Assembly (NCBI GenBank): GCA_001515945.1
Contig: LOER01000016.1
Span: forward strand, 186,001 to 250,000
Source: Desulfitibacter sp. BRH_c19
GTDB lineage: Bacteria > Bacillota > DSM-16504 > Desulfitibacterales > Desulfitibacteraceae
Direction of reading: 5' to 3'
Length of the DNA: 64,000 nt
Shown one piece after another: positions 1 through 64,000 of the stretch. The position numbers and the translations under genes are program-made. Positions within the stretch are counted from its first letter, which is position 1. Each line of letters starts with the position of its first letter. The notes beneath the pieces were generated by a model. The model ran no database searches. It was not told where the DNA came from and saw nothing but the letters and a program-made list of their open reading frames with translations.

Positions 1-300
1 AGGGTTTTCGGACTTGATGTCTATTTCTGACTTCAAGACATAAATAGTTTCTTTCGAGATGGGGCTTTCATTTAATTTGATTTTACATGTTGTTGGTCGG
101 TGATAACGTTCCTCTTTAGGTTGTTCGCCTCTTGAAATATCTTCAAATGTCTTAGTGAAAGAAGTCTTCATCACTCCATTTGGAGCATATATAACGTAAG
201 CTTTCGCTTTAGGGTTTTCTGTACTTGTAGTAAATACAAAATCTTGCTCGAAATCCTTTATGCCATAGCAGTTCTTTAAGATAACATTTAGCGTACTCAT
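1..300 (-). CDS. P-loop ATPase, N-terminal part (runs off left edge)
   Basis: An open frame of 100 codons starts with ATG at 300 and is still open at base 1, so only the N-terminus is present. A GA-rich ribosome site lies just upstream. The protein opens with a strand typical of RecF/SMC-like ATPases, and residues about 43-53 (YAPNGVMKTSF) form a Walker A-like loop in which the second glycine is replaced (NGVMKTS). That pattern is seen in large AAA ATPases of restriction or phage-defence loci. No Walker B or C-terminal domain is in the window, so the function is open. Seen: frame and P-loop. Inferred: ATPase. Confidence 0.6.
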   Translation of the reverse strand, partial: MSTLNVILKNCYGIKDFEQDFVFTTSTENPKAKAYVIYAPNGVMKTSFTKTFEDISRGEQPKEERYHRPTTCKIKLNESPISKETIYVLKSEIDIKSENP

Positions 301-512
301 AACACCCTCAATCCTCTCTGATTAGGAATATGACAATTTATCATTCAATTAAACTTAACTCACAAGAACTCTTTTCATGTGCTCCCAACTGTTAATTATA
401 GATATTAGTTTAATTATTTATCATTCAATGTTTATAAAAAGCTATATAAACTATCCTTAGTAAATAAGTTCAATAATTAACTTACATTTCCTTGAGATAT
501 AATGTCATATCC

Positions 513-519
513 TGTCGAA
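513..519 (+). promoter_or_regulatory. Spo0A-box-like site in a repeated promoter region
   Basis: TGTCGAA matches the Spo0A box. It lies about 85 bases before the ATG at 604. The surrounding 35-40 bases, including GTCGAATTGCTAATA and CAAGGATATT, recur almost unchanged at 8576-8605 before another gene. Bases 301-603 otherwise hold only AT-rich sequence between two divergent genes. Confidence 0.5.
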
Positions 520-603
520 TTGCTAATATTTACAAGGATATTGAGAATATTTGTCTAATAAGTTCAAAAATAGGGCTCACAAAAGGTAATACAGGAGGTG
601 TCT

Positions 604-876
604 ATGCAGAAGGATTTTCATCATGCAGTTATATATGTTTTGTGCAGAATTGCTGGAATGAAAAGTGAATATGCTAGGGTAGTTGCTTACGCTTCCCAAC
701 AAGTAGATGATGCCACACATGGACATGCCTTAAAGTTTATTAATGGCGGCGTGTTTAGGCAGACAATGACAGCACATAAAACACTTTCTACCAGGAACTT
801 TAATGTTAATAATGCAGTAGAGGTTTGGCTTCCTTTTCATTTTTTACCACAGGGAGGGATGGACACAAATAGCTGA
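604..876 (+). pseudogene. DUF6765-like protein, N-terminal fragment
   Basis: ATG at 604 follows AGGAGG with a 5-base gap and is a better start than the upstream GTG at 598. The 90 residues begin MQKDFHHAVIYVLCRIAGM and contain a YASQQVDDAT stretch, as in the N-terminus of DUF6765-type proteins, which are HD/phospholipase-C-like hydrolases of several hundred residues. The frame stops at 876 right after QGGMDTNS. A second locus at 5460-6349 starts at almost the same point of the family (QGGANTNS) and carries the C-terminal part. Both therefore look like partial, decayed copies rather than one gene split by an insertion, since the two junction sequences differ. Confidence 0.5.
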
Positions 877-963
877 TGCAACAGTCTTCTTCCCTAATAA
901 ATAGCAGGGAAATGATGATGAGAAATCTAAATCGGATAATTTATTAATAAGAGGGTGAAATTC

Positions 964-1292
964 ATGAATAGGAACTTTAAAAATAAAATATTTCAACCTG
1001 ACTATGCAGTCTATACGCTGCAATTGTAGGATTTTCTATTTTTGTATGGCTTAGAACAGGGAGTTTTTCAATAGGTATAGCTGTCTTTATCATTGGATCA
1101 TTACTTTTAATTGTTGGTGTTCCATTATTAGAAAAAAAGTCTAGGAAAACTGGAGCTACATATACTGCTTCAGGTTTAAAAGGAGAAAGTTGTCCTAGAT
1201 GTGGTAATCAGCTAGTATTACGGAATGGCAGAGCAGGTAAATTTTTGGGATGCTCTAGTTTCCCCAGATGCAGGTTTACAAGAGACTATTAA
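964..1292 (+). pseudogene. small membrane protein with topoisomerase-type zinc ribbon, frameshifted
   Basis: ATG at 964 follows GAGGGTG. The first 21 codons end at a TAG near 1029. Shifting frame close to 1020 gives an uninterrupted 89-codon continuation to TAA at 1290-1292. That part holds two hydrophobic segments and a C-terminal zinc ribbon, [11 protein letters not shown]...[16 protein letters not shown], of the kind found at the end of DNA topoisomerase I. The most economical reading is a one-base loss in a formerly intact gene of about 109 codons. The neighbouring helicase on the other strand carries a related zinc ribbon at its C-terminus. A sequencing error is not excluded. Confidence 0.5.
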
Positions 1293-1356
1293 TAACGTGT
1301 CAAGTTAAAATAGCTCTAAACAACATATATTATTCAAAAATAGCCTCTAAAAGGTT

Positions 1357-3864
1357 TTATTTACTATCTGTATACTTAATGTATTTTTCGGTATGTTGAC
1401 ATAATGGATAATTCGAGCAGCCATAAAACAATCCATAAGGCCCTTTTTTAATATTTAATTGACCTTTTTTGCAGCTCGGACAATAAAAAACATCTTCTGT
1501 TGAAATTGATACTAAGGTATCCTTTTCTAATTCTTTAATAAATTTAGATTTGCTATTATTTTCAACAGTAAGGAAGACCGTCTTTTTTGCTCTTGTTAAG
1601 GCCACATAAAATAATCTTCGCTCCTCTGCATGTTCACAACTCTCAATATCTTCTACTATAAGATTTAATACTTTATCATCAGCTATATTACTGGGAAAAC
1701 CAAGTTTCTTGTTACTATTGTTCAGGATGAATACATAGTCCCCCTGGAGACCTTTAGAGCTATGAACAGTCAGATATTCCATCTTCAGATCTGACCTCAT
1801 ATTATATTTAACTTGCTTTTGCTGCCTATTAGCCTGTAATACAAAGTCATCGTTTTCAATAATACACCTAATGTCTTCCTTATAACGCCCCAGTAACAAA
1901 ACAGTAGCATTCTCAGGTAAATCATTTAACCTTGCTTTAATTAAACCGACTAATTCGTTTTTCGTATCTCCATATAATATCTCAATTGCCCTATCATCAT
2001 TATTATTAAAGCTTTTTAATTTCTTCTTTATTTGACTCTTGTTTTTTAGTATAAATTTGCTACTTACATCAATTAGATTTTTATTAAACCTATACGTTGT
2101 TTCAATATAAGAGCTTTCTGTATAACCAAAATACTTATGGAAATTAGTAAACAAACTAATATCGCTGCCAGCAAATCTATAAATACTCTGCCAGTCATCA
2201 CCTACACAAAATAGTTTAGAATCATTGAAATCTCTTAGTGCTTTGATTAACCTATATCTAGGTTTAGAGATGTCTTGGTATTCATCAACTACTATGTATT
2301 TATATCTCTTACGTATTTTCTTATCTTCTACGTAGGAAATAGCTTTATTAATCATGTCACTAAAATCAATTTCCTTATTAATATCTAGTTCATTTATATA
2401 TTCAGTATAAATAGGTTCCACTATATCAAGGAAAACATCATTTCTCATTCTTTCATATCCCCAATTAATGCCATTATTTTTAGTCTTTAGGTCACTAATA
2501 GTGTAGCCTCCTGCTCTGATCAGATTAATAAATGTATTAATTAAGCTTATGAAGTTGGAGATGTTGCTAGATTTATCTTGCTCTATTATGCTCCACATCT
2601 CTTGCACAGTTTTGGGCTTGAATTCTACTCCTTTTTCCAATAGTTTGTTTCTGAGGTTTTTAGTTAGATTTCCTTCCATTTTTTCATAGGAATAAGTCTC
2701 TATTAAAACAGTATTATGAGTTTTATGTAAAACTCTTTTCCAATTAATTCCCGAATTGTATTTCTCTTTTGCAGATAGTTCCCCATCTCCTGTAAAAAAG
2801 TCAGGCACATTACCCTCTCTGTCTATACCATAATGTTCAATATAAATATTATAATCCGGCAGGTAAAAGTCAGGTTTATATCTGCTATAGCGTTGATCAG
2901 CGGTATTTACTTCGTAGTAGGACTCATATTCATAATTAATATTATAGGTAAATAGAAAGTTGGCTATCTCCATTTCCTCATAGCTTTTTACTGTTTCATT
3001 TTTCAATGTTTTAATTTGGTTATCTAATAAATACTCAATGTATTCACCATCATTTTTAAACTCAAATTTACTTTTATATTCTTTCAGATATGATAGAAAA
3101 AACTCGTTAACCAGATACATATAATCAAAGACTTTTCTAAAACTATTGAATTTCTCTTTAATGAAATTATTAAGTTCTATGCGAGTAATATCAGGCTGCT
3201 TACCCTCAACTTCTGCAATAATTTCTTTTCCTAGCTTATGAAAAGTCATAACATCTATTTTTACATTTGTTTCTTTTCTAATTCTTTCTGCCATCTCGGT
3301 TGCAGAAGCGTTTGTAAAAGACAAAACTAGTATTGTTTTGGGATCATACTTGTATCTCGATAATAGATATTTAACTTTGCCCACTATGGTAGTTGTCTTT
3401 CCTGAGCCAGCCCCTGCAATAACCAGGTTATTTACTTCATCTTTCACAACACATTCTACTTGTTGTTCATCTAATGACTTTCCTTCAATATCATTGAAGA
3501 AAACTCTATAATTTGTTTTTTCAATCTCTATAAACTGTTTATTATAATCATCTCTTACCTGATTTATATCTTTAAAGTTTTGTTTGAAGTCATCAATTGT
3601 ACTAATACTTTCTTTATCCAATGAAATCTTTCGATATTTATTACCCCTTTTAATAGAGAAATAAGCCTCCTGGTATTTATTAATCCAAATGTTTTTAGCC
3701 GAGAATGTAAAATATTCATTATAACCTTCTAGATAGTATGTTAGTTCTTTATTGGCAATCTTAAGATTGCTGGATAAGTCAATGTAATGGTTCATTAATT
3801 CTAGGCGTTTAGTCTGTCTATATCTTAAGTAGCTATTGTATAGATTTGTTAATTTTTTAAACAT
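1357..3864 (-). CDS. UvrD/Rep-family (HelD-like) DNA helicase with nuclease-like insertion and zinc ribbon
   Basis: 835 residues, superfamily 1 helicase. Visible motifs are Walker A AGAGSGKTTT (about 150-160), Walker B VVDEYQD (about 527), motif V-like TVHSSKGLQGDYV and motif VI FYVALTRAKK. Between the two helicase halves (about residues 290-400) sits an insertion with KSYEEMEIANFL, YKPDFYLPDYNIYIEHYG, a PD-(D/E)xK endonuclease-like arrangement known from DNA helicase IV-like proteins. The last 40 residues form a four-cysteine ribbon (CPSCKKG...YGCSNYPLC) as in topoisomerase I. It should unwind DNA 3'-5' in repair or in defence. It is monocistronic, divergent from the lactonase gene. The fold of the insertion is inferred from motif spacing only. 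Confidence 0.88.
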   Translation of the reverse strand: MFKKLTNLYNSYLRYRQTKRLELMNHYIDLSSNLKIANKELTYYLEGYNEYFTFSAKNIWINKYQEAYFSIKRGNKYRKISLDKESISTIDDFKQNFKDINQVRDDYNKQFIEIEKTNYRVFFNDIEGKSLDEQQVECVVKDEVNNLVIAGAGSGKTTTIVGKVKYLLSRYKYDPKTILVLSFTNASATEMAERIRKETNVKIDVMTFHKLGKEIIAEVEGKQPDITRIELNNFIKEKFNSFRKVFDYMYLVNEFFLSYLKEYKSKFEFKNDGEYIEYLLDNQIKTLKNETVKSYEEMEIANFLFTYNINYEYESYYEVNTADQRYSRYKPDFYLPDYNIYIEHYGIDREGNVPDFFTGDGELSAKEKYNSGINWKRVLHKTHNTVLIETYSYEKMEGNLTKNLRNKLLEKGVEFKPKTVQEMWSIIEQDKSSNISNFISLINTFINLIRAGGYTISDLKTKNNGINWGYERMRNDVFLDIVEPIYTEYINELDINKEIDFSDMINKAISYVEDKKIRKRYKYIVVDEYQDISKPRYRLIKALRDFNDSKLFCVGDDWQSIYRFAGSDISLFTNFHKYFGYTESSYIETTYRFNKNLIDVSSKFILKNKSQIKKKLKSFNNNDDRAIEILYGDTKNELVGLIKARLNDLPENATVLLLGRYKEDIRCIIENDDFVLQANRQQKQVKYNMRSDLKMEYLTVHSSKGLQGDYVFILNNSNKKLGFPSNIADDKVLNLIVEDIESCEHAEERRLFYVALTRAKKTVFLTVENNSKSKFIKELEKDTLVSISTEDVFYCPSCKKGQLNIKKGPYGLFYGCSNYPLCQHTEKYIKYTDSK

Positions 3865-3987
3865 GTCTATTCCCCTTCAGTATTGCAATAGACTTTACCT
3901 ATGTACATACATATCATTTTCACCATTATTAATAATTTACATACAATATAGCATAGTTACTAAAAATTACCAAGGAGGATTTGCTAA

Positions 3988-5076
3988 ATGTCCACAACTT
4001 TAGGGACAGTTTATGTCATGACAAATTCACGTATTAATAATGAGGTAGTCGCCTTTAGCCGGGGACCTGATGGAACATTATCGCTAATAGATGCATACAA
4101 AACAGGTGGCCATGGTACTGGCACAAGAAGGGTTTCCCCTGAAACACCAGGTGGCGCTGTCGACCCACTGGCATCACAGGGATCTATTGTTCTTTCTGAC
4201 TATAAGCGTTTTCTCTTTGCTGTCAATGCGGGCAGCAATAGTATCTCAAGCTTTCGTAGAGATGTCACAGGCGAGCTAACTCTAGTAGATGAGGTGCCTT
4301 CTGGCGGATTACAGCCTAACAGCTTAGCTGTACATGAAAGACTACTATATGTTTCTAATGCCGGAAGTGATACTAACGGTTCTGATTCTAATATTACTGG
4401 CTTTCGTATAGGCCCCAGGGGGGAACTCGAAATGATACCCAATTCAGAACGCTCTTTAAGTACCCCAAACGCCCATCCAGCTAGCGTTGTATTCACCCCT
4501 GACGGCAGTCAACTTGTTGTATCTGAGTTAACCACAAACCGTCTCAGCGTGTTTGACGTCAAACCCGATGGTACAGTATCACGACGTACCGTTAACAGGT
4601 CCAATGGGGCCGGGCCATTTGGATCATATTTTCTTCCGTCCGGGTTACTGTTAAATTCGGAAGCTGGTACAAATGCCCTATCCTCTTATACCGTTTCTCT
4701 AGATGGAACATTAAATGTTATTAGCGGTTCTGTTGAAAGCGGTCAGATGGCAACTTGTTGGGTAGTAGCAACTCGAAATGGGCGTTATGCCTATACGTCC
4801 AATACTGGAAGTGGCACTATCAGTCTTTATAGCATCAATACCGATGGGACTTTGGAGCTTGGAGAGAATATACCAAGCACACCAGAGGGGTCACCCATGG
4901 GCGCACCTATTGATAGCGGAGTGAGTAGAGATCAGCGCAATTTCTACGTTTTAAATGGAAACCAGGGGTCAATTTCTGTATTTAAAATAAATTCCGGTGG
5001 GCAACTCATTAGATTACAAGTGATAGATTCTGAAGAAATACCTAATCTAGGAGCCCAGGGCTTAGCTGTGATTTAA
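3988..5076 (+). CDS. lactonase-family seven-bladed beta-propeller protein
   Basis: 362 residues starting at ATG behind AAGGAGG. The sequence is a run of repeated blades with the pattern VxFSxDGxxLxVxxxxxNxLSVFxVxxDGT, typical of the lactonase / 6-phosphogluconolactonase (Pgl) family. No signal peptide is evident. Members hydrolyse 6-phosphogluconolactone, but many bacterial homologues have no proven substrate, so the reaction is not assigned. It stands alone on the plus strand between a helicase gene and a decayed region. A 17-bp inverted repeat follows the stop. Confidence 0.85.
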   Translation: MSTTLGTVYVMTNSRINNEVVAFSRGPDGTLSLIDAYKTGGHGTGTRRVSPETPGGAVDPLASQGSIVLSDYKRFLFAVNAGSNSISSFRRDVTGELTLVDEVPSGGLQPNSLAVHERLLYVSNAGSDTNGSDSNITGFRIGPRGELEMIPNSERSLSTPNAHPASVVFTPDGSQLVVSELTTNRLSVFDVKPDGTVSRRTVNRSNGAGPFGSYFLPSGLLLNSEAGTNALSSYTVSLDGTLNVISGSVESGQMATCWVVATRNGRYAYTSNTGSGTISLYSINTDGTLELGENIPSTPEGSPMGAPIDSGVSRDQRNFYVLNGNQGSISVFKINSGGQLIRLQVIDSEEIPNLGAQGLAVI

Positions 5077-5098
5077 TTATTATATACCCTTCAAAAAT

Positions 5099-5139
5099 AC
5101 TTGTTTTGGACGGGTGGCCACAACCCGTCCAGAACAAGT
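5099..5139 (+). terminator. long hairpin after lactonase gene
   Basis: 5099-5115 pairs with 5123-5139 (17 bp, one G-U) around a 7-base loop, 23 bases after the lactonase stop. There is no T-tract, so it may be a weak terminator or an mRNA-protecting hairpin. Confidence 0.5.
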
Positions 5140-5459
5140 CACAATCCAATCTTCAGGTTCACATATATTTTCCGGAATCACCCAAGACCTTAAATTCTCC
5201 ATTATCAACCAGATACCCAGCATTCAAGATTCTATTATCTTAAAGGATGGGAAAAAGACTTGCTTTTCTTACTCATCACCCCACTTTCCTACTGAATCAA
5301 ATTACAAGACCAAGTATAAAAGGAAGCTTTCAAGTGGAAAGACTCTTTATATATTGGTTGCTGAGAATTGGGGTTAATGGAGAAAATATTGAGAGTGGGT
5401 AGTGAAGTAAGGATGGTAGACTCAACCTCTTCGTCCTCCCCTTACACACTAATGCATAG

Positions 5460-6349
5460 GGTTATTTAATAGGAACTTTTGAATTAATATCCATAGGCAC
5501 TTTTAGATTAACAGATACACAGGGGGGAGCGAATACAAATAGTAACTTAATTACCGCTCCAAATACTAAGGTTTTAAGTGCACTTCTAAAAGATATTGAT
5601 CAATCCGCTGCTCAAACACCACTAGCATTATATAGATTAGGAATAGGTCTCCATGTACATGCAGATACATTTTCTCATCAAGACTTTATGGGTTATTACC
5701 ATAAACATAATCTTGTTACCCTACATCAAAGAATATCAGCTAGACTTATTAGAACTACTAGAGATTACATTTGTATTAGCTTTGGGGTTCCTCCTATAGG
5801 GCATGGTGCTGCACTAAAATATCCTGATAAGCCATTTTTAGAATGCTCTTATGAGAGAGATAAAAAGACTATCTATGTAGATAATCTTAATGAGCGTTTT
5901 ATTCCTGTCGGTTAGATATATCTATGAGTACCTACCTCCTGCAATTCTTAGAACTAAATCCCATTTATAAATCTCAAAAACAACTAAAGTGCTTAAAGGA
6001 GTATGAACACCAAATAGTTGCTCTACTTAAGCATAGAGATAGTTTAGGTAATAGGCATAAGAAATGGCTCCAGACAATTAATAATAATTATTTTGGTTTT
6101 GAGGATTTTAATGAAATTGATAGGACCCTTAATTACGATCCCAGGGAATGGTTTTATGAGGCAGTTGAAGCTAAAAAGCAGCGTGGCTTGAAGAATATAA
6201 TTGGAAGCAAAGTATTGAATTCGTATGTGTTCAAAAGAAAAGAAGGATTTAATAACTCTGATTGGGTGAAATTCATGAGGGCTGCAGCAGAGCATAAGTT
6301 TAGGGTAATACATAAAATCTTACCTGAATTGGATATTTATGTTGGTTAG
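5460..6349 (+). pseudogene. DUF6765-like protein, C-terminal part, frameshifted
   Basis: From 5460 a frame without a proper start reads through the family core QTPLALYRLGIGLHVHADTF (His-Asp cluster typical of the hydrolase fold) to a TAG at 5913-5915. Immediately after, from 5924, another frame gives 141 residues ending at 6349 that continue the same kind of helical C-terminus (LNPIYKSQKQLK...WVKFMRAAAEHKF). The N-terminal 90 residues are absent, there is no ribosome site, and the two pieces are in different frames. I read it as a remnant of a second DUF6765-like gene. The join between the two frames is inferred. Confidence 0.5.
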
Positions 6350-6534
6350 TTAAATATATAAAGGAACAGAGCATTGGTTTATTTTTATAGAGCAACTTAC
6401 ACCATTTGTAAATGATATTGCTAAAAGTATACCACTTTGAAACGAACCCATTTCGCTATTGAATTAGTTTATTACCTAACATTAAATATTTTACGGGAGG
6501 GATAAAATATGAGAAAGTCACATCAATCATAATT

Positions 6535-6562
6535 AAAACACCCTGTTATTCTAAGGTGTTTT
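6535..6562. terminator. possible bidirectional hairpin in a gene-free stretch
   Basis: AAAACACC (6535-6542) pairs with GGTGTTTT (6555-6562). It lies in the 6350-6725 gap between a decayed plus-strand gene and the end of abrB on the minus strand. A GGGAGGG ribosome-like site and a 7-codon ATG frame (6510-6533) precede it and look like leftovers. I see nothing else in the gap. Confidence 0.35.
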
Positions 6563-6725
6563 GACTGTTAAATTAACTTATGGGTACAATTGGAGATAAG
6601 CTATAACTTTTATCGTTATTTGAGATACAATAATAACTTTTTGCATATCAAAACAGACTCCATTAAATATAAATGAGACAGGTTAAGAAATTAGGTATTA
6701 GATATTAGAATATATATAGTTTAAT

Positions 6726-6977
6726 TTAAGAAGCCTGGGTAAGCATGGCAGAGGCACATTCACTACAAACAATTTTGCCTTTAAAGTTGTTGATATTATC
6801 TGCACTACCACAGAATACGCAAGCTGGTTCGTACTTTTTAAGAACGATTTTTTCACTATCTACGTAAATTTCTAAACCATCTTTTTCATCAATCCCAAGA
6901 GTTCTTCTGAGTTCAATGGGTATAACAATTCTCCCAAGATCGTCAACCTTACGCACAATTCCTGTAGCTTTCAACAT
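6726..6977 (-). CDS. abrB: AbrB-family transition-state regulator
   Basis: 83 residues from ATG at 6977 (AGAGGGG eight bases upstream); an ATG at 7013 would add 12 unlikely residues. The N-terminal swapped-hairpin DNA-binding domain MLKATGIVRKVDDLGRIVIP-IELRRTLGI is nearly that of Bacillus AbrB. The C-terminal part has CVFCG and CSEC, suggesting a bound zinc or a redox pair, which classical AbrB lacks in this form. AbrB proteins repress post-exponential, biofilm and sporulation genes. The gene is monocistronic with AT-rich upstream DNA. It supports a spore-forming host. Confidence 0.9.
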   Translation of the reverse strand: MLKATGIVRKVDDLGRIVIPIELRRTLGIDEKDGLEIYVDSEKIVLKKYEPACVFCGSADNINNFKGKIVCSECASAMLTQAS

Positions 6978-7205
6978 ATATTTTCCCCTCTCCATTTCAA
7001 CAATCTTCGACAACTTATCTAAATAGTACCAAGGTTGGCATTAAAAGTCAATGCAAAATTTGACAGAGTTTTACATTCTATTCCTGATGTTTACTATTCT
7101 GTTCTATCGATGCTATTGACTGGAACTTTTTTTTACACACAAAAAGATGCTGCCTGACTATAAAATCAATAGCTTTTTTTATCGGTAAACTTAAATACTA
7201 GTGTT

Positions 7206-7925
7206 TTAAGCCAAATTGTTGTTTCTATATTGAACCATTCTATCTAGATCAATGGTTGGTTTGCCTAAATAAAATCCTTGTGCATATGACACTTCTAAAT
7301 CTTGAACTGTTTGAAGTTCTCTGCTGTTTTCAATGTTTTCAGCAATTACTGTACTTCCTATATCTTTACCTATTGCTACCAGGTGTTTAATTACAGAACG
7401 TTTATTTGTACTCTGATCGCAGTCTTTAACTATTGGGCCATCTAATTTAATAAAATCTGGCGTCGAATTGATTACCAAATGAATCCTATTATAGCCAGTA
7501 GCAATATCATCAATTGAATACCTGTAGCCCCATTTTCGTAGTTCCTTCAAAATTTTAAGGAAGCATTCCATGTCTATAATCTCCTCTACTTCCGTTATCT
7601 CTAGAACTACCTTATCTTTTGGAATATTCCTCTTAAACCAATTTGTGTGGTTTTTGAATAATAGTATTAATGTCGAAGGCCTAATATTCATAAAGAGTAT
7701 ACCACTAATTTTTGCTATATTTGAGATTGAGCTATTTATGCATTTAATATCGAATTCTACTGTTTTCCCTTCTTTTTCTGCTGTAATAAATAGTTCTCCT
7801 GGTGAGAGACCTGCATGAGATCTAATCAAAGCTTCATACCCCATAATTTTCATATTATCCAAGGAATAAATGGGTTGATAAGCTGAATAAACAAGCATAT
7901 TTACTGAACGTGATAGAAATAACAT
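7206..7925 (-). CDS. stand-alone EAL-domain cyclic-di-GMP phosphodiesterase
   Basis: 239 residues, essentially one EAL domain with no membrane or sensor part. Start is ATG at 7925 behind AGGGGAAAAATTGT. Conserved catalytic positions are visible: EAL in YEALIR, Asn in FMNIRPS, Glu in LEITE, the Asp pair in SIDDIATGYN, Lys in FIKLDG, Glu in IAENIE, and QGFYLGKP. An active phosphodiesterase opening c-di-GMP to pGpG is therefore likely. A c-di-GMP-I riboswitch with its own terminator lies 380-460 bases upstream on the same strand, which suggests feedback by the ligand. The gap between them holds a short frame. Confidence 0.88.
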   Translation of the reverse strand: MLFLSRSVNMLVYSAYQPIYSLDNMKIMGYEALIRSHAGLSPGELFITAEKEGKTVEFDIKCINSSISNIAKISGILFMNIRPSTLILLFKNHTNWFKRNIPKDKVVLEITEVEEIIDMECFLKILKELRKWGYRYSIDDIATGYNRIHLVINSTPDFIKLDGPIVKDCDQSTNKRSVIKHLVAIGKDIGSTVIAENIENSRELQTVQDLEVSYAQGFYLGKPTIDLDRMVQYRNNNLA

Positions 7926-8003
7926 ACAATTTTTCCCCTATCTTTAATTTGAGTATAATTTTTAAAGCATTACTACTTTAAGAATAGTATCTTTTTAAAA
8001 TAC

Positions 8004-8111
8004 TTAATGAAACCCTTGTTTTCGAGACTTTGTTTCCATATTATTTTCTCGAAACGTATAGTATAAAAGCCTTTTTTCTTCTTCACTAAGATGCACCTCT
8101 ATTTTAGCCAC
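8004..8111 (-). CDS. small ORF, 35 aa, between riboswitch and EAL gene
   Basis: GTG at 8111 follows GAAAGGGTG-N7; 35 charged residues (AKIEVHLSEEEKRLLYYTFR start) end at TAA 8004-8006. It lies downstream of the c-di-GMP riboswitch terminator and upstream of the EAL gene, so it would be in the same transcript. No family recognised. It could be a real small protein, or the start of a gene shortened by decay. Confidence 0.35.
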   Translation of the reverse strand: MAKIEVHLSEEEKRLLYYTFRENNMETKSRKQGFH

Positions 8112-8240
8112 TTTTTAATCACCCTTTCAGAATTATTCTAAGTTAAATTATATTTAAATGGGCTCCCTGCCCTATTCTGCTATATCAGAACTAGCCTCTA
8201 ATAACTAACTTTACAAATCTAATCTGAATCACTACTCTTA

Positions 8241-8283
8241 ATAACAAAAACATAGAGCTGGCACATATCCAACCCTATGTTTT
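8241..8283 (-). terminator. riboswitch-linked intrinsic terminator
   Basis: On the minus strand AAACATAG (8282-8275) pairs with CTATGTTT (8255-8248), followed by TTTTTGTTAT. It sits about 20 bases after the riboswitch aptamer, where an expression-platform terminator would be expected. Confidence 0.6.
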
Positions 8284-8301
8284 CACATATTTAACAAAAT
8301 T

Positions 8302-8386
8302 ATGGCTGGCGGCCTGGCGATCATAGCTGGATAACAGCTTTAGACCCATAGCTTTGCAGTCACTATCTTTCGATAGCTTTGCCTTT
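8302..8386 (-). promoter_or_regulatory. c-di-GMP-I (GEMM) riboswitch aptamer
   Basis: Reading the minus strand from about 8386 there is GGCAAAGCTATCGAAAGATAGT (as an RNA hairpin with GAAA tetraloop), then GACTGCAAAGC, GGGTCTAAAGC and finally ATGATCGCCAGGC closing the outer stem. These are the conserved landmarks of the GEMM-I aptamer, including the GAAA loop, GCAAAGC ligand pocket and the GCCAGGC receptor side. An intrinsic terminator follows at 8283-8241. The downstream minus-strand genes are a small ORF and an EAL phosphodiesterase. On or off control is not decided by inspection. Confidence 0.85.
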
Positions 8387-8575
8387 TTCAACTGTACTGT
8401 ATTGATTTAATATAAGTACCACTAAATTCGATAGTTCCTGTCTTTCCAGACCTTAATCGCATTTGGATTAATCATTCATTTACTCATAATTATTTTACTA
8501 ATCTTCGTACAATCCACACTTTTATATACATTTTATAATTATAAACCAATTTTCTTGTAAAAGGATGACATATTT

Positions 8576-8582
8576 TGTCGAA
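8576..8582 (+). promoter_or_regulatory. Spo0A-box-like site before metallo-hydrolase gene
   Basis: TGTCGAA, identical to the Spo0A box core, 80 bases before the start at 8663. The next 25 bases (ATTGCTAATA...CAAGGATATT) repeat those after the site at 513. The gap 7926-8662 thus contains, from left, a small ORF, a terminator, a c-di-GMP riboswitch (minus strand) and this promoter region (plus strand). Confidence 0.55.
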
Positions 8583-8662
8583 TTGCTAATAATTCAAGGA
8601 TATTAAGGGTTTGTGTCTAATTATATTGGGAAAATATAGTGTTTTTGAGAGGGGAAATTGAT

Positions 8663-10099
8663 GTGCGGAAGTTTATAATGCTTTTATTGGCACTAATGCT
8701 AATGGCAGCACCGGCAGTTGCTGATGATATTTCAGTATTTGTTGATGGGCAAAAAGTTGATTTTGGAGAAGTACAGCCTGAAATTGTTGAAGGACGGACT
8801 TTAGTACCTCTGAGAGCTACATTTGAAGCACTAGATGCTGTGGTTGATTGGTACGGTTCCGAACAAAGGATTGATGCTAACAGGGGAAATATAAGTCTTG
8901 AGCTTATTATTGGTCAAAAATCTGCTCTAAGAAATAGTCTTGAAATTGGCCTTGAGGTACCGGCTCAAGTAAAAAATGGACGTACTCTGGTTCCTTTGCG
9001 TTTTGTCAGCGAAGCTCTAGGCGATGATGTGGTTTGGGAAGGTGCAACAAGTACTATTAAGATTACTTCTGCATCACCACCACAATCAGGATCAGATAAA
9101 GAACTGCAGGTTCATTTTATTGATGTTGGCCAGGGCGATGCAATTTTAGTTCTTTCACCTAATGGTTCTACGATGTTGATAGATGCAGGACCCAGGACTG
9201 CTGGACAAAAAATAGTTAGTTATTTAAAGGCTGCTGGAATAACAACCATTGATAAGCTTGTAGCCACTCATCCACATGAAGATCACATAGGTGGCATGCA
9301 AGATGTGTTTACTAACTTTGAAGTTAAGAAGGTTTATGATAGTGGTTTTCCTCATACAACCAAGATATATGAAAGCTTCTTAACAACAATCGATGAAAAA
9401 GAGATGCCTTATGAAATAGCTCATAGAGGTAATCAAATCAACCTTGATTCTGAATTAGAAATTGATATTCTTCACCCAGGTGAGACCATGAGTGATATAA
9501 ATAACAACTCAATTGTATTGAGAATGACCTATGATACAGTTTCTTTTATCTTTACTGGTGATGCTGAAGCAGAAGCAGAACATATGATTTTAGATTACTC
9601 GACTAATATACCATCTCAAATTCTAAAAATAGGACACCATGGTAGCAGAACAAGTACATCTGAAGAATTTTTAAGTGCCGCTAATCCAGAGATAGCTGTT
9701 ATCATGGTAGGAACAGGAAATACATATGGACACCCCCATCAAGAAACATTGAATAAATTAGCCAATACTGATGTTAAGGTAGCACGGACTGACCTTGAAG
9801 GTGATATTGTAGTTAAAAGTAACGGAGGTACTTATTCATTAAATGTAGTCCCGACTGCTGAAACACCTACTCATTATGACCAACCATCATATACAGTACC
9901 GGTACAGAGTGGAAAGATTAATATTAATACTGCTAGTTTTGAAGATCTTCAGGAGATAATTCACATTGGTGCTGAGAGAGCACAGGAAGTTATTAATTTG
10001 AGACCATTTATATCTTTAGATGAATTATCAAAGGTAACCGGTATTGGACCGGCAAGGTTAGCAGATATAAAAGCTGAAGGAAAGGCTTATGTGGAATGA
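8663..10099 (+). CDS. secreted ComEC-like metallo-beta-lactamase-fold protein with Cu-amine-oxidase-N and HhH domains
   Basis: 478 residues from GTG at 8663 (AGAGGGG eight bases upstream; the GTG at 8639 lacks a site). Order: signal peptide (MRKFIMLLLALMLMAAPAVA), copper-amine-oxidase N-like repeats (two RTLVPLR motifs, residues about 45 and 105), then a metallo-hydrolase domain with HFIDVGQGDAIL, THPHEDHIGG and HHGSRTSTSEE as in the nuclease part of ComEC, and a C-terminal ComEA-type helix-hairpin-helix (ININTAS...IGPARLADI). This suggests an extracellular or wall-linked DNA-processing enzyme, with HhH for DNA binding. A Spo0A-like site precedes it and DUF3006 follows, overlapping by 4 bases. 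Confidence 0.88.
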   Translation: MRKFIMLLLALMLMAAPAVADDISVFVDGQKVDFGEVQPEIVEGRTLVPLRATFEALDAVVDWYGSEQRIDANRGNISLELIIGQKSALRNSLEIGLEVPAQVKNGRTLVPLRFVSEALGDDVVWEGATSTIKITSASPPQSGSDKELQVHFIDVGQGDAILVLSPNGSTMLIDAGPRTAGQKIVSYLKAAGITTIDKLVATHPHEDHIGGMQDVFTNFEVKKVYDSGFPHTTKIYESFLTTIDEKEMPYEIAHRGNQINLDSELEIDILHPGETMSDINNNSIVLRMTYDTVSFIFTGDAEAEAEHMILDYSTNIPSQILKIGHHGSRTSTSEEFLSAANPEIAVIMVGTGNTYGHPHQETLNKLANTDVKVARTDLEGDIVVKSNGGTYSLNVVPTAETPTHYDQPSYTVPVQSGKININTASFEDLQEIIHIGAERAQEVINLRPFISLDELSKVTGIGPARLADIKAEGKAYVE

Positions 10100-10326
10100 A
10101 AGTAAAAGCAGTAGTAGATAAAATTGAAGAAGGCTACTATGCTGTGCTTTTAGTTGGGGAGGATGAGTATGAGGTGGATTGGCCTTATGATTATCTTCCT
10201 CCTGGGGTACAGGAAGGGGACATATTGGAGTTTGGAGTTGGGATTGATAAGGATGGGACGGATAAACAGAAAGAAATAGTTATTAAGTTGTTACAAAAAA
10301 TCAAAGAAAAAAATATTAGCAAGTAG
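10096..10326 (+). CDS. DUF3006-family small protein
   Basis: 76 residues. The ATG overlaps the stop of the metallo-hydrolase gene (ATGA), so translation is probably coupled. Sequence features are VKAVVDKIEEGYYAVLL, a short acidic stretch and WPYDYLPPGVQEGDIL, the pattern of DUF3006 proteins, which are often encoded next to ComEC-like secreted hydrolases. Predicted as a small beta-barrel. The molecular role is unknown, but the pairing implies action with or on the upstream enzyme. Confidence 0.8.
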   Translation: MKVKAVVDKIEEGYYAVLLVGEDEYEVDWPYDYLPPGVQEGDILEFGVGIDKDGTDKQKEIVIKLLQKIKEKNISK

Positions 10327-10547
10327 CAATAAGTTAACTTAGATGGATTGTGAATGTTATAACCAATGTAGTTTCTTTTAAAAATTGTTTATAATATGCT
10401 AAACAACCTATTAAATATAAAAATAAGAGGTTGATTCCCTAGGCTGAAAAAATCAGACACTAAGAAATGCTACCTCTTTCATTCGTTAATTTATTTAATT
10501 TTAACTTATTTTTAAGTCGAAGTCAATAATTTTAAAGTGGTGATTCA

Positions 10548-12329
10548 ATGGAAAAGTGGAGCAACAATTCAGTTTTGCAAAAGAAAGGGTTATCGTCTAT
10601 AGGAGAAATGTTCTTTTTCCAGCTTTGGTCAGAGTTGTTAAACGTCAACACACTAGACTCCTATCAGTATAACATTTTAAATAGTCATATGTCTCTATTA
10701 GAGTTATTAGATGTAATAACAGGATTAAGACATAACAATGTTCATATCTCTAACTTGCAAGATTGTATGAAAGAAAGCCTAAAGATAATTAAAGAAGATG
10801 ATATTCTTGAAGAACATGCAAAGCACATTAAAAATAGACTTATTCATCATCTCAGCAAAACAATTAAGAAAAATGAAAATACTGCATTACTTAGACTTAG
10901 GTTTCAAATACAACACGCTCTTAAACAAATTGAAAAACCTTATTTATTTTGGTTACTAGATTCGACTAAGATTGCTATTAAAGTCGATGATAATGAAAAA
11001 ATACATAAATGCCTGCAATCTCTTGTAAGTGAAAGTATTGGTATAGGGTTCTCTTCAAAATATTTATATCGTTTAAGGGATCTATTTGAAAATAATAATA
11101 CTTTTGAAGAAAAATGGGATAGCTTCTCAAAAGCAATTACTTCTGGTAAAAAGAAATTTTGGTTTCTATTTAAGTTGGAAATTACACAAAAATTAGGACT
11201 AAAAGAAATAATAAATTTAAAAGACCTTAATTTAGATTTATTTATAGGTAAAGAATTACTGTTATATAAATTCAATAAAGCAAACAACTTAAATTATGTA
11301 ATAGGAATAAACGATTACTATTTCGTGTGCGAATTAGAAGCATACGATTCTCATTCAGCTTTTTTTGAAGGTTTTAAAAAAATTAGTTATGAAATTAACT
11401 ATGTTTCGTTTTATAGAATATTAGAACCTTGGTTATCTAAAATACCTAAAGTAATTATTATTGAAGAGAACAACCATGCTTATAACTATGATGCTTCTCA
11501 TCTTTTTGAAATACATGATTATGTTGATACTTCTCTAAAGCTATTTCAAGTAGCAAAAAATGTTTTAAAAAACAAAACTATTGAACCTGAAACAATTACA
11601 AAACTGCAAGGGGCATTCTTATATGGCAACCTTAGTAGAACATCTTTATTCCAGGAAGTTAAATTTCTGAATTTATGGGTTGCACTCGAGTCATTTGTAA
11701 AAACTGGTCAACATGAAAGTATTATAGAACACTTAAAACAAATAATTCCTGCAGCACTTTGTGTTAGGTATTACTATAGGATATTGCGTAATTTTGCTGA
11801 AGATTGTAAAAGGTGTGATGTACAATTAGAAGGATTAGATGGCACTGTAATCAATTTGGAAGAATCAAAAACTAAAGTAGCAGAAGACTTATTAAAGCTA
11901 CTTAGAGATGAAACTAAATTTAAAGAATTAGAAAAAAAATGTGAAGTCAATTGTCTCCTGAATTTTCGCATATATGAAATAAAACAATTAATAGAGGATG
12001 GACCAAGTGTTGCAAAAAGATTAAAGGAACATCATAAAAAAATTAATTGGCATTTACAGAGATTATACAGAGTACGAAACTCAATCTCACACTCAGCTTA
12101 TTTTTCTACAAGGCCCTTATCAACATATATAAAAAATTTAAGTGAATATCTTTCAATTGTTGTTACTGAAGTTTTGCATCAGCTAAATAAGAACCAGTAT
12201 TCATGTATTGAAGAAGTTTTTGAAGCCCTAGTAGATAATCATAATGTTATAGTGGACATTTTTGAGACTGACTGCATATATGACTTGAGCTTGCTTATAG
12301 ATGGGACATTAGATGTTCTTCAACCTTAA
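10548..12329 (+). CDS. large HEPN-domain protein (ApeA-like C-terminus)
   Basis: 593 residues behind a GTGGTG site, with codon use strongly A/T. The N-terminal 400 residues are helical and unrecognised. From about 380 the protein shows FLNLWVALESFVKTG and, near 520, RVRNSISHSAY: the R-N-x3-H signature of HEPN ribonucleases of the ApeA-like type. HEPN proteins cut RNA and serve in abortive phage defence or toxin systems. It is a single gene with no partner (no MNT or Lon-like neighbour), next to the left edge of the conjugative region. Function is inferred from the HEPN motif only. Confidence 0.65.
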   Translation: MEKWSNNSVLQKKGLSSIGEMFFFQLWSELLNVNTLDSYQYNILNSHMSLLELLDVITGLRHNNVHISNLQDCMKESLKIIKEDDILEEHAKHIKNRLIHHLSKTIKKNENTALLRLRFQIQHALKQIEKPYLFWLLDSTKIAIKVDDNEKIHKCLQSLVSESIGIGFSSKYLYRLRDLFENNNTFEEKWDSFSKAITSGKKKFWFLFKLEITQKLGLKEIINLKDLNLDLFIGKELLLYKFNKANNLNYVIGINDYYFVCELEAYDSHSAFFEGFKKISYEINYVSFYRILEPWLSKIPKVIIIEENNHAYNYDASHLFEIHDYVDTSLKLFQVAKNVLKNKTIEPETITKLQGAFLYGNLSRTSLFQEVKFLNLWVALESFVKTGQHESIIEHLKQIIPAALCVRYYYRILRNFAEDCKRCDVQLEGLDGTVINLEESKTKVAEDLLKLLRDETKFKELEKKCEVNCLLNFRIYEIKQLIEDGPSVAKRLKEHHKKINWHLQRLYRVRNSISHSAYFSTRPLSTYIKNLSEYLSIVVTEVLHQLNKNQYSCIEEVFEALVDNHNVIVDIFETDCIYDLSLLIDGTLDVLQP

Positions 12330-12370
12330 GTTAAGGTCCTTGACATATACTTTTCTTTTAACTTTTCCTT

Positions 12371-12430
12371 TTACTGTAAGTTCCTTCTAGAATCTACTAC
12401 ATCAGCTGTAAGTACAGTAATTTTATCCAT
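12371..12430 (-). pseudogene. SatD-like gene, only the first 19 codons left
   Basis: TAGGAGGATAAA precedes ATG at 12430, and MDKITVLTADVVDSRRNLQ then hits TAA at 12371-12373. The start matches SatD-family proteins (xxITADVVDSR) so well, and the ribosome site is so good, that a gene truncated shortly after its start is the likely explanation. Two operator-like palindromes lie directly upstream on the same strand. Confidence 0.45.
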
Positions 12431-12467
12431 TTTATCCTCCTATAGATGAAATTGAAATATATTCATT

Positions 12468-12516
12468 TTCACCCTTCCTAAGGTGAAGTGTTCATCTTCA
12501 CCCTCTTTAAGGTGAA
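12468..12516 (-). promoter_or_regulatory. two TTCACC-N8-GGTGAA palindromes
   Basis: 12468-12487 and 12497-12516 each read TTCACC-N8-GGTGAA, with centres 29 bases apart, and an additional TTCATC half-site lies between them. They sit 38 bases upstream of the truncated SatD-like start, where an operator for a dimeric repressor would be. No cognate regulator is visible in the window. Confidence 0.5.
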
Positions 12517-12626
12517 GTATTCGATATAATCAATATTTTTCCTTCATTTTTCACAATTTTATCTGGTAAATCCTTTCTAAAAGAATTAAGTATTTAAATA
12601 TAATCTATACGTATTTAATTTATTTT

Positions 12627-13613
12627 TTAATAAAATTTTAGAGGATTTACATGCTTTGACCTGAAAAAGCCTTTTTCCTTAACCTCAAAATGCAAGTGCG
12701 GACCGGTGCTTTGGCCCGTGCTACCCACAGAGCCTAGTCTTTGACCTGCTTTAACTTTTTGTCTCTTAGATATTCTAATAAAGTGTAAGTGAGCGTATTT
12801 AGTCCAATAATTTTTGCTTTCTATTACAATGAATTTTCCGTAGATCTCATCTTCTCCTATTGAGACAACCGTGCCTTCTATGGCTGCTAGAACTTGCGTG
12901 CCTGTGGAAGCAACGATATCTACACCTTTGTGGTCGTTTGGTTTTTTTGTAATGGGATGAATTCTAAAACCAAAGGCAGAATATATATCACTTGCCTTGT
13001 TGTAGCCAGGGACTGGCCACTCCCATCCTGGATGTGGATTTGAAATCCAGTTTGCCGGTGGTCTAACACCACCCTCCTCTAATGCCATCAGATAGTTTCG
13101 AGCTATATCTAATTCATCAGGTGTTAGACCAAGATGATCTGCCACTTCTCTCATACTTCTTAGCCTATATTCAATCCATGTAGTACAGGTAGTATTACCT
13201 TCATCATCTGTTGAACAGGATTCACGTTCAACTTCTTTGATGAAATCATTAGCTATACTTCTTATATGGCTGCTACGAATATTATCGAATTCTTGTTCAT
13301 GCACTACACCAGCTAAAGCAACTACTTCTAACCATGGTATTTCAATGTCTTCTTCCTCCCATCTTTCATTTATCGCTTCAACTGTATCATAATAGGATGA
13401 CAACTCATCAAAGGTTGCAAAGGGTAATGAAAAGAGCAAGACAGGAATAGTCACGATGATATAAATAAAAAAGAAGATAATACAAAAGAGAGTAAAGATT
13501 AGTATCTTTACTCCCCTGCTTTTATCATCTTCGCTTCCAAACAAACCATCCGCAATAGCTGTTCCTAGTCTTGCAAGTTTAGCAGCAACAGCTGCACTAA
13601 TTGGTTCAGCCAT
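12627..13613 (-). CDS. membrane-anchored M23 peptidase of the conjugation system
   Basis: 328 residues. One strong membrane segment at about 36-66, then an extracytoplasmic helical region (about 80-190) resembling a degenerate lytic domain, and a C-terminal M23 LytM domain: GFRIHPITKKPNDHKGVDI, HLHFIRI and GPHLHFEV supply the zinc ligands and catalytic His. It should trim peptidoglycan for assembly of the transfer channel, in the position VirB1/CwlT-type hydrolases hold. ATG overlaps the stop of the VirB4 gene by one base (TAATG), so it is the last gene of the transfer operon seen here. Confidence 0.87.
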   Translation of the reverse strand: MAEPISAAVAAKLARLGTAIADGLFGSEDDKSRGVKILIFTLFCIIFFFIYIIVTIPVLLFSLPFATFDELSSYYDTVEAINERWEEEDIEIPWLEVVALAGVVHEQEFDNIRSSHIRSIANDFIKEVERESCSTDDEGNTTCTTWIEYRLRSMREVADHLGLTPDELDIARNYLMALEEGGVRPPANWISNPHPGWEWPVPGYNKASDIYSAFGFRIHPITKKPNDHKGVDIVASTGTQVLAAIEGTVVSIGEDEIYGKFIVIESKNYWTKYAHLHFIRISKRQKVKAGQRLGSVGSTGQSTGPHLHFEVKEKGFFRSKHVNPLKFY

Positions 13614-15355
13614 TATCCAATCACCTCCAGTTCATGGGCGGCCGCTTCAATTCTTGTATGTACCCTATTATTACCTGCTAGTAATAACCCATGACCTATT
13701 TTAGCACCAGCTAAGAGATCAACTTCTGCCTCAGATAATTTCATTAAGTCTGTTAGAGCTTCTAAATCCCTGCTTTCCTGCCTCATTAATAGCTTCATGC
13801 TAGCATTAGTAATTACAGGCTGTCCTAACCTGGCTATTTCAGGGGCTAGAAAATCTACTATGTTTTGAGTGATGATAGTCAAACTACCATTGTACTTCCT
13901 AATTCTTTTAGAAAGGTCTCTTAGAAAACCAATGGCCTGCGGTGTCTGTGGATCTGCTAAAAGCCATGCTTCATCCACCACAAGCACGGTCCTTTTTCCT
14001 TCAGCTCTGCCTTCTCTAACTAAGTCCCAAGCATATGAAAGGATATTAAAATATTGTGCCCTTCGTACATTTTCACTTGCATCTGTTAAATCTCTAATAT
14101 CCAGCACAGTAAAATCACCTACAGCAGGAATGGTAGTCTGCCCATTCCACAAAGCTGCATCTGCACCTTCAACAGCTCCTTTAAAGAGTACTGATAACCT
14201 TTCTTGTCCTTTAGCCTGGATATGCTTATATACATCAAGAACAGTGGGGTACTCTTTTACTGTAGAGGGTTCAGTCTGCCAAATAATCCCGTAATCTTTA
14301 TAGGACGCAAGTATACAATCATCTAATACTGACCTTTCTAGATCTGAAAGCCCAGGTAAGTAAAGTTGAAATAAAGTCTTAACCCTCTGCAAATGGCTAG
14401 ATAGTGGTCCTCTAACACTATCATCTTGTTCCTCATCTTCCTCATCGGGATCTATATCAGGAACAGGTCTAATTTCTAATGGATTAATTTTACCTTTCCC
14501 ACCTGCAGCATTGATCCAGCTTCCATCAAGCTCCCTGCACATCATTTTATACTCTCGCTCGGGATCTAGTATTAATATCCTGGCACCTAGAGCATATTCC
14601 CTTAACAGAATCATCTTTGCAGCAAAAGACTTACCCCCACCAGAAGTACCCAGGATGTTCATATTTGGATTGGTAACACCAGCATCCTGGGGAGGCTTCC
14701 ATCTATCTACAAGTATCAAACCATCATCAGAATCTCTGCCTAGAACAATCCCTTTACCATGGTTTAAACTACTGCTAACAAAAGGATAGCTTGCAGCAAC
14801 AGTTTCAGCAGGCATATCCTTACCTGCCATTTCTGTAATTTCTTTTTGCATTAAACCAAAAGGTCCTACTGTTTTTAACCCATCTTCCTGTCTAAATACT
14901 GTAGTTCTTGCTCTCATCCCCTGCCCTGCACACATTGCCTCAACCTGTCTGGTCTTTTTATTTAGTTCATCTTCTGTCTGTGCAACTATCAAAATAGTTA
15001 CGGTAGTGTTATAAACTCTTTGACCTTCTTGATCTATTTTTTTTAGAAGTTCTTTCGAATCAGATAAAGATTGTTCCCACCTACTTCTGTCCAAGGCTTG
15101 GCCTCCCGTAGCAAGTCTACTATTAAACTCCTTAATGCTGTTATTTAAAGCTTTAAGCATATCAAGTGGATCAGTAGGAGAAATACTGATACTGACAACA
15201 ACTCCTGGCATGTTAGCAAGCCTAGCTAACCAAGCATCTTTTACCCTGGGAGGATACCCTACAACTACTAAAACTTTTCCAACGCAATCACCTATGACAA
15301 TATTTCTCTGATTAAACTTGATACCTGGTGGAGCTATAATATCAACTAGAGCCAT
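13613..15355 (-). CDS. virB4: VirB4-like conjugation ATPase, C-terminal catalytic part
   Basis: 580 residues: Walker A ILGTSGGGKSFAAK (about 233-246), Walker B TVLVVDEAWLLAD (about 448), and TIITQNIVDFL plus LMRQESRDLEALTDL downstream, as in VirB4/TrbE/TraC ATPases that power T4SS assembly and substrate passage at the inner face of the membrane. VirB4 proteins are commonly about 800 residues. The upstream 220-residue gene, which overlaps by one base (TAATG), supplies what looks like the missing N-terminal portion. A two-gene VirB4 is therefore likely. Confidence 0.92.
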   Translation of the reverse strand: MALVDIIAPPGIKFNQRNIVIGDCVGKVLVVVGYPPRVKDAWLARLANMPGVVVSISISPTDPLDMLKALNNSIKEFNSRLATGGQALDRSRWEQSLSDSKELLKKIDQEGQRVYNTTVTILIVAQTEDELNKKTRQVEAMCAGQGMRARTTVFRQEDGLKTVGPFGLMQKEITEMAGKDMPAETVAASYPFVSSSLNHGKGIVLGRDSDDGLILVDRWKPPQDAGVTNPNMNILGTSGGGKSFAAKMILLREYALGARILILDPEREYKMMCRELDGSWINAAGGKGKINPLEIRPVPDIDPDEEDEEQDDSVRGPLSSHLQRVKTLFQLYLPGLSDLERSVLDDCILASYKDYGIIWQTEPSTVKEYPTVLDVYKHIQAKGQERLSVLFKGAVEGADAALWNGQTTIPAVGDFTVLDIRDLTDASENVRRAQYFNILSYAWDLVREGRAEGKRTVLVVDEAWLLADPQTPQAIGFLRDLSKRIRKYNGSLTIITQNIVDFLAPEIARLGQPVITNASMKLLMRQESRDLEALTDLMKLSEAEVDLLAGAKIGHGLLLAGNNRVHTRIEAAAHELEVIG

Positions 15356-16017
15356 TATTTCACTTCCTTTCGATTAAAATATGGTGTAACGGTTTCTTTT
15401 TCTTCTGCCCTTTCAAAGGCAGCTTGAGGAGAGTGAAAAAAAGAAAACAGCATATCAAGTATCTCTTGATAGCTGCTTAAATGAGCATTTAACTCTGCTC
15501 TTGCCAACTCTCCTACAAACTCTTTAGTTTTGCTTAACAGTTCATCTTCATTGCCTTTTTCCCCTGGTATTAATACAAAAAATCTCTTTTCCATGGCTTC
15601 TGCACCAGCAGTTATCTTTCTTACATAGTTTGTATATCCCCTTAGGATAACTTTTCTTTTTCCTTCAGTTTCTTTTAACTTTACTTCCAAAGCTTTAATA
15701 TAAATATCTAAATCAATAGGTCTGGGGATAGCTTCTATCTGCATATCTCCTGGTATTGCCTGGATTGCTTCAAACAAGGCTCCAATTCTCCTTTCTTTTT
15801 CTCTGTCAGACAGAAGTGAAAATGGGCTAGGTTCTACCCTAACAACAGTAACAGGTGTAGCATCATAGTGGTATTCTATACCTTCAGAAATGTCCTGTAT
15901 TGGCAGCCATTGTTGTACTGTGTTATCTTTACTTTTTACGTTTACCTGTTTGTTTGCTAATTTTTGTTTTTTACTTGGTAGTTTTATTTTAAGTTTAGAT
16001 ATGGCTGGTAACTTCAC
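15355..16017 (-). CDS. VirB4 N-terminal-like protein
   Basis: 220 residues. A basic Lys-rich start, then a segment with VTVVRVEPSPFSLLSDREKE, RYGxL-like helices and KRFFVLIPGE, which is the type of sequence seen in the N-terminal half of VirB4/TraC ATPases. No P-loop. It sits between VirB3-like and VirB4 genes with one-base TAATG overlaps at both ends, so stoichiometric coupled translation is likely. Together with the next gene it adds up to about 800 residues, the usual VirB4 length. Assignment rests on length, position and weak sequence character. Confidence 0.6.
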   Translation of the reverse strand: MKLPAISKLKIKLPSKKQKLANKQVNVKSKDNTVQQWLPIQDISEGIEYHYDATPVTVVRVEPSPFSLLSDREKERRIGALFEAIQAIPGDMQIEAIPRPIDLDIYIKALEVKLKETEGKRKVILRGYTNYVRKITAGAEAMEKRFFVLIPGEKGNEDELLSKTKEFVGELARAELNAHLSSYQEILDMLFSFFHSPQAAFERAEEKETVTPYFNRKEVK

Positions 16018-16364
16018 TAAAAGCCCCTCCTTTTGTAATAATATACCTTGGGTCTACTACTCCATGTCCTAAAAGCTCTTAACTGTTGGTACAAACTGTT
16101 ACCGGCAGTATCTTGCTTGAACAGCATATAAGCCATAGCCGCAGGTAAAGTAAATATAAAAAGTCTTGCAAATAATTTAGGACCTATTGGTAAAGGCAAG
16201 ATAACAGGTATTAATTGCAATACTCCTCCTAACGCCATGCCAGCTGCAACAGCACCAAGCTCTATAAAACCAAAGCCAGGAAATATCTCCATTTTGGTTT
16301 TCGTTTCCCTGGGAACTAAGTATTCATTTTTAGCCATATTAGACATTCTAGACATTCCCTTCAT
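16017..16364 (-). CDS. PrgI/VirB3-like small membrane protein
   Basis: 115 residues. YLVPRETKTKMEIFPG opens the conserved part, followed by two close membrane spans (about 33-55 and 62-82) and a basic C-terminus (RPKVYYYKRRG). This is the PrgI/VirB3 layout: a short double-spanning inner-membrane protein always next to VirB4. It starts directly after the VirB6-like stop (TAA-ATG) and overlaps the following gene by one base. Confidence 0.7.
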   Translation of the reverse strand: MKGMSRMSNMAKNEYLVPRETKTKMEIFPGFGFIELGAVAAGMALGGVLQLIPVILPLPIGPKLFARLFIFTLPAAMAYMLFKQDTAGNSLYQQLRAFRTWSSRPKVYYYKRRGF

Positions 16365-17246
16365 TTATTTTCTTCCTACAGTAGAAGCTATTCTATACAA
16401 TGCAGATTGTCCCAAACTTCCTGCAGCACTACTCATTCCAGTATGATAAGCATAGTTTCTTAGTATCTTAGGACTCTTAAAACTAACCCAAAGTGCTGCA
16501 AGCCACATAAATAACTTAATCTCAAACTGTGTACCGAATCCATAGTCAGATGGAGCCAAAAGAAAAGCTATGCTCATATACAGTAGCAACATCTGTACAG
16601 CATGTGTCATGGAAATTATTATTACTTCCTTTACCCACATATCTGCCATTCCTCCTCCTGACATATGGCCAATGGCAGCATAAGGGGAAATGATAGCTGT
16701 AAGTGTTATTTCTACAGTCCTTATTAATGCCTGCATGAACACAAGAAATGTGAGTATTCCACCTCCAAGTACAATAATTGGAGATAGTAGGGTTCCAAAC
16801 AAAACACTAGTTCCAACAGTACCTACAAGACCCTCTAAACTTAAATCACTTAAACCTACACCTATTCCAACATTACCAACCCATAATGCAAACTGGTTAC
16901 CAATAATAATAGCGTTTCTAATAACCCAAGGACCCCCTGCAATGGCTATAGCAGACATTACAGTTCTTTTTAGCAAGCCCCCTGGATCAGTAGGTGCACC
17001 TTCTGAACGTAAAGAAGCCATCATCAATGCTTCCCAAGCAAACCTACAAGCTAATATAGCCCCAGCAATAGCTTGTGATCCTAAAATAAATTGGTTAATC
17101 CATGAAATGTTTAATAAATCATTCAACATGCCATATTGAGTAAAAACAGAAAGGAACCAGTCAACAACAGTAAAGATGGGTGAAATAAATCCTATCAAAA
17201 ATTCCTCAAAACCAGAATTAATCATATCACCAATTCTTTCAAGCAC
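16365..17246 (-). CDS. VirB6/TrbL-like polytopic channel protein
   Basis: 293 residues from GTG at 17246 behind AAGGGATG. At least six hydrophobic segments, Gly- and Ala-rich, with the central region GGILTFLVFMQALIRTVEITL typical of VirB6/TrbL proteins that form the inner-membrane channel. It lacks any enzyme motif. It follows the pilin-like pair and a 48-codon gene, and precedes the VirB3-like gene, the standard order in Gram-positive T4SS clusters. Confidence 0.75.
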   Translation of the reverse strand: MLERIGDMINSGFEEFLIGFISPIFTVVDWFLSVFTQYGMLNDLLNISWINQFILGSQAIAGAILACRFAWEALMMASLRSEGAPTDPGGLLKRTVMSAIAIAGGPWVIRNAIIIGNQFALWVGNVGIGVGLSDLSLEGLVGTVGTSVLFGTLLSPIIVLGGGILTFLVFMQALIRTVEITLTAIISPYAAIGHMSGGGMADMWVKEVIIISMTHAVQMLLLYMSIAFLLAPSDYGFGTQFEIKLFMWLAALWVSFKSPKILRNYAYHTGMSSAAGSLGQSALYRIASTVGRK

Positions 17247-17260
17247 TTAATCACATCCCT

Positions 17261-17407
17261 TCAAAAAGCAATAAAGTTACTAATATGGATTTCAAAAACT
17301 AACCCATCTAGTAACTTCTTGACCATTAACCATCCACTATCATTTGGCAGAGTTAGTACAATACATGCAGCACTATGCCTTGATAAGATAATATCGCCAA
17401 TTTTCAT
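17261..17407 (-). CDS. small unknown protein of the T4SS cluster (48 aa)
   Basis: ATG at 17407 has GAGGTGATGATAT in front. The 48 residues (MKIGDIILSRHSAACIVLTL start) end at 17261, leaving 14 bases to the VirB6-like start. Placement inside the operon, a good ribosome site and tight spacing argue for a translated gene. It looks soluble, with a short beta-rich pattern. No family recognised. Confidence 0.5.
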   Translation of the reverse strand: MKIGDIILSRHSAACIVLTLPNDSGWLMVKKLLDGLVFEIHISNFIAF

Positions 17408-17418
17408 ATATCATCACC

Positions 17419-17673
17419 TCAGAACATACCTAAGATAGTACTTACAATTCCACCTGCTAAAATACCAATTACACCATATTTAATGGTATTACTTAAACTC
17501 TTGCTATGTCCCAGGGCTGAATGATCATCTTGAGCAGTTGACCTCATTATGGCGTGATAAGTTGCCATAACTGCAACTACTGGAATAGCTAGAGTAGTTA
17601 ACCATGTTAGAGCTGTTTGAAAAAAGCTTATAATACTGTTTATAAAATCAGCATTTGTCCAGTTATTCTCCAT
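17419..17673 (-). CDS. VirB2/TrbC-like pilin-type membrane protein, copy 2
   Basis: 84 residues with two membrane segments separated by a short polar loop (STAQDDHSALGHSKSLSN). Apart from the first 12 residues it is almost identical to the 78-residue protein encoded just upstream (17741-17977), with the same FFQTALTWLT and GGIVSTILGMF stretches. Size, two-span layout and place in the T4SS operon fit a VirB2/TrbC-type pilin or channel subunit. The duplication is recent at protein level, while synonymous sites differ. Confidence 0.65.
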   Translation of the reverse strand: MENNWTNADFINSIISFFQTALTWLTTLAIPVVAVMATYHAIMRSTAQDDHSALGHSKSLSNTIKYGVIGILAGGIVSTILGMF

Positions 17674-17699
17674 GTTATCTAACCACCTTTTAAAAGCTA

Positions 17700-17725
17700 A
17701 GGCAGGCTATCAATATAACCTGCCT
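17700..17725 (-). terminator. hairpin between the duplicated pilin genes
   Basis: AGGCAGG-TTAT pairs with ATAG-CCTGCCT around ATTG, followed on the minus strand by TAGCTTTTAAAA. It could be an attenuator setting the ratio of the first pilin-like protein to downstream T4SS proteins. Confidence 0.5.
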
Positions 17726-17740
17726 ATTAAAAACTAATTT

Positions 17741-17977
17741 TTAAAACATGCCTAAGATTGTGCTTACAATTCCACCAGCTAGAATAGCAATTACCCCATA
17801 TTTTATGGTATTACTTAAACTCTTACTATGCCCCATGGCAGAATGATCATCTTGAGCAGTTGACCTCATAATCGCATGGTATGTAGCCATTACTGCAACT
17901 ACCGGAATAGCTAGAGCAGTTAGCCATGTTAAAGCAGTTTGAAAAAAACTGATAATCTGGGTAATAAAAGTTGGCAT
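17741..17977 (-). CDS. VirB2/TrbC-like pilin-type membrane protein, copy 1
   Basis: 78 residues, MPTFITQIISFFQTALTWLT start, two membrane spans, polar loop with DDHSAMGHSKS. Near-duplicate of the next gene (17419-17673). It is isolated by hairpins on both sides (18015-18037 upstream, 17700-17725 downstream), so it may be expressed at a different level from the rest, as usual for a major pilin. Ribosome site AGGAGGTACTTG is strong. Pilin identity is inferred from size, topology and context. Confidence 0.65.
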   Translation of the reverse strand: MPTFITQIISFFQTALTWLTALAIPVVAVMATYHAIMRSTAQDDHSAMGHSKSLSNTIKYGVIAILAGGIVSTILGMF

Positions 17978-18014
17978 ATCAAGTACCTCCTGAAATAATT
18001 TTTTTAAGCAAAAT

Positions 18015-18037
18015 AAAAAAGCCCTTATCGGCTTTTT
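18015..18037 (-). terminator. intrinsic terminator after ardC-like gene
   Basis: Minus strand AAAAAGCC-GATAA-GGGCTTTTTT, three bases after the ArdC-like stop at 18040. A perfect stem with T-tract. Confidence 0.7.
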
Positions 18038-18039
18038 GG

Positions 18040-18954
18040 TTATCTTTCTAATTCAATTTTCGTTTTTTGCTGATTTTTTGTTATTACAATCTGCTGATCC
18101 TTTTCCCGTGTTCTTGCATGTTCTAATATTATTTCTACTGTCTTTTCTACTTCATTTAACACCCCCATAATTTCTTTTACTACACCAGCACTATCATTTG
18201 ATTTTGCATAACTCTTAATATAATCAAAATTATGTTTTTCAAAGCCCTTTACGTCATACATTTGCATCAAAACTGCACTCGACATTTCAGCAACAATCTC
18301 TTGCTTTGGGTCCTGCCCTCCTTTTAATTCTACAAATGTTCCATGTGCTGCATGAGCCAGCTCATGAAAAAACGTTTTAGTATCATGTGTATATAATTCA
18401 ATTTTCCCCTTCATAAAATAAAAACTACCGTAAGTACTTTCATTTACGGCAGGTTTATACTGAACATCTAGTCCTAACTCTTTAGCAGCTTCCCATAATG
18501 GAGGTAGCTCTGCTGGCTGGTAATTAATTTCTGGTAGAGGTTTACCAGTTGTATCCTCAACATTAAAAACCGGAATGCCCCTAAAACCTTTTATAAAGGT
18601 TTTTTGTTTTTCAACTTCTGTTTCTTTTCCTGTTGTCTTATCAACCTCAATTTCTTTTTTGGTAATTTTCTTTGTAATTGGTGCAAGTATATAAAACGCT
18701 TTTGCTCCCTTTGTAACATGTCTATCTACCTCCTTCCATTGTTTAAAGCCCCTTGCATCTTCGGTGTTATTAGCAATCATTAAAAGATTGTTTCCTAAGC
18801 TCCAATTATGGCAAGGCTTACTATCACCGGCTTGCTTTTGGATCATTGTCCTGGCGACAGCTACTGGCATATGTCCTGTTTCAAACATCTTTAACAGTTT
18901 ATATGCTGCGTCATTGATGATAATATCTCGTTTATCTTCTGTAGATTTTTTCAT
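18040..18954 (-). CDS. ArdC-like antirestriction protein with zincin-type metallopeptidase domain
   Basis: 304 residues. The N-terminal domain (about 10-110: NWSLGNNLLMIAN, ARGFKQWKEVDRHVTKGAKA) matches the ArdC ssDNA-binding domain of conjugative elements. The C-terminal domain contains FFHELAHAAHGT, an HExxH zinc motif, with a further Glu in EIVAEMSSAV. ArdC proteins protect incoming single-stranded DNA from host restriction. Ribosome site is TTAGGAGGGG. It is cotranscribed behind the coupling-protein gene and a 34-codon ORF. Confidence 0.85.
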   Translation of the reverse strand: MKKSTEDKRDIIINDAAYKLLKMFETGHMPVAVARTMIQKQAGDSKPCHNWSLGNNLLMIANNTEDARGFKQWKEVDRHVTKGAKAFYILAPITKKITKKEIEVDKTTGKETEVEKQKTFIKGFRGIPVFNVEDTTGKPLPEINYQPAELPPLWEAAKELGLDVQYKPAVNESTYGSFYFMKGKIELYTHDTKTFFHELAHAAHGTFVELKGGQDPKQEIVAEMSSAVLMQMYDVKGFEKHNFDYIKSYAKSNDSAGVVKEIMGVLNEVEKTVEIILEHARTREKDQQIVITKNQQKTKIELER

Positions 18955-18971
18955 AGCCTTATTTACCCCTC

Positions 18972-19076
18972 CTAATCGTCAATATAAAATTCATCTTCTT
19001 TTACAGGTATAATCACTTCTTCTGGCACTTCATTTTCAGTCATAAGATCGCAATTTTTTAGAGTAATTTTTACCAT
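18972..19076 (-). CDS. small acidic protein between coupling protein and ArdC (34 aa)
   Basis: ATG directly follows the VirD4 stop (TAA-ATG) and AGGAGG lies 11 bases before the ATG. The 34 residues (MVKITLKNCDLMTENEVPEE start, ending EFYIDD) are strongly acidic. Its TAG is 17 bases from the ArdC-like start. A translated small partner of either neighbour is plausible. No family recognised. Confidence 0.5.
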   Translation of the reverse strand: MVKITLKNCDLMTENEVPEEVIIPVKEDEFYIDD

Positions 19077-21065
19077 TTAAAAATAACCTCCTTCCGTTTT
19101 ATTCTTTAGTTTTGGTTCTTCTATTCCAGTATCTTTCTCATCTTTAAAAACAATATTTGGTACCCATGTTGTCACATTCTTATATGTCCTGTTCTTAGCT
19201 TTCTTTGTAGCAGGTCTAAACACTTCGCTTAATCCTGGCCATGAACTCATGTCTTGAATTGGTATTTTAGCAGGGAACTGACCGGCTTGAAGCAAAAGAC
19301 AGTTTCCTATTTCCCATCTTAAAACCTCATCAGGGGTTAATAGTGCTCTTCCTGTCGAGCCTTCCGATTCGGACGGTCTGTATTTATTCTTTTGTATAGA
19401 TTTAGTTACAACGGTGTATTTACCAACCTTATTGCTAATTTCCCTTGCGGTATCATTATCTGCAGTTCTAAGATATATCCAAGTATCACAATTCCCTAAA
19501 ACTATTTCGGCAGTTTGTTTACCATAGACATGCTCTAACTGTGCTTTTGCTTGTATTGCTAGAATTATTCTGATTCCTCTTCCTGCTGCAACAGTCAACT
19601 TTTCCGCAAGATTGGGTAATTTACCTATATTCCCAAATTCATCTAACAAAAACCAAACAGGTACAGGAAGTTTACCTCCATTATCTCGGGCAACATTGGC
19701 AAGACCAGCGTATGCTTGATTAACAAATAGAGAAGCTATTTGCCTTCTGGCTCCTGCTTCATCAGGCATCTTGATAAATATAGCCATAGGTTTAATACCT
19801 GCCTCATCCGGATTAAAATCGCTTTCGCTGCACATCATAGCAATACTTGGATCTGCAAATAATCTTAGATGAGCTGACGTGCCTGTATAGATACTACTCC
19901 TTGTTCTACTTTCTGATAGTGCTGCAGTTCCATAAGCCATTCTAGCTATGTCATTTCCATCCATTGACTTAAACCAACCATCTAGCAATTCTCCTCCATC
20001 TGCCCCAAGCTGTGTAAGTATTCTATAGGCTGATGTCATGTGTCTAGCATCTTCTGGAGCGTTAATTGCTGTTGCCAAACAAAGTGAAGCAATAAGGCTT
20101 TCTTCTGCCTGCGGCCAGATAGGATCATTGCCTGTTCCGTACGCCCAGGCTAAAATATTGCCTATTTCCCAAGCCTCTCTTGAAGCTTCCTCTACATCCC
20201 CCCTTTCTAGGTTAATAAGCACCTTAGATAATGGATTATATTTATTACCTTCTTTAGGATTTAAAAGGTCCAGAAGAATTACTTCGTAACCCTTCTTTTC
20301 TAGCCAAGCCGCAGTATGTTCGTAAATCTCACCTTTTGGATCAGTAACAATCATACTTTCTTTGTTATGTCCAATACTCCAAATAGAAGGCATAATAACA
20401 CGCCTGGACTTTCCACTCCTAGTAGCACCAATAATTAGAGTATGAGGGTTACCTGCATCTGGATTAGTAACCAACGCATTTTTCCCTTTTGAGCTGACTA
20501 CAATACCTGCCTTGTCAGGCTCGCTACATTTTGTTTGATTTAGGGTAGATCTATATTCACTAGTTTTTCTCCATCTACTACTACCATGTGTATGATCTTT
20601 ACTGGCCCTAATAGATTTTTCAAAGGGCCAACCTGTACGCCAGAAAATAAAAGCTAATGCAAGCAATGCACCAGCTAAAGGTATTTGTGATAACCAAAAT
20701 TGAGGTGGCCTATCTTTCCACAGTTTAATAGTCATTTCAAACCAGATATTTTCACCTGTAACTGGGTTATCGCTGTTTAAATAAGAAAAAACCTGCTCCC
20801 AAGTCATTTCTGGCTGGAGAACAGGTAAAATTGTTTTTGGTATATATAATATTGGTACACTTCCTATAAAACTAGCAATGAAAAATAGTGGCACTAACAA
20901 CAGCACTATTATCCTTGGAATTGTTAATATTCTTTTTTCAAACAGCGGTCCCAAAATCTTGCCTATAATAAAAAAAACCTTTTTCCAGAACAGAAAAGGC
21001 AGCAAAACAAATCCTACTATTAATTTTAGTGGCATATCTTTTCTTAGCTCCTTTCTATCTATCAA
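19077..21065 (-). CDS. virD4: VirD4/TraG-type type IV coupling protein
   Basis: 662 residues. Three or so N-terminal membrane spans (about 12-150), then a RecA-like motor with Walker A LIIGATRSGKSRRVIMPS (about 212-229) and Walker B WFLLDEFGNIGKLPN (about 468), plus IRIILAIQAKAQLEHVYG downstream. It is a hexameric DNA pump that brings the relaxase-bound strand to the T4SS. It lies right after the TubZ-like gene (46 bases), in the same direction, so partition-type and transfer genes appear to share an operon. Confidence 0.94.
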   Translation of the reverse strand: MIDRKELRKDMPLKLIVGFVLLPFLFWKKVFFIIGKILGPLFEKRILTIPRIIVLLLVPLFFIASFIGSVPILYIPKTILPVLQPEMTWEQVFSYLNSDNPVTGENIWFEMTIKLWKDRPPQFWLSQIPLAGALLALAFIFWRTGWPFEKSIRASKDHTHGSSRWRKTSEYRSTLNQTKCSEPDKAGIVVSSKGKNALVTNPDAGNPHTLIIGATRSGKSRRVIMPSIWSIGHNKESMIVTDPKGEIYEHTAAWLEKKGYEVILLDLLNPKEGNKYNPLSKVLINLERGDVEEASREAWEIGNILAWAYGTGNDPIWPQAEESLIASLCLATAINAPEDARHMTSAYRILTQLGADGGELLDGWFKSMDGNDIARMAYGTAALSESRTRSSIYTGTSAHLRLFADPSIAMMCSESDFNPDEAGIKPMAIFIKMPDEAGARRQIASLFVNQAYAGLANVARDNGGKLPVPVWFLLDEFGNIGKLPNLAEKLTVAAGRGIRIILAIQAKAQLEHVYGKQTAEIVLGNCDTWIYLRTADNDTAREISNKVGKYTVVTKSIQKNKYRPSESEGSTGRALLTPDEVLRWEIGNCLLLQAGQFPAKIPIQDMSSWPGLSEVFRPATKKAKNRTYKNVTTWVPNIVFKDEKDTGIEEPKLKNKTEGGYF

Positions 21066-21111
21066 TCTTTATTAATCATTAGATAAATATGAATACGCCT
21101 GTTAAAGGTGA

Positions 21112-22449
21112 CTATTCTAACCAAGCAGGTATATTTTTAAGATTTAACCCTGGATTTTTAGCTGTTTTTTCATCTTCAAAATCTAAGTCAGTAGCACCAC
21201 CTTTAAATGAATTATTTTCTTCTTGGTCAAAAGGATTATCTATATCCAAGGTTTTTGGTTTTAGTTTTTGAGACAAATTAACTTCACCAATATCCAAATA
21301 TTTGATCCTAGTCTCTGTATTATTAGAAGTCCTTACATATTCTACTATTTCTTCAATCCTGTTTGGTAAACCCATGCCTGATATTACACTAAACACATAC
21401 ACTTTATCTGTTTCATTTTGGTCTATATATGTACCCCAGAATGTATCAGCATGAGGTAGTAATTTATTAATACTATCTTCTAAGGCTTCCATTGCAAGTA
21501 TATCAAGCACTTGATCTGACTTGTTTGCAGGAGAGATGACACTGAAACCAATAGATTTAGCCTCAGCTTTGTAGTTATATCCACCAGCCACAACACCGTT
21601 ATCAATACTCTCTAATATTTTCGCTATAAGAGCATTATTGTCTTTGAACTCACTTAGTGTTAAATCAGCTCTAGCAAAAGTAATACAACCACCCACATTT
21701 AATACACGTAATAACTCCTGTCCATCAAAATGCTTATTACCATATGGTTTAAAAGAGGTAATAAGGTTTAATTGATGTATTAAACTAGCTACAGTTAGAT
21801 TACTATCAGAAGTCCAATCAATACCAGGTCCAATTTCACCTTTTTCTCTTTTAGCTTTATATTCATTATAGAGTAATTCGTTGTCAATAATAATGATAGG
21901 TAATTCACTAACAATGTCATTTAGTTTTGCTAAAACAGCTAACGCATTTTCATTTTCAACTCTTTTATCTCTCTTTCGAGGAATACTAATTATTAGCCCA
22001 AAATTAACACCAAAATATTCTTGTATTTCACTTGCCCATTTCATAATTGATAAAATACTTCCCGTGCCAGTACCACCGCCAAGACCCGCTATAATAAATA
22101 CCATATCCTGATCACTAGCAATATGCTTTAATCTTGATTTTACTTCAGCTTCATTTTCAACCAATGCTTTATAACCGATCCTTGGATCACGTCCTGCCCC
22201 TCTTTCATAACCCTTCAAAGCAAGTTTGTTTTTACAATTTTCAATGCTATCTAAATCCTGAACATTTGTATTTATTGCAAGTGTAGGATAATAAGGTCTG
22301 TCCTCACTATCTTTAAGCTGTGCAATAGTATCTACTACTCTACTCCCCATTAGCCCCATACCAACAAAAGAAAATTTACCACTTATTCGAGTATTTTTTC
22401 TTCCATGATATTTAATTCTGCTATTTAGATATCCTTTAACATAAGACAT
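21112..22449 (-). CDS. TubZ/FtsZ-like tubulin-family GTPase
   Basis: 445 residues. G-box regions: FVGMGLMGSR near 28-37, and the tubulin signature AGLGGGTGTGSILS near 140; TLAINTNVQDL fits the T3 loop and ADLTLSEF a changed T7 loop. A C-terminal acidic tail ends in NIPAWLE. Overlap with the upstream winged-helix gene (TAATG) makes a tubRZ-like pair, so the likely job is plasmid segregation by treadmilling filaments. The house FtsZ sits in the dcw cluster and has a different tail, so this is not cell-division FtsZ. Which tubulin subfamily it belongs to needs a tree. Confidence 0.8.
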   Translation of the reverse strand: MSYVKGYLNSRIKYHGRKNTRISGKFSFVGMGLMGSRVVDTIAQLKDSEDRPYYPTLAINTNVQDLDSIENCKNKLALKGYERGAGRDPRIGYKALVENEAEVKSRLKHIASDQDMVFIIAGLGGGTGTGSILSIMKWASEIQEYFGVNFGLIISIPRKRDKRVENENALAVLAKLNDIVSELPIIIIDNELLYNEYKAKREKGEIGPGIDWTSDSNLTVASLIHQLNLITSFKPYGNKHFDGQELLRVLNVGGCITFARADLTLSEFKDNNALIAKILESIDNGVVAGGYNYKAEAKSIGFSVISPANKSDQVLDILAMEALEDSINKLLPHADTFWGTYIDQNETDKVYVFSVISGMGLPNRIEEIVEYVRTSNNTETRIKYLDIGEVNLSQKLKPKTLDIDNPFDQEENNSFKGGATDLDFEDEKTAKNPGLNLKNIPAWLE

Positions 22450-22742
22450 TATTTAGACCCCCTATATATTATTTTAGCAACCTCACGCCCATTGTCAGTT
22501 AAGCTATACTCGTGTTTAGTACCGTAACTAACATGATCCAACAACAGGCCACCTTCAAGAAAACTTACTGCATTATCTACTACCTTTGGAGAATATGGAC
22601 TGTTCTCATAAATTTTCTTTTTAATTATTGGTCCATTGTTTTCAGCTTCTAAATTTATAATTGTTTGTAGCACACCTAGAATTTGTCTGTTCGTAGAAAT
22701 TTTACTGGCTAATAGATTAAGTACTTCTTTACTATGGTTCAT
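22449..22742 (-). CDS. winged-helix protein, TubR-like partition adaptor
   Basis: 97 residues. Helix-turn-helix core GPIIKKKIYENSPYSPKVVD followed by a wing (LDHVSYGTKHEYSLTDNG). Size, fold type and one-base overlap with the TubZ-like gene match TubR, the small dimeric DNA-binding protein that coats the centromere tubC and tethers TubZ. Repeats just upstream of its start (22781-22836) are suitable binding sites. Ribosome site TGGGAGGTG. It could also be just an operon regulator, since TubR proteins do both. Confidence 0.7.
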   Translation of the reverse strand: MNHSKEVLNLLASKISTNRQILGVLQTIINLEAENNGPIIKKKIYENSPYSPKVVDNAVSFLEGGLLLDHVSYGTKHEYSLTDNGREVAKIIYRGSK

Positions 22743-22780
22743 TGAATTTTAACACCTCCCAATTTAACCTGAAAACTTAT

Positions 22781-22836
22781 ATTATCTTACATCATGGTAT
22801 GTAAGGTAATATAAGGTAAGATAATGTAATGTAATA
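22781..22836. promoter_or_regulatory. tubC-like centromere / operator repeats
   Basis: Within 56 bases upstream of the TubR-like start are a perfect 10-bp inverted repeat, ATTATCTTAC (22781-22790) and GTAAGATAAT (22816-22825), and a run of 6-7 base near-repeats of the form TAAGG/TAATG (GTAAGG, TAATATAAGG, TAAGATAATG, TAATGTAATA). Short iterated sites before tubRZ form the centromere in known type III partition systems. A second direct repeat, TCAACAGAAG, occurs at 22874 and 22909. Confidence 0.55.
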
Positions 22837-22909
22837 TGCTACAATTTAAAAGATTACATATATAAATACCATGTCAACAGAAGCATATACTGCACCTTAC
22901 GCTTATACA

Positions 22910-23149
22910 TCAACAGAAGTAGTCATTCACTCTACCCCCTAATACTTTCACCAAATTACAGCTTTTTATATGAGCTTCATCTGGAGATCTACATTCAACA
23001 AATCCACTTGGCGTATTTTTGTCGTTAATATATACTAGCTTTCCAATTACCTTTACTCTGGGGAACCATATGGTTGTGAATATACCATCTCTTTTTAAAG
23101 TTTTCTCTTCAGCTACTGCAGCTTCAATTCTACTTGCCTTATTTCCCAT
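22910..23149 (-). CDS. unknown 79-aa protein after relaxase gene
   Basis: ATG at 23149 lies behind GGGAGG with a 9-base gap; a longer frame from 23203 would overlap the relaxase terminator and is less likely. The protein has a Glu/Lys-rich helix then a beta-rich part (FTTIWFPRVKVIGKLVYIND, FVECRSPDEAH). No family recognised. Position between relaxase and tubR suggests a transfer or copy-control accessory. Confidence 0.55.
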   Translation of the reverse strand: MGNKASRIEAAVAEEKTLKRDGIFTTIWFPRVKVIGKLVYINDKNTPSGFVECRSPDEAHIKSCNLVKVLGGRVNDYFC

Positions 23150-23172
23150 ATTTTTTAACCTCCCATCAAAAT

Positions 23173-23194
23173 AAAAAAAACGCCTTTTAGCGTT
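23173..23194 (-). terminator. terminator overlapping the relaxase stop
   Basis: Minus strand AACGC-TAAAAG-GCGTT followed by TTTTTT (23180-23173). It begins within the relaxase stop codon region, so readthrough would be needed for the downstream tub/tra genes unless they have their own promoter in 22790-22900. Confidence 0.65.
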
Positions 23195-24428
23195 ACATCT
23201 CATCTTGTTTATATGCTTCTTCTTCTGTCATTCCCATTTCAAGCTTCTTCTTAATATTTTCCTTTCTTGCAACATTCCTAACTTCTTGTAGTTTTGCTAG
23301 CTCTGCCTGTGCTTCTACTTTAAGTCTTTCTCTGTCTAATGCTTTAAATATACCCCTATAAGCACTTCTAGAAATAGTTTGTCCTGTGTCCTTATGAATT
23401 GATCTGCCAGTTTTTTGCTGCTGTTTATTGATTGTACCTGCCTCTCTTAGTATTTGATTTGCAATTCTATCTCTTATGTCGTTATAAGCTTTACCCCAGG
23501 CCTCGTCAGATTTGTCTTTTGATAAAGTATATACTCTGGTTAACTCCCTGGTAGCCTTTTCATATTGTTCTATGGTTTCTTTGATCTGCGGTTTTTTTAG
23601 CATCATATCAGCAATTGCTCTAGCTTCTTGTTTAACATCTTCTGGCATAAAAGCAAGTGCTACCCTGCCTTTACTTGGCATTTTACTTGCTAATGAACCA
23701 AGTTTGATCGATAGTTCATTTAAATCCTCTTTGCTAAACTTTGGAGAAAGCTTTTCACCAATTGGATCAGCTGCTTGCATTTCTAATTCCGCTACTTTTT
23801 CCATATATTTAAGATCAGCAATTGCTTCTTTAGTAGCCTCTATCATGCTATTTCTAGCTAGAGTTTTTTCTATGTTTAACTCTGTTCTATACTGTCCAAA
23901 GATTTCATGTGCCACACCTCGTCTAAAAGCTTTGAGCTCAATATTTGATAACTGCCCTCTCCTGTTTGGGGCTCCACCAGAAGGATAAGCTAGTACATGG
24001 ACATGTGGATGGCCTTGTTCAGGATGATGTGCTGCAACCCAATTGATTTGTTCGTACTGCAAACCTATTGCTTTTGTAAAGTGTTCCATGTTTCTCCTGG
24101 TTAAATCCTCCCATGAGTGCCTTCCTAAATAACCTAATTTCCTAGCATCTTCCTCTTTTAGGCTAATTACTAATCTCCATGATAATGGACTTATTTTTGC
24201 CTCTAAATCTCTAATGGCCTGATCCATTATAGGAGGATTAGCTACATCTGGTCCAAATAACCCAGTACTTTTTGGCCGATTTCCTGCATACTGAATATGT
24301 GCAGCATCAGAGGATAATTTTATTTTTTCTACACCTGGTCGATTAGCAATATATTTTATATGTCCTTTGTCCTTTGGATTGTTTAAGTTAAATTTCACCT
24401 TTACGAATATTGGTGCTTCATGCTTCAT
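23193..24428 (-). CDS. HUH relaxase (MOBP-like)
   Basis: 411 residues. The HUH metal motif is HHPEQGHPHVHVLAY (residues about 137-151) and an upstream SWRLVISLKEEDARKLGY block carries the family beta strand. The first catalytic Tyr candidates lie at Y71 and Y117-119, not resolved by eye. The C-terminal 200 residues are charged helices. It nicks oriT and pilots the strand to the recipient. The nic-like sequence found at 25403-25410 is of IncP (MOBP) type, consistent with this class. Gene order RHH protein, 100-aa protein, relaxase runs away from oriT. Confidence 0.85.
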   Translation of the reverse strand: MKHEAPIFVKVKFNLNNPKDKGHIKYIANRPGVEKIKLSSDAAHIQYAGNRPKSTGLFGPDVANPPIMDQAIRDLEAKISPLSWRLVISLKEEDARKLGYLGRHSWEDLTRRNMEHFTKAIGLQYEQINWVAAHHPEQGHPHVHVLAYPSGGAPNRRGQLSNIELKAFRRGVAHEIFGQYRTELNIEKTLARNSMIEATKEAIADLKYMEKVAELEMQAADPIGEKLSPKFSKEDLNELSIKLGSLASKMPSKGRVALAFMPEDVKQEARAIADMMLKKPQIKETIEQYEKATRELTRVYTLSKDKSDEAWGKAYNDIRDRIANQILREAGTINKQQQKTGRSIHKDTGQTISRSAYRGIFKALDRERLKVEAQAELAKLQEVRNVARKENIKKKLEMGMTEEEAYKQDEM

Positions 24429-24516
24429 AACCTCACCTGCCTTATATATTTATGAAGTCTAACCTAACATACAGTTTCAATTACGTCATTTAGTCTAATG
24501 AAATGCGACTATTCGC

Positions 24517-24819
24517 TTATATAGATACTATATACAAAAGACTTATTTCGAGCCCTTTTCTTTCAAGCCAATTAGTAGTACACCAACGAAACTTTATTTG
24601 GAAATCCTCCGCATTATATTTTTCTTTAAGTTCTTTCAGTTCCTTATCAGTTAAATAATCCTTAAAAAAATATTTTTTTTGTCCATTTAACAAACCACTA
24701 TATCTAAGACCTTCTAATTTATGGTATCTGTTAGGAAACTTCATACAATGTCTTTTAATCTTCTCTAATCTCCTTAATACCGAATTGTAATATTTAACTT
24801 TTACATTATTATCTGACAT
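24517..24819 (-). CDS. unknown 100-aa basic protein near oriT
   Basis: ATG at 24819 with AAAGGAGAATTAAT upstream is preferred over the frame opening at 24843. Rich in Lys/Arg and aromatic residues (RYHKLEGLRYSGLLNGQKKY, WCTTNWLERKG), with a long central helix. Located between the RHH accessory and relaxase genes. DNA binding at oriT is a guess from charge and place. No family recognised. Confidence 0.5.
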   Translation of the reverse strand: MSDNNVKVKYYNSVLRRLEKIKRHCMKFPNRYHKLEGLRYSGLLNGQKKYFFKDYLTDKELKELKEKYNAEDFQIKFRWCTTNWLERKGLEISLLYIVSI

Positions 24820-24868
24820 ATTAATTCTCCTTTCATGTCGCACAAAAATTAATTTTTAAACCTTCTTA

Positions 24869-25261
24869 TTAGTCCTTTTCAGTCGTTTCTTCCAGCATTT
24901 TTCCTCTCTTTAAATTTGCCTTTGATTTGGCTACCGCTTGGTTCCAAGCATCTATTGTATCTACATCTTGATTAGCTACCATTTTTAAGACAGCTCTATT
25001 AAGCCAAGCTGAAGTTCCTGCAGCAATACCAGCGTGAACTGTTAGACCAGCTAGTCTGTCTATATATGGCTGCAGAACCCGTCGGAAAGCATCTTCGATT
25101 TCTGGAATACTATCTTTTGCATTTTCTGTTTTGAAGAAGTTTTCTATAATATCTCTTGTTAGTTCACTAGCTGTAGTATCTTGCTTTTCAGCCTCTTTTT
25201 TGACCTTTATAAAGGTCTCTCTTGTAAGTCTAACTTTTACTATTTCACTCAACCTTTGCAT
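24869..25261 (-). CDS. ribbon-helix-helix relaxosome accessory protein
   Basis: 130 residues. An N-terminal ribbon-helix-helix (EIVKVRLTRETFIKVKKEAE, then TASELTRDIIENFF) is followed by a helical C-terminal domain (residues 60-130). This is the layout of MobC/TraJ/NikA-like proteins that bind beside nic and recruit the relaxase. It is the first gene left of oriT; inverted repeats at 25303-25340 and TGTAA-N5-TTACA at 25280-25294 in front of it are probable binding sites, which would also make it self-regulating. Confidence 0.75.
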   Translation of the reverse strand: MQRLSEIVKVRLTRETFIKVKKEAEKQDTTASELTRDIIENFFKTENAKDSIPEIEDAFRRVLQPYIDRLAGLTVHAGIAAGTSAWLNRAVLKMVANQDVDTIDAWNQAVAKSKANLKRGKMLEETTEKD

Positions 25262-25302
25262 ATTTTAACCTCCTTTCATTGTAAAATAATTACATTTAAA
25301 GA

Positions 25303-25340
25303 GACCACAAACAGACCACACCGTGGTACAAGTTGTGGTC
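25303..25340. repeat. inverted repeat beside oriT
   Basis: GACCACAA (25303-25310) and TTGTGGTC (25333-25340) form a perfect 8-bp inverted repeat with a further CCAC-N4-GTGG element between them. Probable accessory-protein site. Confidence 0.55.
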
Positions 25341-25357
25341 CCTTATTTTTGTTCTCC

Positions 25358-25410
25358 CACCTGGCTTTGCCAGGTGTGTGTGGCCCGAGGCGTGGCCTCG
25401 CTTATCCTGC
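25358..25410 (+). other. oriT: origin of transfer (oriT) with IncP-type nic
   Basis: Two hairpins, CACCTGGC-TTT-GCCAGGTG (25358-25376) and CGAGGC-GTG-GCCTCG (25386-25400), are followed after two bases by TATCCTG/C (25403-25410). That equals the IncP/MOBP nic consensus YATCCTG/Y, at the expected short distance from an inverted repeat. Relaxase, RHH protein and VirD4 genes lie to the left. With the nick between 25409 and 25410, the + strand to the right would lead into the recipient. This polarity is inferred by analogy to RK2. Confidence 0.8.
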
Positions 25411-25555
25411 ATTAAAGAACTATGGTTTTTGCTTCTCTATTAGGCTGTGAGATGTATCCATAATTTTGGCATTTCGCAAGCAAGATTTACCCTGGCGAAT
25501 TTTACCTAACAATATAACGACCTCCATTCATTTTTGGTTTAACTTCCTGACATAC

Positions 25556-25700
25556 AAAAAAGCAGCTCCTGGGCCTGCGAAAGATATTCGCTGCAAAATG
25601 GACCAGGTGCTGCTCTTTTAACCTAGCGTTACTTTACCGACCGACACTAAATACTGACACCCAAGTTATGGGCGATAAGGTATAAGCGGTTGAGCTAGAC
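25556..25700 (-). repeat. structured repeat element, copy 1
   Basis: First of six copies. On the minus strand: TCTAGC...GCTAGG outer stem, inner stem with CTTA(T/C)CG opposite CGGTAAAG, then after 5-8 bases a long terminator-like hairpin (AGCAGC/GCTGCT ends, 25561-25615) and a T-run. It differs from the others at one stem base (TATCG), which keeps a U-G pair on the minus strand. It lies 146 bases right of nic. Homology continues on both sides: to copy 4 beyond 25700 and to copy 5 before 25556. The rest of 25411-26073 shows no gene I trust. Confidence 0.7.
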
Positions 25701-26073
25701 ATTCAAAATGACCTCGAAAGAATCCGTTAAAAAGCAAGCATGATATCATCTGTACTAGAACATCTACAAGCTGTTGTGCTGTAGGGCAGAAAACTTCTCC
25801 TTTTTTAGAGAGGATTTTGATGCACATCTTATAGACACTTTGCCACAAAGAATTATAATCCTCTTTAGAGAGATTTCGATTACCATGACCGCAAATAGCA
25901 TCAAAAAGTATCCGTATTCCGACGAATAGCTTATATAAGATAAAAAAAAGTCTTGATAAAAAAGGCTTTTATTGTTATTGCTTAAGTACTTACATATAAA
26001 ATTTGCTACTATATTAACCCACACAATAGCACTAGTAGCACACTCCTATGGTAACCATTCAGTAAAGTATAGC

Positions 26074-27138
26074 TCAATTTGCTTCAGCTTTTTCAGTTTC
26101 CTTGTGACGTTGTTCAAGCTCAACAAAAACTTTTCCAAAACACTTAGCCATAAGAGGGGGCACAGCATTCCCAATTTGTTTTGCTTTTGATATCATTGAA
26201 CCACAGAAACTATAAGTGCGGGGAAATGTTTGTAAACAAGCAGCTTCTCTAACACTTATTGCACGATCTTCAACCGGATGTCCAAACCTGCCGTTAGAGT
26301 AACTTAGACACTTTGTAGTAATTGCACTTGCAGTTTTACTATATGACAACCTACCATATACATCACTATGCCCACTATGATTTTTATGACAATCAAGCCA
26401 TAATTCTTTAGGCCAATCCTGCCTGCTCCCGCCCTCAGTAGTTGCTCTTATACGCTTTAGATTCATTTCGGATAATGAGGCTGCACAATGATCAGGATCA
26501 TTGCGATCAACTTCACCCGCCCGTAATGTTGACAAGTTCATAATCCAATCTCCTGTAGTAGAATAATCAGGGTTACTTGTCCCATCTCCATGTGTGAATG
26601 GAGGTAATTCTATATTATAGCTTTTACTTGCCATAACAATAAGTCTTTTTCTTCTTTGTGGTACGCCATACCTTGATGCCTCTACAATACTAATAAGTGG
26701 TTGAGTATATTTTAATTTACTTAATAAGTCACAAAAGTCTGCCAAAGGGCTCATTTCTATTGAAAAGTTCTGTATACCAGGCACATTCTCCACAAATATG
26801 TAATCCGGTAAATAATATTCTATAAAACGACCAAATTCACTTAATAAATTTATACGTTCATCATTGCTGTTTTTATATTTATTTTGTTTTGAAAAAGGCT
26901 GACAAGGAGCACACCCACAAAACAAAGTCGCCATACTATTATCATAATACGGCTCAATATCTTGTACTTTAATTTTTCGTATATCTTCTTTAATAAAACC
27001 TGCTTCGGGGAAGTTTAGCATAAATGTTTCAGCAGCATACAAATTATTATCTAATCCTAGGGCTATCTGCATGCCTGATTTTTTAAAACCATAACTAGCT
27101 CCACCACAGCCCGAGAAAAAATCGTAGACTTTAATCAA
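26074..27138 (-). CDS. C5-cytosine DNA methyltransferase
   Basis: 354 residues from TTG at 27138 (GGGGGAG four bases before), which gives MIKVYDFFSGCGGASYGFKK; an earlier in-frame TTG at 27153 sits inside the ribosome site. All main motifs are present: I (DFFSGCGG), IV with catalytic Cys (CAPCQPFSK), VI (ENVPG), VIII (QRRKRLIV) and X (QIGNAVPP). The target-recognition region is about 190-290. It is downstream of and probably cotranscribed with an AAA/TOPRIM gene; 15-20 bases separate them. Role: host-type modification to mask the element, or half of a restriction system. Confidence 0.92.
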   Translation of the reverse strand: MIKVYDFFSGCGGASYGFKKSGMQIALGLDNNLYAAETFMLNFPEAGFIKEDIRKIKVQDIEPYYDNSMATLFCGCAPCQPFSKQNKYKNSNDERINLLSEFGRFIEYYLPDYIFVENVPGIQNFSIEMSPLADFCDLLSKLKYTQPLISIVEASRYGVPQRRKRLIVMASKSYNIELPPFTHGDGTSNPDYSTTGDWIMNLSTLRAGEVDRNDPDHCAASLSEMNLKRIRATTEGGSRQDWPKELWLDCHKNHSGHSDVYGRLSYSKTASAITTKCLSYSNGRFGHPVEDRAISVREAACLQTFPRTYSFCGSMISKAKQIGNAVPPLMAKCFGKVFVELEQRHKETEKAEAN

Positions 27139-27155
27139 AATTCTCCCCCCCAATA

Positions 27156-29123
27156 TTAAACATTTCTATTATTAAAGTGAATATCTATTATATCATTTAT
27201 TAATTTAAACACTTCACATTGATCTTGAAATTTTGCAATAATCTGCCTTTGAATTGTTAATATCTCTGTTGAACTCACTTTAGTTTTTGCGAGCTCTTTT
27301 TCTGTTTTTTTCTTAAAATACTCCTTCCAGTCAACAGATTCTATATTATCTATGTCCTTAAAATAATGCTTCCTATCTTCATCACTAATACTTTTATATA
27401 GTAGTTTCTCCGGCTGCTTGCCAGGAAAAAAATAAACATACTGTGTCCAAAACTTTAAAAAATCTCGAAGTTGTTTAATCTTTTTAGTTCCATCACTTCC
27501 AGTCAATGGATTCCCGTCTAAATACAAATGTATTTCACAACCTACCAGTTCTTTTACAATATCTGACAATATTTCATTATCTGCTTCTGGAATTTTTGCC
27601 TCATCAACCTTCCCATTAACCATATAATTAGACAATTTTTTCCTGTATTCTTGATTAATAGGTTCTCTATTCGGCCAATGTTTATCACCATCAAAAATAA
27701 AAATCGTATTTATATCTGACGTGGCTACTGCATCACTAACGGAGTACTTTATTATGCTATCAGCTCCACCAGGAATATATATGACTTCAACAAAATTTTT
27801 CAAATTACTTTTTAACTTTTCAATATAAACATCTACAAAAGCTTTAGTCAAATTATCTTCAACATAAATCTTTATTTTATTAGCATCCGTATTTCCAATG
27901 ACATTAAACGCTTCTTCTGGATACGCACGCGGCCTTACTCTGATTTTAGCCCCTTTAATGTCATCTGATTCCAAATACATAATTTTAATGGCCTCGGGTG
28001 GCAGGTTTCTAATCATAGTCGGGGAATGTGTTGATATAATAATCTGATGTTTATGTTTCTTAATTTGCTCCAATAAAAAAGCTTGTAACTTTTGTTGTGC
28101 TTTTGGATGTAAAGATGTTTCTGGCTCGTCCAATAAAATCAATGATTTCTCTGAGGCATTCATAATTGAATGTACTAAAACCACTACAGCTGTTTCTCCA
28201 CTTCCTGCAAAAGCTTCGGAATATTGTAAACCCTTTTTATTAAGAATAACACTCGGAGCAGTAAGATTACCATAAAAAGAATGCTCAACTAACCTAATTT
28301 CTTTGTATTCAGCCCCTAATATACTACTTACCACTTCACAAGCTTTTTTTGACAATAAAACATTCTTCTTTATTTTTTCTTTCTTGAAATACTTGTAACT
28401 TTTCGAATTATCATTAATTACCCTCCGTAAAAGTTTTGCTTTATGCCGTATATAATCCTGTTTTGTTTTAAGAGTTTCTGTTTTATTAAACATGCCATGC
28501 CAAAAAAATTTATCAAAAGCACCTATCCCAGATTTAAAATCTAAATATAAAACATCTTTTTTAATAGCCCTCCAACGTGTCTTGGTTCTGTCTTCCATAT
28601 TAGTAGATTTATTAATTTTAGGTAATTTCTTCATTCCATAGTTTACAATAGGACGTGAAGGTTCCCAATAATCCGGTTTATCTTTTTTATTTATTCTTGT
28701 CTTTATAACTTCAACTATATCCTCAGGATTTTTAGACCAATAACCATAAATAAAACAATTTGGATAACTCTTTTCACGAATTACATCAACGTCAGTTGAA
28801 AACCAAAAAATACCAGTATTATTTCCTCCCGGACATCCGTATAAAGCTTGTAGTACAGAACTTTTACTACACCCATTAGCTCCTACTAATGCAGTAAAAG
28901 GAAACTCAAAATCTATTCTTTCCCCTTCAGCTAATTGTTTATAATAAGGGAATCGTATATATCGGATAAAAGGTTCAAATTCATGAGATCCCAATTTCAT
29001 AATTCTATAAATACTATTAATTGTTTTCAATATAATTTCCCCCAAAATTAGTCTAAGAGCTATTTCGACATAATTCTGAGTTTTTCCTGCTATGGAATTA
29101 TAAGGATACAATCTTTGATTCAT
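27156..29123 (-). CDS. OLD-like ATPase with TOPRIM-type C-terminus
   Basis: 655 residues by the ATG at 29123, which overlaps the stop of the small gene upstream (ATGA). An alternative TTG at 29030 with GGGGGAAATTATA in front would remove a weakly conserved N-terminus. Walker A FTALVGANGCSKSSVLQ, signature-like FAGSGETAVVVLVHS, Walker B SLILLDEPETSLHP and H-loop IISTHSPTMIR define an ABC-type ATPase. A C-terminal region with KIYVEDN and NTIFIFDGDKH suggests a TOPRIM nuclease as in OLD proteins. Paired with a cytosine methyltransferase it is likely a defence or restriction effector. Confidence 0.8.
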   Translation of the reverse strand: MNQRLYPYNSIAGKTQNYVEIALRLILGEIILKTINSIYRIMKLGSHEFEPFIRYIRFPYYKQLAEGERIDFEFPFTALVGANGCSKSSVLQALYGCPGGNNTGIFWFSTDVDVIREKSYPNCFIYGYWSKNPEDIVEVIKTRINKKDKPDYWEPSRPIVNYGMKKLPKINKSTNMEDRTKTRWRAIKKDVLYLDFKSGIGAFDKFFWHGMFNKTETLKTKQDYIRHKAKLLRRVINDNSKSYKYFKKEKIKKNVLLSKKACEVVSSILGAEYKEIRLVEHSFYGNLTAPSVILNKKGLQYSEAFAGSGETAVVVLVHSIMNASEKSLILLDEPETSLHPKAQQKLQAFLLEQIKKHKHQIIISTHSPTMIRNLPPEAIKIMYLESDDIKGAKIRVRPRAYPEEAFNVIGNTDANKIKIYVEDNLTKAFVDVYIEKLKSNLKNFVEVIYIPGGADSIIKYSVSDAVATSDINTIFIFDGDKHWPNREPINQEYRKKLSNYMVNGKVDEAKIPEADNEILSDIVKELVGCEIHLYLDGNPLTGSDGTKKIKQLRDFLKFWTQYVYFFPGKQPEKLLYKSISDEDRKHYFKDIDNIESVDWKEYFKKKTEKELAKTKVSSTEILTIQRQIIAKFQDQCEVFKLINDIIDIHFNNRNV

Positions 29124-29344
29124 GAAGATGGACTTATCAGTTCAATCATAGATAATATTAATTTCTCATATGGGACCAGATTATTTGAAAAGGCTTGGAT
29201 TTCATCAATATCATTTACAGTAATACCTAACAGCTGAAATTGTTTTTCAAGAAGCACCATTAAGTCCACATCTTGCTTCACTTCTTTTTTTAACTGAACT
29301 AAGTCATCTGGAAAAAGCATTAAACATCTGTTTTCCCATAACAT
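29120..29344 (-). CDS. small protein leading the ATPase/methyltransferase operon (74 aa)
   Basis: 74 residues, acidic and helical (LVQLKKEVKQDVDLMVLLEK), ending in a TGA that overlaps the ATPase start by four bases. Preceded by AAAGGATTTTTTGT. No family recognised. Tight coupling says it belongs to the same system. It could be a regulator or subunit. Confidence 0.55.
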   Translation of the reverse strand: MLWENRCLMLFPDDLVQLKKEVKQDVDLMVLLEKQFQLLGITVNDIDEIQAFSNNLVPYEKLILSMIELISPSS

Positions 29345-29744
29345 ACAAAAAATCCTTTCTTTATTATTATGTTTTAAGCAGACAGTAGGTATCTATAATG
29401 CATGATAGTATATACTATGTGTATTAAGATATTGATATTCAATATTAATATTGCTCAGATTTGCTTTTTTCCCAAAATCACTCAGCCCTCTTTTTACGGT
29501 AAAATAAATAACCCTACCCAGGCTGAAGATTGTTGTCATCCAGAAATTCCCCGTAAATAAGCTCAGCTTTTCTATTGAAAAGCTGGATGCTATATCTTCA
29601 ATTTTAAAACTACCTCCTTATTTTGGTTTATTCTACCATAGAATTGATAATAATATTGCTTTTTATTACGCTTTTATACTCCTTCTATTGTTTTTACACA
29701 AAAAATAGCCTTATAAGGGCATCCTTATATATAATTTTTCCCGT

Positions 29745-29769
29745 TAAAAAAGAGTAGGCTTCGCCCACT
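29745..29769 (-). terminator. terminator in the 29345-30040 gap
   Basis: Minus strand GTGGGC-GAA-GCCTAC then TCTTTTTT. It would end a transcript from the acetyltransferase gene. The rest of this 695-base gap has a perfect hairpin at about 29563-29584 (CAGCTTTT/AAAAGCTG) and, on the minus strand near 29400-29570, broken coding-like frames of unknown origin, but no gene. Confidence 0.55.
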
Positions 29770-30040
29770 TCTTATGTCAAGTATAACATAACCCTAAGAA
29801 TGCTGTGAAGAAACTTATTTAGACGATTTTTTGCATATGATATAAACCTTTTGACTATAACTACTCTCTACTATCCATCTCCTGCTAAGAAGCTTTTTGG
29901 TCCGCCTTCTCCTCTTTTGTATGGCGCCAATATATGATGAAGATTAACATACCGTTGGCTCAGATATTGTTGCTTTACATGAATTTCTATCACTTTGGCC
30001 ATCCTTTAGCTTTGTTTAAAATCAATTAATTAAACAGCAC

Positions 30041-30466
30041 TTACAATTTCCATACCATTGAATACTCCGTTTTCCTAGTATCTTCATTTTCTTTTTCTTT
30101 TTCTATTATAAATCCATGCTTTTTATAAAATTTTATCGCTTTCAAGTTTTTAGCATAAACATCTAATCTTAAGAGGGGATAATTTTGCTTACATTTTTCA
30201 ACCAATTTACTTCCTATTCCATTACAATGATACTGGTATAATACAAATAGTCCTGCAATATATGATTTGTCCACAATGCCTATAAATCCTTTTATTTCAT
30301 TACCCTCTTCATAAATATGAACTTCAGATTGAGGTAATAGTCTTTTTACAGAATCATAATTTTCCATCCAATAATATTCGGATATATAATCATGAGCTTT
30401 TATATTCTCTTCAAGCCAAATTTTCATTACATTATCTATTTTAGATATAGTAAATTGTTTTATCAT
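30041..30466 (-). CDS. GNAT-family N-acetyltransferase
   Basis: 141 residues, a single GNAT domain. The acetyl-CoA loop is LYQYHCNGIGSKLVEK (about 79-94), followed by LRLDVYAKNLKAIKFYKKHGF, the typical last motifs. Resembles YjaB/RimI-like small acetyltransferases. Substrate unknown. It starts 135 bases left of structured repeat copy 2, on the same strand, and is followed by a terminator. Could be an accessory resistance or toxin-modifying enzyme. Confidence 0.85.
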   Translation of the reverse strand: MIKQFTISKIDNVMKIWLEENIKAHDYISEYYWMENYDSVKRLLPQSEVHIYEEGNEIKGFIGIVDKSYIAGLFVLYQYHCNGIGSKLVEKCKQNYPLLRLDVYAKNLKAIKFYKKHGFIIEKEKENEDTRKTEYSMVWKL

Positions 30467-30600
30467 TACTAATACTCCTTATGAAAAATAGACTAGTCTT
30501 CAAGTTGATTTATTATATTATATAACGATTATAATCACTATTGTTATGCATTTACTATCAAATGATCACCTGCTGTTGGTTTATAATTTCCTGACACACA

Positions 30601-30745
30601 AAAAAGCAGCTCCTGGGTCTGCAATAAATACTTACAGCTAATATGGACCAGGTGCTGCTCTTTTGACCTAGCGTTACTTTACCGACCAACCCCCAAATAC
30701 TATCACCAAAGTATGGGCGGTAAGGTATAAGCGGTTGAGCTAGAC
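30601..30745 (-). repeat. structured repeat element, copy 2
   Basis: Same parts as copy 1: T-run (30605-30601 on the minus strand), terminator-like hairpin 30605-30660, core 30666-30745 with GCTAGAC end. The hairpin apex differs (CTGCAATAAATACTTACAG) but can still pair at its base. It begins 34 bases beyond the stop of the methyltransferase gene to its right and 135 bases before the acetyltransferase start to its left. No other gene in 30467-30779. Confidence 0.75.
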
Positions 30746-30779
30746 ATTCAATTTGAGCAAATCATATTTATACTATTCA

Positions 30780-31451
30780 TTAGCTAACTTCAAATACCAT
30801 AATGTACTTCGACCACAAAGAAGGAAGGTTCTTTTGTTCGATCTTATTAAACCCAACATTTTGAAGTATTGCTATAAATTTATCTTCTTCGAAAAGATTT
30901 ATCTTCCACCAAAACTTACCAGCCAAGCTAGTAACAAAGTTGTGTCTTGTGATAAAAATTAGCAGTATACCCCCATCTTTAAGTAATTGTTTTAAGTTGC
31001 TTAATGCGCTATTAACGTTTTCTTTAGGGATGTATTCCAATAAGGCTGATGAAATAATAAGGCCATATTCATTCCAATTAGATGGAAGTGAATCGGGGTT
31101 TAAAACATCAGCCTGTTCTAACTTTACATTTTTTATTCCTTTCTCTATAATTTGCTTTTGGAAAATGTCTAACATGCCCTGAGTAAGGTCAAAAGCATGA
31201 AATACTAATCCTTCATAACCCTTTTCTTCTGCAATTTTATAGAGAGTTCTTGTAATAACTCCTGTACCACAACCGGCGTCTAAAATTTTCAAAGATGTTT
31301 GTAAATAATTAGAATTGTGAAAGAATGCATCTAGTTCTTTACCCCATCCAAGACGATTAATATACAAAGATTCATAATGCAAAGCCCTCTTTGTGTACAA
31401 TTCTTGAATTTTGCTGCTGGTTTTCATCAAATTTTTATTACTCTTCAACAC
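30780..31451 (-). CDS. class I SAM-dependent methyltransferase
   Basis: About 223 residues; GTG at 31451 or TTG at 31448 fits AGGAAGG better than the frame opening at 31457. Motif I ILDAGCGTGVITRTL (about 60-74), motif II-like FHAFDLTQGMLDI and post-I motifs ISSALLEYIPKENV are clear Rossmann-fold methyltransferase features. Target unknown (small molecule rather than DNA judging by size). Single gene between repeat copies 2 and 3. Confidence 0.82.
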   Translation of the reverse strand: MLKSNKNLMKTSSKIQELYTKRALHYESLYINRLGWGKELDAFFHNSNYLQTSLKILDAGCGTGVITRTLYKIAEEKGYEGLVFHAFDLTQGMLDIFQKQIIEKGIKNVKLEQADVLNPDSLPSNWNEYGLIISSALLEYIPKENVNSALSNLKQLLKDGGILLIFITRHNFVTSLAGKFWWKINLFEEDKFIAILQNVGFNKIEQKNLPSLWSKYIMVFEVS

Positions 31452-31584
31452 AAACACCTTCCTGTTTGTTTATTAACTAAATATATTTTTATAGATAAAT
31501 CTTATATAGGTAAAAAAGAAAACCTTTTTATAGTTTTTCCCTAATATACATTCTCATATTAGATTAAAAAATATATCTTTACTA

Positions 31585-31839
31585 TTATCTCTCCGCTCTT
31601 TCCTTGTCTTTCTCTTTATCCTTTTTACGTTCAGTAATAATAAGATGTTCATTGGTCTTGCTTTTTAATAGCTTCTGTTTTTTAAACACTTCATAACTTA
31701 TAGGTCTACCACAATCAAGACTTTCGGATTTTTCTTTATCAAACGATTTTTTATCCTTGTAATATATAGTTTCACCAACTACGCCTGTACAGCTTAAAAA
31801 GCTGATTTTACCATAATAATCCTTTAAAAGTTCTGACAA
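31585..31839 (-). CDS. unknown 84-aa protein between repeats
   Basis: A TTG start at 31839 with GGAGG eight bases upstream is chosen. The ATG at 31884 abuts the T-run of repeat copy 3 and has no site. The protein has YYGKISFLSCTGVVGETIYY, then a strongly basic tail ending in repeated KDKEKDKERAER. No family recognised. The start lies about 45 bases after repeat copy 3, the closest gene to any copy. Confidence 0.5.
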   Translation of the reverse strand: MSELLKDYYGKISFLSCTGVVGETIYYKDKKSFDKEKSESLDCGRPISYEVFKKQKLLKSKTNEHLIITERKKDKEKDKERAER

Positions 31840-31884
31840 TGTAATGTACCTCCATTTTTTTAGATCTGACTTCCTTACAAGCAT

Positions 31885-32028
31885 AAAAAGCAGCTCCTGG
31901 GCCTACTAAAAAAACTCGCAGCGAATATGGACCAGGTGCTGCTCTTTTGACCTAGCGTTACTTTACCGACCGACCTTAGACAATAACACCAATGTATGGG
32001 CGGTAAGGTATAAGCGGTTGAGCTAGAC
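31885..32028 (-). repeat. structured repeat element, copy 3
   Basis: Terminator-like hairpin 31889-31943 and core 31949-32028. Homology with copy 4 continues to about 32165, including the blocks GCATGAAATCATCTGTATTA and CCCCTGTGAAATTACCAGG, so the longer unit is about 280 bases. No trusted gene in 31840-32172. Confidence 0.75.
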
Positions 32029-32172
32029 ATTTAAAATAACTCACAATGGACTCTGTTGAAGCAAGCATGAAATCATCTGTATTACAAATAAACCCCTGTG
32101 AAATTACCAGGGATTTGCATTTGATATTTTTTCATTTAGTGTTTTTGAGACGCATCATATAGTAACTTAGAA

Positions 32173-32432
32173 TTAGTTCCTAACAGTTTCCTTTAATATT
32201 TTATCAAACAAATAAAATCTAGCATGTGTCACACCCAAAATTCATATTCTGGCATAAAGTTTCCTTTTATATTGAAGGAGTATCCCAACCCTTTATATAT
32301 ACCTGAGCCACCATCATCGGCTGTTTGGATCGGTATTGCAACAATAGGTTTTTCAAAATTATGACAAACCTGTCTATAATCAACGATAGTAATAATACTC
32401 CAAATTATCATCATTACAACCAAGACTACCAA
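32173..32432 (-). pseudogene. small conserved membrane protein, frameshifted near its end
   Basis: One membrane span is followed by FEKPIVAIPIQTADDGGSGI and YKGLGYSFNIKGNFMPEYEF, a pattern I know from a small Firmicutes family of unknown role. The frame then reads WV and stops at 32229. A one-base shift at the GGG run gives GVTHARFYLFDKILKETVRN and a stop at 32173-32175, which restores the expected GVT continuation. The start is unclear (TTG near 32432, weak site). So the gene is most likely inactive or a sequencing slip in GGG. Confidence 0.5.
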
Positions 32433-32515
32433 AAATTTAATGGTTGCCCTTTCCCTTTTCCACTTAATTCACATCCTTTACTACCATGGTATCCTTCTAG
32501 TACGCCTTATTAAAG

Positions 32516-32537
32516 AGAATGTTCAGCAGAACATTCT
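32516..32537. repeat. perfect 9-bp inverted repeat
   Basis: AGAATGTTC and GAACATTCT around AGCA, between two divergently oriented genes. No long T-tract, so an operator is as likely as a terminator. The rest of 32433-32748 is AT-rich upstream DNA with TATAAT-like boxes. Confidence 0.45.
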
Positions 32538-32748
32538 TTCCTTATAGGGTCTCATCTAGTATTCATGCGAATTAAAACTTAATTTCTGATAATACTATTG
32601 ATAGAGTTTTATATAATACATATTGTGTAAGCGTTTTCTTTTGAAAGTTATTTTAGTATTTTTGATTTCTGTTGAAGATAGATGTTACACAAAAAATGAT
32701 ATTACAAAACTCTTTTATTAGATTTTTATTTAAAGGATGATAACTAAT

Positions 32749-33219
32749 ATGAAATTTAAAACTTGGACTTGTGGATTTATTGCTGGCACCATAGGCACAA
32801 TAATTCTAACTGTAATTTCTATGACGTTGTACTTAGTAGGTATAATACCTATAAGTATTACAGAATATGCTACACGCTTTATCTTAGACATTCCAGATGA
32901 ACCAATGAACATAGGCCGATGGATTGTTGGTTTTATAACAAATTTCGGTCTAGGTGGTGTTTTCGGAGTTTTTTTTGCTTATGTACATAAGATAACAGGA
33001 CCTGAAGAATCAAAAATAAAAATGCTCGGATTAACTTTTATTTTATGGTTTTTTCAACTAGCAATTGTCCCAGCACTAGATAGAAATATGGCTAAATTTA
33101 GCACTTATGACACAGCAATTGCTTATTATTTTATCTATTTAATTTGGTCAATTATAGTAAGTTCATTTATACAAAAGTATCTACAGTTTCCTGATAAAGA
33201 TACAGCAATATCAAAATAA
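32749..33219 (+). CDS. four-span membrane protein, copy A
   Basis: 156 residues from ATG at 32749 (AAAGGATG upstream; ATG at 32737 also possible). Hydrophobic segments at about 5-30, 55-80, 95-115 and 120-140. The start (FKTWTCGFIAGTIGTIIL) resembles that of the next gene (HDRFINGFIAGAFAGIIL), and both share GGVFGVFFAY / AGIVGIVFAY and a four-span layout, so they are paralogues. Role unknown. They are the only plus-strand genes in the leading region. Confidence 0.65.
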   Translation: MKFKTWTCGFIAGTIGTIILTVISMTLYLVGIIPISITEYATRFILDIPDEPMNIGRWIVGFITNFGLGGVFGVFFAYVHKITGPEESKIKMLGLTFILWFFQLAIVPALDRNMAKFSTYDTAIAYYFIYLIWSIIVSSFIQKYLQFPDKDTAISK

Positions 33220-33399
33220 TAGTTAATAATTCAAATTTGTAGCTAAAAAAGAGCCGTTATTTTGCACTTCCTATCTACTACTGTTCTTTATAACTATTTT
33301 TTCAAATGCACTTTCAATGCAAAGTATTAAGCATTAAGAGGAGTCAATTATTTAATTATTATTAATAATATTAAGAACTATACGAAGGGGTTATCTTTA

Positions 33400-33843
33400 A
33401 TGAAATTGCATGACAGATTTATAAATGGTTTTATTGCTGGTGCTTTTGCTGGTATTATTTTAGACCTTTTAAATTATTTATCCTATAAATTAAATATTAC
33501 TGAAATTACATACTGGGAATGGGCATCTGTACTTATTTATGGATATAGAACCGAAATAACATTTGAAATCATTCTGGCGTTGGTAATGCAAATCTTTTTT
33601 GCAGGGATTGTCGGAATAGTTTTTGCTTATTTAATCAAATATGTAACTAGTAATTATCTTTTGACTAAAGGGGTTATTTACTCATTGTTTGTATGGTTTT
33701 CAGCAAATGCGATTACCTATATGTATGACGTTAGCCCTTTATCACCAATCAAAGGTGATACTGTTATATCTAACCTTATTACAGTTTCAATCTACGGAAT
33801 AGTTTTAGCTATGTTAATAAAACGGCTTGAAAGTGAACATTAA
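33400..33843 (+). CDS. four-span membrane protein, copy B
   Basis: 147 residues, ATG at 33400 behind GAAGGGG. Four hydrophobic segments and the same FINGFIAGAFAGI-type start as the gene at 32749. Separated from it by 180 bases that hold no obvious terminator, so joint transcription is possible. No catalytic motif. Plus-strand orientation opposes all other genes between the repeats. Confidence 0.65.
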   Translation: MKLHDRFINGFIAGAFAGIILDLLNYLSYKLNITEITYWEWASVLIYGYRTEITFEIILALVMQIFFAGIVGIVFAYLIKYVTSNYLLTKGVIYSLFVWFSANAITYMYDVSPLSPIKGDTVISNLITVSIYGIVLAMLIKRLESEH

Positions 33844-33975
33844 TTTCAAGGATGCGTAAGACCTCTTGAGAAGGTTATTACGCATTTTCCATGCCAATAT
33901 ACCTATCATTGAGTAATATATAATCATGTTAATCTCACTAATGTATTATTCGTTAAGATATAGTGATAAGTTAAA

Positions 33976-34185
33976 CTATACTACGGAAAGCTCCCACAGA
34001 TATAATGATGCAATAGAGCCATAGGGTGAATACCTTTTTCTATACCTATTAAATTTTTCCTTTGTTAAATCCTTAAGACCGTATAAATTCATCATTCCTC
34101 TACGGATAGCTAGATCTCCGTAACTCACCACATCAGGACGACAGAGTGAAAAAATCAACAACATCTCAGCGGTCCAAATGTCATT
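33976..34185 (-). pseudogene. AlkA-type DNA glycosylase, C-terminal fragment
   Basis: Minus-strand frame from about 34185: WTAEMLLIFSLCRPDVVSYG-DLAIRRGMMNLYGL, then YSPYGSIASLYLWELS and stop at 33976. That is the conserved C-terminal end of 3-methyladenine DNA glycosylase II (GPWTAEM..., GRxDVxPxxDLGI..., PWRPxRSxAAxYLW). Nothing before NDIW continues the domain, so the helix-hairpin-helix and N-terminal parts are lost. A remnant of chromosomal or cargo DNA. Confidence 0.7.
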
Positions 34186-34318
34186 ATTTTTCAGGTATAA
34201 AGTTAGCCCTTGTAGGTCCTATTTTACCATATAAAACTTCATAAAGTCTGTTCAATCAATACTGTGTTATCAGGTTTATGGATCAAAAAAAACCAATCCA
34301 TTTTAACATTTGATCATC

Positions 34319-34462
34319 AAAAGCAGCTCCTGGGTCTGCAATAAATACTTACAGCTAATATGAACCAGGTGCTGCTCTTTTGACCTAGCGTTACTTTACC
34401 GGCCGACCTAGAATACTAACACCAGAGTTATGGGCGATAAGGTATAAGCGGTTGAGCTAGAC
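34319..34462 (-). repeat. structured repeat element, copy 4
   Basis: Hairpin 34322-34376 and core 34383-34462. Carries the CGATAAGG variant seen in copy 1 and the hairpin apex of copy 2. Homology with copy 3 continues to about 34607. It lies in the gene-free stretch 34186-34699, which holds nothing else recognised. Confidence 0.75.
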
Positions 34463-34699
34463 ATTCAAAATGACCTCGAAAAAAAATCCGTTAAAAAGCA
34501 AAGCATGAAATCATCTGTATTAACAATTAAAACCCCTGTGAAATTACCAGGAATCTGTATTTGATGTTTTTTCATTTAGTGTTTTTGAGAGGCATCTTAT
34601 AGAAACTATGGATCATATATTGTGTTGGCTAAATAACCTATTGACTCTAGCAGGAATAGTTTAATGGCTCCGTTTGATGGATTACATATTTCCTTTACA

Positions 34700-37171
34700 C
34701 TAACTGATAATTCTATTTGACTGCTTTTTAAAATTACTAATTATTTCGTCCATAATTAAAAACTGTAATTCATTACAATTAATAAATGGTTCATCAGCTT
34801 TCTCTTGGCTTTCTAGGTATTGTAAAAACACTTCCATACGTTTGAGTCGTATTTTCATTACTGCTCTCTTGCCGCAACCCGAATCCTCTATAAGAAATAT
34901 TTCTTTGGTAAGTTTATCAATCTCTTCAAAATGTTTATTAGAAGATATCGTGGTATCTTCACATAAGCGTTCTAAATAGGAAAACTCCTTAAGTAAATAG
35001 TTAACATAATAATAACCCGATGAAGTTACACGAACAAATTCTGCCTCTTCGCCTCCTGCACGGTATCCGTTATCAGCTTCTATCAAATGGTTCCTTAATA
35101 AAGGGTTTAATACTATTCTGAATTTCTGCTCATTAAGGCAAATATCCTTAAAATATGGGTATATATCTGAAATGGAAGCAAATCCCTTACCTGCACTAGA
35201 TTTTATATTTCTACGTTCATACAAAAATTTAATAATACGTATCTTTGTAAAGTGAGAGAAAAAACCATCGTCTTCAATTTCAAATAAATTGATTAGTAAA
35301 CTTCTATTTGAATGATAATATTTGTAGTCCCCCAGAGAAATACTTCTTAGAAGTGCATGGTATGGAATAGTATAATCACCTTGAGCAAGATAGGTCTGTA
35401 TATATTCTCTTGTATTTGTATGCCCAGATACTAACAAGGTTATTAGCATCTCTTGCCCTAATCTAACATTATTAGCTGATAAAGCCTCTATTAATGCAAT
35501 ATTAGGATTTTGTTTGTTATTAAATAATGATTTACTAACAATTTCTAAAAACTTGCCAACATTTATTTTATACTTTATACCGTTTAGAAGAATTTCCATT
35601 TCGACATTACCACGATACTTACTTGCCACTTTAATACGTTGAGATATTATGGAAGCAACTGATGGAGCTGAAATATGATAAGCGAAATTTTGATAAGCAT
35701 CAAAAGGCTTTATATTTCTAAGTTTCCAATAAGATTCTTCCCTTAGCGATATTAGGACCAGACTCTTAAATTTTTTTGTAAACTCAAAAGCGGACATAAT
35801 ACATTTTTTTTGGAACTCATCGCTCATTTGATCAGCGTTATCAACTGTTAAACAGATTAATTTCTTCCCTTCTTGTCTTCTAGAAATATGCTTAACTACA
35901 TCCTCAGCAAACACAACTTGATCATCAATTTTTTTACATAAGAATTTGGAAATTTCCATGTCGAAATCTTTTTTGTTGTCTTCAAACAGAGGCTTTAGGG
36001 CACCCCTTTGTAATCTTATAATTTCTGGTTTGTATATCTCATGAAGAGTATCCCAATCATCAATTTTTAATCCTTGGTATTGATTACGAATTTGTTCCAA
36101 GCATTGTCTTAGAATAAAAGAACCGATATTTATGCTCTCATCTGACACCTGTGTAAAATCTATATATAGCCAAATTAGATTATTTTTTATTGGTTGAGGT
36201 ATAACCCTTTTAAAATATCTATGTAGAAAAGTAGTCTTTCCAGAACCCACACCTCCTACTATAATCATTACTTGAGACATCCCATATCTATTAAACATGT
36301 CATCTTCTTTCCTAATAAAATCTTCATCAAATGCATAATCAGCTTCTTGTACTGGAATTCCAAGACGCGGTAGATCATCAACAATAAGGGCTGTAAGCTG
36401 CTTTTCATAATTTGTTACCCTTTCGTCATTACAATAACACTCATCGGAAATTTCATTTTCAAAATTCAAGTCAGAAAAAAATTCATATAAAATGGGTCTA
36501 AGATAAGAATCTAATGGGTTTCTGTTTATCTTAGCATCAGCATTAAAAATATTTTCTGATACACGTTTAGTAAACTGCGGAAGATCACGTATGTTAGAAT
36601 TTGCTGTATTAAGTATATTTATAACGGTATTATTTGCATCGGACCGAGGACTAAAAATATTAATAAACGTTATAATATCTTTTTCTATATCTTCTAGCCC
36701 ATTAAATATATACGTATCATTATCGTTGTCATTATAATTCAGTAAAAAAACTGCTAACTGATACCCGTTACAGATACAGCCTACATTTATTCTTTTATTT
36801 TTGCAATAATCATAAGCTTGTTGTAACGCTTCTTTAGTTAATTTATCTTTAGATAATATGCCGTAGCTCTTTGCCTTTTTGTTACATTTTGGTAAATTAA
36901 AATAATTCCCATTCTTTTTAGCCTCTACAAGAAATTGATTGTTGTTTGACTTAAAAACGTAATCAATAAATCCAACTTTATCGGTTCCAGAAGTGTATTC
37001 CTCTCGTTTGATATTGACCTCTTCCCATCCTAATACGCTTTTAAATAAAACATCTATCATTTTACAACGAGTATCTGTCTCACTTAGAATTTCTTCTTCA
37101 TGCTGAGATAAAATTTTTTTATGCTCTAGAAACTTACTCAGTATATTATCAGCAGTAATGTTTCTTGACAT
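34700..37171 (-). CDS. PD-(D/E)xK nuclease / P-loop NTPase fusion, probable defence protein
   Basis: 823 residues. The N-terminal domain (1-180) contains GFIDYVFK and QFLVEAKKNG, the D-(E/Q)xK core of a type I restriction HsdR-N-like nuclease. The central NTPase has Walker A IIVGGVGSGKTTFLHRY (about 276-292) and Walker B LICLTVDNADQMS (about 430), with SLVLISLREESYWKLR as sensor region, STAND/AAA-like. The C-terminal 300 residues look like winged-helix or effector-sensing helices. Such nuclease-NTPase fusions act as single-gene antiphage proteins. It is flanked by repeat copies 4 and 5 with no partner gene. Confidence 0.65.
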   Translation of the reverse strand: MSRNITADNILSKFLEHKKILSQHEEEILSETDTRCKMIDVLFKSVLGWEEVNIKREEYTSGTDKVGFIDYVFKSNNNQFLVEAKKNGNYFNLPKCNKKAKSYGILSKDKLTKEALQQAYDYCKNKRINVGCICNGYQLAVFLLNYNDNDNDTYIFNGLEDIEKDIITFINIFSPRSDANNTVINILNTANSNIRDLPQFTKRVSENIFNADAKINRNPLDSYLRPILYEFFSDLNFENEISDECYCNDERVTNYEKQLTALIVDDLPRLGIPVQEADYAFDEDFIRKEDDMFNRYGMSQVMIIVGGVGSGKTTFLHRYFKRVIPQPIKNNLIWLYIDFTQVSDESINIGSFILRQCLEQIRNQYQGLKIDDWDTLHEIYKPEIIRLQRGALKPLFEDNKKDFDMEISKFLCKKIDDQVVFAEDVVKHISRRQEGKKLICLTVDNADQMSDEFQKKCIMSAFEFTKKFKSLVLISLREESYWKLRNIKPFDAYQNFAYHISAPSVASIISQRIKVASKYRGNVEMEILLNGIKYKINVGKFLEIVSKSLFNNKQNPNIALIEALSANNVRLGQEMLITLLVSGHTNTREYIQTYLAQGDYTIPYHALLRSISLGDYKYYHSNRSLLINLFEIEDDGFFSHFTKIRIIKFLYERRNIKSSAGKGFASISDIYPYFKDICLNEQKFRIVLNPLLRNHLIEADNGYRAGGEEAEFVRVTSSGYYYVNYLLKEFSYLERLCEDTTISSNKHFEEIDKLTKEIFLIEDSGCGKRAVMKIRLKRMEVFLQYLESQEKADEPFINCNELQFLIMDEIISNFKKQSNRIIS

Positions 37172-37605
37172 TCTTACTACCCACTTCCTGTTTTGACTAA
37201 TCTAGGCATCTATGCCTGGTTAATGGACAAATTCATTTAAATCTTAATAAAACATATGTTTTGATAATTTCACAAAATGATTATATTTAAGATTTAAAAG
37301 GTATACATTAGGACAATTTCTCCATAAAAATTACATTTCCTGCTACAATATGGAAATATCTTTTAATATATCCTAGACTTTAGGACTTTAGAAAAAAATG
37401 AATAAAAAGGTATCAATTTATTATTCTTGGATATGGCACATTTTCCATCAAATGTTCACCAAACTCTATATTATTATACTAGTCTTATAAAGAGAGTAAA
37501 GGTGCCCACGATTTTAGCTTTTCGCAAGTGAAAATTACCCTGACGGATTTTAACTAATAATGTGATGAACCCCCATCTTTTTTGATTTTACACTTCCAGA
37601 CAAAC

Positions 37606-37749
37606 AAGAAGCAGCTCCTGGGCCTGCGAAATATATTCGCTGCAATATGGACCAGGTGCTGCTCTTTTGACCTAGCGTTACTTTACCGACCGACCCCAAA
37701 TACTAACACAAGAGTTATGGGCGGTAAGGTATAAGCGGTTGAGCTAGAC
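37606..37749 (-). repeat. structured repeat element, copy 5
   Basis: Hairpin 37609-37664 with a strong GCGAA/TTCGC apex and core up to 37749. Unlike copies 1-4 the sequence after the core is CCCAGGAG rather than ATTCAAAA. On the other side about 90 bases (37518-37605; TTCGCAAG, ACCCTG-CGGATTTTA) resemble those before copy 1 (25472-25555). Bases 37172-37517 hold no gene. Confidence 0.75.
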
Positions 37750-38091
37750 CCAGGAGAGATGGACTAACAAAGAATTTCAACAAGTGGACCAATTTCTACC
37801 TGACTTAGGCTCCCTAATCCACCAAACTATTGCCATGCGATGTTAGCCGACCTTCAACCTAGACCTTTAAGTAATGGCTATCATCGCCAGATAGGACCTA
37901 GTGGAGCTTTGCTAGCAACATCAAAGCATAGCATGAACTGCTGCTAGCATAGCGGAACGGGTAAGCTAGACCCAGGAAACAGGACCCAAAAGCAATACTT
38001 ACAAAAGATCCTGCGTAGACTAGCTCATCTGCAGATGCTGCCTGGACCTAAAAGCTAAACTCGGGTAGAAAAGGCAGCTTCTGCTATAACA
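37750..38091 (-). other. structure-rich non-coding stretch between repeat copies 5 and 6
   Basis: 340 bases with no open frame of note and higher GC than the surroundings. The motif AGCTAGACCCAGGA occurs at 37743 and again at 37963. Many short inverted repeats are visible (CTATC-TGGCGAT-GATAG, GCTAGC pairs, CTGCAGATGCTGC). It looks like a larger RNA or DNA fold bounded by the two core repeats, perhaps an extended form of the same element. Not recognised as a known RNA family. Confidence 0.4.
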
Positions 38092-38171
38092 ACCTAGCGT
38101 TACTTTACCGGCCGACCACAGATATTAACACCAGATTTATGGGCGGTAAGGTAAAAGCGGTTGAGCTAGAC
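38092..38171 (-). repeat. structured repeat element, copy 6 (core only)
   Basis: Core ACCTAGCG...GCTAGAC intact, with CGGTAAGG opposite CTTTACCG. The usual AGCAGC terminator hairpin is replaced by a shorter AGCAG-AA-GCTGCC-TTTTC (38086-38070). It lies 48 bases from the end of the primase-like gene to its right. Confidence 0.7.
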
Positions 38172-38219
38172 CTAAATGTAGTTTTGCTTTATAAAATTAG
38201 GCTGCCACTACTGAAAACA

Positions 38220-38894
38220 CTATCTATCTGCTTCATGAATTCTAAAATTTATAGGTTTATTTCTTTCAACAAATATTTGTTTAGTCCAGTCCTCCCCTTT
38301 TTCTTTACACTTCTTTAATTCAAGGCTAATAATACTGAGGTTTTTATCAATATCCTTGCTATTTAGCAAATGCAATTTATCTTTATCGTTTCCAAACAAG
38401 AGAATGTCAAGATAGCCTTCAAGATGGATAGTTTTTGAAACTAATACTGGAGTAGTGTAGATCCCTTGCCTAGCTAAATCCTCAATATGTTTTTTTGTAT
38501 CTACTACCAGTTTATATTTTTCAGTACACTCCTCTTGAAACAATTTTGCCTGGTTATATTTAGCCTTTATTGAATTAATCTTGCTGATAAGATTAACATC
38601 AATACTTTTATTAACGTTAAATCTATCTGAAATAGCCTTAGCCGCCTCAAATGACGTTATATTTAAGAGCTTTTCCACAAAACTTATTGAATCTCCACCT
38701 GTACCACATCCAAAACAATAAAAGTCATTTTTATTTGGATAGACTGCCAATGATGGAGACTTGTCTTCATGGAAAGGGCATGTTCCAAACAGCTTGGTCC
38801 CCTTTTTATTTAGCTCAACACCTGAAAAAGCTTGAATAGTATCCTCAATTCTAACGAGATACTTGACCTCCTCATAGATACTAACCGTACTCAT
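38220..38894 (-). CDS. CHC2 zinc-finger protein, primase N-terminal domain only
   Basis: 224 residues. CPFHEDKSPSLAVYPNKNDF-YCFGCGTGGD (about 38-68) is the zinc finger of DnaG-type primases, followed by a short helical part. The catalytic TOPRIM core is missing, since the frame ends at 224. DNA-binding half-primases of this kind are common on plasmids and conjugative elements, where they work with another replication protein. Good ribosome site (AAAGGGGGTTTG). Located at the far end of the leading region, before the rep-like genes. Confidence 0.75.
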   Translation of the reverse strand: MSTVSIYEEVKYLVRIEDTIQAFSGVELNKKGTKLFGTCPFHEDKSPSLAVYPNKNDFYCFGCGTGGDSISFVEKLLNITSFEAAKAISDRFNVNKSIDVNLISKINSIKAKYNQAKLFQEECTEKYKLVVDTKKHIEDLARQGIYTTPVLVSKTIHLEGYLDILLFGNDKDKLHLLNSKDIDKNLSIISLELKKCKEKGEDWTKQIFVERNKPINFRIHEADR

Positions 38895-39048
38895 CTAGCA
38901 AACCCCCTTTTATACAAAATAAAAAACTATACACATAGGTTTTGAACCACTTCCAATTTTTCAAATGTAACCAACTATAAGCAAAAATAGTGAAAAATAA
39001 TTAAATTCTAAACAAGCCTCAAAAATAATATTAATCAAACAGGTCCAA

Positions 39049-39846
39049 TTAAGTAATATAAATAGCTTTAAATTTATCATCTTTAGCTTGTATCTCCGAT
39101 GTTTCCTCCCTTATATTTTTACTTGAACTTTGTTGTATCCAATCTTCTTCTACAGCTTTCCTTATCCATCCATTAATATTTTTAGATATACTTGTTTGTT
39201 TCGCTAATTCTAATTTTTCTTTCACAAAGGAGAAAGAGAATTCTTTTGTTAAACTTAAAATTAGTTTAATATCGCAATTAAGTTCCTGTGATACTTTTTC
39301 CAAATAATCTTCCTGGCTTTTATCAACAACAACATTTTTTATCTTCACTTTTTGTTCCGCTTCTAATTCTTCATTTGCGTTGTTGTTTATTGTATTACTG
39401 TTATTATTAAAAGAACTACTGTTGTTATTATGTATAGGGGTTTTAACCGTATCCGGTTTTTTTCGGGATACGGTCTTTTTCCGGATACGGTTTTTTTCGG
39501 GATGTGGTTTTTCTTCTTTATTTTCTACTGGATCAGGGACAGTAATTATTTTATAAAGGTTGCCTATAAAATGGCCTTTATTATTTCTTCTCGGCTCTAC
39601 TCTTATCAAATCTCTTTTAATTAACTCAGAGAGATAACTGTTATAAGTTTCGGGATGAATACCCAACTCTTTACAGATAGTAGATTTCTTAGGAAAGGCT
39701 TCTACTCCAGCACCAGCAAAAGTAATTAGATAAGAATATAGAGCTTTAGGGCCTACTCTCAAAGTACTATCTCGCATTATTTTTTTGGCCAACACCCCAA
39801 AACCATGGCTGTAAATCCCTTCCATGACGATTTTGTTTTCAGACAT
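39049..39846 (-). CDS. winged-helix replication initiator-like protein with iterons in its linker
   Basis: 265 residues. N-terminal winged helix (IMRDSTLRVGPKALYSYLIT, CKELGIHPETYNSYLSELIK) as in RepA_N/DnaD-related initiators, a low-complexity linker (112-160, Lys/Pro then Asn/Ser-rich) and a C-terminal DnaD-like helical part ending in GWIRKAVEEDW. The linker DNA carries three 17-bp direct repeats (39455-39505). In RepA_N plasmids the origin lies inside the rep gene in just this way. Initiator function is thus likely but not proven; a DnaD-like helicase-loader role is the alternative. Confidence 0.6.
   Translation of the reverse strand: MSENKIVMEGIYSHGFGVLAKKIMRDSTLRVGPKALYSYLITFAGAGVEAFPKKSTICKELGIHPETYNSYLSELIKRDLIRVEPRRNNKGHFIGNLYKIITVPDPVENKEEKPHPEKNRIRKKTVSRKKPDTVKTPIHNNNSSSFNNNSNTINNNANEELEAEQKVKIKNVVVDKSQEDYLEKVSQELNCDIKLILSLTKEFSFSFVKEKLELAKQTSISKNINGWIRKAVEEDWIQQSSSKNIREETSEIQAKDDKFKAIYIT
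39455..39505. repeat. three tandem 17-bp iterons inside the rep-like gene
   Basis: Units: GGTTTTTTTCGGGATAC (39455-39471), GGTCTTTTTCCGGATAC (39472-39488), GGTTTTTTTCGGGATGT (39489-39505), then GGTTTTTC. The unit length is not a multiple of three, so conservation acts on DNA rather than protein. CCGTATCC before unit 1 is the complement of GGATACGG. Candidate replication origin. Confidence 0.6.
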
Positions 39847-39875
39847 AATAGAAACCCCCTAATTACTTGTTATAT

Positions 39876-39913
39876 AAAAAGACCGCAGAAGGTATATTTC
39901 CCCTCTACGGCCT
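39876..39913 (-). terminator. terminator after the 252-aa winged-helix gene
   Basis: Minus strand GGCCGTAGAGG pairs with CCTTCTGCGGTC around a 9-base loop, followed by TTTTTATAT. It begins in the stop codon of the gene at 39912. Confidence 0.65.
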
Positions 39914-40670
39914 AAGCAGGTACCCCGGTACAGCTCTCTATCTTGGTTAACATTAGTTTTCTAACTAACCCAACATCCACATCATTAAAATGATAAAAAA
40001 GACTAATAAAACTATTTACATTCCATAATCCTCTCTTACTTCCACTATTTAATATGCTCATACAATTCTTTTCAAATTTTTTCTGTGATTGTAATTTTAT
40101 ATATGCAGGGGTTCCTGTGTCTAGATTGCCCAACTCGGTTTGTCCATCTATGCATTTTGAACAAAGTGTAAATCCATTTTGGTTAAGCACTACTGTTGAT
40201 GGCTTTTTATCATCTGACTTTAATTCAGGAAGTCTTGGTTTTTCAGTCTGTTCAATCTTATTAGGTGCCATTTTCATACACTTATTCAGGCCAGAAACAT
40301 CTTGATCTTGTGCTCTAAATCCATTTTCTATATTCTTGTCTTTAAAGATGCCGTCTAAAGTTTCATAGTCAATGGTATACCATTTTGTGTTATCACTATC
40401 CATCTTGTTAAATCTATTTGTAGAAATAATTATTTCTAGTTTTTCTAAACGCTTAATAATTCTCCTAATCGTGCTTTCTGAGAAAAATGGTAAATACTTA
40501 TGCCAATCTGCGTATGTGATATACAACCAAGTCTTTCCCTCATAAGAATTATTACTGTTTTCAAGTAAACAGTATAATTGCTGAATAATTATAGCCTCAT
40601 TTAAACCTACTGCCCTTGCTAATGATGGATTTATTACTAAGGACTGTTCATTTAATAATATTTTAGACAT
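39912..40670 (-). CDS. DnaD/replication-initiator-like winged-helix protein
   Basis: 252 residues. The start LVINPSLARAVGLNEAIIIQ and TWLYITYADWHKYLPFFSES-TIRRIIKRLEKLEII resemble the N-terminal winged helix of phage and plasmid replication proteins (DnaD/RepA-like), where Leu-Asn-Glu-Ala-Ile starts helix one. A Pro/Gln-rich linker and a CSKC pair (about 170) follow. It may cooperate with the neighbouring initiator-like gene, from which the terminator at 39876 separates it. EAL gene is 13 bases upstream. Confidence 0.6.
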   Translation of the reverse strand: MSKILLNEQSLVINPSLARAVGLNEAIIIQQLYCLLENSNNSYEGKTWLYITYADWHKYLPFFSESTIRRIIKRLEKLEIIISTNRFNKMDSDNTKWYTIDYETLDGIFKDKNIENGFRAQDQDVSGLNKCMKMAPNKIEQTEKPRLPELKSDDKKPSTVVLNQNGFTLCSKCIDGQTELGNLDTGTPAYIKLQSQKKFEKNCMSILNSGSKRGLWNVNSFISLFYHFNDVDVGLVRKLMLTKIESCTGVPA

Positions 40671-40683
40671 ATATCTTTCCCCC

Positions 40684-41427
40684 TCAAATTATATTTGCTG
40701 TCGTGATATCTTTAAGAGTGACAGCTGGAAATGGTTTCGAGAAATAGTAACCCTGACATAGCTTTACACCAAGAGAACGAAGAATATTAACTTCATACTT
40801 AGTTTCAACTCCTTCAGCTATTACCCTTGAACCTAACTTGTTACCCATTAACAACAATGATTTTATCATGATCCTTTTATCAATATTTTTATGGCAATCC
40901 ATAATTAAATCTCTTTCCAATTTAAAATACTCAGGTTTTACATATAAGATATTTTTTAATCTATCGTATCCACTACTAACATCATCTACCGCAATAGATA
41001 TTCCTTTAGATTTATACCAGTTTGCAGCATCTATTACTCTGCTTATATTTGACTTGTGGCTTTCAGTTATTTCTAAAACTATGCTGCAGTTGTTTAGATC
41101 TGCGGCATAGTTTGTTATCATATCGAGTTTTTCACAAAATATTAAAGAAGAAATATTAATAAAAACTTTACTTTTTGAATTTAACATCTGTGTAGCCATT
41201 AAGCTGTTATTTAAACATTGGTATTCTAACTGACGCATCTTTTTCTTTCTCCTGGCATATGAAAAGAGCCTGCTAGGCATTTCTAATGTAGTTCCTAACG
41301 GCCCCCTGGTTAGCATTTCCCAACCTTCAATACTATTTGCTTGTAGGTTTATAATAGGCTGTATATATGTGCTTATTTCACCGCCTAAGGCCTTATTAAA
41401 AACCTCATCTTTATTCTTTGGTCCCAT
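40684..41427 (-). CDS. EAL-domain c-di-GMP phosphodiesterase on the element
   Basis: 247 residues, a single EAL domain in which the name motif is EML (GWEMLTRGP). The other active-site positions are kept: FINIS Asn, LEITES Glu, VDDVSSGY Asp pair, FKLERD Lys, IAEGVET Glu, and CQGYYFSKP. Enzymatic activity is probable. It stands 13 bases before a replication-type gene and two bases after a 90-aa unknown, so the three are one transcript. About 30-35% like the EAL protein at 7206 by eye, so not a recent duplicate. Confidence 0.82.
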   Translation of the reverse strand: MGPKNKDEVFNKALGGEISTYIQPIINLQANSIEGWEMLTRGPLGTTLEMPSRLFSYARRKKKMRQLEYQCLNNSLMATQMLNSKSKVFINISSLIFCEKLDMITNYAADLNNCSIVLEITESHKSNISRVIDAANWYKSKGISIAVDDVSSGYDRLKNILYVKPEYFKLERDLIMDCHKNIDKRIMIKSLLLMGNKLGSRVIAEGVETKYEVNILRSLGVKLCQGYYFSKPFPAVTLKDITTANII

Positions 41428-41429
41428 TG

Positions 41430-41702
41430 TTATATTGCCACCTTTCCAGCATATCTCTGTTTTTTTGGATTACTACTACTCACAGAATCAATCCTCACTA
41501 ATTTGTAATACTCTATCTTAAGATCTATATATAAAAAACACTCATGCCACCCTCTATGAGGATCCGAGTTAGCAAAAATGTACACACGTACGAAGTTTTC
41601 ATATATACCAACTATTTTACCTTTTCTTTTACTACCTGCACTATTGCCTTTGTCGCGCTTTTGGTAATATACCCAAACTATCTCACCTAATTTAAAATCC
41701 AA
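41430..41702 (-). CDS. unknown 90-aa protein before EAL gene
   Basis: TTG start at 41702 behind GGGGTGAAGGA. Basic beta-rich sequence (LGEIVWVYYQKRDKGNSAGS, GKIVGIYENFVRVYI) resembling small SH3-like barrels. Stop lies two bases from the EAL start. No family recognised. Confidence 0.5.
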   Translation of the reverse strand: MDFKLGEIVWVYYQKRDKGNSAGSKRKGKIVGIYENFVRVYIFANSDPHRGWHECFLYIDLKIEYYKLVRIDSVSSSNPKKQRYAGKVAI

Positions 41703-41730
41703 TCCTTCACCCCCTAAACTTACCTAAACT

Positions 41731-41753
41731 AAAAAAGCTGCTGGTTACCAGCA
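41731..41753 (-). terminator. terminator between 100-aa gene and 90-aa gene
   Basis: TGCTGG-TAA-CCAGCA perfect stem followed on the minus strand by GCTTTTTT. Ends transcription from the gene at 41936-42238. The rest of 41754-41935 is AT-rich with nothing recognised. Confidence 0.7.
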
Positions 41754-41935
41754 ACTTTAAATAATTTATTCCATATCTTCGTATTCTATTTTACTTATGC
41801 TTTTATACCTTGATATTATATATAATTATCCTTGGTTTGAATTCATCTTTCTAATAGCTTTATAATCCTTATAATAAGCACACTCATAAATATCTCAGCC
41901 CAGTTTCCTACAAGAATAAGATCTGGAGCAACCCA

Positions 41936-42238
41936 TTAAATTTTTATCTTTAATGCTTTTTCAATAAATTTAATTTCCTTTTTTATATCACTAACTATTT
42001 TATCTATTTTTTTTCTTTCCTCAATTTTAGAGTTAATTACGGGAAACTCGTTATTTGGTATATATTTACTAACTACCTTTTCCCCATCCCTATACTGCAA
42101 ATAAAAATATTCTTTTCCTCTTATATTTTTGTTTACCACACTACCTTTAGGCAATAAGACAGCTTTTTTCTGATAAGCACGTAGCATTCTATTTTGCCTT
42201 TCAAGCTCATCTTGCAAAACTCCTTTGATAACTACCAT
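41936..42238 (-). CDS. unknown 100-aa coiled protein
   Basis: Helix-LPKGS-beta-helix layout: VLQDELERQNRMLRAYQKKA, VLLPKGSVVNKNIRGKEYFY, then YLQYRDGEKVVSKYI and a long charged helix. This is the pattern of a small family in Firmicutes mobile elements (DUF6788-like) of unknown role. Start ATG with AGAGGTGGGTT upstream. It is divergent from the SOS-type zinc-ribbon gene. Confidence 0.55.
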   Translation of the reverse strand: MVVIKGVLQDELERQNRMLRAYQKKAVLLPKGSVVNKNIRGKEYFYLQYRDGEKVVSKYIPNNEFPVINSKIEERKKIDKIVSDIKKEIKFIEKALKIKI

Positions 42239-42368
42239 AACCCACCTCTATTAACCATTTATCAGTTACTATTATATCACCTGAAAAAACAGGTTTGCAA
42301 CATACATACATTCATAAAAAGGCTAATTGTAGTTAACTTTGTCAATCAAAAAAACCAACATTTATCTC

Positions 42369-42398
42369 TTGCATAGCGAACTAGTGTTCTGCTATAAT
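42369..42398 (+). promoter_or_regulatory. sigma-A promoter containing a LexA-like box
   Basis: TTGCAT (42369-42374) and TATAAT (42393-42398) with an 18-base spacer. The spacer contains CGAAC-TAGT-GTTCT (42377-42390), close to the Firmicutes LexA/DinR box CGAAC-N4-GTTCG. Binding there would block RNA polymerase, so SOS control of the following small gene is likely. Confidence 0.6.
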
Positions 42399-42428
42399 TA
42401 TCCCATCAAAGTCCCAGGAGATGATATT

Positions 42429-42524
42429 ATGAATGAACATAAATGCCCCGAATGTGAACAAGAGATGGTGCCAGAATCGGGATGCTCATACTGCCCATAC
42501 TGCGGATGGTCAAAGTGCAGTTAG
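42429..42524 (+). CDS. 31-aa zinc-ribbon protein, probably SOS-regulated
   Basis: ATG at 42429 behind AGGAG. MNEHKCPECEQEMVPESGCS then YCPYCGWSKCS. Two CxxC pairs plus a last Cys as in the C-terminal tail of class II (B12-dependent) ribonucleotide reductases, where the ribbon and end cysteines reduce the active site. Here it is free-standing. Strong promoter with LexA-like box. It could be an RNR-like redox peptide or a small regulator. The stop touches the end of the Tad operon on the other strand. Confidence 0.7.
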   Translation: MNEHKCPECEQEMVPESGCSYCPYCGWSKCS

Positions 42525-43133
42525 TTAATATTTTCTAAAAGATTGCCCCCCACCAAAAGAATGTAAAATAATTGGTTTAGAATAGGATAACGGCAAATGA
42601 GCGGCAATAACAGCACAATATGTTGGCTTATCAATTATACTATTTTCAATATTTATAACATAGCTTTTATCCGTACTGCTTATATGGTCATTAATACGTT
42701 GTGATAATTCTTGTATACTATTTACATAATAGCTTACCCCATCTAAAACGATTGTGTATTCAGTACCACCATCAAAGTTTATTGGAGTCAAGAGAATAAA
42801 CTCAACCTTTGAGATATCTAAATTTCTCGCTATTTCATCAAAGAATTTTTCCTCCGCCCTTAGCCTGTCTATCTTTAAGAAATGGTTGGTTTCTTGCCCT
42901 GAGATAGTATACCCTTCTCCCAGGGCATATAAGGAAGCATCTTTATCATATTCAAGCTCCAGAACAGCCCTATCTATTGCCAGATCTAAAATATTTTGTA
43001 AATGACTTTTACTAAAGCTTGTACTACCAATCGTAAAAGTTGAAACCATGAGAACAGTACCTATCAACAAAAAGCAAATGAACATAACAAACAATCCGGT
43101 CCATCCTCTATTGCTAGAAATTATTCCAACCAC
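42525..43133 (-). CDS. TadF-like pilus-assembly pseudopilin
   Basis: 202 residues. An N-terminal cytoplasmic stub with NRGW, one membrane span (about 12-34: GLFVMFICFLLIGTVLMVST), then an extracytoplasmic domain with two small Cys/His-poor beta parts. Its start overlaps the upstream TadE-like gene by 13 bases. This N-terminal TM layout plus last place in a Tad operon fits TadF/TadG-like minor pilins. No von Willebrand domain is seen, so not TadG proper. Confidence 0.55.
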   Translation of the reverse strand: MVGIISSNRGWTGLFVMFICFLLIGTVLMVSTFTIGSTSFSKSHLQNILDLAIDRAVLELEYDKDASLYALGEGYTISGQETNHFLKIDRLRAEEKFFDEIARNLDISKVEFILLTPINFDGGTEYTIVLDGVSYYVNSIQELSQRINDHISSTDKSYVINIENSIIDKPTYCAVIAAHLPLSYSKPIILHSFGGGQSFRKY

Positions 43134-43654
43134 GGCTGCACCTCACCAATTATAAAGCTTTTGTATAAAATATTTTCACCCGTATAAAAAAACCATCCTA
43201 CCGACACACGCAAAACACGATCCAAAAGGGCCGGATTTAAGCCTGTAACTCGTACGCCCACAATATCTTGCCTACCATCATTTCTGCCCAACCCATAGTT
43301 TCTAATGATACTTTTAAATTGTTCATCATTAAAGCCGTTAATATTTTGTTCATTTACAGCTCCATAAAAGGTCACCTCAGCATCCCCTAATAGGTTATAA
43401 ATTTGCTCATCAAATGTATCTAAAATATCCTCAATATCCGATATGTCATAACTACTGCCTGATAATTCAGTAACACCCTTTTTATTGATAGTGCTTACCA
43501 ATCTAGAATTTAGATTATCTAGAGCAGTAGATCTTTTCCAATACTCTCCTATAACCATAAACAAAGAAAGCATGAGTGTAACTGGTATCAAAAGAACTAT
43601 AAAAACCAGAAGTTGAGAATTGCCTTTGTGATTGAATAAATATTTTCTAACCAA
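43121..43654 (-). CDS. TadE-like pseudopilin
   Basis: 177 residues with NHKGNSQLLVFIVLLIPVTL at the start: the (N)xxGxxxxE-less TadE-type signal/membrane helix, followed by an extracellular alpha/beta part ending FIIGEVQPWLE. TadE-family proteins prime Flp pilus assembly. It overlaps the next gene by 13 bases and follows two small pilin-like genes. Identification rests on the N-terminal pattern and operon. Confidence 0.6.
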   Translation of the reverse strand: MVRKYLFNHKGNSQLLVFIVLLIPVTLMLSLFMVIGEYWKRSTALDNLNSRLVSTINKKGVTELSGSSYDISDIEDILDTFDEQIYNLLGDAEVTFYGAVNEQNINGFNDEQFKSIIRNYGLGRNDGRQDIVGVRVTGLNPALLDRVLRVSVGWFFYTGENILYKSFIIGEVQPWLE

Positions 43655-43741
43655 GTAAACCCTCCTCCCCTATGAAATGTAATCCGGCCAACTGCAGATT
43701 ACATAAGCACCTGACCGGAAAAATATAATAATACATATAGA

Positions 43742-43912
43742 TCAATCAACAGGAATAGTGCTATTTATACTATCAATAACATTAACCATATTATTAGTTG
43801 TGTTTTGAGTAGTTTCTATAGCGCCCGGATTACCATCACTGCCAAACAAAAAGCCGGCAACAAGTATAGTACAAATAACTAGCATTACAATAATTGATAA
43901 ATAATTATCCAT
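43742..43912 (-). CDS. small membrane pilin-like protein B (56 aa)
   Basis: ATG at 43912 behind GGAAGGGGA. One membrane helix (LSIIVMLVICTILVAGFLFG) then a polar 30-residue tail rich in Asn/Thr ending IPVD. It has the same build as the next gene upstream (43930-44112), and only 17 bases separate them. Size and position just after TadC suggest Flp-like pilin or holin-type assembly peptides. Sequence differs from classical Flp (no EYxL motif), so assignment is tentative. Confidence 0.55.
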   Translation of the reverse strand: MDNYLSIIVMLVICTILVAGFLFGSDGNPGAIETTQNTTNNMVNVIDSINSTIPVD

Positions 43913-43929
43913 TTTATTCCCCTTCCTAC

Positions 43930-44112
43930 CTATTCAAGATTACTTAGTGTATCATTTAGATCTTGCAGATTTTTAATGGAGTCATTAGCAGTTTCGTGAA
44001 TAGTAGGCATAATAGCCTTATCACCAGTTGAAGAATTACCGCTAATAAAAACACTAACTCCCATGTAAACAGTTAAAACCAGGACCAATACAATAGCCAG
44101 TAATTTAGACAT
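43930..44112 (-). CDS. small membrane pilin-like protein A (60 aa)
   Basis: MSKLLAIVLVLVLTVYMGVS membrane helix, polar tail ending QDLNDTLSNLE. Ribosome site GAAAGGAG. A paralogue-like partner of the 56-aa protein downstream. Both lie between TadC-like and TadE-like genes, the place where Flp prepilins occur in Tad clusters, but a peptidase (TadV) gene is not in the window. Confidence 0.55.
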   Translation of the reverse strand: MSKLLAIVLVLVLTVYMGVSVFISGNSSTGDKAIMPTIHETANDSIKNLQDLNDTLSNLE

Positions 44113-44175
44113 AAAAAAACTCCTTTCAATATTTATTTTAGAACTGCACTACTGCCCTCTTTCTTAATAATTGCC

Positions 44176-45279
44176 TCAAAAAGTAAGATTTGAAAATATA
44201 ATTAACAAAGGATAAAACCACAGCAATAAGAGGCATAAACAAGGAGGAATCATTAAACCTAAAGCAATATAGGTCTTTACATTGATCAAAAATTCCTCTT
44301 TATTCATCTGCCTCTTTTTCTTTCTTTCTAAATGTCGCTTTAAATTAGCAATTGCTTTATCTTTATTTGCCTTTCTATAGGAAATCAATGTCTTAGCTAG
44401 CATCCTAAATTGTGCATAAGGAACATTGTTTAACATTAACAAAGCCTTGGTATTATCAGAATAGTATTCACGGCTAATACTCTGCAAATAAGGCTTAAAA
44501 ACTACTGAGTTAGATATTAATACATTTAAAATATCTTCCGTGGTCGAGTTTATGTTTTCACCAACCAGAACTGTCAGCATTTCAAGCTTTTCATTTTCAT
44601 CAGCAATGACAGATATATACCATTGCTTTAAGAGGAATAAAATAAGATCTACAGCAAAAAATCCAAGAATTAAGGATAATAGAATAGAAAAGATATGGTT
44701 CACACCATATCCAATACTATTTAAAACATAATATTTAGCTATAGCTTTCTCAGCTGTAAGATAAAGCTCAGTATCATCATCTAAATCATATTGCAAGGCA
44801 ATAATATCGGAAACATACTCAATTCTATCCGAATGATTAAGGTTATTATATTGAGAAGAGTCAATATTATTAAAAATATACTTCATCAAGTAGGTTTCCT
44901 TTGATTTTAACGCTTGAGACTCATCAGAAGTTATACCAAACAAAGATACCTTAGAATTACTATCCACACCAAAATTAAAATCAGCCAGAACTTCAGCTCT
45001 CCTCAAATTTAAATTTGTAGTTAAGATTCCAAACATTAATACAGCTATAATTATTGGTAATATTAATTTTGGAAGATAGTAATATAAATCTCTTTTTTTG
45101 TAATCTAGCCTTGCATTAAAAAATTCTTTCTTTAGCTTTATTTCCTTATAGTCAAAATATTTGCTACCATAAAACCTCCTAAACAGTAATAAAATAAATC
45201 TTCTAAATGATATCCTAAAAAATCTTTGAGTAACAGCTCTATACAAATACAAGCTCCAAAATATCAATGCAAGTAACAT
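44176..45279 (-). CDS. TadC-like inner-membrane pilus platform protein
   Basis: 367 residues with a membrane helix at the start, one at about 68-90, one near 195-220 and a pair at the C-terminus, separated by helical cytoplasmic parts (KALLMLNNVPYAQFRMLAKT is type II-secretion F domain-like). It follows the TadB-like gene by 32 bases. TadB and TadC form the platform driven by CpaF/TadA. The sequence is divergent and F-domain identity is by order and topology. Confidence 0.65.
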   Translation of the reverse strand: MLLALIFWSLYLYRAVTQRFFRISFRRFILLLFRRFYGSKYFDYKEIKLKKEFFNARLDYKKRDLYYYLPKLILPIIIAVLMFGILTTNLNLRRAEVLADFNFGVDSNSKVSLFGITSDESQALKSKETYLMKYIFNNIDSSQYNNLNHSDRIEYVSDIIALQYDLDDDTELYLTAEKAIAKYYVLNSIGYGVNHIFSILLSLILGFFAVDLILFLLKQWYISVIADENEKLEMLTVLVGENINSTTEDILNVLISNSVVFKPYLQSISREYYSDNTKALLMLNNVPYAQFRMLAKTLISYRKANKDKAIANLKRHLERKKKRQMNKEEFLINVKTYIALGLMIPPCLCLLLLWFYPLLIIFSNLTF

Positions 45280-45311
45280 GGGGATAAATAATAATTTATT
45301 AATAATGGGAC

Positions 45312-46214
45312 CTACCTCCTTTCAATAAACAGTAAGGCTATAAAACTAACAAAAGAAAGTACTATACAGAGAGCAATGAGATTAATTGCTCTGGTATCTG
45401 TTGTATAAATAATGCTAGCAGCCGGAAATAAGGACGACATCATACTCATTGCTACTGGAATATTCAATATAAAAACAACAAGTAATGCCTTGGCCATAAA
45501 AAGAGCGTATTTATTTTTTTCCCTGTTTATAAAAAAGCAGGAAATAACATCCACAAAATAATCTAAATGTCGAGACAGATCACCGCCCTTTTGAGAATAA
45601 GTCAAAAAAATCACACCCAACATATTTAACCATCTATTATTAGTCTTTATTAAAAATTTATTGATACATCTTTCCGGATCTTCATGCTCCATATAATAAG
45701 AAAGTTTTTTAAATAAAGCAAAGCTGTGCTTATCCATAGTAGGTAAAGCATATCTAATAGCCCCATTTAATGTATCAGTCACCTTAAACCCCTCAGATAT
45801 TTCTTCTACTGCCAGAGGTAACTCATTGGTAATTTTTTTAAGAAAATAATCAACAAATAAATTGAACGTGAGAACGGGCACCGTACAAAAACAACATATA
45901 ATCAAAATAGACACATACCATGTTGCCCCATAAAAAAAGGCTGCTCCAATACCTGCAGCTATTAACATAAAATATAAAAGTAAAAGCATCGAAGGCAAAA
46001 AGTTGGTTTTATTCATATCTAGATTAATTAACAACAGCTTATTAGCTATATAAACTCTAAGCCTCCTAATAAATAAAAACCTGTTAAAAAGTATATCAAG
46101 CCTGGTTAAGCGTTTGTAAGGAAATCCATTAAACAGGAAATTACTATTCAAATAAAATACCACATACACCAAACACAAGACTAAGGGTATATAAATATAA
46201 TTATGATACATCAC
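45312..46214 (-). CDS. TadB-like inner-membrane pilus platform protein
   Basis: 300 residues: two N-terminal membrane spans, a cytoplasmic helical F domain (NELPLAVEEISEGFKVTDTL..., VIFLTYSQKGGDLSRHLD) and two C-terminal spans, the type II secretion F (GspF/TadB) arrangement. Its start overlaps the CpaF stop by 14 bases, so translation is coupled. Partner of the TadC-like product. Confidence 0.75.
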   Translation of the reverse strand: MMYHNYIYIPLVLCLVYVVFYLNSNFLFNGFPYKRLTRLDILFNRFLFIRRLRVYIANKLLLINLDMNKTNFLPSMLLLLYFMLIAAGIGAAFFYGATWYVSILIICCFCTVPVLTFNLFVDYFLKKITNELPLAVEEISEGFKVTDTLNGAIRYALPTMDKHSFALFKKLSYYMEHEDPERCINKFLIKTNNRWLNMLGVIFLTYSQKGGDLSRHLDYFVDVISCFFINREKNKYALFMAKALLVVFILNIPVAMSMMSSLFPAASIIYTTDTRAINLIALCIVLSFVSFIALLFIERR

Positions 46215-47568
46215 CTTTCACACCCCTTTTGCCTCTCAAAATATCATTAATTCGTTTAATGTTTTCTGAGCAACAATCAAAATCTAGTAACTTATGCTGT
46301 AAATCATTTGACAGCTTTTCACTTGCAGGCACCAGCCTAGCTGCAGTTTTATCCCAACTCCATATATCAATTAACTCAAAGTTGTTTTCCCTTGGATACT
46401 CTTTAACCTCCGTCACCTTATTTAGAAATCGTTTACCCGTTTTAAAGTCTATTCTTGGCTCAATAATCAAATCAACAGCCCTAACAACATCAAAAAGTGC
46501 AGCATTGTCACTAGAATAATAACCACTACTCATTAATAGATTTTTAAAATCATAGATTGCATTCAATGGGCTTGAAGAATGAAAGGTCCCTCCACTACCC
46601 TTAGCCATCCTAGACATGGCATTTAAAGTTTCAATAGCCTCCCCAGGATGAGAAATTTCTCCATTAAAAATTATGTCTCGATTTTGCTTGAGCATGATCC
46701 TGAAACACTCATGAATATCAAGGCTATCTGTTACGCAAAGTTTAATAATATTCTTTAAAGGATAGTAATTATCCAAATTAAGCTCAAAAGAATTCTCTAT
46801 GGTACCTATCCCAAGATTATCTGTAATAAAACGGGCCATATAACGAAGCAAAGTAGACTTTCCTACCCCCTGTCCTCCTATAATTAAAAAATTTGGTCTA
46901 CCCGGATATATATTTTCAAGAAACTCTATAAAATCCCATCCAGCACCTCCGGTAATAAGATCCTCATCCTTAAGATTTTTTAAATCAAAATTACGAATAT
47001 TACCTGCAACATGACCACTAAAAGGTGGTACTGTTATTGTTATCCGGCTACCATTTATTCGCTCCCCAAGATAATACGGATTAATTGAATTTAGATCATG
47101 CTTTTTTTTATAAGCTGACAACCTGTTCACAATAATATTCTCATAATGCTTCTCATCAATAAATCTAAAAGGCATCTTGTACTTTACACCTGACTTTTGC
47201 ACCCATATATAATCAAATCTCGTAGTCCCTATTTCATTTAATTCGGAAGTAGCTAACTCATCAATAACAGAAAGCCCATAAGCTTCCTGATAAATAATTT
47301 GTGTTAACATGTCTACGAAATGAAGATTTTTATCTTGAAAAGTAAAATTAGTTAATCTGCAATACTTTTTCACAATATCAGATGTTCTAGCTTCGTCCAT
47401 ACTATTCTTCAATAAACAAAGCTTAATTTTTTCTTTAATTACTTCCCTGGCCTTAATGTCCCCCTGAACAGCTTTGGTTGTTAATTTATTTAATACCTCT
47501 CCCAGCATACCTTCATTTTTCTGTAATTCTTCTTTAACAAAATCTACTATATTATAAAAGGCATCCAT
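46201..47568 (-). CDS. cpaF: CpaF/TadA-type secretion ATPase
   Basis: 455 residues. Walker A LIIGGQGVGKSTLLRYM (about 227-243), Walker B-like RDIIFNGEISHPGEA with the Glu expected for this family, and MAKGSGGTFHSSSPLNAI as the His box. Belongs to the VirB11/CpaF ATPases that extend Flp pili. The Asp-box contains NGE rather than the usual VGE, a small variation. Sits in order CpaB, CpaE-like, CpaF, TadB, TadC. Confidence 0.88.
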   Translation of the reverse strand: MDAFYNIVDFVKEELQKNEGMLGEVLNKLTTKAVQGDIKAREVIKEKIKLCLLKNSMDEARTSDIVKKYCRLTNFTFQDKNLHFVDMLTQIIYQEAYGLSVIDELATSELNEIGTTRFDYIWVQKSGVKYKMPFRFIDEKHYENIIVNRLSAYKKKHDLNSINPYYLGERINGSRITITVPPFSGHVAGNIRNFDLKNLKDEDLITGGAGWDFIEFLENIYPGRPNFLIIGGQGVGKSTLLRYMARFITDNLGIGTIENSFELNLDNYYPLKNIIKLCVTDSLDIHECFRIMLKQNRDIIFNGEISHPGEAIETLNAMSRMAKGSGGTFHSSSPLNAIYDFKNLLMSSGYYSSDNAALFDVVRAVDLIIEPRIDFKTGKRFLNKVTEVKEYPRENNFELIDIWSWDKTAARLVPASEKLSNDLQHKLLDFDCCSENIKRINDILRGKRGVKGDVS

Positions 47569-47584
47569 ATGATTCCTCCTTTAC

Positions 47585-48373
47585 TTAAAACTTAAATAAT
47601 TTAAACCCCTTAAAAACCTGAGCTCTATTTGACTTTCTTAAAGAATATTTATCTATTAAATCCTCCATCAGCTTAAGTAATTCCATGTCTAAATCCGTTG
47701 TCTTATTCGCATAAGCTTTAAGATTACCCACATTAATTGCTTCTAAAAAATCACTACAATATGGTAGTTCAAAAGACATTTTCCATAGCTTTAAAGCATT
47801 AAACTCATTTTTTAATAAACCAAGAGAAGTATCATAACAATTGATTAATCCATAATCGAATCTTAGATCTGTTCTATTAAGATACATAATTCTATCCAAT
47901 ATAGAATGCTTATCCTGTTTGATCACAGCTATGTTAACATCCGAACAATCTAAACATGAATTTAAAATAGAATTAGAGATATCCGAATTTAGATCTAATA
48001 AAACTAAGCTATATTCAGCCCTCAATAAATCAAAGAAACTGCTTACTAATACCTTATTTTTTAAGTGGTTATTTAAATGACTTTCAACCTCACTTCCTGA
48101 AATAAAATCTATATTTGTACCTTTTACCCTTGATGTAAAAGACTTCAGGAGACCTCTATTTAAGTCTCCTGATTTTAATAACACCAATAAATCATCTATT
48201 GTATTTTTATTGTTTGAATTAAGAATTTTATCAAGATATTTATTACTATAGTTAGCATTAACGCATAATATTTTTCCTTCATTTGAGTCAGACAAGAGAT
48301 GAGCTAATAAAGCTAATAAACTAGATGCTCCCCATCCTGATTTCATACTCCAAAAAGATACGATTTTACCCAT
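47585..48373 (-). CDS. CpaE/ParA-like protein with degenerate P-loop
   Basis: 262 residues of MinD/ParA fold: IVSFWSMKSGWGASSLLALL at the start, LVLLDLNSDISNSILNS for the switch II region. The P-loop reads KSGWGASS where ParA has KGGxGKT/S, so the second lysine is missing. ATP hydrolysis is doubtful and it may be a scaffold. CpaE proteins place the Tad machinery. Twelve bases separate it from the CpaB gene. Confidence 0.75.
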   Translation of the reverse strand: MGKIVSFWSMKSGWGASSLLALLAHLLSDSNEGKILCVNANYSNKYLDKILNSNNKNTIDDLLVLLKSGDLNRGLLKSFTSRVKGTNIDFISGSEVESHLNNHLKNKVLVSSFFDLLRAEYSLVLLDLNSDISNSILNSCLDCSDVNIAVIKQDKHSILDRIMYLNRTDLRFDYGLINCYDTSLGLLKNEFNALKLWKMSFELPYCSDFLEAINVGNLKAYANKTTDLDMELLKLMEDLIDKYSLRKSNRAQVFKGFKLFKF

Positions 48374-48384
48374 AGAAACCCTCC

Positions 48385-49017
48385 TTAATACAAAGTCATA
48401 AATAATTCATTTTTTCTGGCTTCTTCTAAAAGAGCCAGTTCTTCCTCTGTAACCCAGACCACAGCCCAATCTAAGCTTTGGCTTTCAGACTCTAAAACTG
48501 AAACCCCTGCCGAGTCAGTAATATCTTCAATAACAATAGAAGGTACAACAACTTCACTCGGGGAAGGATCTGAGTATCTAACCCTTACAGCTACAACATC
48601 TCCTGGCCTAACCTTCCTGGCTACAGAATTATGGTTAGATACCGGAAAAGCATATAATACTTTACCCTTATTAATTTTTTTCTCATCCCCGACAAAAAAA
48701 TCGTCAATTAAATATACCCCTGCAGGTATATCCATGGTTACCTTTCTTCCCAGCAATTTCTCTATTTCAACCAAAGGTTCATTATATATATTATCAATAT
48801 CCACTTTCTTGTAAATTATTGTGTCTTTGTCATATAGCATCTCTTCTGTAATAATCGTTCCTTTAGGAATATCTGAAACAACAAAAGCAACCTTAGTCAT
48901 TTCTCTTTCTGTCAAGCTGGCAGATATTTCAGGTATCCGATATTTTTCGTAAAAGAAAAATAACCCAAAAATAACCAAAAAGAAAATTGCTAAATACAAA
49001 TACATTCTTCTGTGCAT
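48385..49017 (-). CDS. SAF-domain CpaB-like pilus protein
   Basis: 210 residues: a membrane helix at 5-24 (LYLAIFFLVIFGLFFFY), then the SAF domain (VAFVVSDIPKGTIITEEMLY, KGKVLYAFPVSNHNSVARKV, RPGDVVAVRVRY). CpaB/RcpC-like proteins bind the outer wall part of the Tad apparatus. In this monoderm it probably contacts peptidoglycan. Located right after the giant protein gene (76-base gap with a hairpin at about 49046-49072). Confidence 0.8.
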   Translation of the reverse strand: MHRRMYLYLAIFFLVIFGLFFFYEKYRIPEISASLTEREMTKVAFVVSDIPKGTIITEEMLYDKDTIIYKKVDIDNIYNEPLVEIEKLLGRKVTMDIPAGVYLIDDFFVGDEKKINKGKVLYAFPVSNHNSVARKVRPGDVVAVRVRYSDPSPSEVVVPSIVIEDITDSAGVSVLESESQSLDWAVVWVTEEELALLEEARKNELFMTLY

Positions 49018-49093
49018 GTGTTAACCTCCCTAAAAATACAATATGGGTCGATATCTTTATAGAATACCGACCGATAATATTAGTTTCTTAAAT

Positions 49094-52000
49094 TTAATGG
49101 CTGACACTAGAACCTATATCCTCTCTAATATTACCTTGCAGCAACAATACATTTCCTATATTACCGCCCCAATCAGAAGATGTTGTGTTTTCATTTAGGT
49201 TGTATGCTGCACTATCTTTATAGGCAGTTATATTAAAATATACCCTGGTGCCTGACGGTGCATTAATTGGGGTAGTGTACTCTAGAACCCATAGCTGCTC
49301 ATTGCTATCTAGACTGTTAAATTCCCCTTCTAATTGATACTCTCTCGCTTTAGATAAAGTATTAATGTTGATAAATCTTTTGTATTGATGCATAGGTTTT
49401 AAGTCAGAAATGGCATTATTATAACTTATATCAACATCCACATACTCCACAATATCATCAGGATTTTCTAAACCTTTGGATTTTAGCATGTAATATACGT
49501 TATATCCTGCTTTAATGTTATTTACTGGCATAGTGTTGATATATATATTTGTTCCATCTTTGAAATTGTTATTGCTATCAAAATAATAATCGTACCAGCT
49601 TATATCTCCTGTAAAAATCATTCTTAAATCTTCTACCTTCATACCTATAGTTGTTACAGTTAACTGTCTAATTTCCATATTAGGATTACTAGGGGTATGG
49701 TTTATTGCATATGCCCTAAACTGCACTATATGTGTTTGATTTTCTATTACATTAACTGTTCCATCATTTTTTACAGATGGTAAATAAAATGAGTTATTAT
49801 ATTCTACATCTCCTATACTCCCATTTAGCAAAATCCAGGTATTAGCTGGATAGGTTATTGATTGTGCTGTGTTTTTTACTTCAAAAGGAAATCTTACGCT
49901 AACGCTTTGTGCGTATGGACTATTAGAAGTAGATACATTAAAATCACTATCCATAGTTAATACAATATTGCTGGTCTTGTCTACTATTTTTGGAGTTAAA
50001 TCTATAGGTGTATTCACCATAACTTTGTGAATATGAGTAGCGGTACTCCCATTTACTATAGTAGCTGTAATATTTAGCTCATAATAATCCTTATCTGATT
50101 TTGACACCTGCATTTCCCCTACATATAATTCTGTTTCAGAATCATATGTTAAGATTATTTCAGTATCACCTTCCAGCTTAGCTGTAACTTCTGAAATTGG
50201 TATAGGAGAAGTAACCTCTGCAGCAATCTCAATTTTCTCACTTGAAGGAACTTTTATATATCTACTGTCTTGTTGTGATCCACTTAGATTATTGTCGATA
50301 TATTCCTGATTTCCTACACCAACAATATTACTGCTTAGCTCTAATGGGGTATCTACTGTTAATTCAAGAACTTCTTTTAATTCTAGTCCATAAGGATACA
50401 TACCATAAACTTCAATTGGATATATACCATCTGGTAATGTCTCCAAGGTTGTTATTTTAATTTCATAGTAAAAGTTATCCGCATCTTCACCAGTTTTAGT
50501 TAATGTTACCCATTCTTCTAGGTGGTTTTTAGCTACTACTCCATTTGCATCTTTAGATACTGTAGCTTTAATTGTATATTCTTGTCCTGAATGTATTTCT
50601 CCTGGATCAAGCTCTGCTTCTAACCGAAAATCTAATACTACAAATTCTTTTGTAGTGGAATGAAAGAAACCTTCAGGACTTCCTATTGTTTGCCTTACCT
50701 CATATACTCCGTTTTCACTTATAACAGGCAAGTTTGAAGATGATACCCATTGAACTGTATCTTGAAAGTCTTTAATTATATTCCACTCATTATCACTATC
50801 AGTAACATTTTTATATTCGAGCTTGTAATTACTGATCCCATGGTTTGTTATGGTATCTTCATAATCTTCATTATAAGATAAGTTATTAACTGTTATAGGT
50901 CTTCCATCTATGAAGATATATTCACCATTATCTGTATCTACTTGTGCTGATGAAGCTAAGGTAAAATCTGAAACAGGCTCACTAGATGCATATACCGTGC
51001 CTCCATAAACCCAATCTGAAGTATCTCCTTCAAAATCAACAGCTCTAACATAAAAATCATATTGTCCTTTTTTAGTAAGCTCAGACAAAGGTACTAATGA
51101 TTTATTAGCCTCTAATTCAGCACCAGTTGGATTATTGGGATCTACTGGATGATTGTAGCCACTATATATTCCATGTCCATTTTGATAATAGTTATAATGG
51201 TGTACAAAGGAGTATTCAGCATATTCTCCTTCAATAATATTAATGTTGTGTCCTATTGTTTCCCCAACTAATATTATATTAGGCAAAACAGCATATTCTA
51301 TTTCTGGCATAGGCTTAGGTATATTCAAAACAATAAGCTCTGTATCCTCTTTAAATACTCTGTAATCGTCTAAATACTCACCATTTAGCCCCATACCTAT
51401 AGAATAAGAATCTGTTACTTTTTGTTTAAAAATAAATTCTCCGTAGCCGAAAATCTCTAGTTCTCCATCTTCATTTGCATATAATAGGGCATCTGTTTCT
51501 TCAATTACTTGAAGGTGTTTTCTATCACCAATGTCATGAAATCCTTTCGTAGAATTGTCAATTAGTCGGAATGTTGTCATCCTATTTTCATTAGTTTCTC
51601 TAATCTGCTCTAGGCTAAATTTAGCTGTTGGACCAGCATAATCCTTTATGCTAAATATTTGACTTTGTTTGGTGTATTCATTTCCATTGGCATCTTCGAC
51701 ACTAACAGTAAGCCTTGGACTTTCTTCATGTGTAAATAATCTAGAAAACTTCAAATTATATACACCACTATCATTTGTACTTGATATAACAGGCAAGGCG
51801 TGTTCATTAACAGTTGGTCTAAATTTGTTGGTATTAAGACTAATATTTAAAGACGATGGATTTATTTTATGCGTACCTTCGATAATAGTTATATTGAAAT
51901 CAACCCTATTGTTAATTAAAAAGTCTCCATTAGTACTAGTAACCCCTGAAATATCTACTTCTACAGTTGGTTCTATTGTTGTTTCAGGTATATTTTCTTC

Positions 52001-55000
52001 ACCAGTTACTATTATACGGACAGGTGTAGTCTTAGATACCTTTCTATAATCAACATATGAACTAGTAGAAGGGGGAGGATTGTCCATCCTAACAAAATCT
52101 ACAAGAAACTCTCCATTTCTGTTAATTGTCTCTAAAGGTTTTGATAACCAGGTGGCAATATTATTTGAAGTATTATGTTGTGCTATTCTTCCTTCAGGAT
52201 ATACTACATGGTTATACCTCCATCTTTCCCAAGGTTTGCTGCCAGATATTAAATGACTATCACCTTCTAAATCACTATAAAATTTATTATAAACAATATT
52301 TTCACCTTTTTTTGCGTATATTGTTAATTCATTACCAATATCCTCAAGTTCTCCTGATATAAAGTTTTCTACGCTATTAAAAGCATTATTAATGGTACTG
52401 TATGTCATAAATATACCACCAGTTGCATTTGCTAAGCTCTCTCCTGCAATTCGATTAGCTTCACTACCCATAAAAATAAATTTAGCGTTTCTATTATTTG
52501 CTAAATTAGAAAGTTCATCTATCTGATATTGGTATAAGATTATTGGCTCTTTTGTTATTGTCACAATATAATTATTTAGAGTTTCGCTTCTAAATATTGT
52601 AGTGACTAATTTATTTTTAATATCATGGTAAAAACCTATATTTGGTTTATATGTGCTCAGTAATCCTTTATCAGTATACCAGTCAGAATATCTAAAGCCC
52701 CAATACTTGCCCCCAGGTGAATAAACAGGAAAGTCTGCAACAGATGGTGAGTCCCCATCTTCACCAATCCAAGGTGTGTCCCCTGCTCCTGGAGATATAT
52801 ATTCTTTAGTAGCAAAATTCACTTCTGCTGATCCTTTTTGTCCAAACACATAAAACATATCATCATTAATGGGAATTATTCTACCGCTTCTTTGTTGCAT
52901 TTCATGATTCAACTCAATTTCCATAGAATCATGGGTTACAAGGTCATATATAGTGGCCGAAATACGATCAGTCCTTACCAAACCAACATATTTTTCGTTA
53001 TTACTCTTAAAAGGGATGGTATTTAAACGTAATGGTCGTTTACTTGAAGAACCTCTTAAATAATATGAAAAGCTCTCTCCGCTTGGAAATTTAGCACCTA
53101 TATATTCAGCCCAATATCTATCATTAGTATTTCCGGTATCGCCATAATAAACTGAGCCTTGCAGAATACCGTCTATTTCACCAAACGCATAACTATCAAC
53201 ATCATAATGCACCCCAAATGAACTGCCATCTTCATTTATAATAAAACCTTGTCGTTCAATTATGTTGCCATTATAATTATTCCTTATTCTAACTCTCATA
53301 TGCAGTACTTTTCCACCTATAGAAGCCATCTTTTCAACATAATGTGTATAGCTTCTTGAGCTATAACTGTCCCATTCTCTTAATTGATAATCATTAGCTA
53401 CATTTCCTGCATAATTTAACGTTAATACCCTTGTCCTAGCTGCACGAAAAGTTTCATCTCTTTCTCTATTATCCCTATATGTTAATAATTTACTAATATA
53501 TGGGGTATAAACGACAATTATTTTATCTTCAAACGCTGTAATATCTAATGATATATCACCACTAAATGAGTCAGCAAAAGCAGCCCAAGACTCTTCAACT
53601 AAATCTTCTTGATGTTGTTGTTGTTCTGATGTTAAAACTTCCTCTCCTAGAAAAGTTTTTTTGCGTACTAATTCTTCTTTACTGTCAGATATTCTAGTTT
53701 TTAATATACTTAATGTTATTTTTGCATTAGACACATACCACGGATCAGAATAATCACGATAATTATAATAAAAACCTTCCGTTACATAAGAATATACCCA
53801 ACCGTCTTTTTGGGTTATATATTCTCCTTGAAATTCTAGTGAAGTAGTATTACCAGTTTTAATGTTTATTTGATTATAGGTATTATCTTTTACTATTTCA
53901 AATGCTGTTCCGTCTGAGTTTAGTTTTAAATCATTATTAAAGTCAATATTAAACTCAGTTTCAAATGACTTAATGATTCTAGAATTTATAAAATCAACAA
54001 TATGAAATCTGTTATAACCCTCTTGTAGAATAAACATAGTTTCTGGTAGCCCATTTTTTTCATACTCAAGCACACTTATATAATTAGCATTATTATTATA
54101 GCCTATCGGTAAACCTTCTATTTCCTGAGATATTTTAAACAGAGGTACTAAATCTTCCCAAGATACCGCCCAATAACCTAAAGCTTCTGGATCTGCTGGT
54201 ATGCCCCTACTTTGTGTAACTCGTATTACCATATATTCATCTGTGCTAAATTCAGTTATTTCTATATTTCCATCAACCCATAATTCTTTATTTGTTATAG
54301 AGCTTTTATTTATCCATTCTACCCCTGCTTTACCCATGTTAGCTTCTTTGGCTTCTGCTAAAAAATCTACAATAATATCTTCTCTGTTATTTAATCTTTC
54401 TCTTAGTGCTATTGATTGAGTAGTAGCTCCCTGAATGTCGTTTTCGCCTGTATAAAAAACAGCATCAACTTTTTCTCTTTTAATTAGATTAAAAGAAGTA
54501 ACTGGTGCAATATTGGCTATCTCTACTACCTTTGTTTGCCTGTTACTTAAGAAATCACTACCTATTACATGGTCTGGAATATGATCAAATGTTTCTTCTA
54601 CATAATAATCTATTTCCACCTGTCCTACTCGATTTGCTAAATTAATTTCATGTTCATCTTGATCCTCTGGTAATGCTATCCAACTTTCATTGTCTAATCT
54701 ACCATCATTTTTAGTATCATACCTATACCTTAAGTTTTTCACTTCTATTATATCCCCATCAGGAGAACTATGTTTTTTAGTTATATTTATCTTAGCATTA
54801 CCAGTACTGCTATCTCTGTAATTCACTTCGGGCACTATAAAATCTGCCTTTGGTGGCTTGTCCTCTAAAATTGTAAGTGTTTCACTTTTTGTGCTGCTTT
54901 TACCCCTGGTATCTTCTTGATAGACTTCAACGCTATAAATACCAGGTTGTTTGATTGTAAACTCCACTCTTTTATCAATTAGTCTTTTAGCTCTTATATT

Positions 55001-56605
55001 ACCTGCACTAGAGCCTTGAGTAGACGTTAGTGTTTTTAATTCACTAGTTGTGGTGTTTTGTATTTTAATAACTGTTTTTGATTGATTAATAGGATAATCT
55101 ATATGTGCTTTCGTGGCATGGGTACTTAATACCAACCTTCTATTTTCTTTTCTGACTCCGCTTATAGTAAAAAAAGTATCTGGAGTTTGTAGAACCTCAA
55201 ATGCTTCAGTATCTAAATCCTTTTCACCTCTTGATCTAAGTGTAAATGTTCCGCTTTGCATACCTAATTCTTCAACATATATTTCTCCACCAGAATAATC
55301 TAGATCCCCTGTGTAGTTGGTTGAAAAATCATAACTATGCCTTACCAACCCCATTTCTCTGGCTTCTTTTAATGTTAATATATCGTCCCCATATTCTATA
55401 TAACTTTCATCCGTAGATACTTTAAAAGGAACACCTTCCCATACGGTATTAGGAATTTCTAAATCAGCAAATAATCCTACTGGTGTGTTATCTGTAACTT
55501 CTGTTACAGCTACATTAGAAACCGCTTGTTTACTAGCTGTATCTGTTATTTCTACTCGAAAAAATCTATCACCCTCAGAAGGATAGCTTGCCGATATTTC
55601 TTCCAACCCATCAAAACTACTGTTATGCGTTAGGTTGTTAATACTACTTCCGAGATACCATTTATAATTAACTATTTTTGCTCCTGCTGAAGCTATACTG
55701 CCTTTAGCACTAACAGTAAATGTTTCATTAATAGCTGCTGTGTCAGGGGCGTTTATTACAGCTATAGGTTCGCTATCTACTGCACCTTCCTTAATAATTT
55801 CTATATTTTTTGTTTTAGTATCTGTATCCCCTGCATCATTTCTTACAAAAAGCTCAAAAGCATAATTACCTTCTCTTAACCTAATTAGTGGACTTGTATT
55901 ATTCTCAATTTCATTATAATATCCATTATCCCCCGAAATAGTTAATTTTCTATACTCTATCGGGGAATTGATAGATGTTGCCCTGTCAGCATATCCTACG
56001 TCTTGATATTCATATGCCTTTGGGTTTAAGTCAAAATCTGCTATTACACCAGTTTCTAATTCTACATCCTTTTCCCATTTAGAAAGGTAGAAAAAGTATG
56101 TCCTTTCACCTTCGACTTGTTCACCCTGCCATTCTTGAGATATATCTCTCCCTTGCTCATTAGGTAAAGTAGTTATATTAGCTGTTATATATACATTTGT
56201 TCCTGAAGCAGAGAAATTTGTTACTGTATTATTTACTGCTATCCATCTACTTAAGCCTTGTAAATTATCTCTTACATTTGGGTTATAGGCACTTATTACC
56301 CTTGGATCATCAACATAACCAGCATCTATATTAATTACATCAACTAAGGTATAATCTGATAATGCACCAGGCACGTTACTGTTAAATATGTGTGTTCCAG
56401 GTTGGTTTGGCCTTGTTATTGAGCCACTTCCCTGTACCCACTCCCCTGCTGTATTTTTCCATATGTCATATGCTGTATTATGTAAAGAGTATTGTACATC
56501 AACTGCTGCTTTTACTGGTTGAGGTCTCAATGGCAGTATTATTGAAAAGACCATAAATAATAGCAAGAGCCAAACTATTTCTTTTCTGTAATTTTTAAAA
56601 AACAA
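49094..56605 (-). CDS. 2503-residue secreted PKD/Ig-like protein of the Tad operon
   Basis: Signal peptide at 1-33 (IVWLLLLFMVFSIILPLRPQ, then AA cleavage). The body is built of beta-sandwich repeats with PKD-like signatures (PIAVINAPDTAAINETFTVS, YKWYLG; PKADFIVPEVNYRDS), a middle part with many Tyr/Asn-rich strands like a propeller (about 700-1500), a vWA/toxin-like short MFYSTINNAF region near 1430, and more Ig-like repeats to the end. No cell-wall sorting signal or SLH. It may be a pilus tip or surface adhesin, the largest product of the operon, 20 times usual pilins. Confidence 0.7.
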   Translation of the reverse strand: MFFKNYRKEIVWLLLLFMVFSIILPLRPQPVKAAVDVQYSLHNTAYDIWKNTAGEWVQGSGSITRPNQPGTHIFNSNVPGALSDYTLVDVINIDAGYVDDPRVISAYNPNVRDNLQGLSRWIAVNNTVTNFSASGTNVYITANITTLPNEQGRDISQEWQGEQVEGERTYFFYLSKWEKDVELETGVIADFDLNPKAYEYQDVGYADRATSINSPIEYRKLTISGDNGYYNEIENNTSPLIRLREGNYAFELFVRNDAGDTDTKTKNIEIIKEGAVDSEPIAVINAPDTAAINETFTVSAKGSIASAGAKIVNYKWYLGSSINNLTHNSSFDGLEEISASYPSEGDRFFRVEITDTASKQAVSNVAVTEVTDNTPVGLFADLEIPNTVWEGVPFKVSTDESYIEYGDDILTLKEAREMGLVRHSYDFSTNYTGDLDYSGGEIYVEELGMQSGTFTLRSRGEKDLDTEAFEVLQTPDTFFTISGVRKENRRLVLSTHATKAHIDYPINQSKTVIKIQNTTTSELKTLTSTQGSSAGNIRAKRLIDKRVEFTIKQPGIYSVEVYQEDTRGKSSTKSETLTILEDKPPKADFIVPEVNYRDSSTGNAKINITKKHSSPDGDIIEVKNLRYRYDTKNDGRLDNESWIALPEDQDEHEINLANRVGQVEIDYYVEETFDHIPDHVIGSDFLSNRQTKVVEIANIAPVTSFNLIKREKVDAVFYTGENDIQGATTQSIALRERLNNREDIIVDFLAEAKEANMGKAGVEWINKSSITNKELWVDGNIEITEFSTDEYMVIRVTQSRGIPADPEALGYWAVSWEDLVPLFKISQEIEGLPIGYNNNANYISVLEYEKNGLPETMFILQEGYNRFHIVDFINSRIIKSFETEFNIDFNNDLKLNSDGTAFEIVKDNTYNQINIKTGNTTSLEFQGEYITQKDGWVYSYVTEGFYYNYRDYSDPWYVSNAKITLSILKTRISDSKEELVRKKTFLGEEVLTSEQQQHQEDLVEESWAAFADSFSGDISLDITAFEDKIIVVYTPYISKLLTYRDNRERDETFRAARTRVLTLNYAGNVANDYQLREWDSYSSRSYTHYVEKMASIGGKVLHMRVRIRNNYNGNIIERQGFIINEDGSSFGVHYDVDSYAFGEIDGILQGSVYYGDTGNTNDRYWAEYIGAKFPSGESFSYYLRGSSSKRPLRLNTIPFKSNNEKYVGLVRTDRISATIYDLVTHDSMEIELNHEMQQRSGRIIPINDDMFYVFGQKGSAEVNFATKEYISPGAGDTPWIGEDGDSPSVADFPVYSPGGKYWGFRYSDWYTDKGLLSTYKPNIGFYHDIKNKLVTTIFRSETLNNYIVTITKEPIILYQYQIDELSNLANNRNAKFIFMGSEANRIAGESLANATGGIFMTYSTINNAFNSVENFISGELEDIGNELTIYAKKGENIVYNKFYSDLEGDSHLISGSKPWERWRYNHVVYPEGRIAQHNTSNNIATWLSKPLETINRNGEFLVDFVRMDNPPPSTSSYVDYRKVSKTTPVRIIVTGEENIPETTIEPTVEVDISGVTSTNGDFLINNRVDFNITIIEGTHKINPSSLNISLNTNKFRPTVNEHALPVISSTNDSGVYNLKFSRLFTHEESPRLTVSVEDANGNEYTKQSQIFSIKDYAGPTAKFSLEQIRETNENRMTTFRLIDNSTKGFHDIGDRKHLQVIEETDALLYANEDGELEIFGYGEFIFKQKVTDSYSIGMGLNGEYLDDYRVFKEDTELIVLNIPKPMPEIEYAVLPNIILVGETIGHNINIIEGEYAEYSFVHHYNYYQNGHGIYSGYNHPVDPNNPTGAELEANKSLVPLSELTKKGQYDFYVRAVDFEGDTSDWVYGGTVYASSEPVSDFTLASSAQVDTDNGEYIFIDGRPITVNNLSYNEDYEDTITNHGISNYKLEYKNVTDSDNEWNIIKDFQDTVQWVSSSNLPVISENGVYEVRQTIGSPEGFFHSTTKEFVVLDFRLEAELDPGEIHSGQEYTIKATVSKDANGVVAKNHLEEWVTLTKTGEDADNFYYEIKITTLETLPDGIYPIEVYGMYPYGLELKEVLELTVDTPLELSSNIVGVGNQEYIDNNLSGSQQDSRYIKVPSSEKIEIAAEVTSPIPISEVTAKLEGDTEIILTYDSETELYVGEMQVSKSDKDYYELNITATIVNGSTATHIHKVMVNTPIDLTPKIVDKTSNIVLTMDSDFNVSTSNSPYAQSVSVRFPFEVKNTAQSITYPANTWILLNGSIGDVEYNNSFYLPSVKNDGTVNVIENQTHIVQFRAYAINHTPSNPNMEIRQLTVTTIGMKVEDLRMIFTGDISWYDYYFDSNNNFKDGTNIYINTMPVNNIKAGYNVYYMLKSKGLENPDDIVEYVDVDISYNNAISDLKPMHQYKRFININTLSKAREYQLEGEFNSLDSNEQLWVLEYTTPINAPSGTRVYFNITAYKDSAAYNLNENTTSSDWGGNIGNVLLLQGNIREDIGSSVSH

Positions 56606-56630
56606 GTTTTTATCTCTCCTTCCTTATAAA

Positions 56631-56664
56631 TAAAAGCCCTTCTCGATTTATTTTCAAGAAGGGC
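56631..56664 (-). terminator. intrinsic terminator between SLH gene and giant gene
   Basis: Minus strand GCCCTTCT...AGAAGGGC then TTTTATTTAT, 11 bases after the SLH stop. Some readthrough would be needed for the giant gene unless it has a promoter in the short gap. Confidence 0.75.
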
Positions 56665-56674
56665 CTTAGTTTGC

Positions 56675-57820
56675 CTAAAATGGATTTGGAATAACTAAAA
56701 TATCTTTGGTTTCTTGATGGGCATGAAAGTAAATATAATCTATATCTGATAATTCTAAATTTCTAAAGTTACTGTCAAAATTACTGTCCCTGCTGTTTGC
56801 GATTGGGTAAAACATATATCCATTTTCCTCAGAAATGGTATTGTAATCTTCATCAATAAAACCAAATGAACGTCTTTGCCTAAAAAAATCATCATTATTT
56901 GTAATAAACCCTAAATCCATGGAAGATAAATTACCCTCAAGTAATTTAGCAAATAATACGTTACTTCTTTCAGTATCAGGTTCTATTTTAATGTCGGATA
57001 TAATTATATCTAAATCAAGTAGCTCATAATGACCAATTTTTATAGGAAAATCTTCATAACTAGCAATATAAGCCTTTTCTACTTTTATATCTGACCTAAA
57101 CATTTTAGGGATATTTTCGGTTGCAAATTCTATTACTGGTTTGCTTGGAAAGTCTGTCATGTCTTTAATTGCATTATCTTGGTTTTTATCATCTTGAGGT
57201 TCTTCTTCCTTTAACCCAGGTATTTGCCTTTCACTTTCATCTAACATTCTCATAACCATTGCTGAAGCTTCTGCTCTAGTAGCTTCTCCGTTATGTCTAA
57301 AAGTCCCATCTTCATAACCTGTTATAATACCCATTACATAGGCTTTAAGGACATAGTCTTTCATACCAGAAGATATTTGATTATAGTCTGCTATCTGTCC
57401 TGCATATTTCTCCATGTTAGAAGGATAGCTCTCGGTCATGGTTCGTACTATCATCCTGGCTATTTCTCCACGAGTAATATTTTTATTGTAGTTGCTAAAT
57501 TCAGCGTTTTTTATAATATCCTTACTTTCAGCTTCACGAATATAATTCATACTCCAATGCTCACCTTCGGCATTACCTGGGTCTATTTCTAATGATGTAA
57601 TAAGCACCTTTGTAAATTCACCGACAGTCATAGAGTTATTTGGTTTAAATGTACCGTCTGGATAACCAGATATAGAACCAATTGAAATAAGTTTTTCTAT
57701 TACCCCTTTACCCCAATGATTATTTATATCTGTAAGCTTTAAATCATCAGCAAGTGCGACAATATTAAAAGATAAGAAAATAAATATCACTAATAAAATA
57801 ACAAAGAACTTTTTCATCAT
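56675..57820 (-). CDS. S-layer-homology (SLH) protein
   Basis: 381 residues. Signal peptide MMKKFFVILLVIFIFLSFNI, then three SLH repeats (ITDINNHWGKGVIEKLISIG with GYPDGTFKPN, YIREAESKDII, VMGIITGYEDGTFRHN) up to about residue 180 which bind pyruvylated wall polymer. The C-terminal 170 residues are acidic and unlike known domains. Probably anchors or aligns the giant protein or the pilus at the cell surface. Followed by a terminator. Confidence 0.88.
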   Translation of the reverse strand: MMKKFFVILLVIFIFLSFNIVALADDLKLTDINNHWGKGVIEKLISIGSISGYPDGTFKPNNSMTVGEFTKVLITSLEIDPGNAEGEHWSMNYIREAESKDIIKNAEFSNYNKNITRGEIARMIVRTMTESYPSNMEKYAGQIADYNQISSGMKDYVLKAYVMGIITGYEDGTFRHNGEATRAEASAMVMRMLDESERQIPGLKEEEPQDDKNQDNAIKDMTDFPSKPVIEFATENIPKMFRSDIKVEKAYIASYEDFPIKIGHYELLDLDIIISDIKIEPDTERSNVLFAKLLEGNLSSMDLGFITNNDDFFRQRRSFGFIDEDYNTISEENGYMFYPIANSRDSNFDSNFRNLELSDIDYIYFHAHQETKDILVIPNPF

Positions 57821-57921
57821 TATAAAACACTCCTTTTGAATCTTTTGCTATTAACAATTCAATATTATACCATATATTGCTAAGTATCACCTGCCTCTGT
57901 TAACGCATGTTTTTATCCAGA

Positions 57922-59004
57922 TCACTTATACTCTGATTTGCAAGAAACAAAGGGTAACTTAAATCTGAAGCTGCTTCTTGGCTTGTCAGGAAGAACTTCA
58001 GCTAATAATTTACTGCATTGACCCATCATAATATCTGAATATGGAGGCCATGATTCACTATTTTCCTTATTAACTATTTCTATTTTCATTTTTTTTGACA
58101 TATCGTCGTTGGTGTATATCCAAGCTTTTGAAATGTCGTTAGTTTCTCTTTTCTTTCCCACTACTATATAAGTTATATTGTCTCTATTTATATTAAACCA
58201 GCTTCTTGCTCTTGAAAATCTTGATAAGGGTGGAATTACTGCAAATAATAAATCAAAATCATCTACTATTTCTTGAGGTTTTTTTTCGCTCAGATCAACC
58301 ACAACATATTGCCATTTTCTAGCCTTAATAAATTCTCTTGGAGTTTCATTTCTACATACGTCTAAATATGGAAACCATGGTTTAGGTTCCGATAAATCTA
58401 AACCTGTAATAATATCCAGGCTGGGCTCTCCATTTTCTATAAGGATTGTTTTATATTTTTGATTGGCTAAAAAACATGAAATGATACAGGCTGCCATAGT
58501 TGTTCCTACACCTGGAGCAGTACCACAAACACCTATATATACTGGCCTCTGGCAGATAGCTACTTTCCTTTCAATAATCTTTTCAATAACTTTATTCTCT
58601 TTTAATTCTTTAGTGTCTGGAGATAATTCAGGATCTAACCACTTTGCTGCAACATCCAATCTGGCAGGTTCCTCTTTTAGTACTTCAGGTAGTTTCTTAA
58701 TATCAGTTATAACATCATATACGCCTGCCTGTACCACTCTTGCAACTTCAGCATTCCCAGGAAAAGTATCTTCTGCTAATAGTATTATTCTGGTATCAGG
58801 CCTGTTTAATCGGTATCTTAATACTGCTGCCCCTAAACCTGGACCTGTGTTTATATCTAGTATCAAAACATCTATTGGAACCCTACTTGCTTCTGTTATT
58901 AAATTTGGGCCCTGACCAGAATTCACCAATTCAACCTGAAAATCTGTTTCATGAAATTCTTTTAATAAACTTTGCGATTCCGCTTCTAAAATAACGTAGA
59001 TCAT
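57922..59004 (-). CDS. CpaE-like receiver-ATPase fusion with changed P-loop
   Basis: 360 residues. The N-terminal 120 residues look like a receiver domain (DVLILDINTGPGLGAAVL, IILLAEDTFP, VQAGVYDVITD) and the rest like a MinD/ParA ATPase with GVCGTAPGVGTTMAACIIS. The P-loop lacks the conserved lysine (GVGTT), as in the second CpaE-like gene of this operon. CpaE proteins localise the Tad apparatus; a receiver-like pseudo-domain is usual in them. First larger gene of the Tad operon. Confidence 0.75.
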   Translation of the reverse strand: MIYVILEAESQSLLKEFHETDFQVELVNSGQGPNLITEASRVPIDVLILDINTGPGLGAAVLRYRLNRPDTRIILLAEDTFPGNAEVARVVQAGVYDVITDIKKLPEVLKEEPARLDVAAKWLDPELSPDTKELKENKVIEKIIERKVAICQRPVYIGVCGTAPGVGTTMAACIISCFLANQKYKTILIENGEPSLDIITGLDLSEPKPWFPYLDVCRNETPREFIKARKWQYVVVDLSEKKPQEIVDDFDLLFAVIPPLSRFSRARSWFNINRDNITYIVVGKKRETNDISKAWIYTNDDMSKKMKIEIVNKENSESWPPYSDIMMGQCSKLLAEVLPDKPRSSFRFKLPFVSCKSEYK

Positions 59005-59017
59005 AAAATCACCCCAA

Positions 59018-59050
59018 TAAAAAAGTCATGCTGCCTAGATGGAGCATGAC
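59018..59050 (-). terminator. intrinsic terminator after RHH gene
   Basis: Minus strand GTCATGCT...AGCATGAC then TTTTTTATT, between the RHH gene and the CpaE-like gene. Confidence 0.75.
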
Positions 59051-59063
59051 AATTAAAATCCAG

Positions 59064-59375
59064 TTATCCTTCAAAATAATCTTCTATTGCTCTTCTGATG
59101 ATAGCCGACCTTGAAATATTAAATTCTTTTACCAGTAAGCATATTTTATCGAAAATATCTTTATTGAGACTAATTACTGTCTTTTTCTTTAGTATTTCTT
59201 CCAGTTTAGAAGTTATTATTAAAGTATCAAGCCATTGCTTTTTGTTCAACATTTGTGTTAAAATTTTCCTAACAAGGACAGCGATTTTAATATTGTTTTT
59301 TTTGGCCTCGTCTTTTAGTAAATTATAGTGCTTTTCAGTAAGGCCATATCCTGTTTGATATTTAAGATCTTCCAT
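59064..59375 (-). CDS. ribbon-helix-helix regulator at the start of the Tad operon
   Basis: 103 residues. Contains KIAVLVRKILTQMLNKKQW and NISRSAIIRRAIEDYFEG, the second being a typical RHH helix pair. There are two related motifs, so possibly two RHH units. It could control the Tad operon and also bind its own promoter. A terminator follows. The start at 59375 has AGCGAGATGG upstream. Confidence 0.6.
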   Translation of the reverse strand: MEDLKYQTGYGLTEKHYNLLKDEAKKNNIKIAVLVRKILTQMLNKKQWLDTLIITSKLEEILKKKTVISLNKDIFDKICLLVKEFNISRSAIIRRAIEDYFEG

Positions 59376-59410
59376 CTCGCTATAGAAATGTTCGGTAAAA
59401 TATAGTGTAT

Positions 59411-59533
59411 TTAATGGTTGGCCGTCTTTCCCACTACCTCAAAAACTGGTAAACCTGATGAAACATCCACTTCTACCTGTATAGGATAACTCTCTAAACC
59501 TAACAAGGAACAGCTATTTACAACTGCAAGCAT
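59411..59533 (-). pseudogene. comM/yifB N-terminal remnant (40 codons)
   Basis: ATG at 59533 with AAAGGAG upstream: MLAVVNSCSLLGLESYPIQV-EVDVSSGLPVFEVVG. This is the well-conserved start of the Mg-chelatase-like ATPase ComM/YifB (LLGLxxYPVxVEVDxSxGLPxFxIVG). After VVG it departs from the family (KTANH) and stops at 59411. The remaining 450 residues are nowhere in the window. yraN, usually next to yifB, is 2.6 kb to the right, so an insertion or rearrangement cut yifB here. Confidence 0.7.
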
Positions 59534-59623
59534 AATATATACTCCTTTAGAAAAATATAGGAAAATATCGATTATAGTCTAATTCTGCCTATTTCTATAT
59601 TTTTCCTGCTAAAAGATGGAAAA

Positions 59624-60577
59624 TTATTGATGGAAATCTCCCATAGCTAACGCAGCTGCCCCAATCACTCCAGTTTTATCGTCTAAAGATGCTCGTTGTA
59701 TCCTTACATTGCCTGCAGGACCATAAGCCAATTCTTGGACCTTATTTCGAACCCTTTCAAAAAGCAAATCACCCACTTTTGATACTCCTCCGCCAATGAT
59801 TATTCTTTCGGGGTTAATAATATTTACAAGATTTGCGATTCCAAGGCCTAAATAATCCATGGCTTTATCTGTAATTTCAATTGAGATTTTATCACCCATT
59901 TGTCTAGCCTTAAACACATGTTCAGCCTTAATGTCATTTAGATTAACCAGTTCTGTAACAAAGCTTTTTTCCCCCAAGGAAATTCGATCAATAAGAGCCT
60001 GAGCGATTGCACTACCCGAACTTATAGTTTCCCAGCAACCTTTACTACCACAATTACACTTCCTCCCATTAAATTCAAGAACCATATGCCCTATTTCACC
60101 TGCAGATCCCCATACCCCATTTAAGATATTACCATTCACAATAATCCCCCCACCTATACCAGTACTTACTGTTATATAAATCATATGCTTAACACCCATG
60201 CCACTTCCAAAAAAGTGTTCTCCTAATGCTGCAGCATTTGCATCATTATTTATGGCTACCGGGATATTATAATATGATTGAAAGTAATCTCTAACAGGAA
60301 AATTGGTCCATCCTGGTAAATTGGTAAGAAAGTATATCATTCCATGAGATTGATCAACTGCCCCAGGAACACCAATACCTAATCCTGAAATTTCCTTACT
60401 TCTTAGACCCGCTGTACTTAGTACTTCATCTAAGAGATCACACATTCTTTTCAAAACCTTATTTGATCCATCTTCTGCTTTTGTCAAAACACGGCTAGAA
60501 CTTAATATATTTCCTTTTTTATCTACAACTGCAGCTTCAATCTTTGTTCCACCTAAATCTAATCCCAAAAAATACAT
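59624..60577 (-). CDS. ROK-family glucokinase-like sugar kinase
   Basis: 317 residues. ATP site GLDLGGTKIEAAVVD (about 5-19), sugar-binding NNDANAAALGEHFFGSG, second phosphate motif STGIGGGI, and the ROK zinc signature with GHMVLEFNGRKCNCGSKGCW. Most likely phosphorylates glucose in the cytoplasm. Full-length for the family with ATG at 60577. It stands between a yifB remnant and a glutamate-synthase-like gene, not in a sugar operon. Confidence 0.88.
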   Translation of the reverse strand: MYFLGLDLGGTKIEAAVVDKKGNILSSSRVLTKAEDGSNKVLKRMCDLLDEVLSTAGLRSKEISGLGIGVPGAVDQSHGMIYFLTNLPGWTNFPVRDYFQSYYNIPVAINNDANAAALGEHFFGSGMGVKHMIYITVSTGIGGGIIVNGNILNGVWGSAGEIGHMVLEFNGRKCNCGSKGCWETISSGSAIAQALIDRISLGEKSFVTELVNLNDIKAEHVFKARQMGDKISIEITDKAMDYLGLGIANLVNIINPERIIIGGGVSKVGDLLFERVRNKVQELAYGPAGNVRIQRASLDDKTGVIGAAALAMGDFHQ

Positions 60578-60643
60578 TGTTCCACACCCTTATTAACATA
60601 ATAATCCTGAAAACATCTGGGTTAACTTGACAATTAAGCCTTT

Positions 60644-62047
60644 TTAGTAAGCTAATTCTACTCCGGTTATTTCTGATGTTTCTTTTGTAAGGGCAATTAA
60701 GTCTTTTTTGTCTATTTCTTTTATTGCTGTTTTACCTAGTGCTCTAACCCCTTCTTCCATTTCTAAGGTGCAAGATATTAAAAATTTAAACAAGCTTTTT
60801 GCCCCCTTGTTTATACTTAGCTGTTTTTTAAATACTCCTGTATTCCAAACTACCTGGGTTGGAGGTTCAAAGGGCATTGCTTGAAACACTTGGTTGTGTG
60901 ATACCGCAAACAAAGCTGATGTTCCTATGCAAATTGCACTTGCCCCTAGGGCAAGTGCCTTTAAATAATCCCCAGGGGTATTTAGTCCTCCAGAAATAAG
61001 CAAGCTTACTTGGCCTTTAAGCCCACTCTTTTCTATTAACTGTGCAGCCCTGCTGAGTGCATATAGGGTGGGCAGTCCAAAATCATCCTGTAGAATGGGT
61101 GGTCCACCATTTGTTCCAGACTGAGCTCCATTTACGTTTATAAAATCTACTCCAGCATTTATCGCTACTTCTATATCTTTTTCTAAATACTTACCAGCCC
61201 CAATTTTGCACCCTACAGGAATACCACCGGTTACCTCCTTTATTGCATCAACTACGCTTTTTAACGTACTGCCATTTTTTATTTCTGGTAGTATAGCATT
61301 TATAGTAGCATCCTCATTTTTCTTTAAACCCATGACTTGACGCGATTTTTTATCCAAGTCCTTTGACTTTACTGAATGGGATGTTCCGGCTAAGGCTCCT
61401 TGCCCAATTTGTATTTCGATCATATCAGCCATCTTCAACGTTTTCTTATCCTTTGCCCAGTTTCCCCTGGGGTATTGTAAAATTAAGTATTTAGCTGCTT
61501 TTCTTTCTGATAAAAGCATGCCTGCTTCTCCAGTATTAGTTGCAGTACCTGCCATTGCTGTACCTTTTGCAATAGCAACCTTTGTCTTTTCAGATAAAGC
61601 TGTTCCAAATGCCATGCCGTCTACAATTATTGGAATATCAATTACTAAAGGTTTTGCAGCTTTTGGACCAACCATAACAGTAGTATCTATATTAATATTT
61701 TTTTCAGTAGGTAGCTGATCTAATTGTGCTATATTAAACATTAATTCATCAAAATGTAGAAATTTTCTAGGACTTCCTAAGGGTCTTTTAATCAGCTTGC
61801 CCTCCTCCGCCCTCATGCTATTTTCAACTATATTTTGAAAACCAACCCTTTTAGTTGCTGAAAAAAACTCCATTAAATTTCTATCATAGGGTTCTGCCAT
61901 TAGGATTTTAGTAATATTATTAATGGTCCGTTTTATGCCATATCTCCCTAACCAAACTGCACCTATACCCGCCACTATAATACCCATAGTTCCTAATCCA
62001 AGCAGCTTATATAAGCTTTCTATTTCTGTAGCTGAATTTTTTTTCAC
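60644..62047 (-). CDS. FMN-binding glutamate-synthase-like protein
   Basis: About 467 residues; GTG at 62047 behind GGAG (8-base gap) is preferred to the GTG at 62056. One N-terminal membrane helix (about 15-35), then the GltB FMN barrel: PIIVDGMAFGTALSEKTKVA, GALAGTSHSVKSKD, NVNGAQSGTNGGPPILQDDF and ISGGLNTPGDYLKALALGAS. Such stand-alone homologues lack the glutaminase domain; the electron donor and product are not certain. A membrane anchor is unusual for GltB. Confidence 0.82.
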   Translation of the reverse strand: MKKNSATEIESLYKLLGLGTMGIIVAGIGAVWLGRYGIKRTINNITKILMAEPYDRNLMEFFSATKRVGFQNIVENSMRAEEGKLIKRPLGSPRKFLHFDELMFNIAQLDQLPTEKNINIDTTVMVGPKAAKPLVIDIPIIVDGMAFGTALSEKTKVAIAKGTAMAGTATNTGEAGMLLSERKAAKYLILQYPRGNWAKDKKTLKMADMIEIQIGQGALAGTSHSVKSKDLDKKSRQVMGLKKNEDATINAILPEIKNGSTLKSVVDAIKEVTGGIPVGCKIGAGKYLEKDIEVAINAGVDFINVNGAQSGTNGGPPILQDDFGLPTLYALSRAAQLIEKSGLKGQVSLLISGGLNTPGDYLKALALGASAICIGTSALFAVSHNQVFQAMPFEPPTQVVWNTGVFKKQLSINKGAKSLFKFLISCTLEMEEGVRALGKTAIKEIDKKDLIALTKETSEITGVELAY

Positions 62048-62109
62048 ATAGATCACTCCAATTAAAATTGTTACTGATATTATGTGAATAAGTACTTATA
62101 TTAATTAAT

Positions 62110-62460
62110 TTAAAATGCATCTTGGATTATCTCACAAACATATTGATCGCTATTTTTTTTTATAGATACGACGTCAAATCTACAGTCTTTGTTAAAAATT
62201 CTATTTGCCTGTAAATAATAGGTTGCAACTCTTCTGATTTTCTTTTGCTTCTGGGTAGACACGCTCTCATAGGGTAATCCATATTTAAAATTTCGTCTTG
62301 TTTTCACCTCAACAAACACAATATAGTTATCCTTTTGTGCAATAATATCTATTTCACCCATCTTACAACGATAATTTAATGTGATAATTTCATAACCCAT
62401 ATTTTCTAAAAATTTTTGTGCAGCAAGTTCACCTCTTCTACCTGTTTCATAGTTATTCAT
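62110..62460 (-). CDS. yraN: YraN-family nuclease-like protein
   Basis: 116 residues. RRGELAAQKFLENMGYEIIT-LNYRCKMGEIDIIAQKDNY, then IVFVEVKTRRNFKYG, the UPF0102 pattern: a D-x-ExK endonuclease-like core. Function is not established but often linked to transformation genes. In many Firmicutes it stands next to yifB and dprA, which here are missing or broken. ATG at 62460. Confidence 0.9.
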   Translation of the reverse strand: MNNYETGRRGELAAQKFLENMGYEIITLNYRCKMGEIDIIAQKDNYIVFVEVKTRRNFKYGLPYESVSTQKQKKIRRVATYYLQANRIFNKDCRFDVVSIKKNSDQYVCEIIQDAF

Positions 62461-62513
62461 TCTACCACTCCCATAACATATTTAGCCTTCAATACTAAAA
62501 GTATGTAAGAAAG

Positions 62514-62551
62514 AAAAAGTCCTAGGAGAATTATATAACACTCCTAGGACT
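62514..62551 (-). terminator. intrinsic terminator after nuoN
   Basis: Minus strand AGTCCTAGGAG...CTCCTAGGACT then TTTTTCTTTC, starting 22 bases beyond the nuoN stop. Perfect 11-bp stem. Confidence 0.8.
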
Positions 62552-62572
62552 TTGGCATAACTAATCTTGTTT

Positions 62573-64000
62573 TTAATTAATAAACAAGGAATTTGCAGCT
62601 TGTACAGCTAAATCAAGAAGCGGTGTAAAGTAAATTCCTAGAAACAGGCTTACTGCCATACAAATAACCAAAGCTGTTTTTAAGCCAGATGATACTTTTA
62701 TAGCTTCTGCATTTTCCTCTGCCTTACCAATATACATAACCTTGACCACAATCAAGTAGTAATAAACTGAAACCATACTCATGATAATGCCTATGAAAGC
62801 CAGCCATACATATCCAGCATCAATAATAGCAGTGAAGAGAAGTAGTTTCCCTACAAACCCCGCTAAAGGTGGTAATCCTGCCAAGGATATTAGACATACG
62901 AACATGGCTGCAGCCAACAGAGGAGATCTAGTAGCCAAGCCCGAATAATCCTTAATCTCATGGGATCCCATTTTATTGTAAAAGGCTGTTACTACGGCAA
63001 ATGCACCAACATTAGCAAAAACATAGGTCATTGCATAGAACGATAGTGCTGCAATACCTAGCTCACTAAAGGCCACTAAACCAAGCAAAATATAACCAGC
63101 TTGAGCAATACTTGAGTATGCTAACATTCGCTTAATATTTGTCTGCGGGATTGCTACTAGGTTACCAAAAACCATAGTCAGTACTGCTAAAGCTGTAATT
63201 ACTACAATCCAAAGGCCTGCTAAGTCTGGTAGAGCTATTACAAATATCCTAACTAATACTGCAAACGCAGCTGCCTTAGATGCTACTGCTAGGAATGCTG
63301 TAACAGGTGTAGGCGCTCCTTCATAAATATCTGGCGACCACATATGAAAGGGAACGGCTGAAATCTTAAATGCCAACCCAGAAAGGGTAAAGATCATTCC
63401 CAATACTAATAATGGTTGAACTCCATTAGTTGCTATAGCTCCTACCATATCCTCGATAAGAGTGGTGCCTGTCGCACCGTAAAGTAAACTCATACCATAT
63501 AACAATACACCAGATGACATGGCACCTAATATCAAGTACTTCAAACCAGCCTCTGTGCTTGTTGGTTTGTTCTTTAAAAAGGCTGTAAGAACAATAAAGG
63601 AGATTGTCATCAATTCTAATCCTACATAAAAGGTAACAAGATCACCAGCAGAAACCATCGTCATCATACCAAGAGTGATGAATACTATTAGAGAATAATA
63701 CTCTGACTGGTAATAACCTAACTTTCCAACGTATTCAAAGGAGACTAACACTACAAGAATAGCAGCGCTTAGTACTAATTGTTTAAAGAAGGTTGCATAA
63801 GAATCAATAATGTACATTCCTTCTAAAACTCTTTCATTTGTTCCTTGAAACATAATTGTTGAAAGCAATACCATTATTAAACCAGCTAACGCAATATAGC
63901 CAAAACCCTTTGTTTCAGTTTTCGGCACTAACAGACCTAAGACCAAAAGTAGTAACCCAACAGCTCCTGCAATCAATTCAGGTGTTAATAGATAAACATT
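62573..64000 (-). CDS. nuoN: NADH-quinone oxidoreductase subunit N (start beyond right edge)
   Basis: The frame is open to base 64000 (reading NVYLLTPELIAGAVGLLLLV from the edge), so the true start lies just outside; about 475 residues are visible. Many membrane helices and the antiporter-like motif regions: LVTFYVGLELMTISFIVLTA, AFKISAVPFHMWSPDIYEGA and IAQAGYILLGL with the conserved Glu and Lys residues of proton channels. Last gene of a complex I operon, given the terminator behind it. Marks ordinary chromosome at the right side. Confidence 0.93.
   Translation of the reverse strand, partial: NVYLLTPELIAGAVGLLLLVLGLLVPKTETKGFGYIALAGLIMVLLSTIMFQGTNERVLEGMYIIDSYATFFKQLVLSAAILVVLVSFEYVGKLGYYQSEYYSLIVFITLGMMTMVSAGDLVTFYVGLELMTISFIVLTAFLKNKPTSTEAGLKYLILGAMSSGVLLYGMSLLYGATGTTLIEDMVGAIATNGVQPLLVLGMIFTLSGLAFKISAVPFHMWSPDIYEGAPTPVTAFLAVASKAAAFAVLVRIFVIALPDLAGLWIVVITALAVLTMVFGNLVAIPQTNIKRMLAYSSIAQAGYILLGLVAFSELGIAALSFYAMTYVFANVGAFAVVTAFYNKMGSHEIKDYSGLATRSPLLAAAMFVCLISLAGLPPLAGFVGKLLLFTAIIDAGYVWLAFIGIIMSMVSVYYYLIVVKVMYIGKAEENAEAIKVSSGLKTALVICMAVSLFLGIYFTPLLDLAVQAANSLFIN

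Follow-up and report, generated by a model that had tools for sequence, protein, structure and literature searches.

The window, a stretch of 64,000 nucleotides of Desulfitibacter sp. BRH_c19 DNA, carries two minus-strand genes that encode a tubulin-like GTPase of 445 aa (tubZ, 21112..22449) and a predicted winged-helix DNA-binding protein of 97 aa (tubR, 22449..22742). The tubR stop and the tubZ start overlap by one base (TAATG), and the 168 bases preceding tubR hold an array of short repeats, a candidate tubC (22776..22837). The pair lies among conjugation genes of an ICE integrated in the chromosome.

The GTPase contains the GTP-binding signature loop GGGTGTGS (residues 124-131; 22057..22080, minus strand), set within GLGGGTGTGS, and G124-G130 are invariant or nearly so in TubZ alignments. 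It matches the Pfam model PF22453 (TubZ-like_C; 1.8e-17, 64.1 bits, cut-off 26) and likewise scores above the cut-off of the PF00091 Tubulin model; on the FtsZ equivalog model TIGR00065 (NCBIfam) it reaches 74.8 bits, below the cut-off of 295.2. Among solved structures, Bacillus cereus TubZ 4ei7 is the nearest in sequence (5.8e-47, residues 21-373); it bears the PDB title ‘Plasmid replication protein RepX’; RepX is the old name of plasmid TubZ. An AF2 model, computed from the window protein and 18 relatives, has a pTM of 0.79 and a pLDDT of about 90 across the core, with a tail that is disordered from about residue 381; Foldseek ranks 4ei7 first (TM 0.76/0.87) and pBtoxis TubZ 2xka next. TubZ and FtsZ separate at 100/100 support in a tree whose FtsZ set comprised the host's own protein and those of genomes G002, G113, G154 and G052. 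The window TubZ pairs with that of G113 (100/99, starred), and a placement of this pair as the first branch inside TubZ is not rejected (AU p 0.113). The FtsZ model score, the Foldseek ranking and the tree rule out an FtsZ or CetZ identity, and sequence and predicted fold together identify the protein as TubZ. A search by exact peptide patterns in genome and viral contigs returned no close TubZ relatives; the viral contigs held four distant ones. TubZ-like_C matches occur in 5 of 398 sampled genomes of the phylum, so such genes are rare.

For the small protein, a profile was made that left out the window and G113 sequences and drew on ten further products of genes adjacent to tubZ; among 807 ORFs, its best match is the window protein (1.3e-11) and its second the G113 protein (3e-9), with the next one at 0.005. 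In the joint TubR profile a solved TubR ranks first. AF2 predicts a winged helix (pLDDT 95) whose best Foldseek matches are the TubR structures 3m8e/3m9a (TM 0.73-0.80). Because the winged-helix fold is common, the sequence profile is the stronger evidence for TubR; profile and model agree in identifying the ORF as such.

Candidate tubC consists of seven TTAY pentamers at 5-bp spacing (22800-22834) and an inverted arm of 17 nt (22776-22792). On the minus strand, starting from 22834, the units read TTACA TTACA TTATC TTACC TTATA TTACC TTACA, in exact 5-base register. The arm adjoins the array on the tubR side and pairs with 22799-22815 at 16 of 17 positions. Period-5 autocorrelation over the best 60 bp is 36, compared with a maximum of 32 in 5,000 dinucleotide shuffles and 29 at the runner-up place in the window, and no second TTAY run of at least five units occurs in the scanned ~100 kb, which covers the element and flank. 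This array, which exceeds chance, is a candidate for the centromere that TubR would bind. A pattern-matched promoter within the repeats (22808-22835) was set aside, promoter-like matches being no more frequent than in shuffles. Elsewhere, the repeats take other forms: G113 and G154 have 13-bp iterons immediately upstream of tubR (5.9 and 15.4 copies, respectively), whereas the units in the window are of 5 bp, and a centromere sequence common to the ICEs is rejected, as neither unit nor sequence is shared between their arrays. Not every tubR has tandem repeats upstream, about half of the loci showing none; a repeat score of at least 60 is seen there in 6 of 25 loci, against 3% of random 500-bp stretches. 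An array that recurs before tubR with a differing sequence is what would be expected if centromeres co-evolve with their own TubR.

The earlier note on this DNA had read the locus as tubC-tubR-tubZ, with a 445-residue protein bearing the tubulin signature, a 97-residue gene ahead of it in one-base overlap, and iterated repeats ahead of that gene. The coordinates and frames of both genes are correct, the overlap is confirmed, and the repeats proved real and beyond chance in the shuffles and the ~100-kb scan. The reading as a whole is supported, TubZ and TubR by sequence and fold and the upstream array as putative tubC. The chromosomally integrated ICE, its counterpart in G113 and the FtsZ-like peptide at the TubZ C-terminus are additions to that reading. 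Two outcomes had been named as counting against it: the GTPase does not group with cell-division FtsZ by HMM, fold or tree, and the small protein is predicted to have the winged helix, with TubR as its closest solved relatives.

The surrounding genes, all on the minus strand, form a conjugation module. Upstream lie a relaxase-accessory protein of NikA/MobC type (24869..25261; a weak match, 0.048, whose homologue adjoins the relaxase in G113), a MobP3 relaxase (23193..24428; NF041499, 1.3e-61, over cut-off) and a small ORF that matches no family (22910..23203, likely start ATG 23149). Downstream follow the CD1115-type coupling ATPase virD4 (19077..21065, likely start ATG 21035; NF045973, 6.8e-105, over cut-off), an ArdC-N anti-restriction protein (18040..18954; PF08401, over cut-off), a TrbL/VirB6-like gene with two near-identical small membrane proteins (16365..17977; PF19597, homologues in G113), a VirB4 ATPase in two overlapping ORFs (13613..16017; 15355-16017 and 13613-15355; PF19044) and an M23 peptidase of the transfer system (12627..13613; PF01551). 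The small membrane proteins (17419-17673 and 17741-17977) stand in tandem in the VirB2-pilin position and have a single-copy counterpart in G113. VirB4 is broken at the same place in G113 (C1:924591-925226, 925219-927033) and is one ORF in Alicyclobacillus plasmids.

The gap between tubZ and virD4 is 46 bases, the figure in the earlier note, if virD4 starts at the TTG at 21065, but 76 bases for the likelier ATG at 21035, preceded by AGGAG. The claim that tubRZ sits inside a conjugation operon has to be qualified: the pair lies between the relaxase gene and virD4 on the same strand, but a terminator-like hairpin stands 3' of the relaxase gene (23179..23194, minus strand; one found, 0.8 expected in shuffles). 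Given this hairpin, tubRZ probably starts a transcript of its own, which, across the short gap, may read on into virD4 and so lead to co-expression onwards.

The window spans bases 186001-250000 of contig C16 (409,613 bases), on which the host ftsA-ftsZ also lie. The left end of the element and its integrase lie ~17-18.5 kb before the window, within which no integrase is found by Pfam. This large serine integrase (C16:167415-169097, 560 residues; PF00239+PF07508+PF13408, i.e., resolvase, recombinase and zinc-ribbon) adjoins a comM without its first codons, and an N-terminal comM fragment marks the right end (59439..59533, minus strand). Genome G002, of the same genus, supplies the empty site, a whole comM between the same neighbours. 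The split gene and its intact counterpart define an element of about 77.9 kb, from C16:167521 to C16:245439, with a crossover uncertain by about 12 bases; positions 1..59439 of the window belong to this ~78-kb ICE. A free plasmid is ruled out by the chromosomal genes that flank both sides in the 409,613-bp contig and by the split comM. With a site-specific recombinase at its end, a defined insertion site, a MobP3 relaxase, a CD1115-type VirD4, a VirB4 in two ORFs and TrbL, the element has the gene content and boundaries of an ICE, and the tubRZ locus is by these sequence features part of an ICE integrated in comM. A truncated N-terminal domain of a second serine recombinase (C16:169895-170275, ~16 kb before the window) adjoins the intact integrase.

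The element carries candidate replication genes for a CHC2 primase-type zinc finger protein and an HTH_36 protein (38220..39846, minus strand; PF01807, PF13730), the latter with a homologue in G113. A T2SS/T4SS-type ATPase and a SAF/CpaB-like pilus gene (46201..49017, minus strand; PF00437, PF08666), annotated as the same pair in L028/L029, fall in a set at 42525-59004 that also includes an SLH protein and a PKD-type protein of 2503 residues. Genes like these are found with tubRZ in G113 and the Alicyclobacillus plasmids as well, and the set suggests an ICE-encoded pilus or adhesin. Possible defence cargo comprises a weak ApeA match (10548-12329, 1.2e-8), a C5 DNA methylase beside an AAA ATPase with HEC-04/PtuA-like matches (26074-29123) and an 823-residue STAND-like NTPase that has no PADLOC match (34700-37171). 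A DUF6765 protein is present as an N- and a C-terminal piece (598-876, 5924-6349) separated by 5 kb, in which a UvrD-like helicase and other proteins are encoded. Two EAL-domain (c-di-GMP) proteins are encoded in the ICE (7206-7925, 40684-41427), and another (L016 1836-2585) adjoins the T4SS/tubRZ genes of G154.

A homologous ICE of ~50 kb, bounded on one side by a tyrosine integrase, is present in G113, a one-contig chromosome from another family. The two elements have in common TubZ (43% identity end to end), TubR, relaxase, VirD4, TrbL, the split VirB4 and several uncharacterised genes, and the order in G113 is tubZ-tubR-x-accessory-relaxase-x-x-virD4-pilin-trbL-virB4, so that tubR is downstream of tubZ, unlike in the window. 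These are the two intact ICE TubZs among the matches listed; G324 was rejected as a third, its tubZ being broken and the element decayed. The Alicyclobacillus plasmids NZ_CP104068 and NZ_CP071183 likewise have tubR-tubZ beside CD1115-type VirD4, in the order VirD4-TrbL-x-VirB4-x-tubR-tubZ, together with SAF and T2SS-type ATPase genes, but they are free plasmids in which tubRZ lies downstream of the T4SS genes. On a Paenibacillus agilis contig, a relaxase homologue adjoins tubRZ. Together, these loci indicate that the association of tubRZ with conjugation genes is repeated, with differing gene orders. A tandem pair of tubZ genes was seen in G052 (L015 7580-9181 and 9512-10951), where no T4SS gene was recognised in the 20 kb read. 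Our search of the open-licence literature found no description of a TubZ on an ICE.

The disordered C-terminal tail of the window TubZ (...LNLKNIPAWLE) ends in a motif that resembles the FtsZ C-terminal peptide: IPAWL, residues 440-444, encoded at 21118..21132 (minus strand). The tail of the G113 protein is ...VKEIPAWLKRYPDEPVI, so IPAWL stands at the end of both intact ICE TubZs in tails that have otherwise diverged; a five-residue word is shared by chance in 38 of 20,000 tail shuffles. In both ICE hosts, the FtsZ C-terminus is DLDIPAFLRRK. Among 931 ORFs (duplicates included), the pattern IP.[FW][LI] occurs in the last 25 residues of only FtsZ-type proteins, the ICE TubZs and one unrelated ORF, and an IPAWL-type end is absent from 29 other TubZ tails (26 and three later); Alicyclobacillus TubZ tails have NPF/NPLLRKR-type endings instead. 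As in FtsZ, an IPA-aromatic-L motif ends a disordered tail, but in the window it is on TubZ, Trp replaces Phe, and the basic residues that come after IPAFL in FtsZ are missing. The likeness spans five residues, too short to trace the codons to FtsZ DNA, and its docking role is putative. The FtsZ peptide is the docking site of several division proteins (FtsA, SepF, ZipA and others) and needs a conserved proline to bind SepF (PMC3418248), and partner proteins are known to dock to the tail of TubZ (PMC5322520). In the ICE TubZ, the tail may thus dock to a host division protein. A tentative extension, which we hold to be possible rather than probable, is that IPAWL acts as a mimic of the FtsZ peptide through which TubZ filaments would attach to FtsA, SepF or a similar division protein of the host and would thereby link segregation (or transfer) with the division site or the cell cycle. 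IPAWL may equally be a TubR-docking motif that came to resemble FtsZ by convergence. We know of no described TubZ that links a partition cytoskeleton to the divisome.

In our view the locus is likely to be a type III (TubZ-TubR-tubC) partition system on an integrated ICE, which keeps the excised or newly transferred circle. Like Bacillus plasmid TubZRC (Bc-TubZ/RepX 4ei7, pBtoxis TubZ 2xka, TubR 3m8e, pBM400 TubR 4asn), it has members of both the TubZ and TubR families, adjacent tubR-tubZ genes, repeats upstream of tubR and a disordered TubZ C-terminal tail; it differs in its location on an integrated ICE beside MobP3/VirD4, its 5-bp TTAY repeats and its IPAWL tail. In the integrated state, tubRZ would be dispensable. 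Excision or entry into a recipient would yield a circle that may replicate; TubR would coat the TTAY repeats to form a segrosome, the complex to which filaments dock, and would repress its own promoter, while TubZ would form dynamic GTP filaments that pull the TubR-DNA complex, so that each daughter would keep a copy of the ICE until reintegration. The TubZ tail (NPF ... IPAWL) would serve as the docking segment, and its IPAWL end may additionally tie the filament to host FtsA or SepF. By analogy, tubRZ is most likely the tubulin-type counterpart of srpMRC of R391, a partition system of actin type by which an ICE is stabilised (PMC4489591). The SXT/R391 system is likewise ICE-borne and three-part, with keeping the excised circle as its proposed role, but srpM is actin-like (type II), in place of a tubulin-like GTPase with a winged-helix TubR (PMC4489591).

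Of the two functions proposed in the earlier note, segregation is better supported than transfer-coupled positioning. TubRZ could serve transfer if its filaments delivered ICE DNA with bound relaxase to a cell pole or the VirD4/T4SS channel, a role that would keep tubRZ beside the relaxase and virD4 genes. The pair does abut relaxase or T4SS genes in the window, G113, G154, Alicyclobacillus and P. agilis, and in the window shares a strand with virD4 46-76 bases away. Yet any backbone module is expected to co-locate with conjugation genes; some plasmid tubRZ, e.g., that of Pontibacillus, lie apart from T4SS genes in the sequence read, and in Planococcus, Lysinibacillus, Niallia and Paenibacillus T4SS-like genes are nearby but the nearest are divergent. 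We regard a transfer role as unlikely. The free Alicyclobacillus plasmids, set against a chromosomal ICE, and the decayed relative in G324 would also suit a functionless relic of an integrated plasmid. Against decay, both ORFs, the GTP loop, the invariant Asp242, the integrase, the relaxase and the T4SS genes are intact, and tail motifs are kept by two TubZs at 43% identity; relics appear improbable.

The IPAWL tail admits a further reading, that it is a decoy for FtsA, SepF or MinC which would pause division while the element excises and transfers, segregation then being a secondary role. The match to host FtsZ IPAFL in both ICE hosts is what such a decoy would exploit, but a full TubR and repeat array are present, as partition predicts, and no other feature of an inhibitor is seen, which makes this very improbable. 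There is even less to commend TubZ as a factor whose main role is replication of the excised circle: the name RepX and the deposition of the closest solved relative, 4ei7, as ‘Plasmid replication protein RepX’ point that way, whereas the ICE bears separate replication-type genes (CHC2 and HTH_36) and TubZ-TubR-tubC constitutes a partition system (PMC5322520).

ICEs were long thought not to need segregation machinery because they are carried in the chromosome, with one actin-type exception published (R391). A tubulin-type system on ICEs would further blur the line between ICEs and plasmids and extend TubZ beyond plasmids and phages, and the FtsZ-like tail offers a clean, cheap test of whether the cytoskeleton of a mobile element plugs into the division machine of its host.
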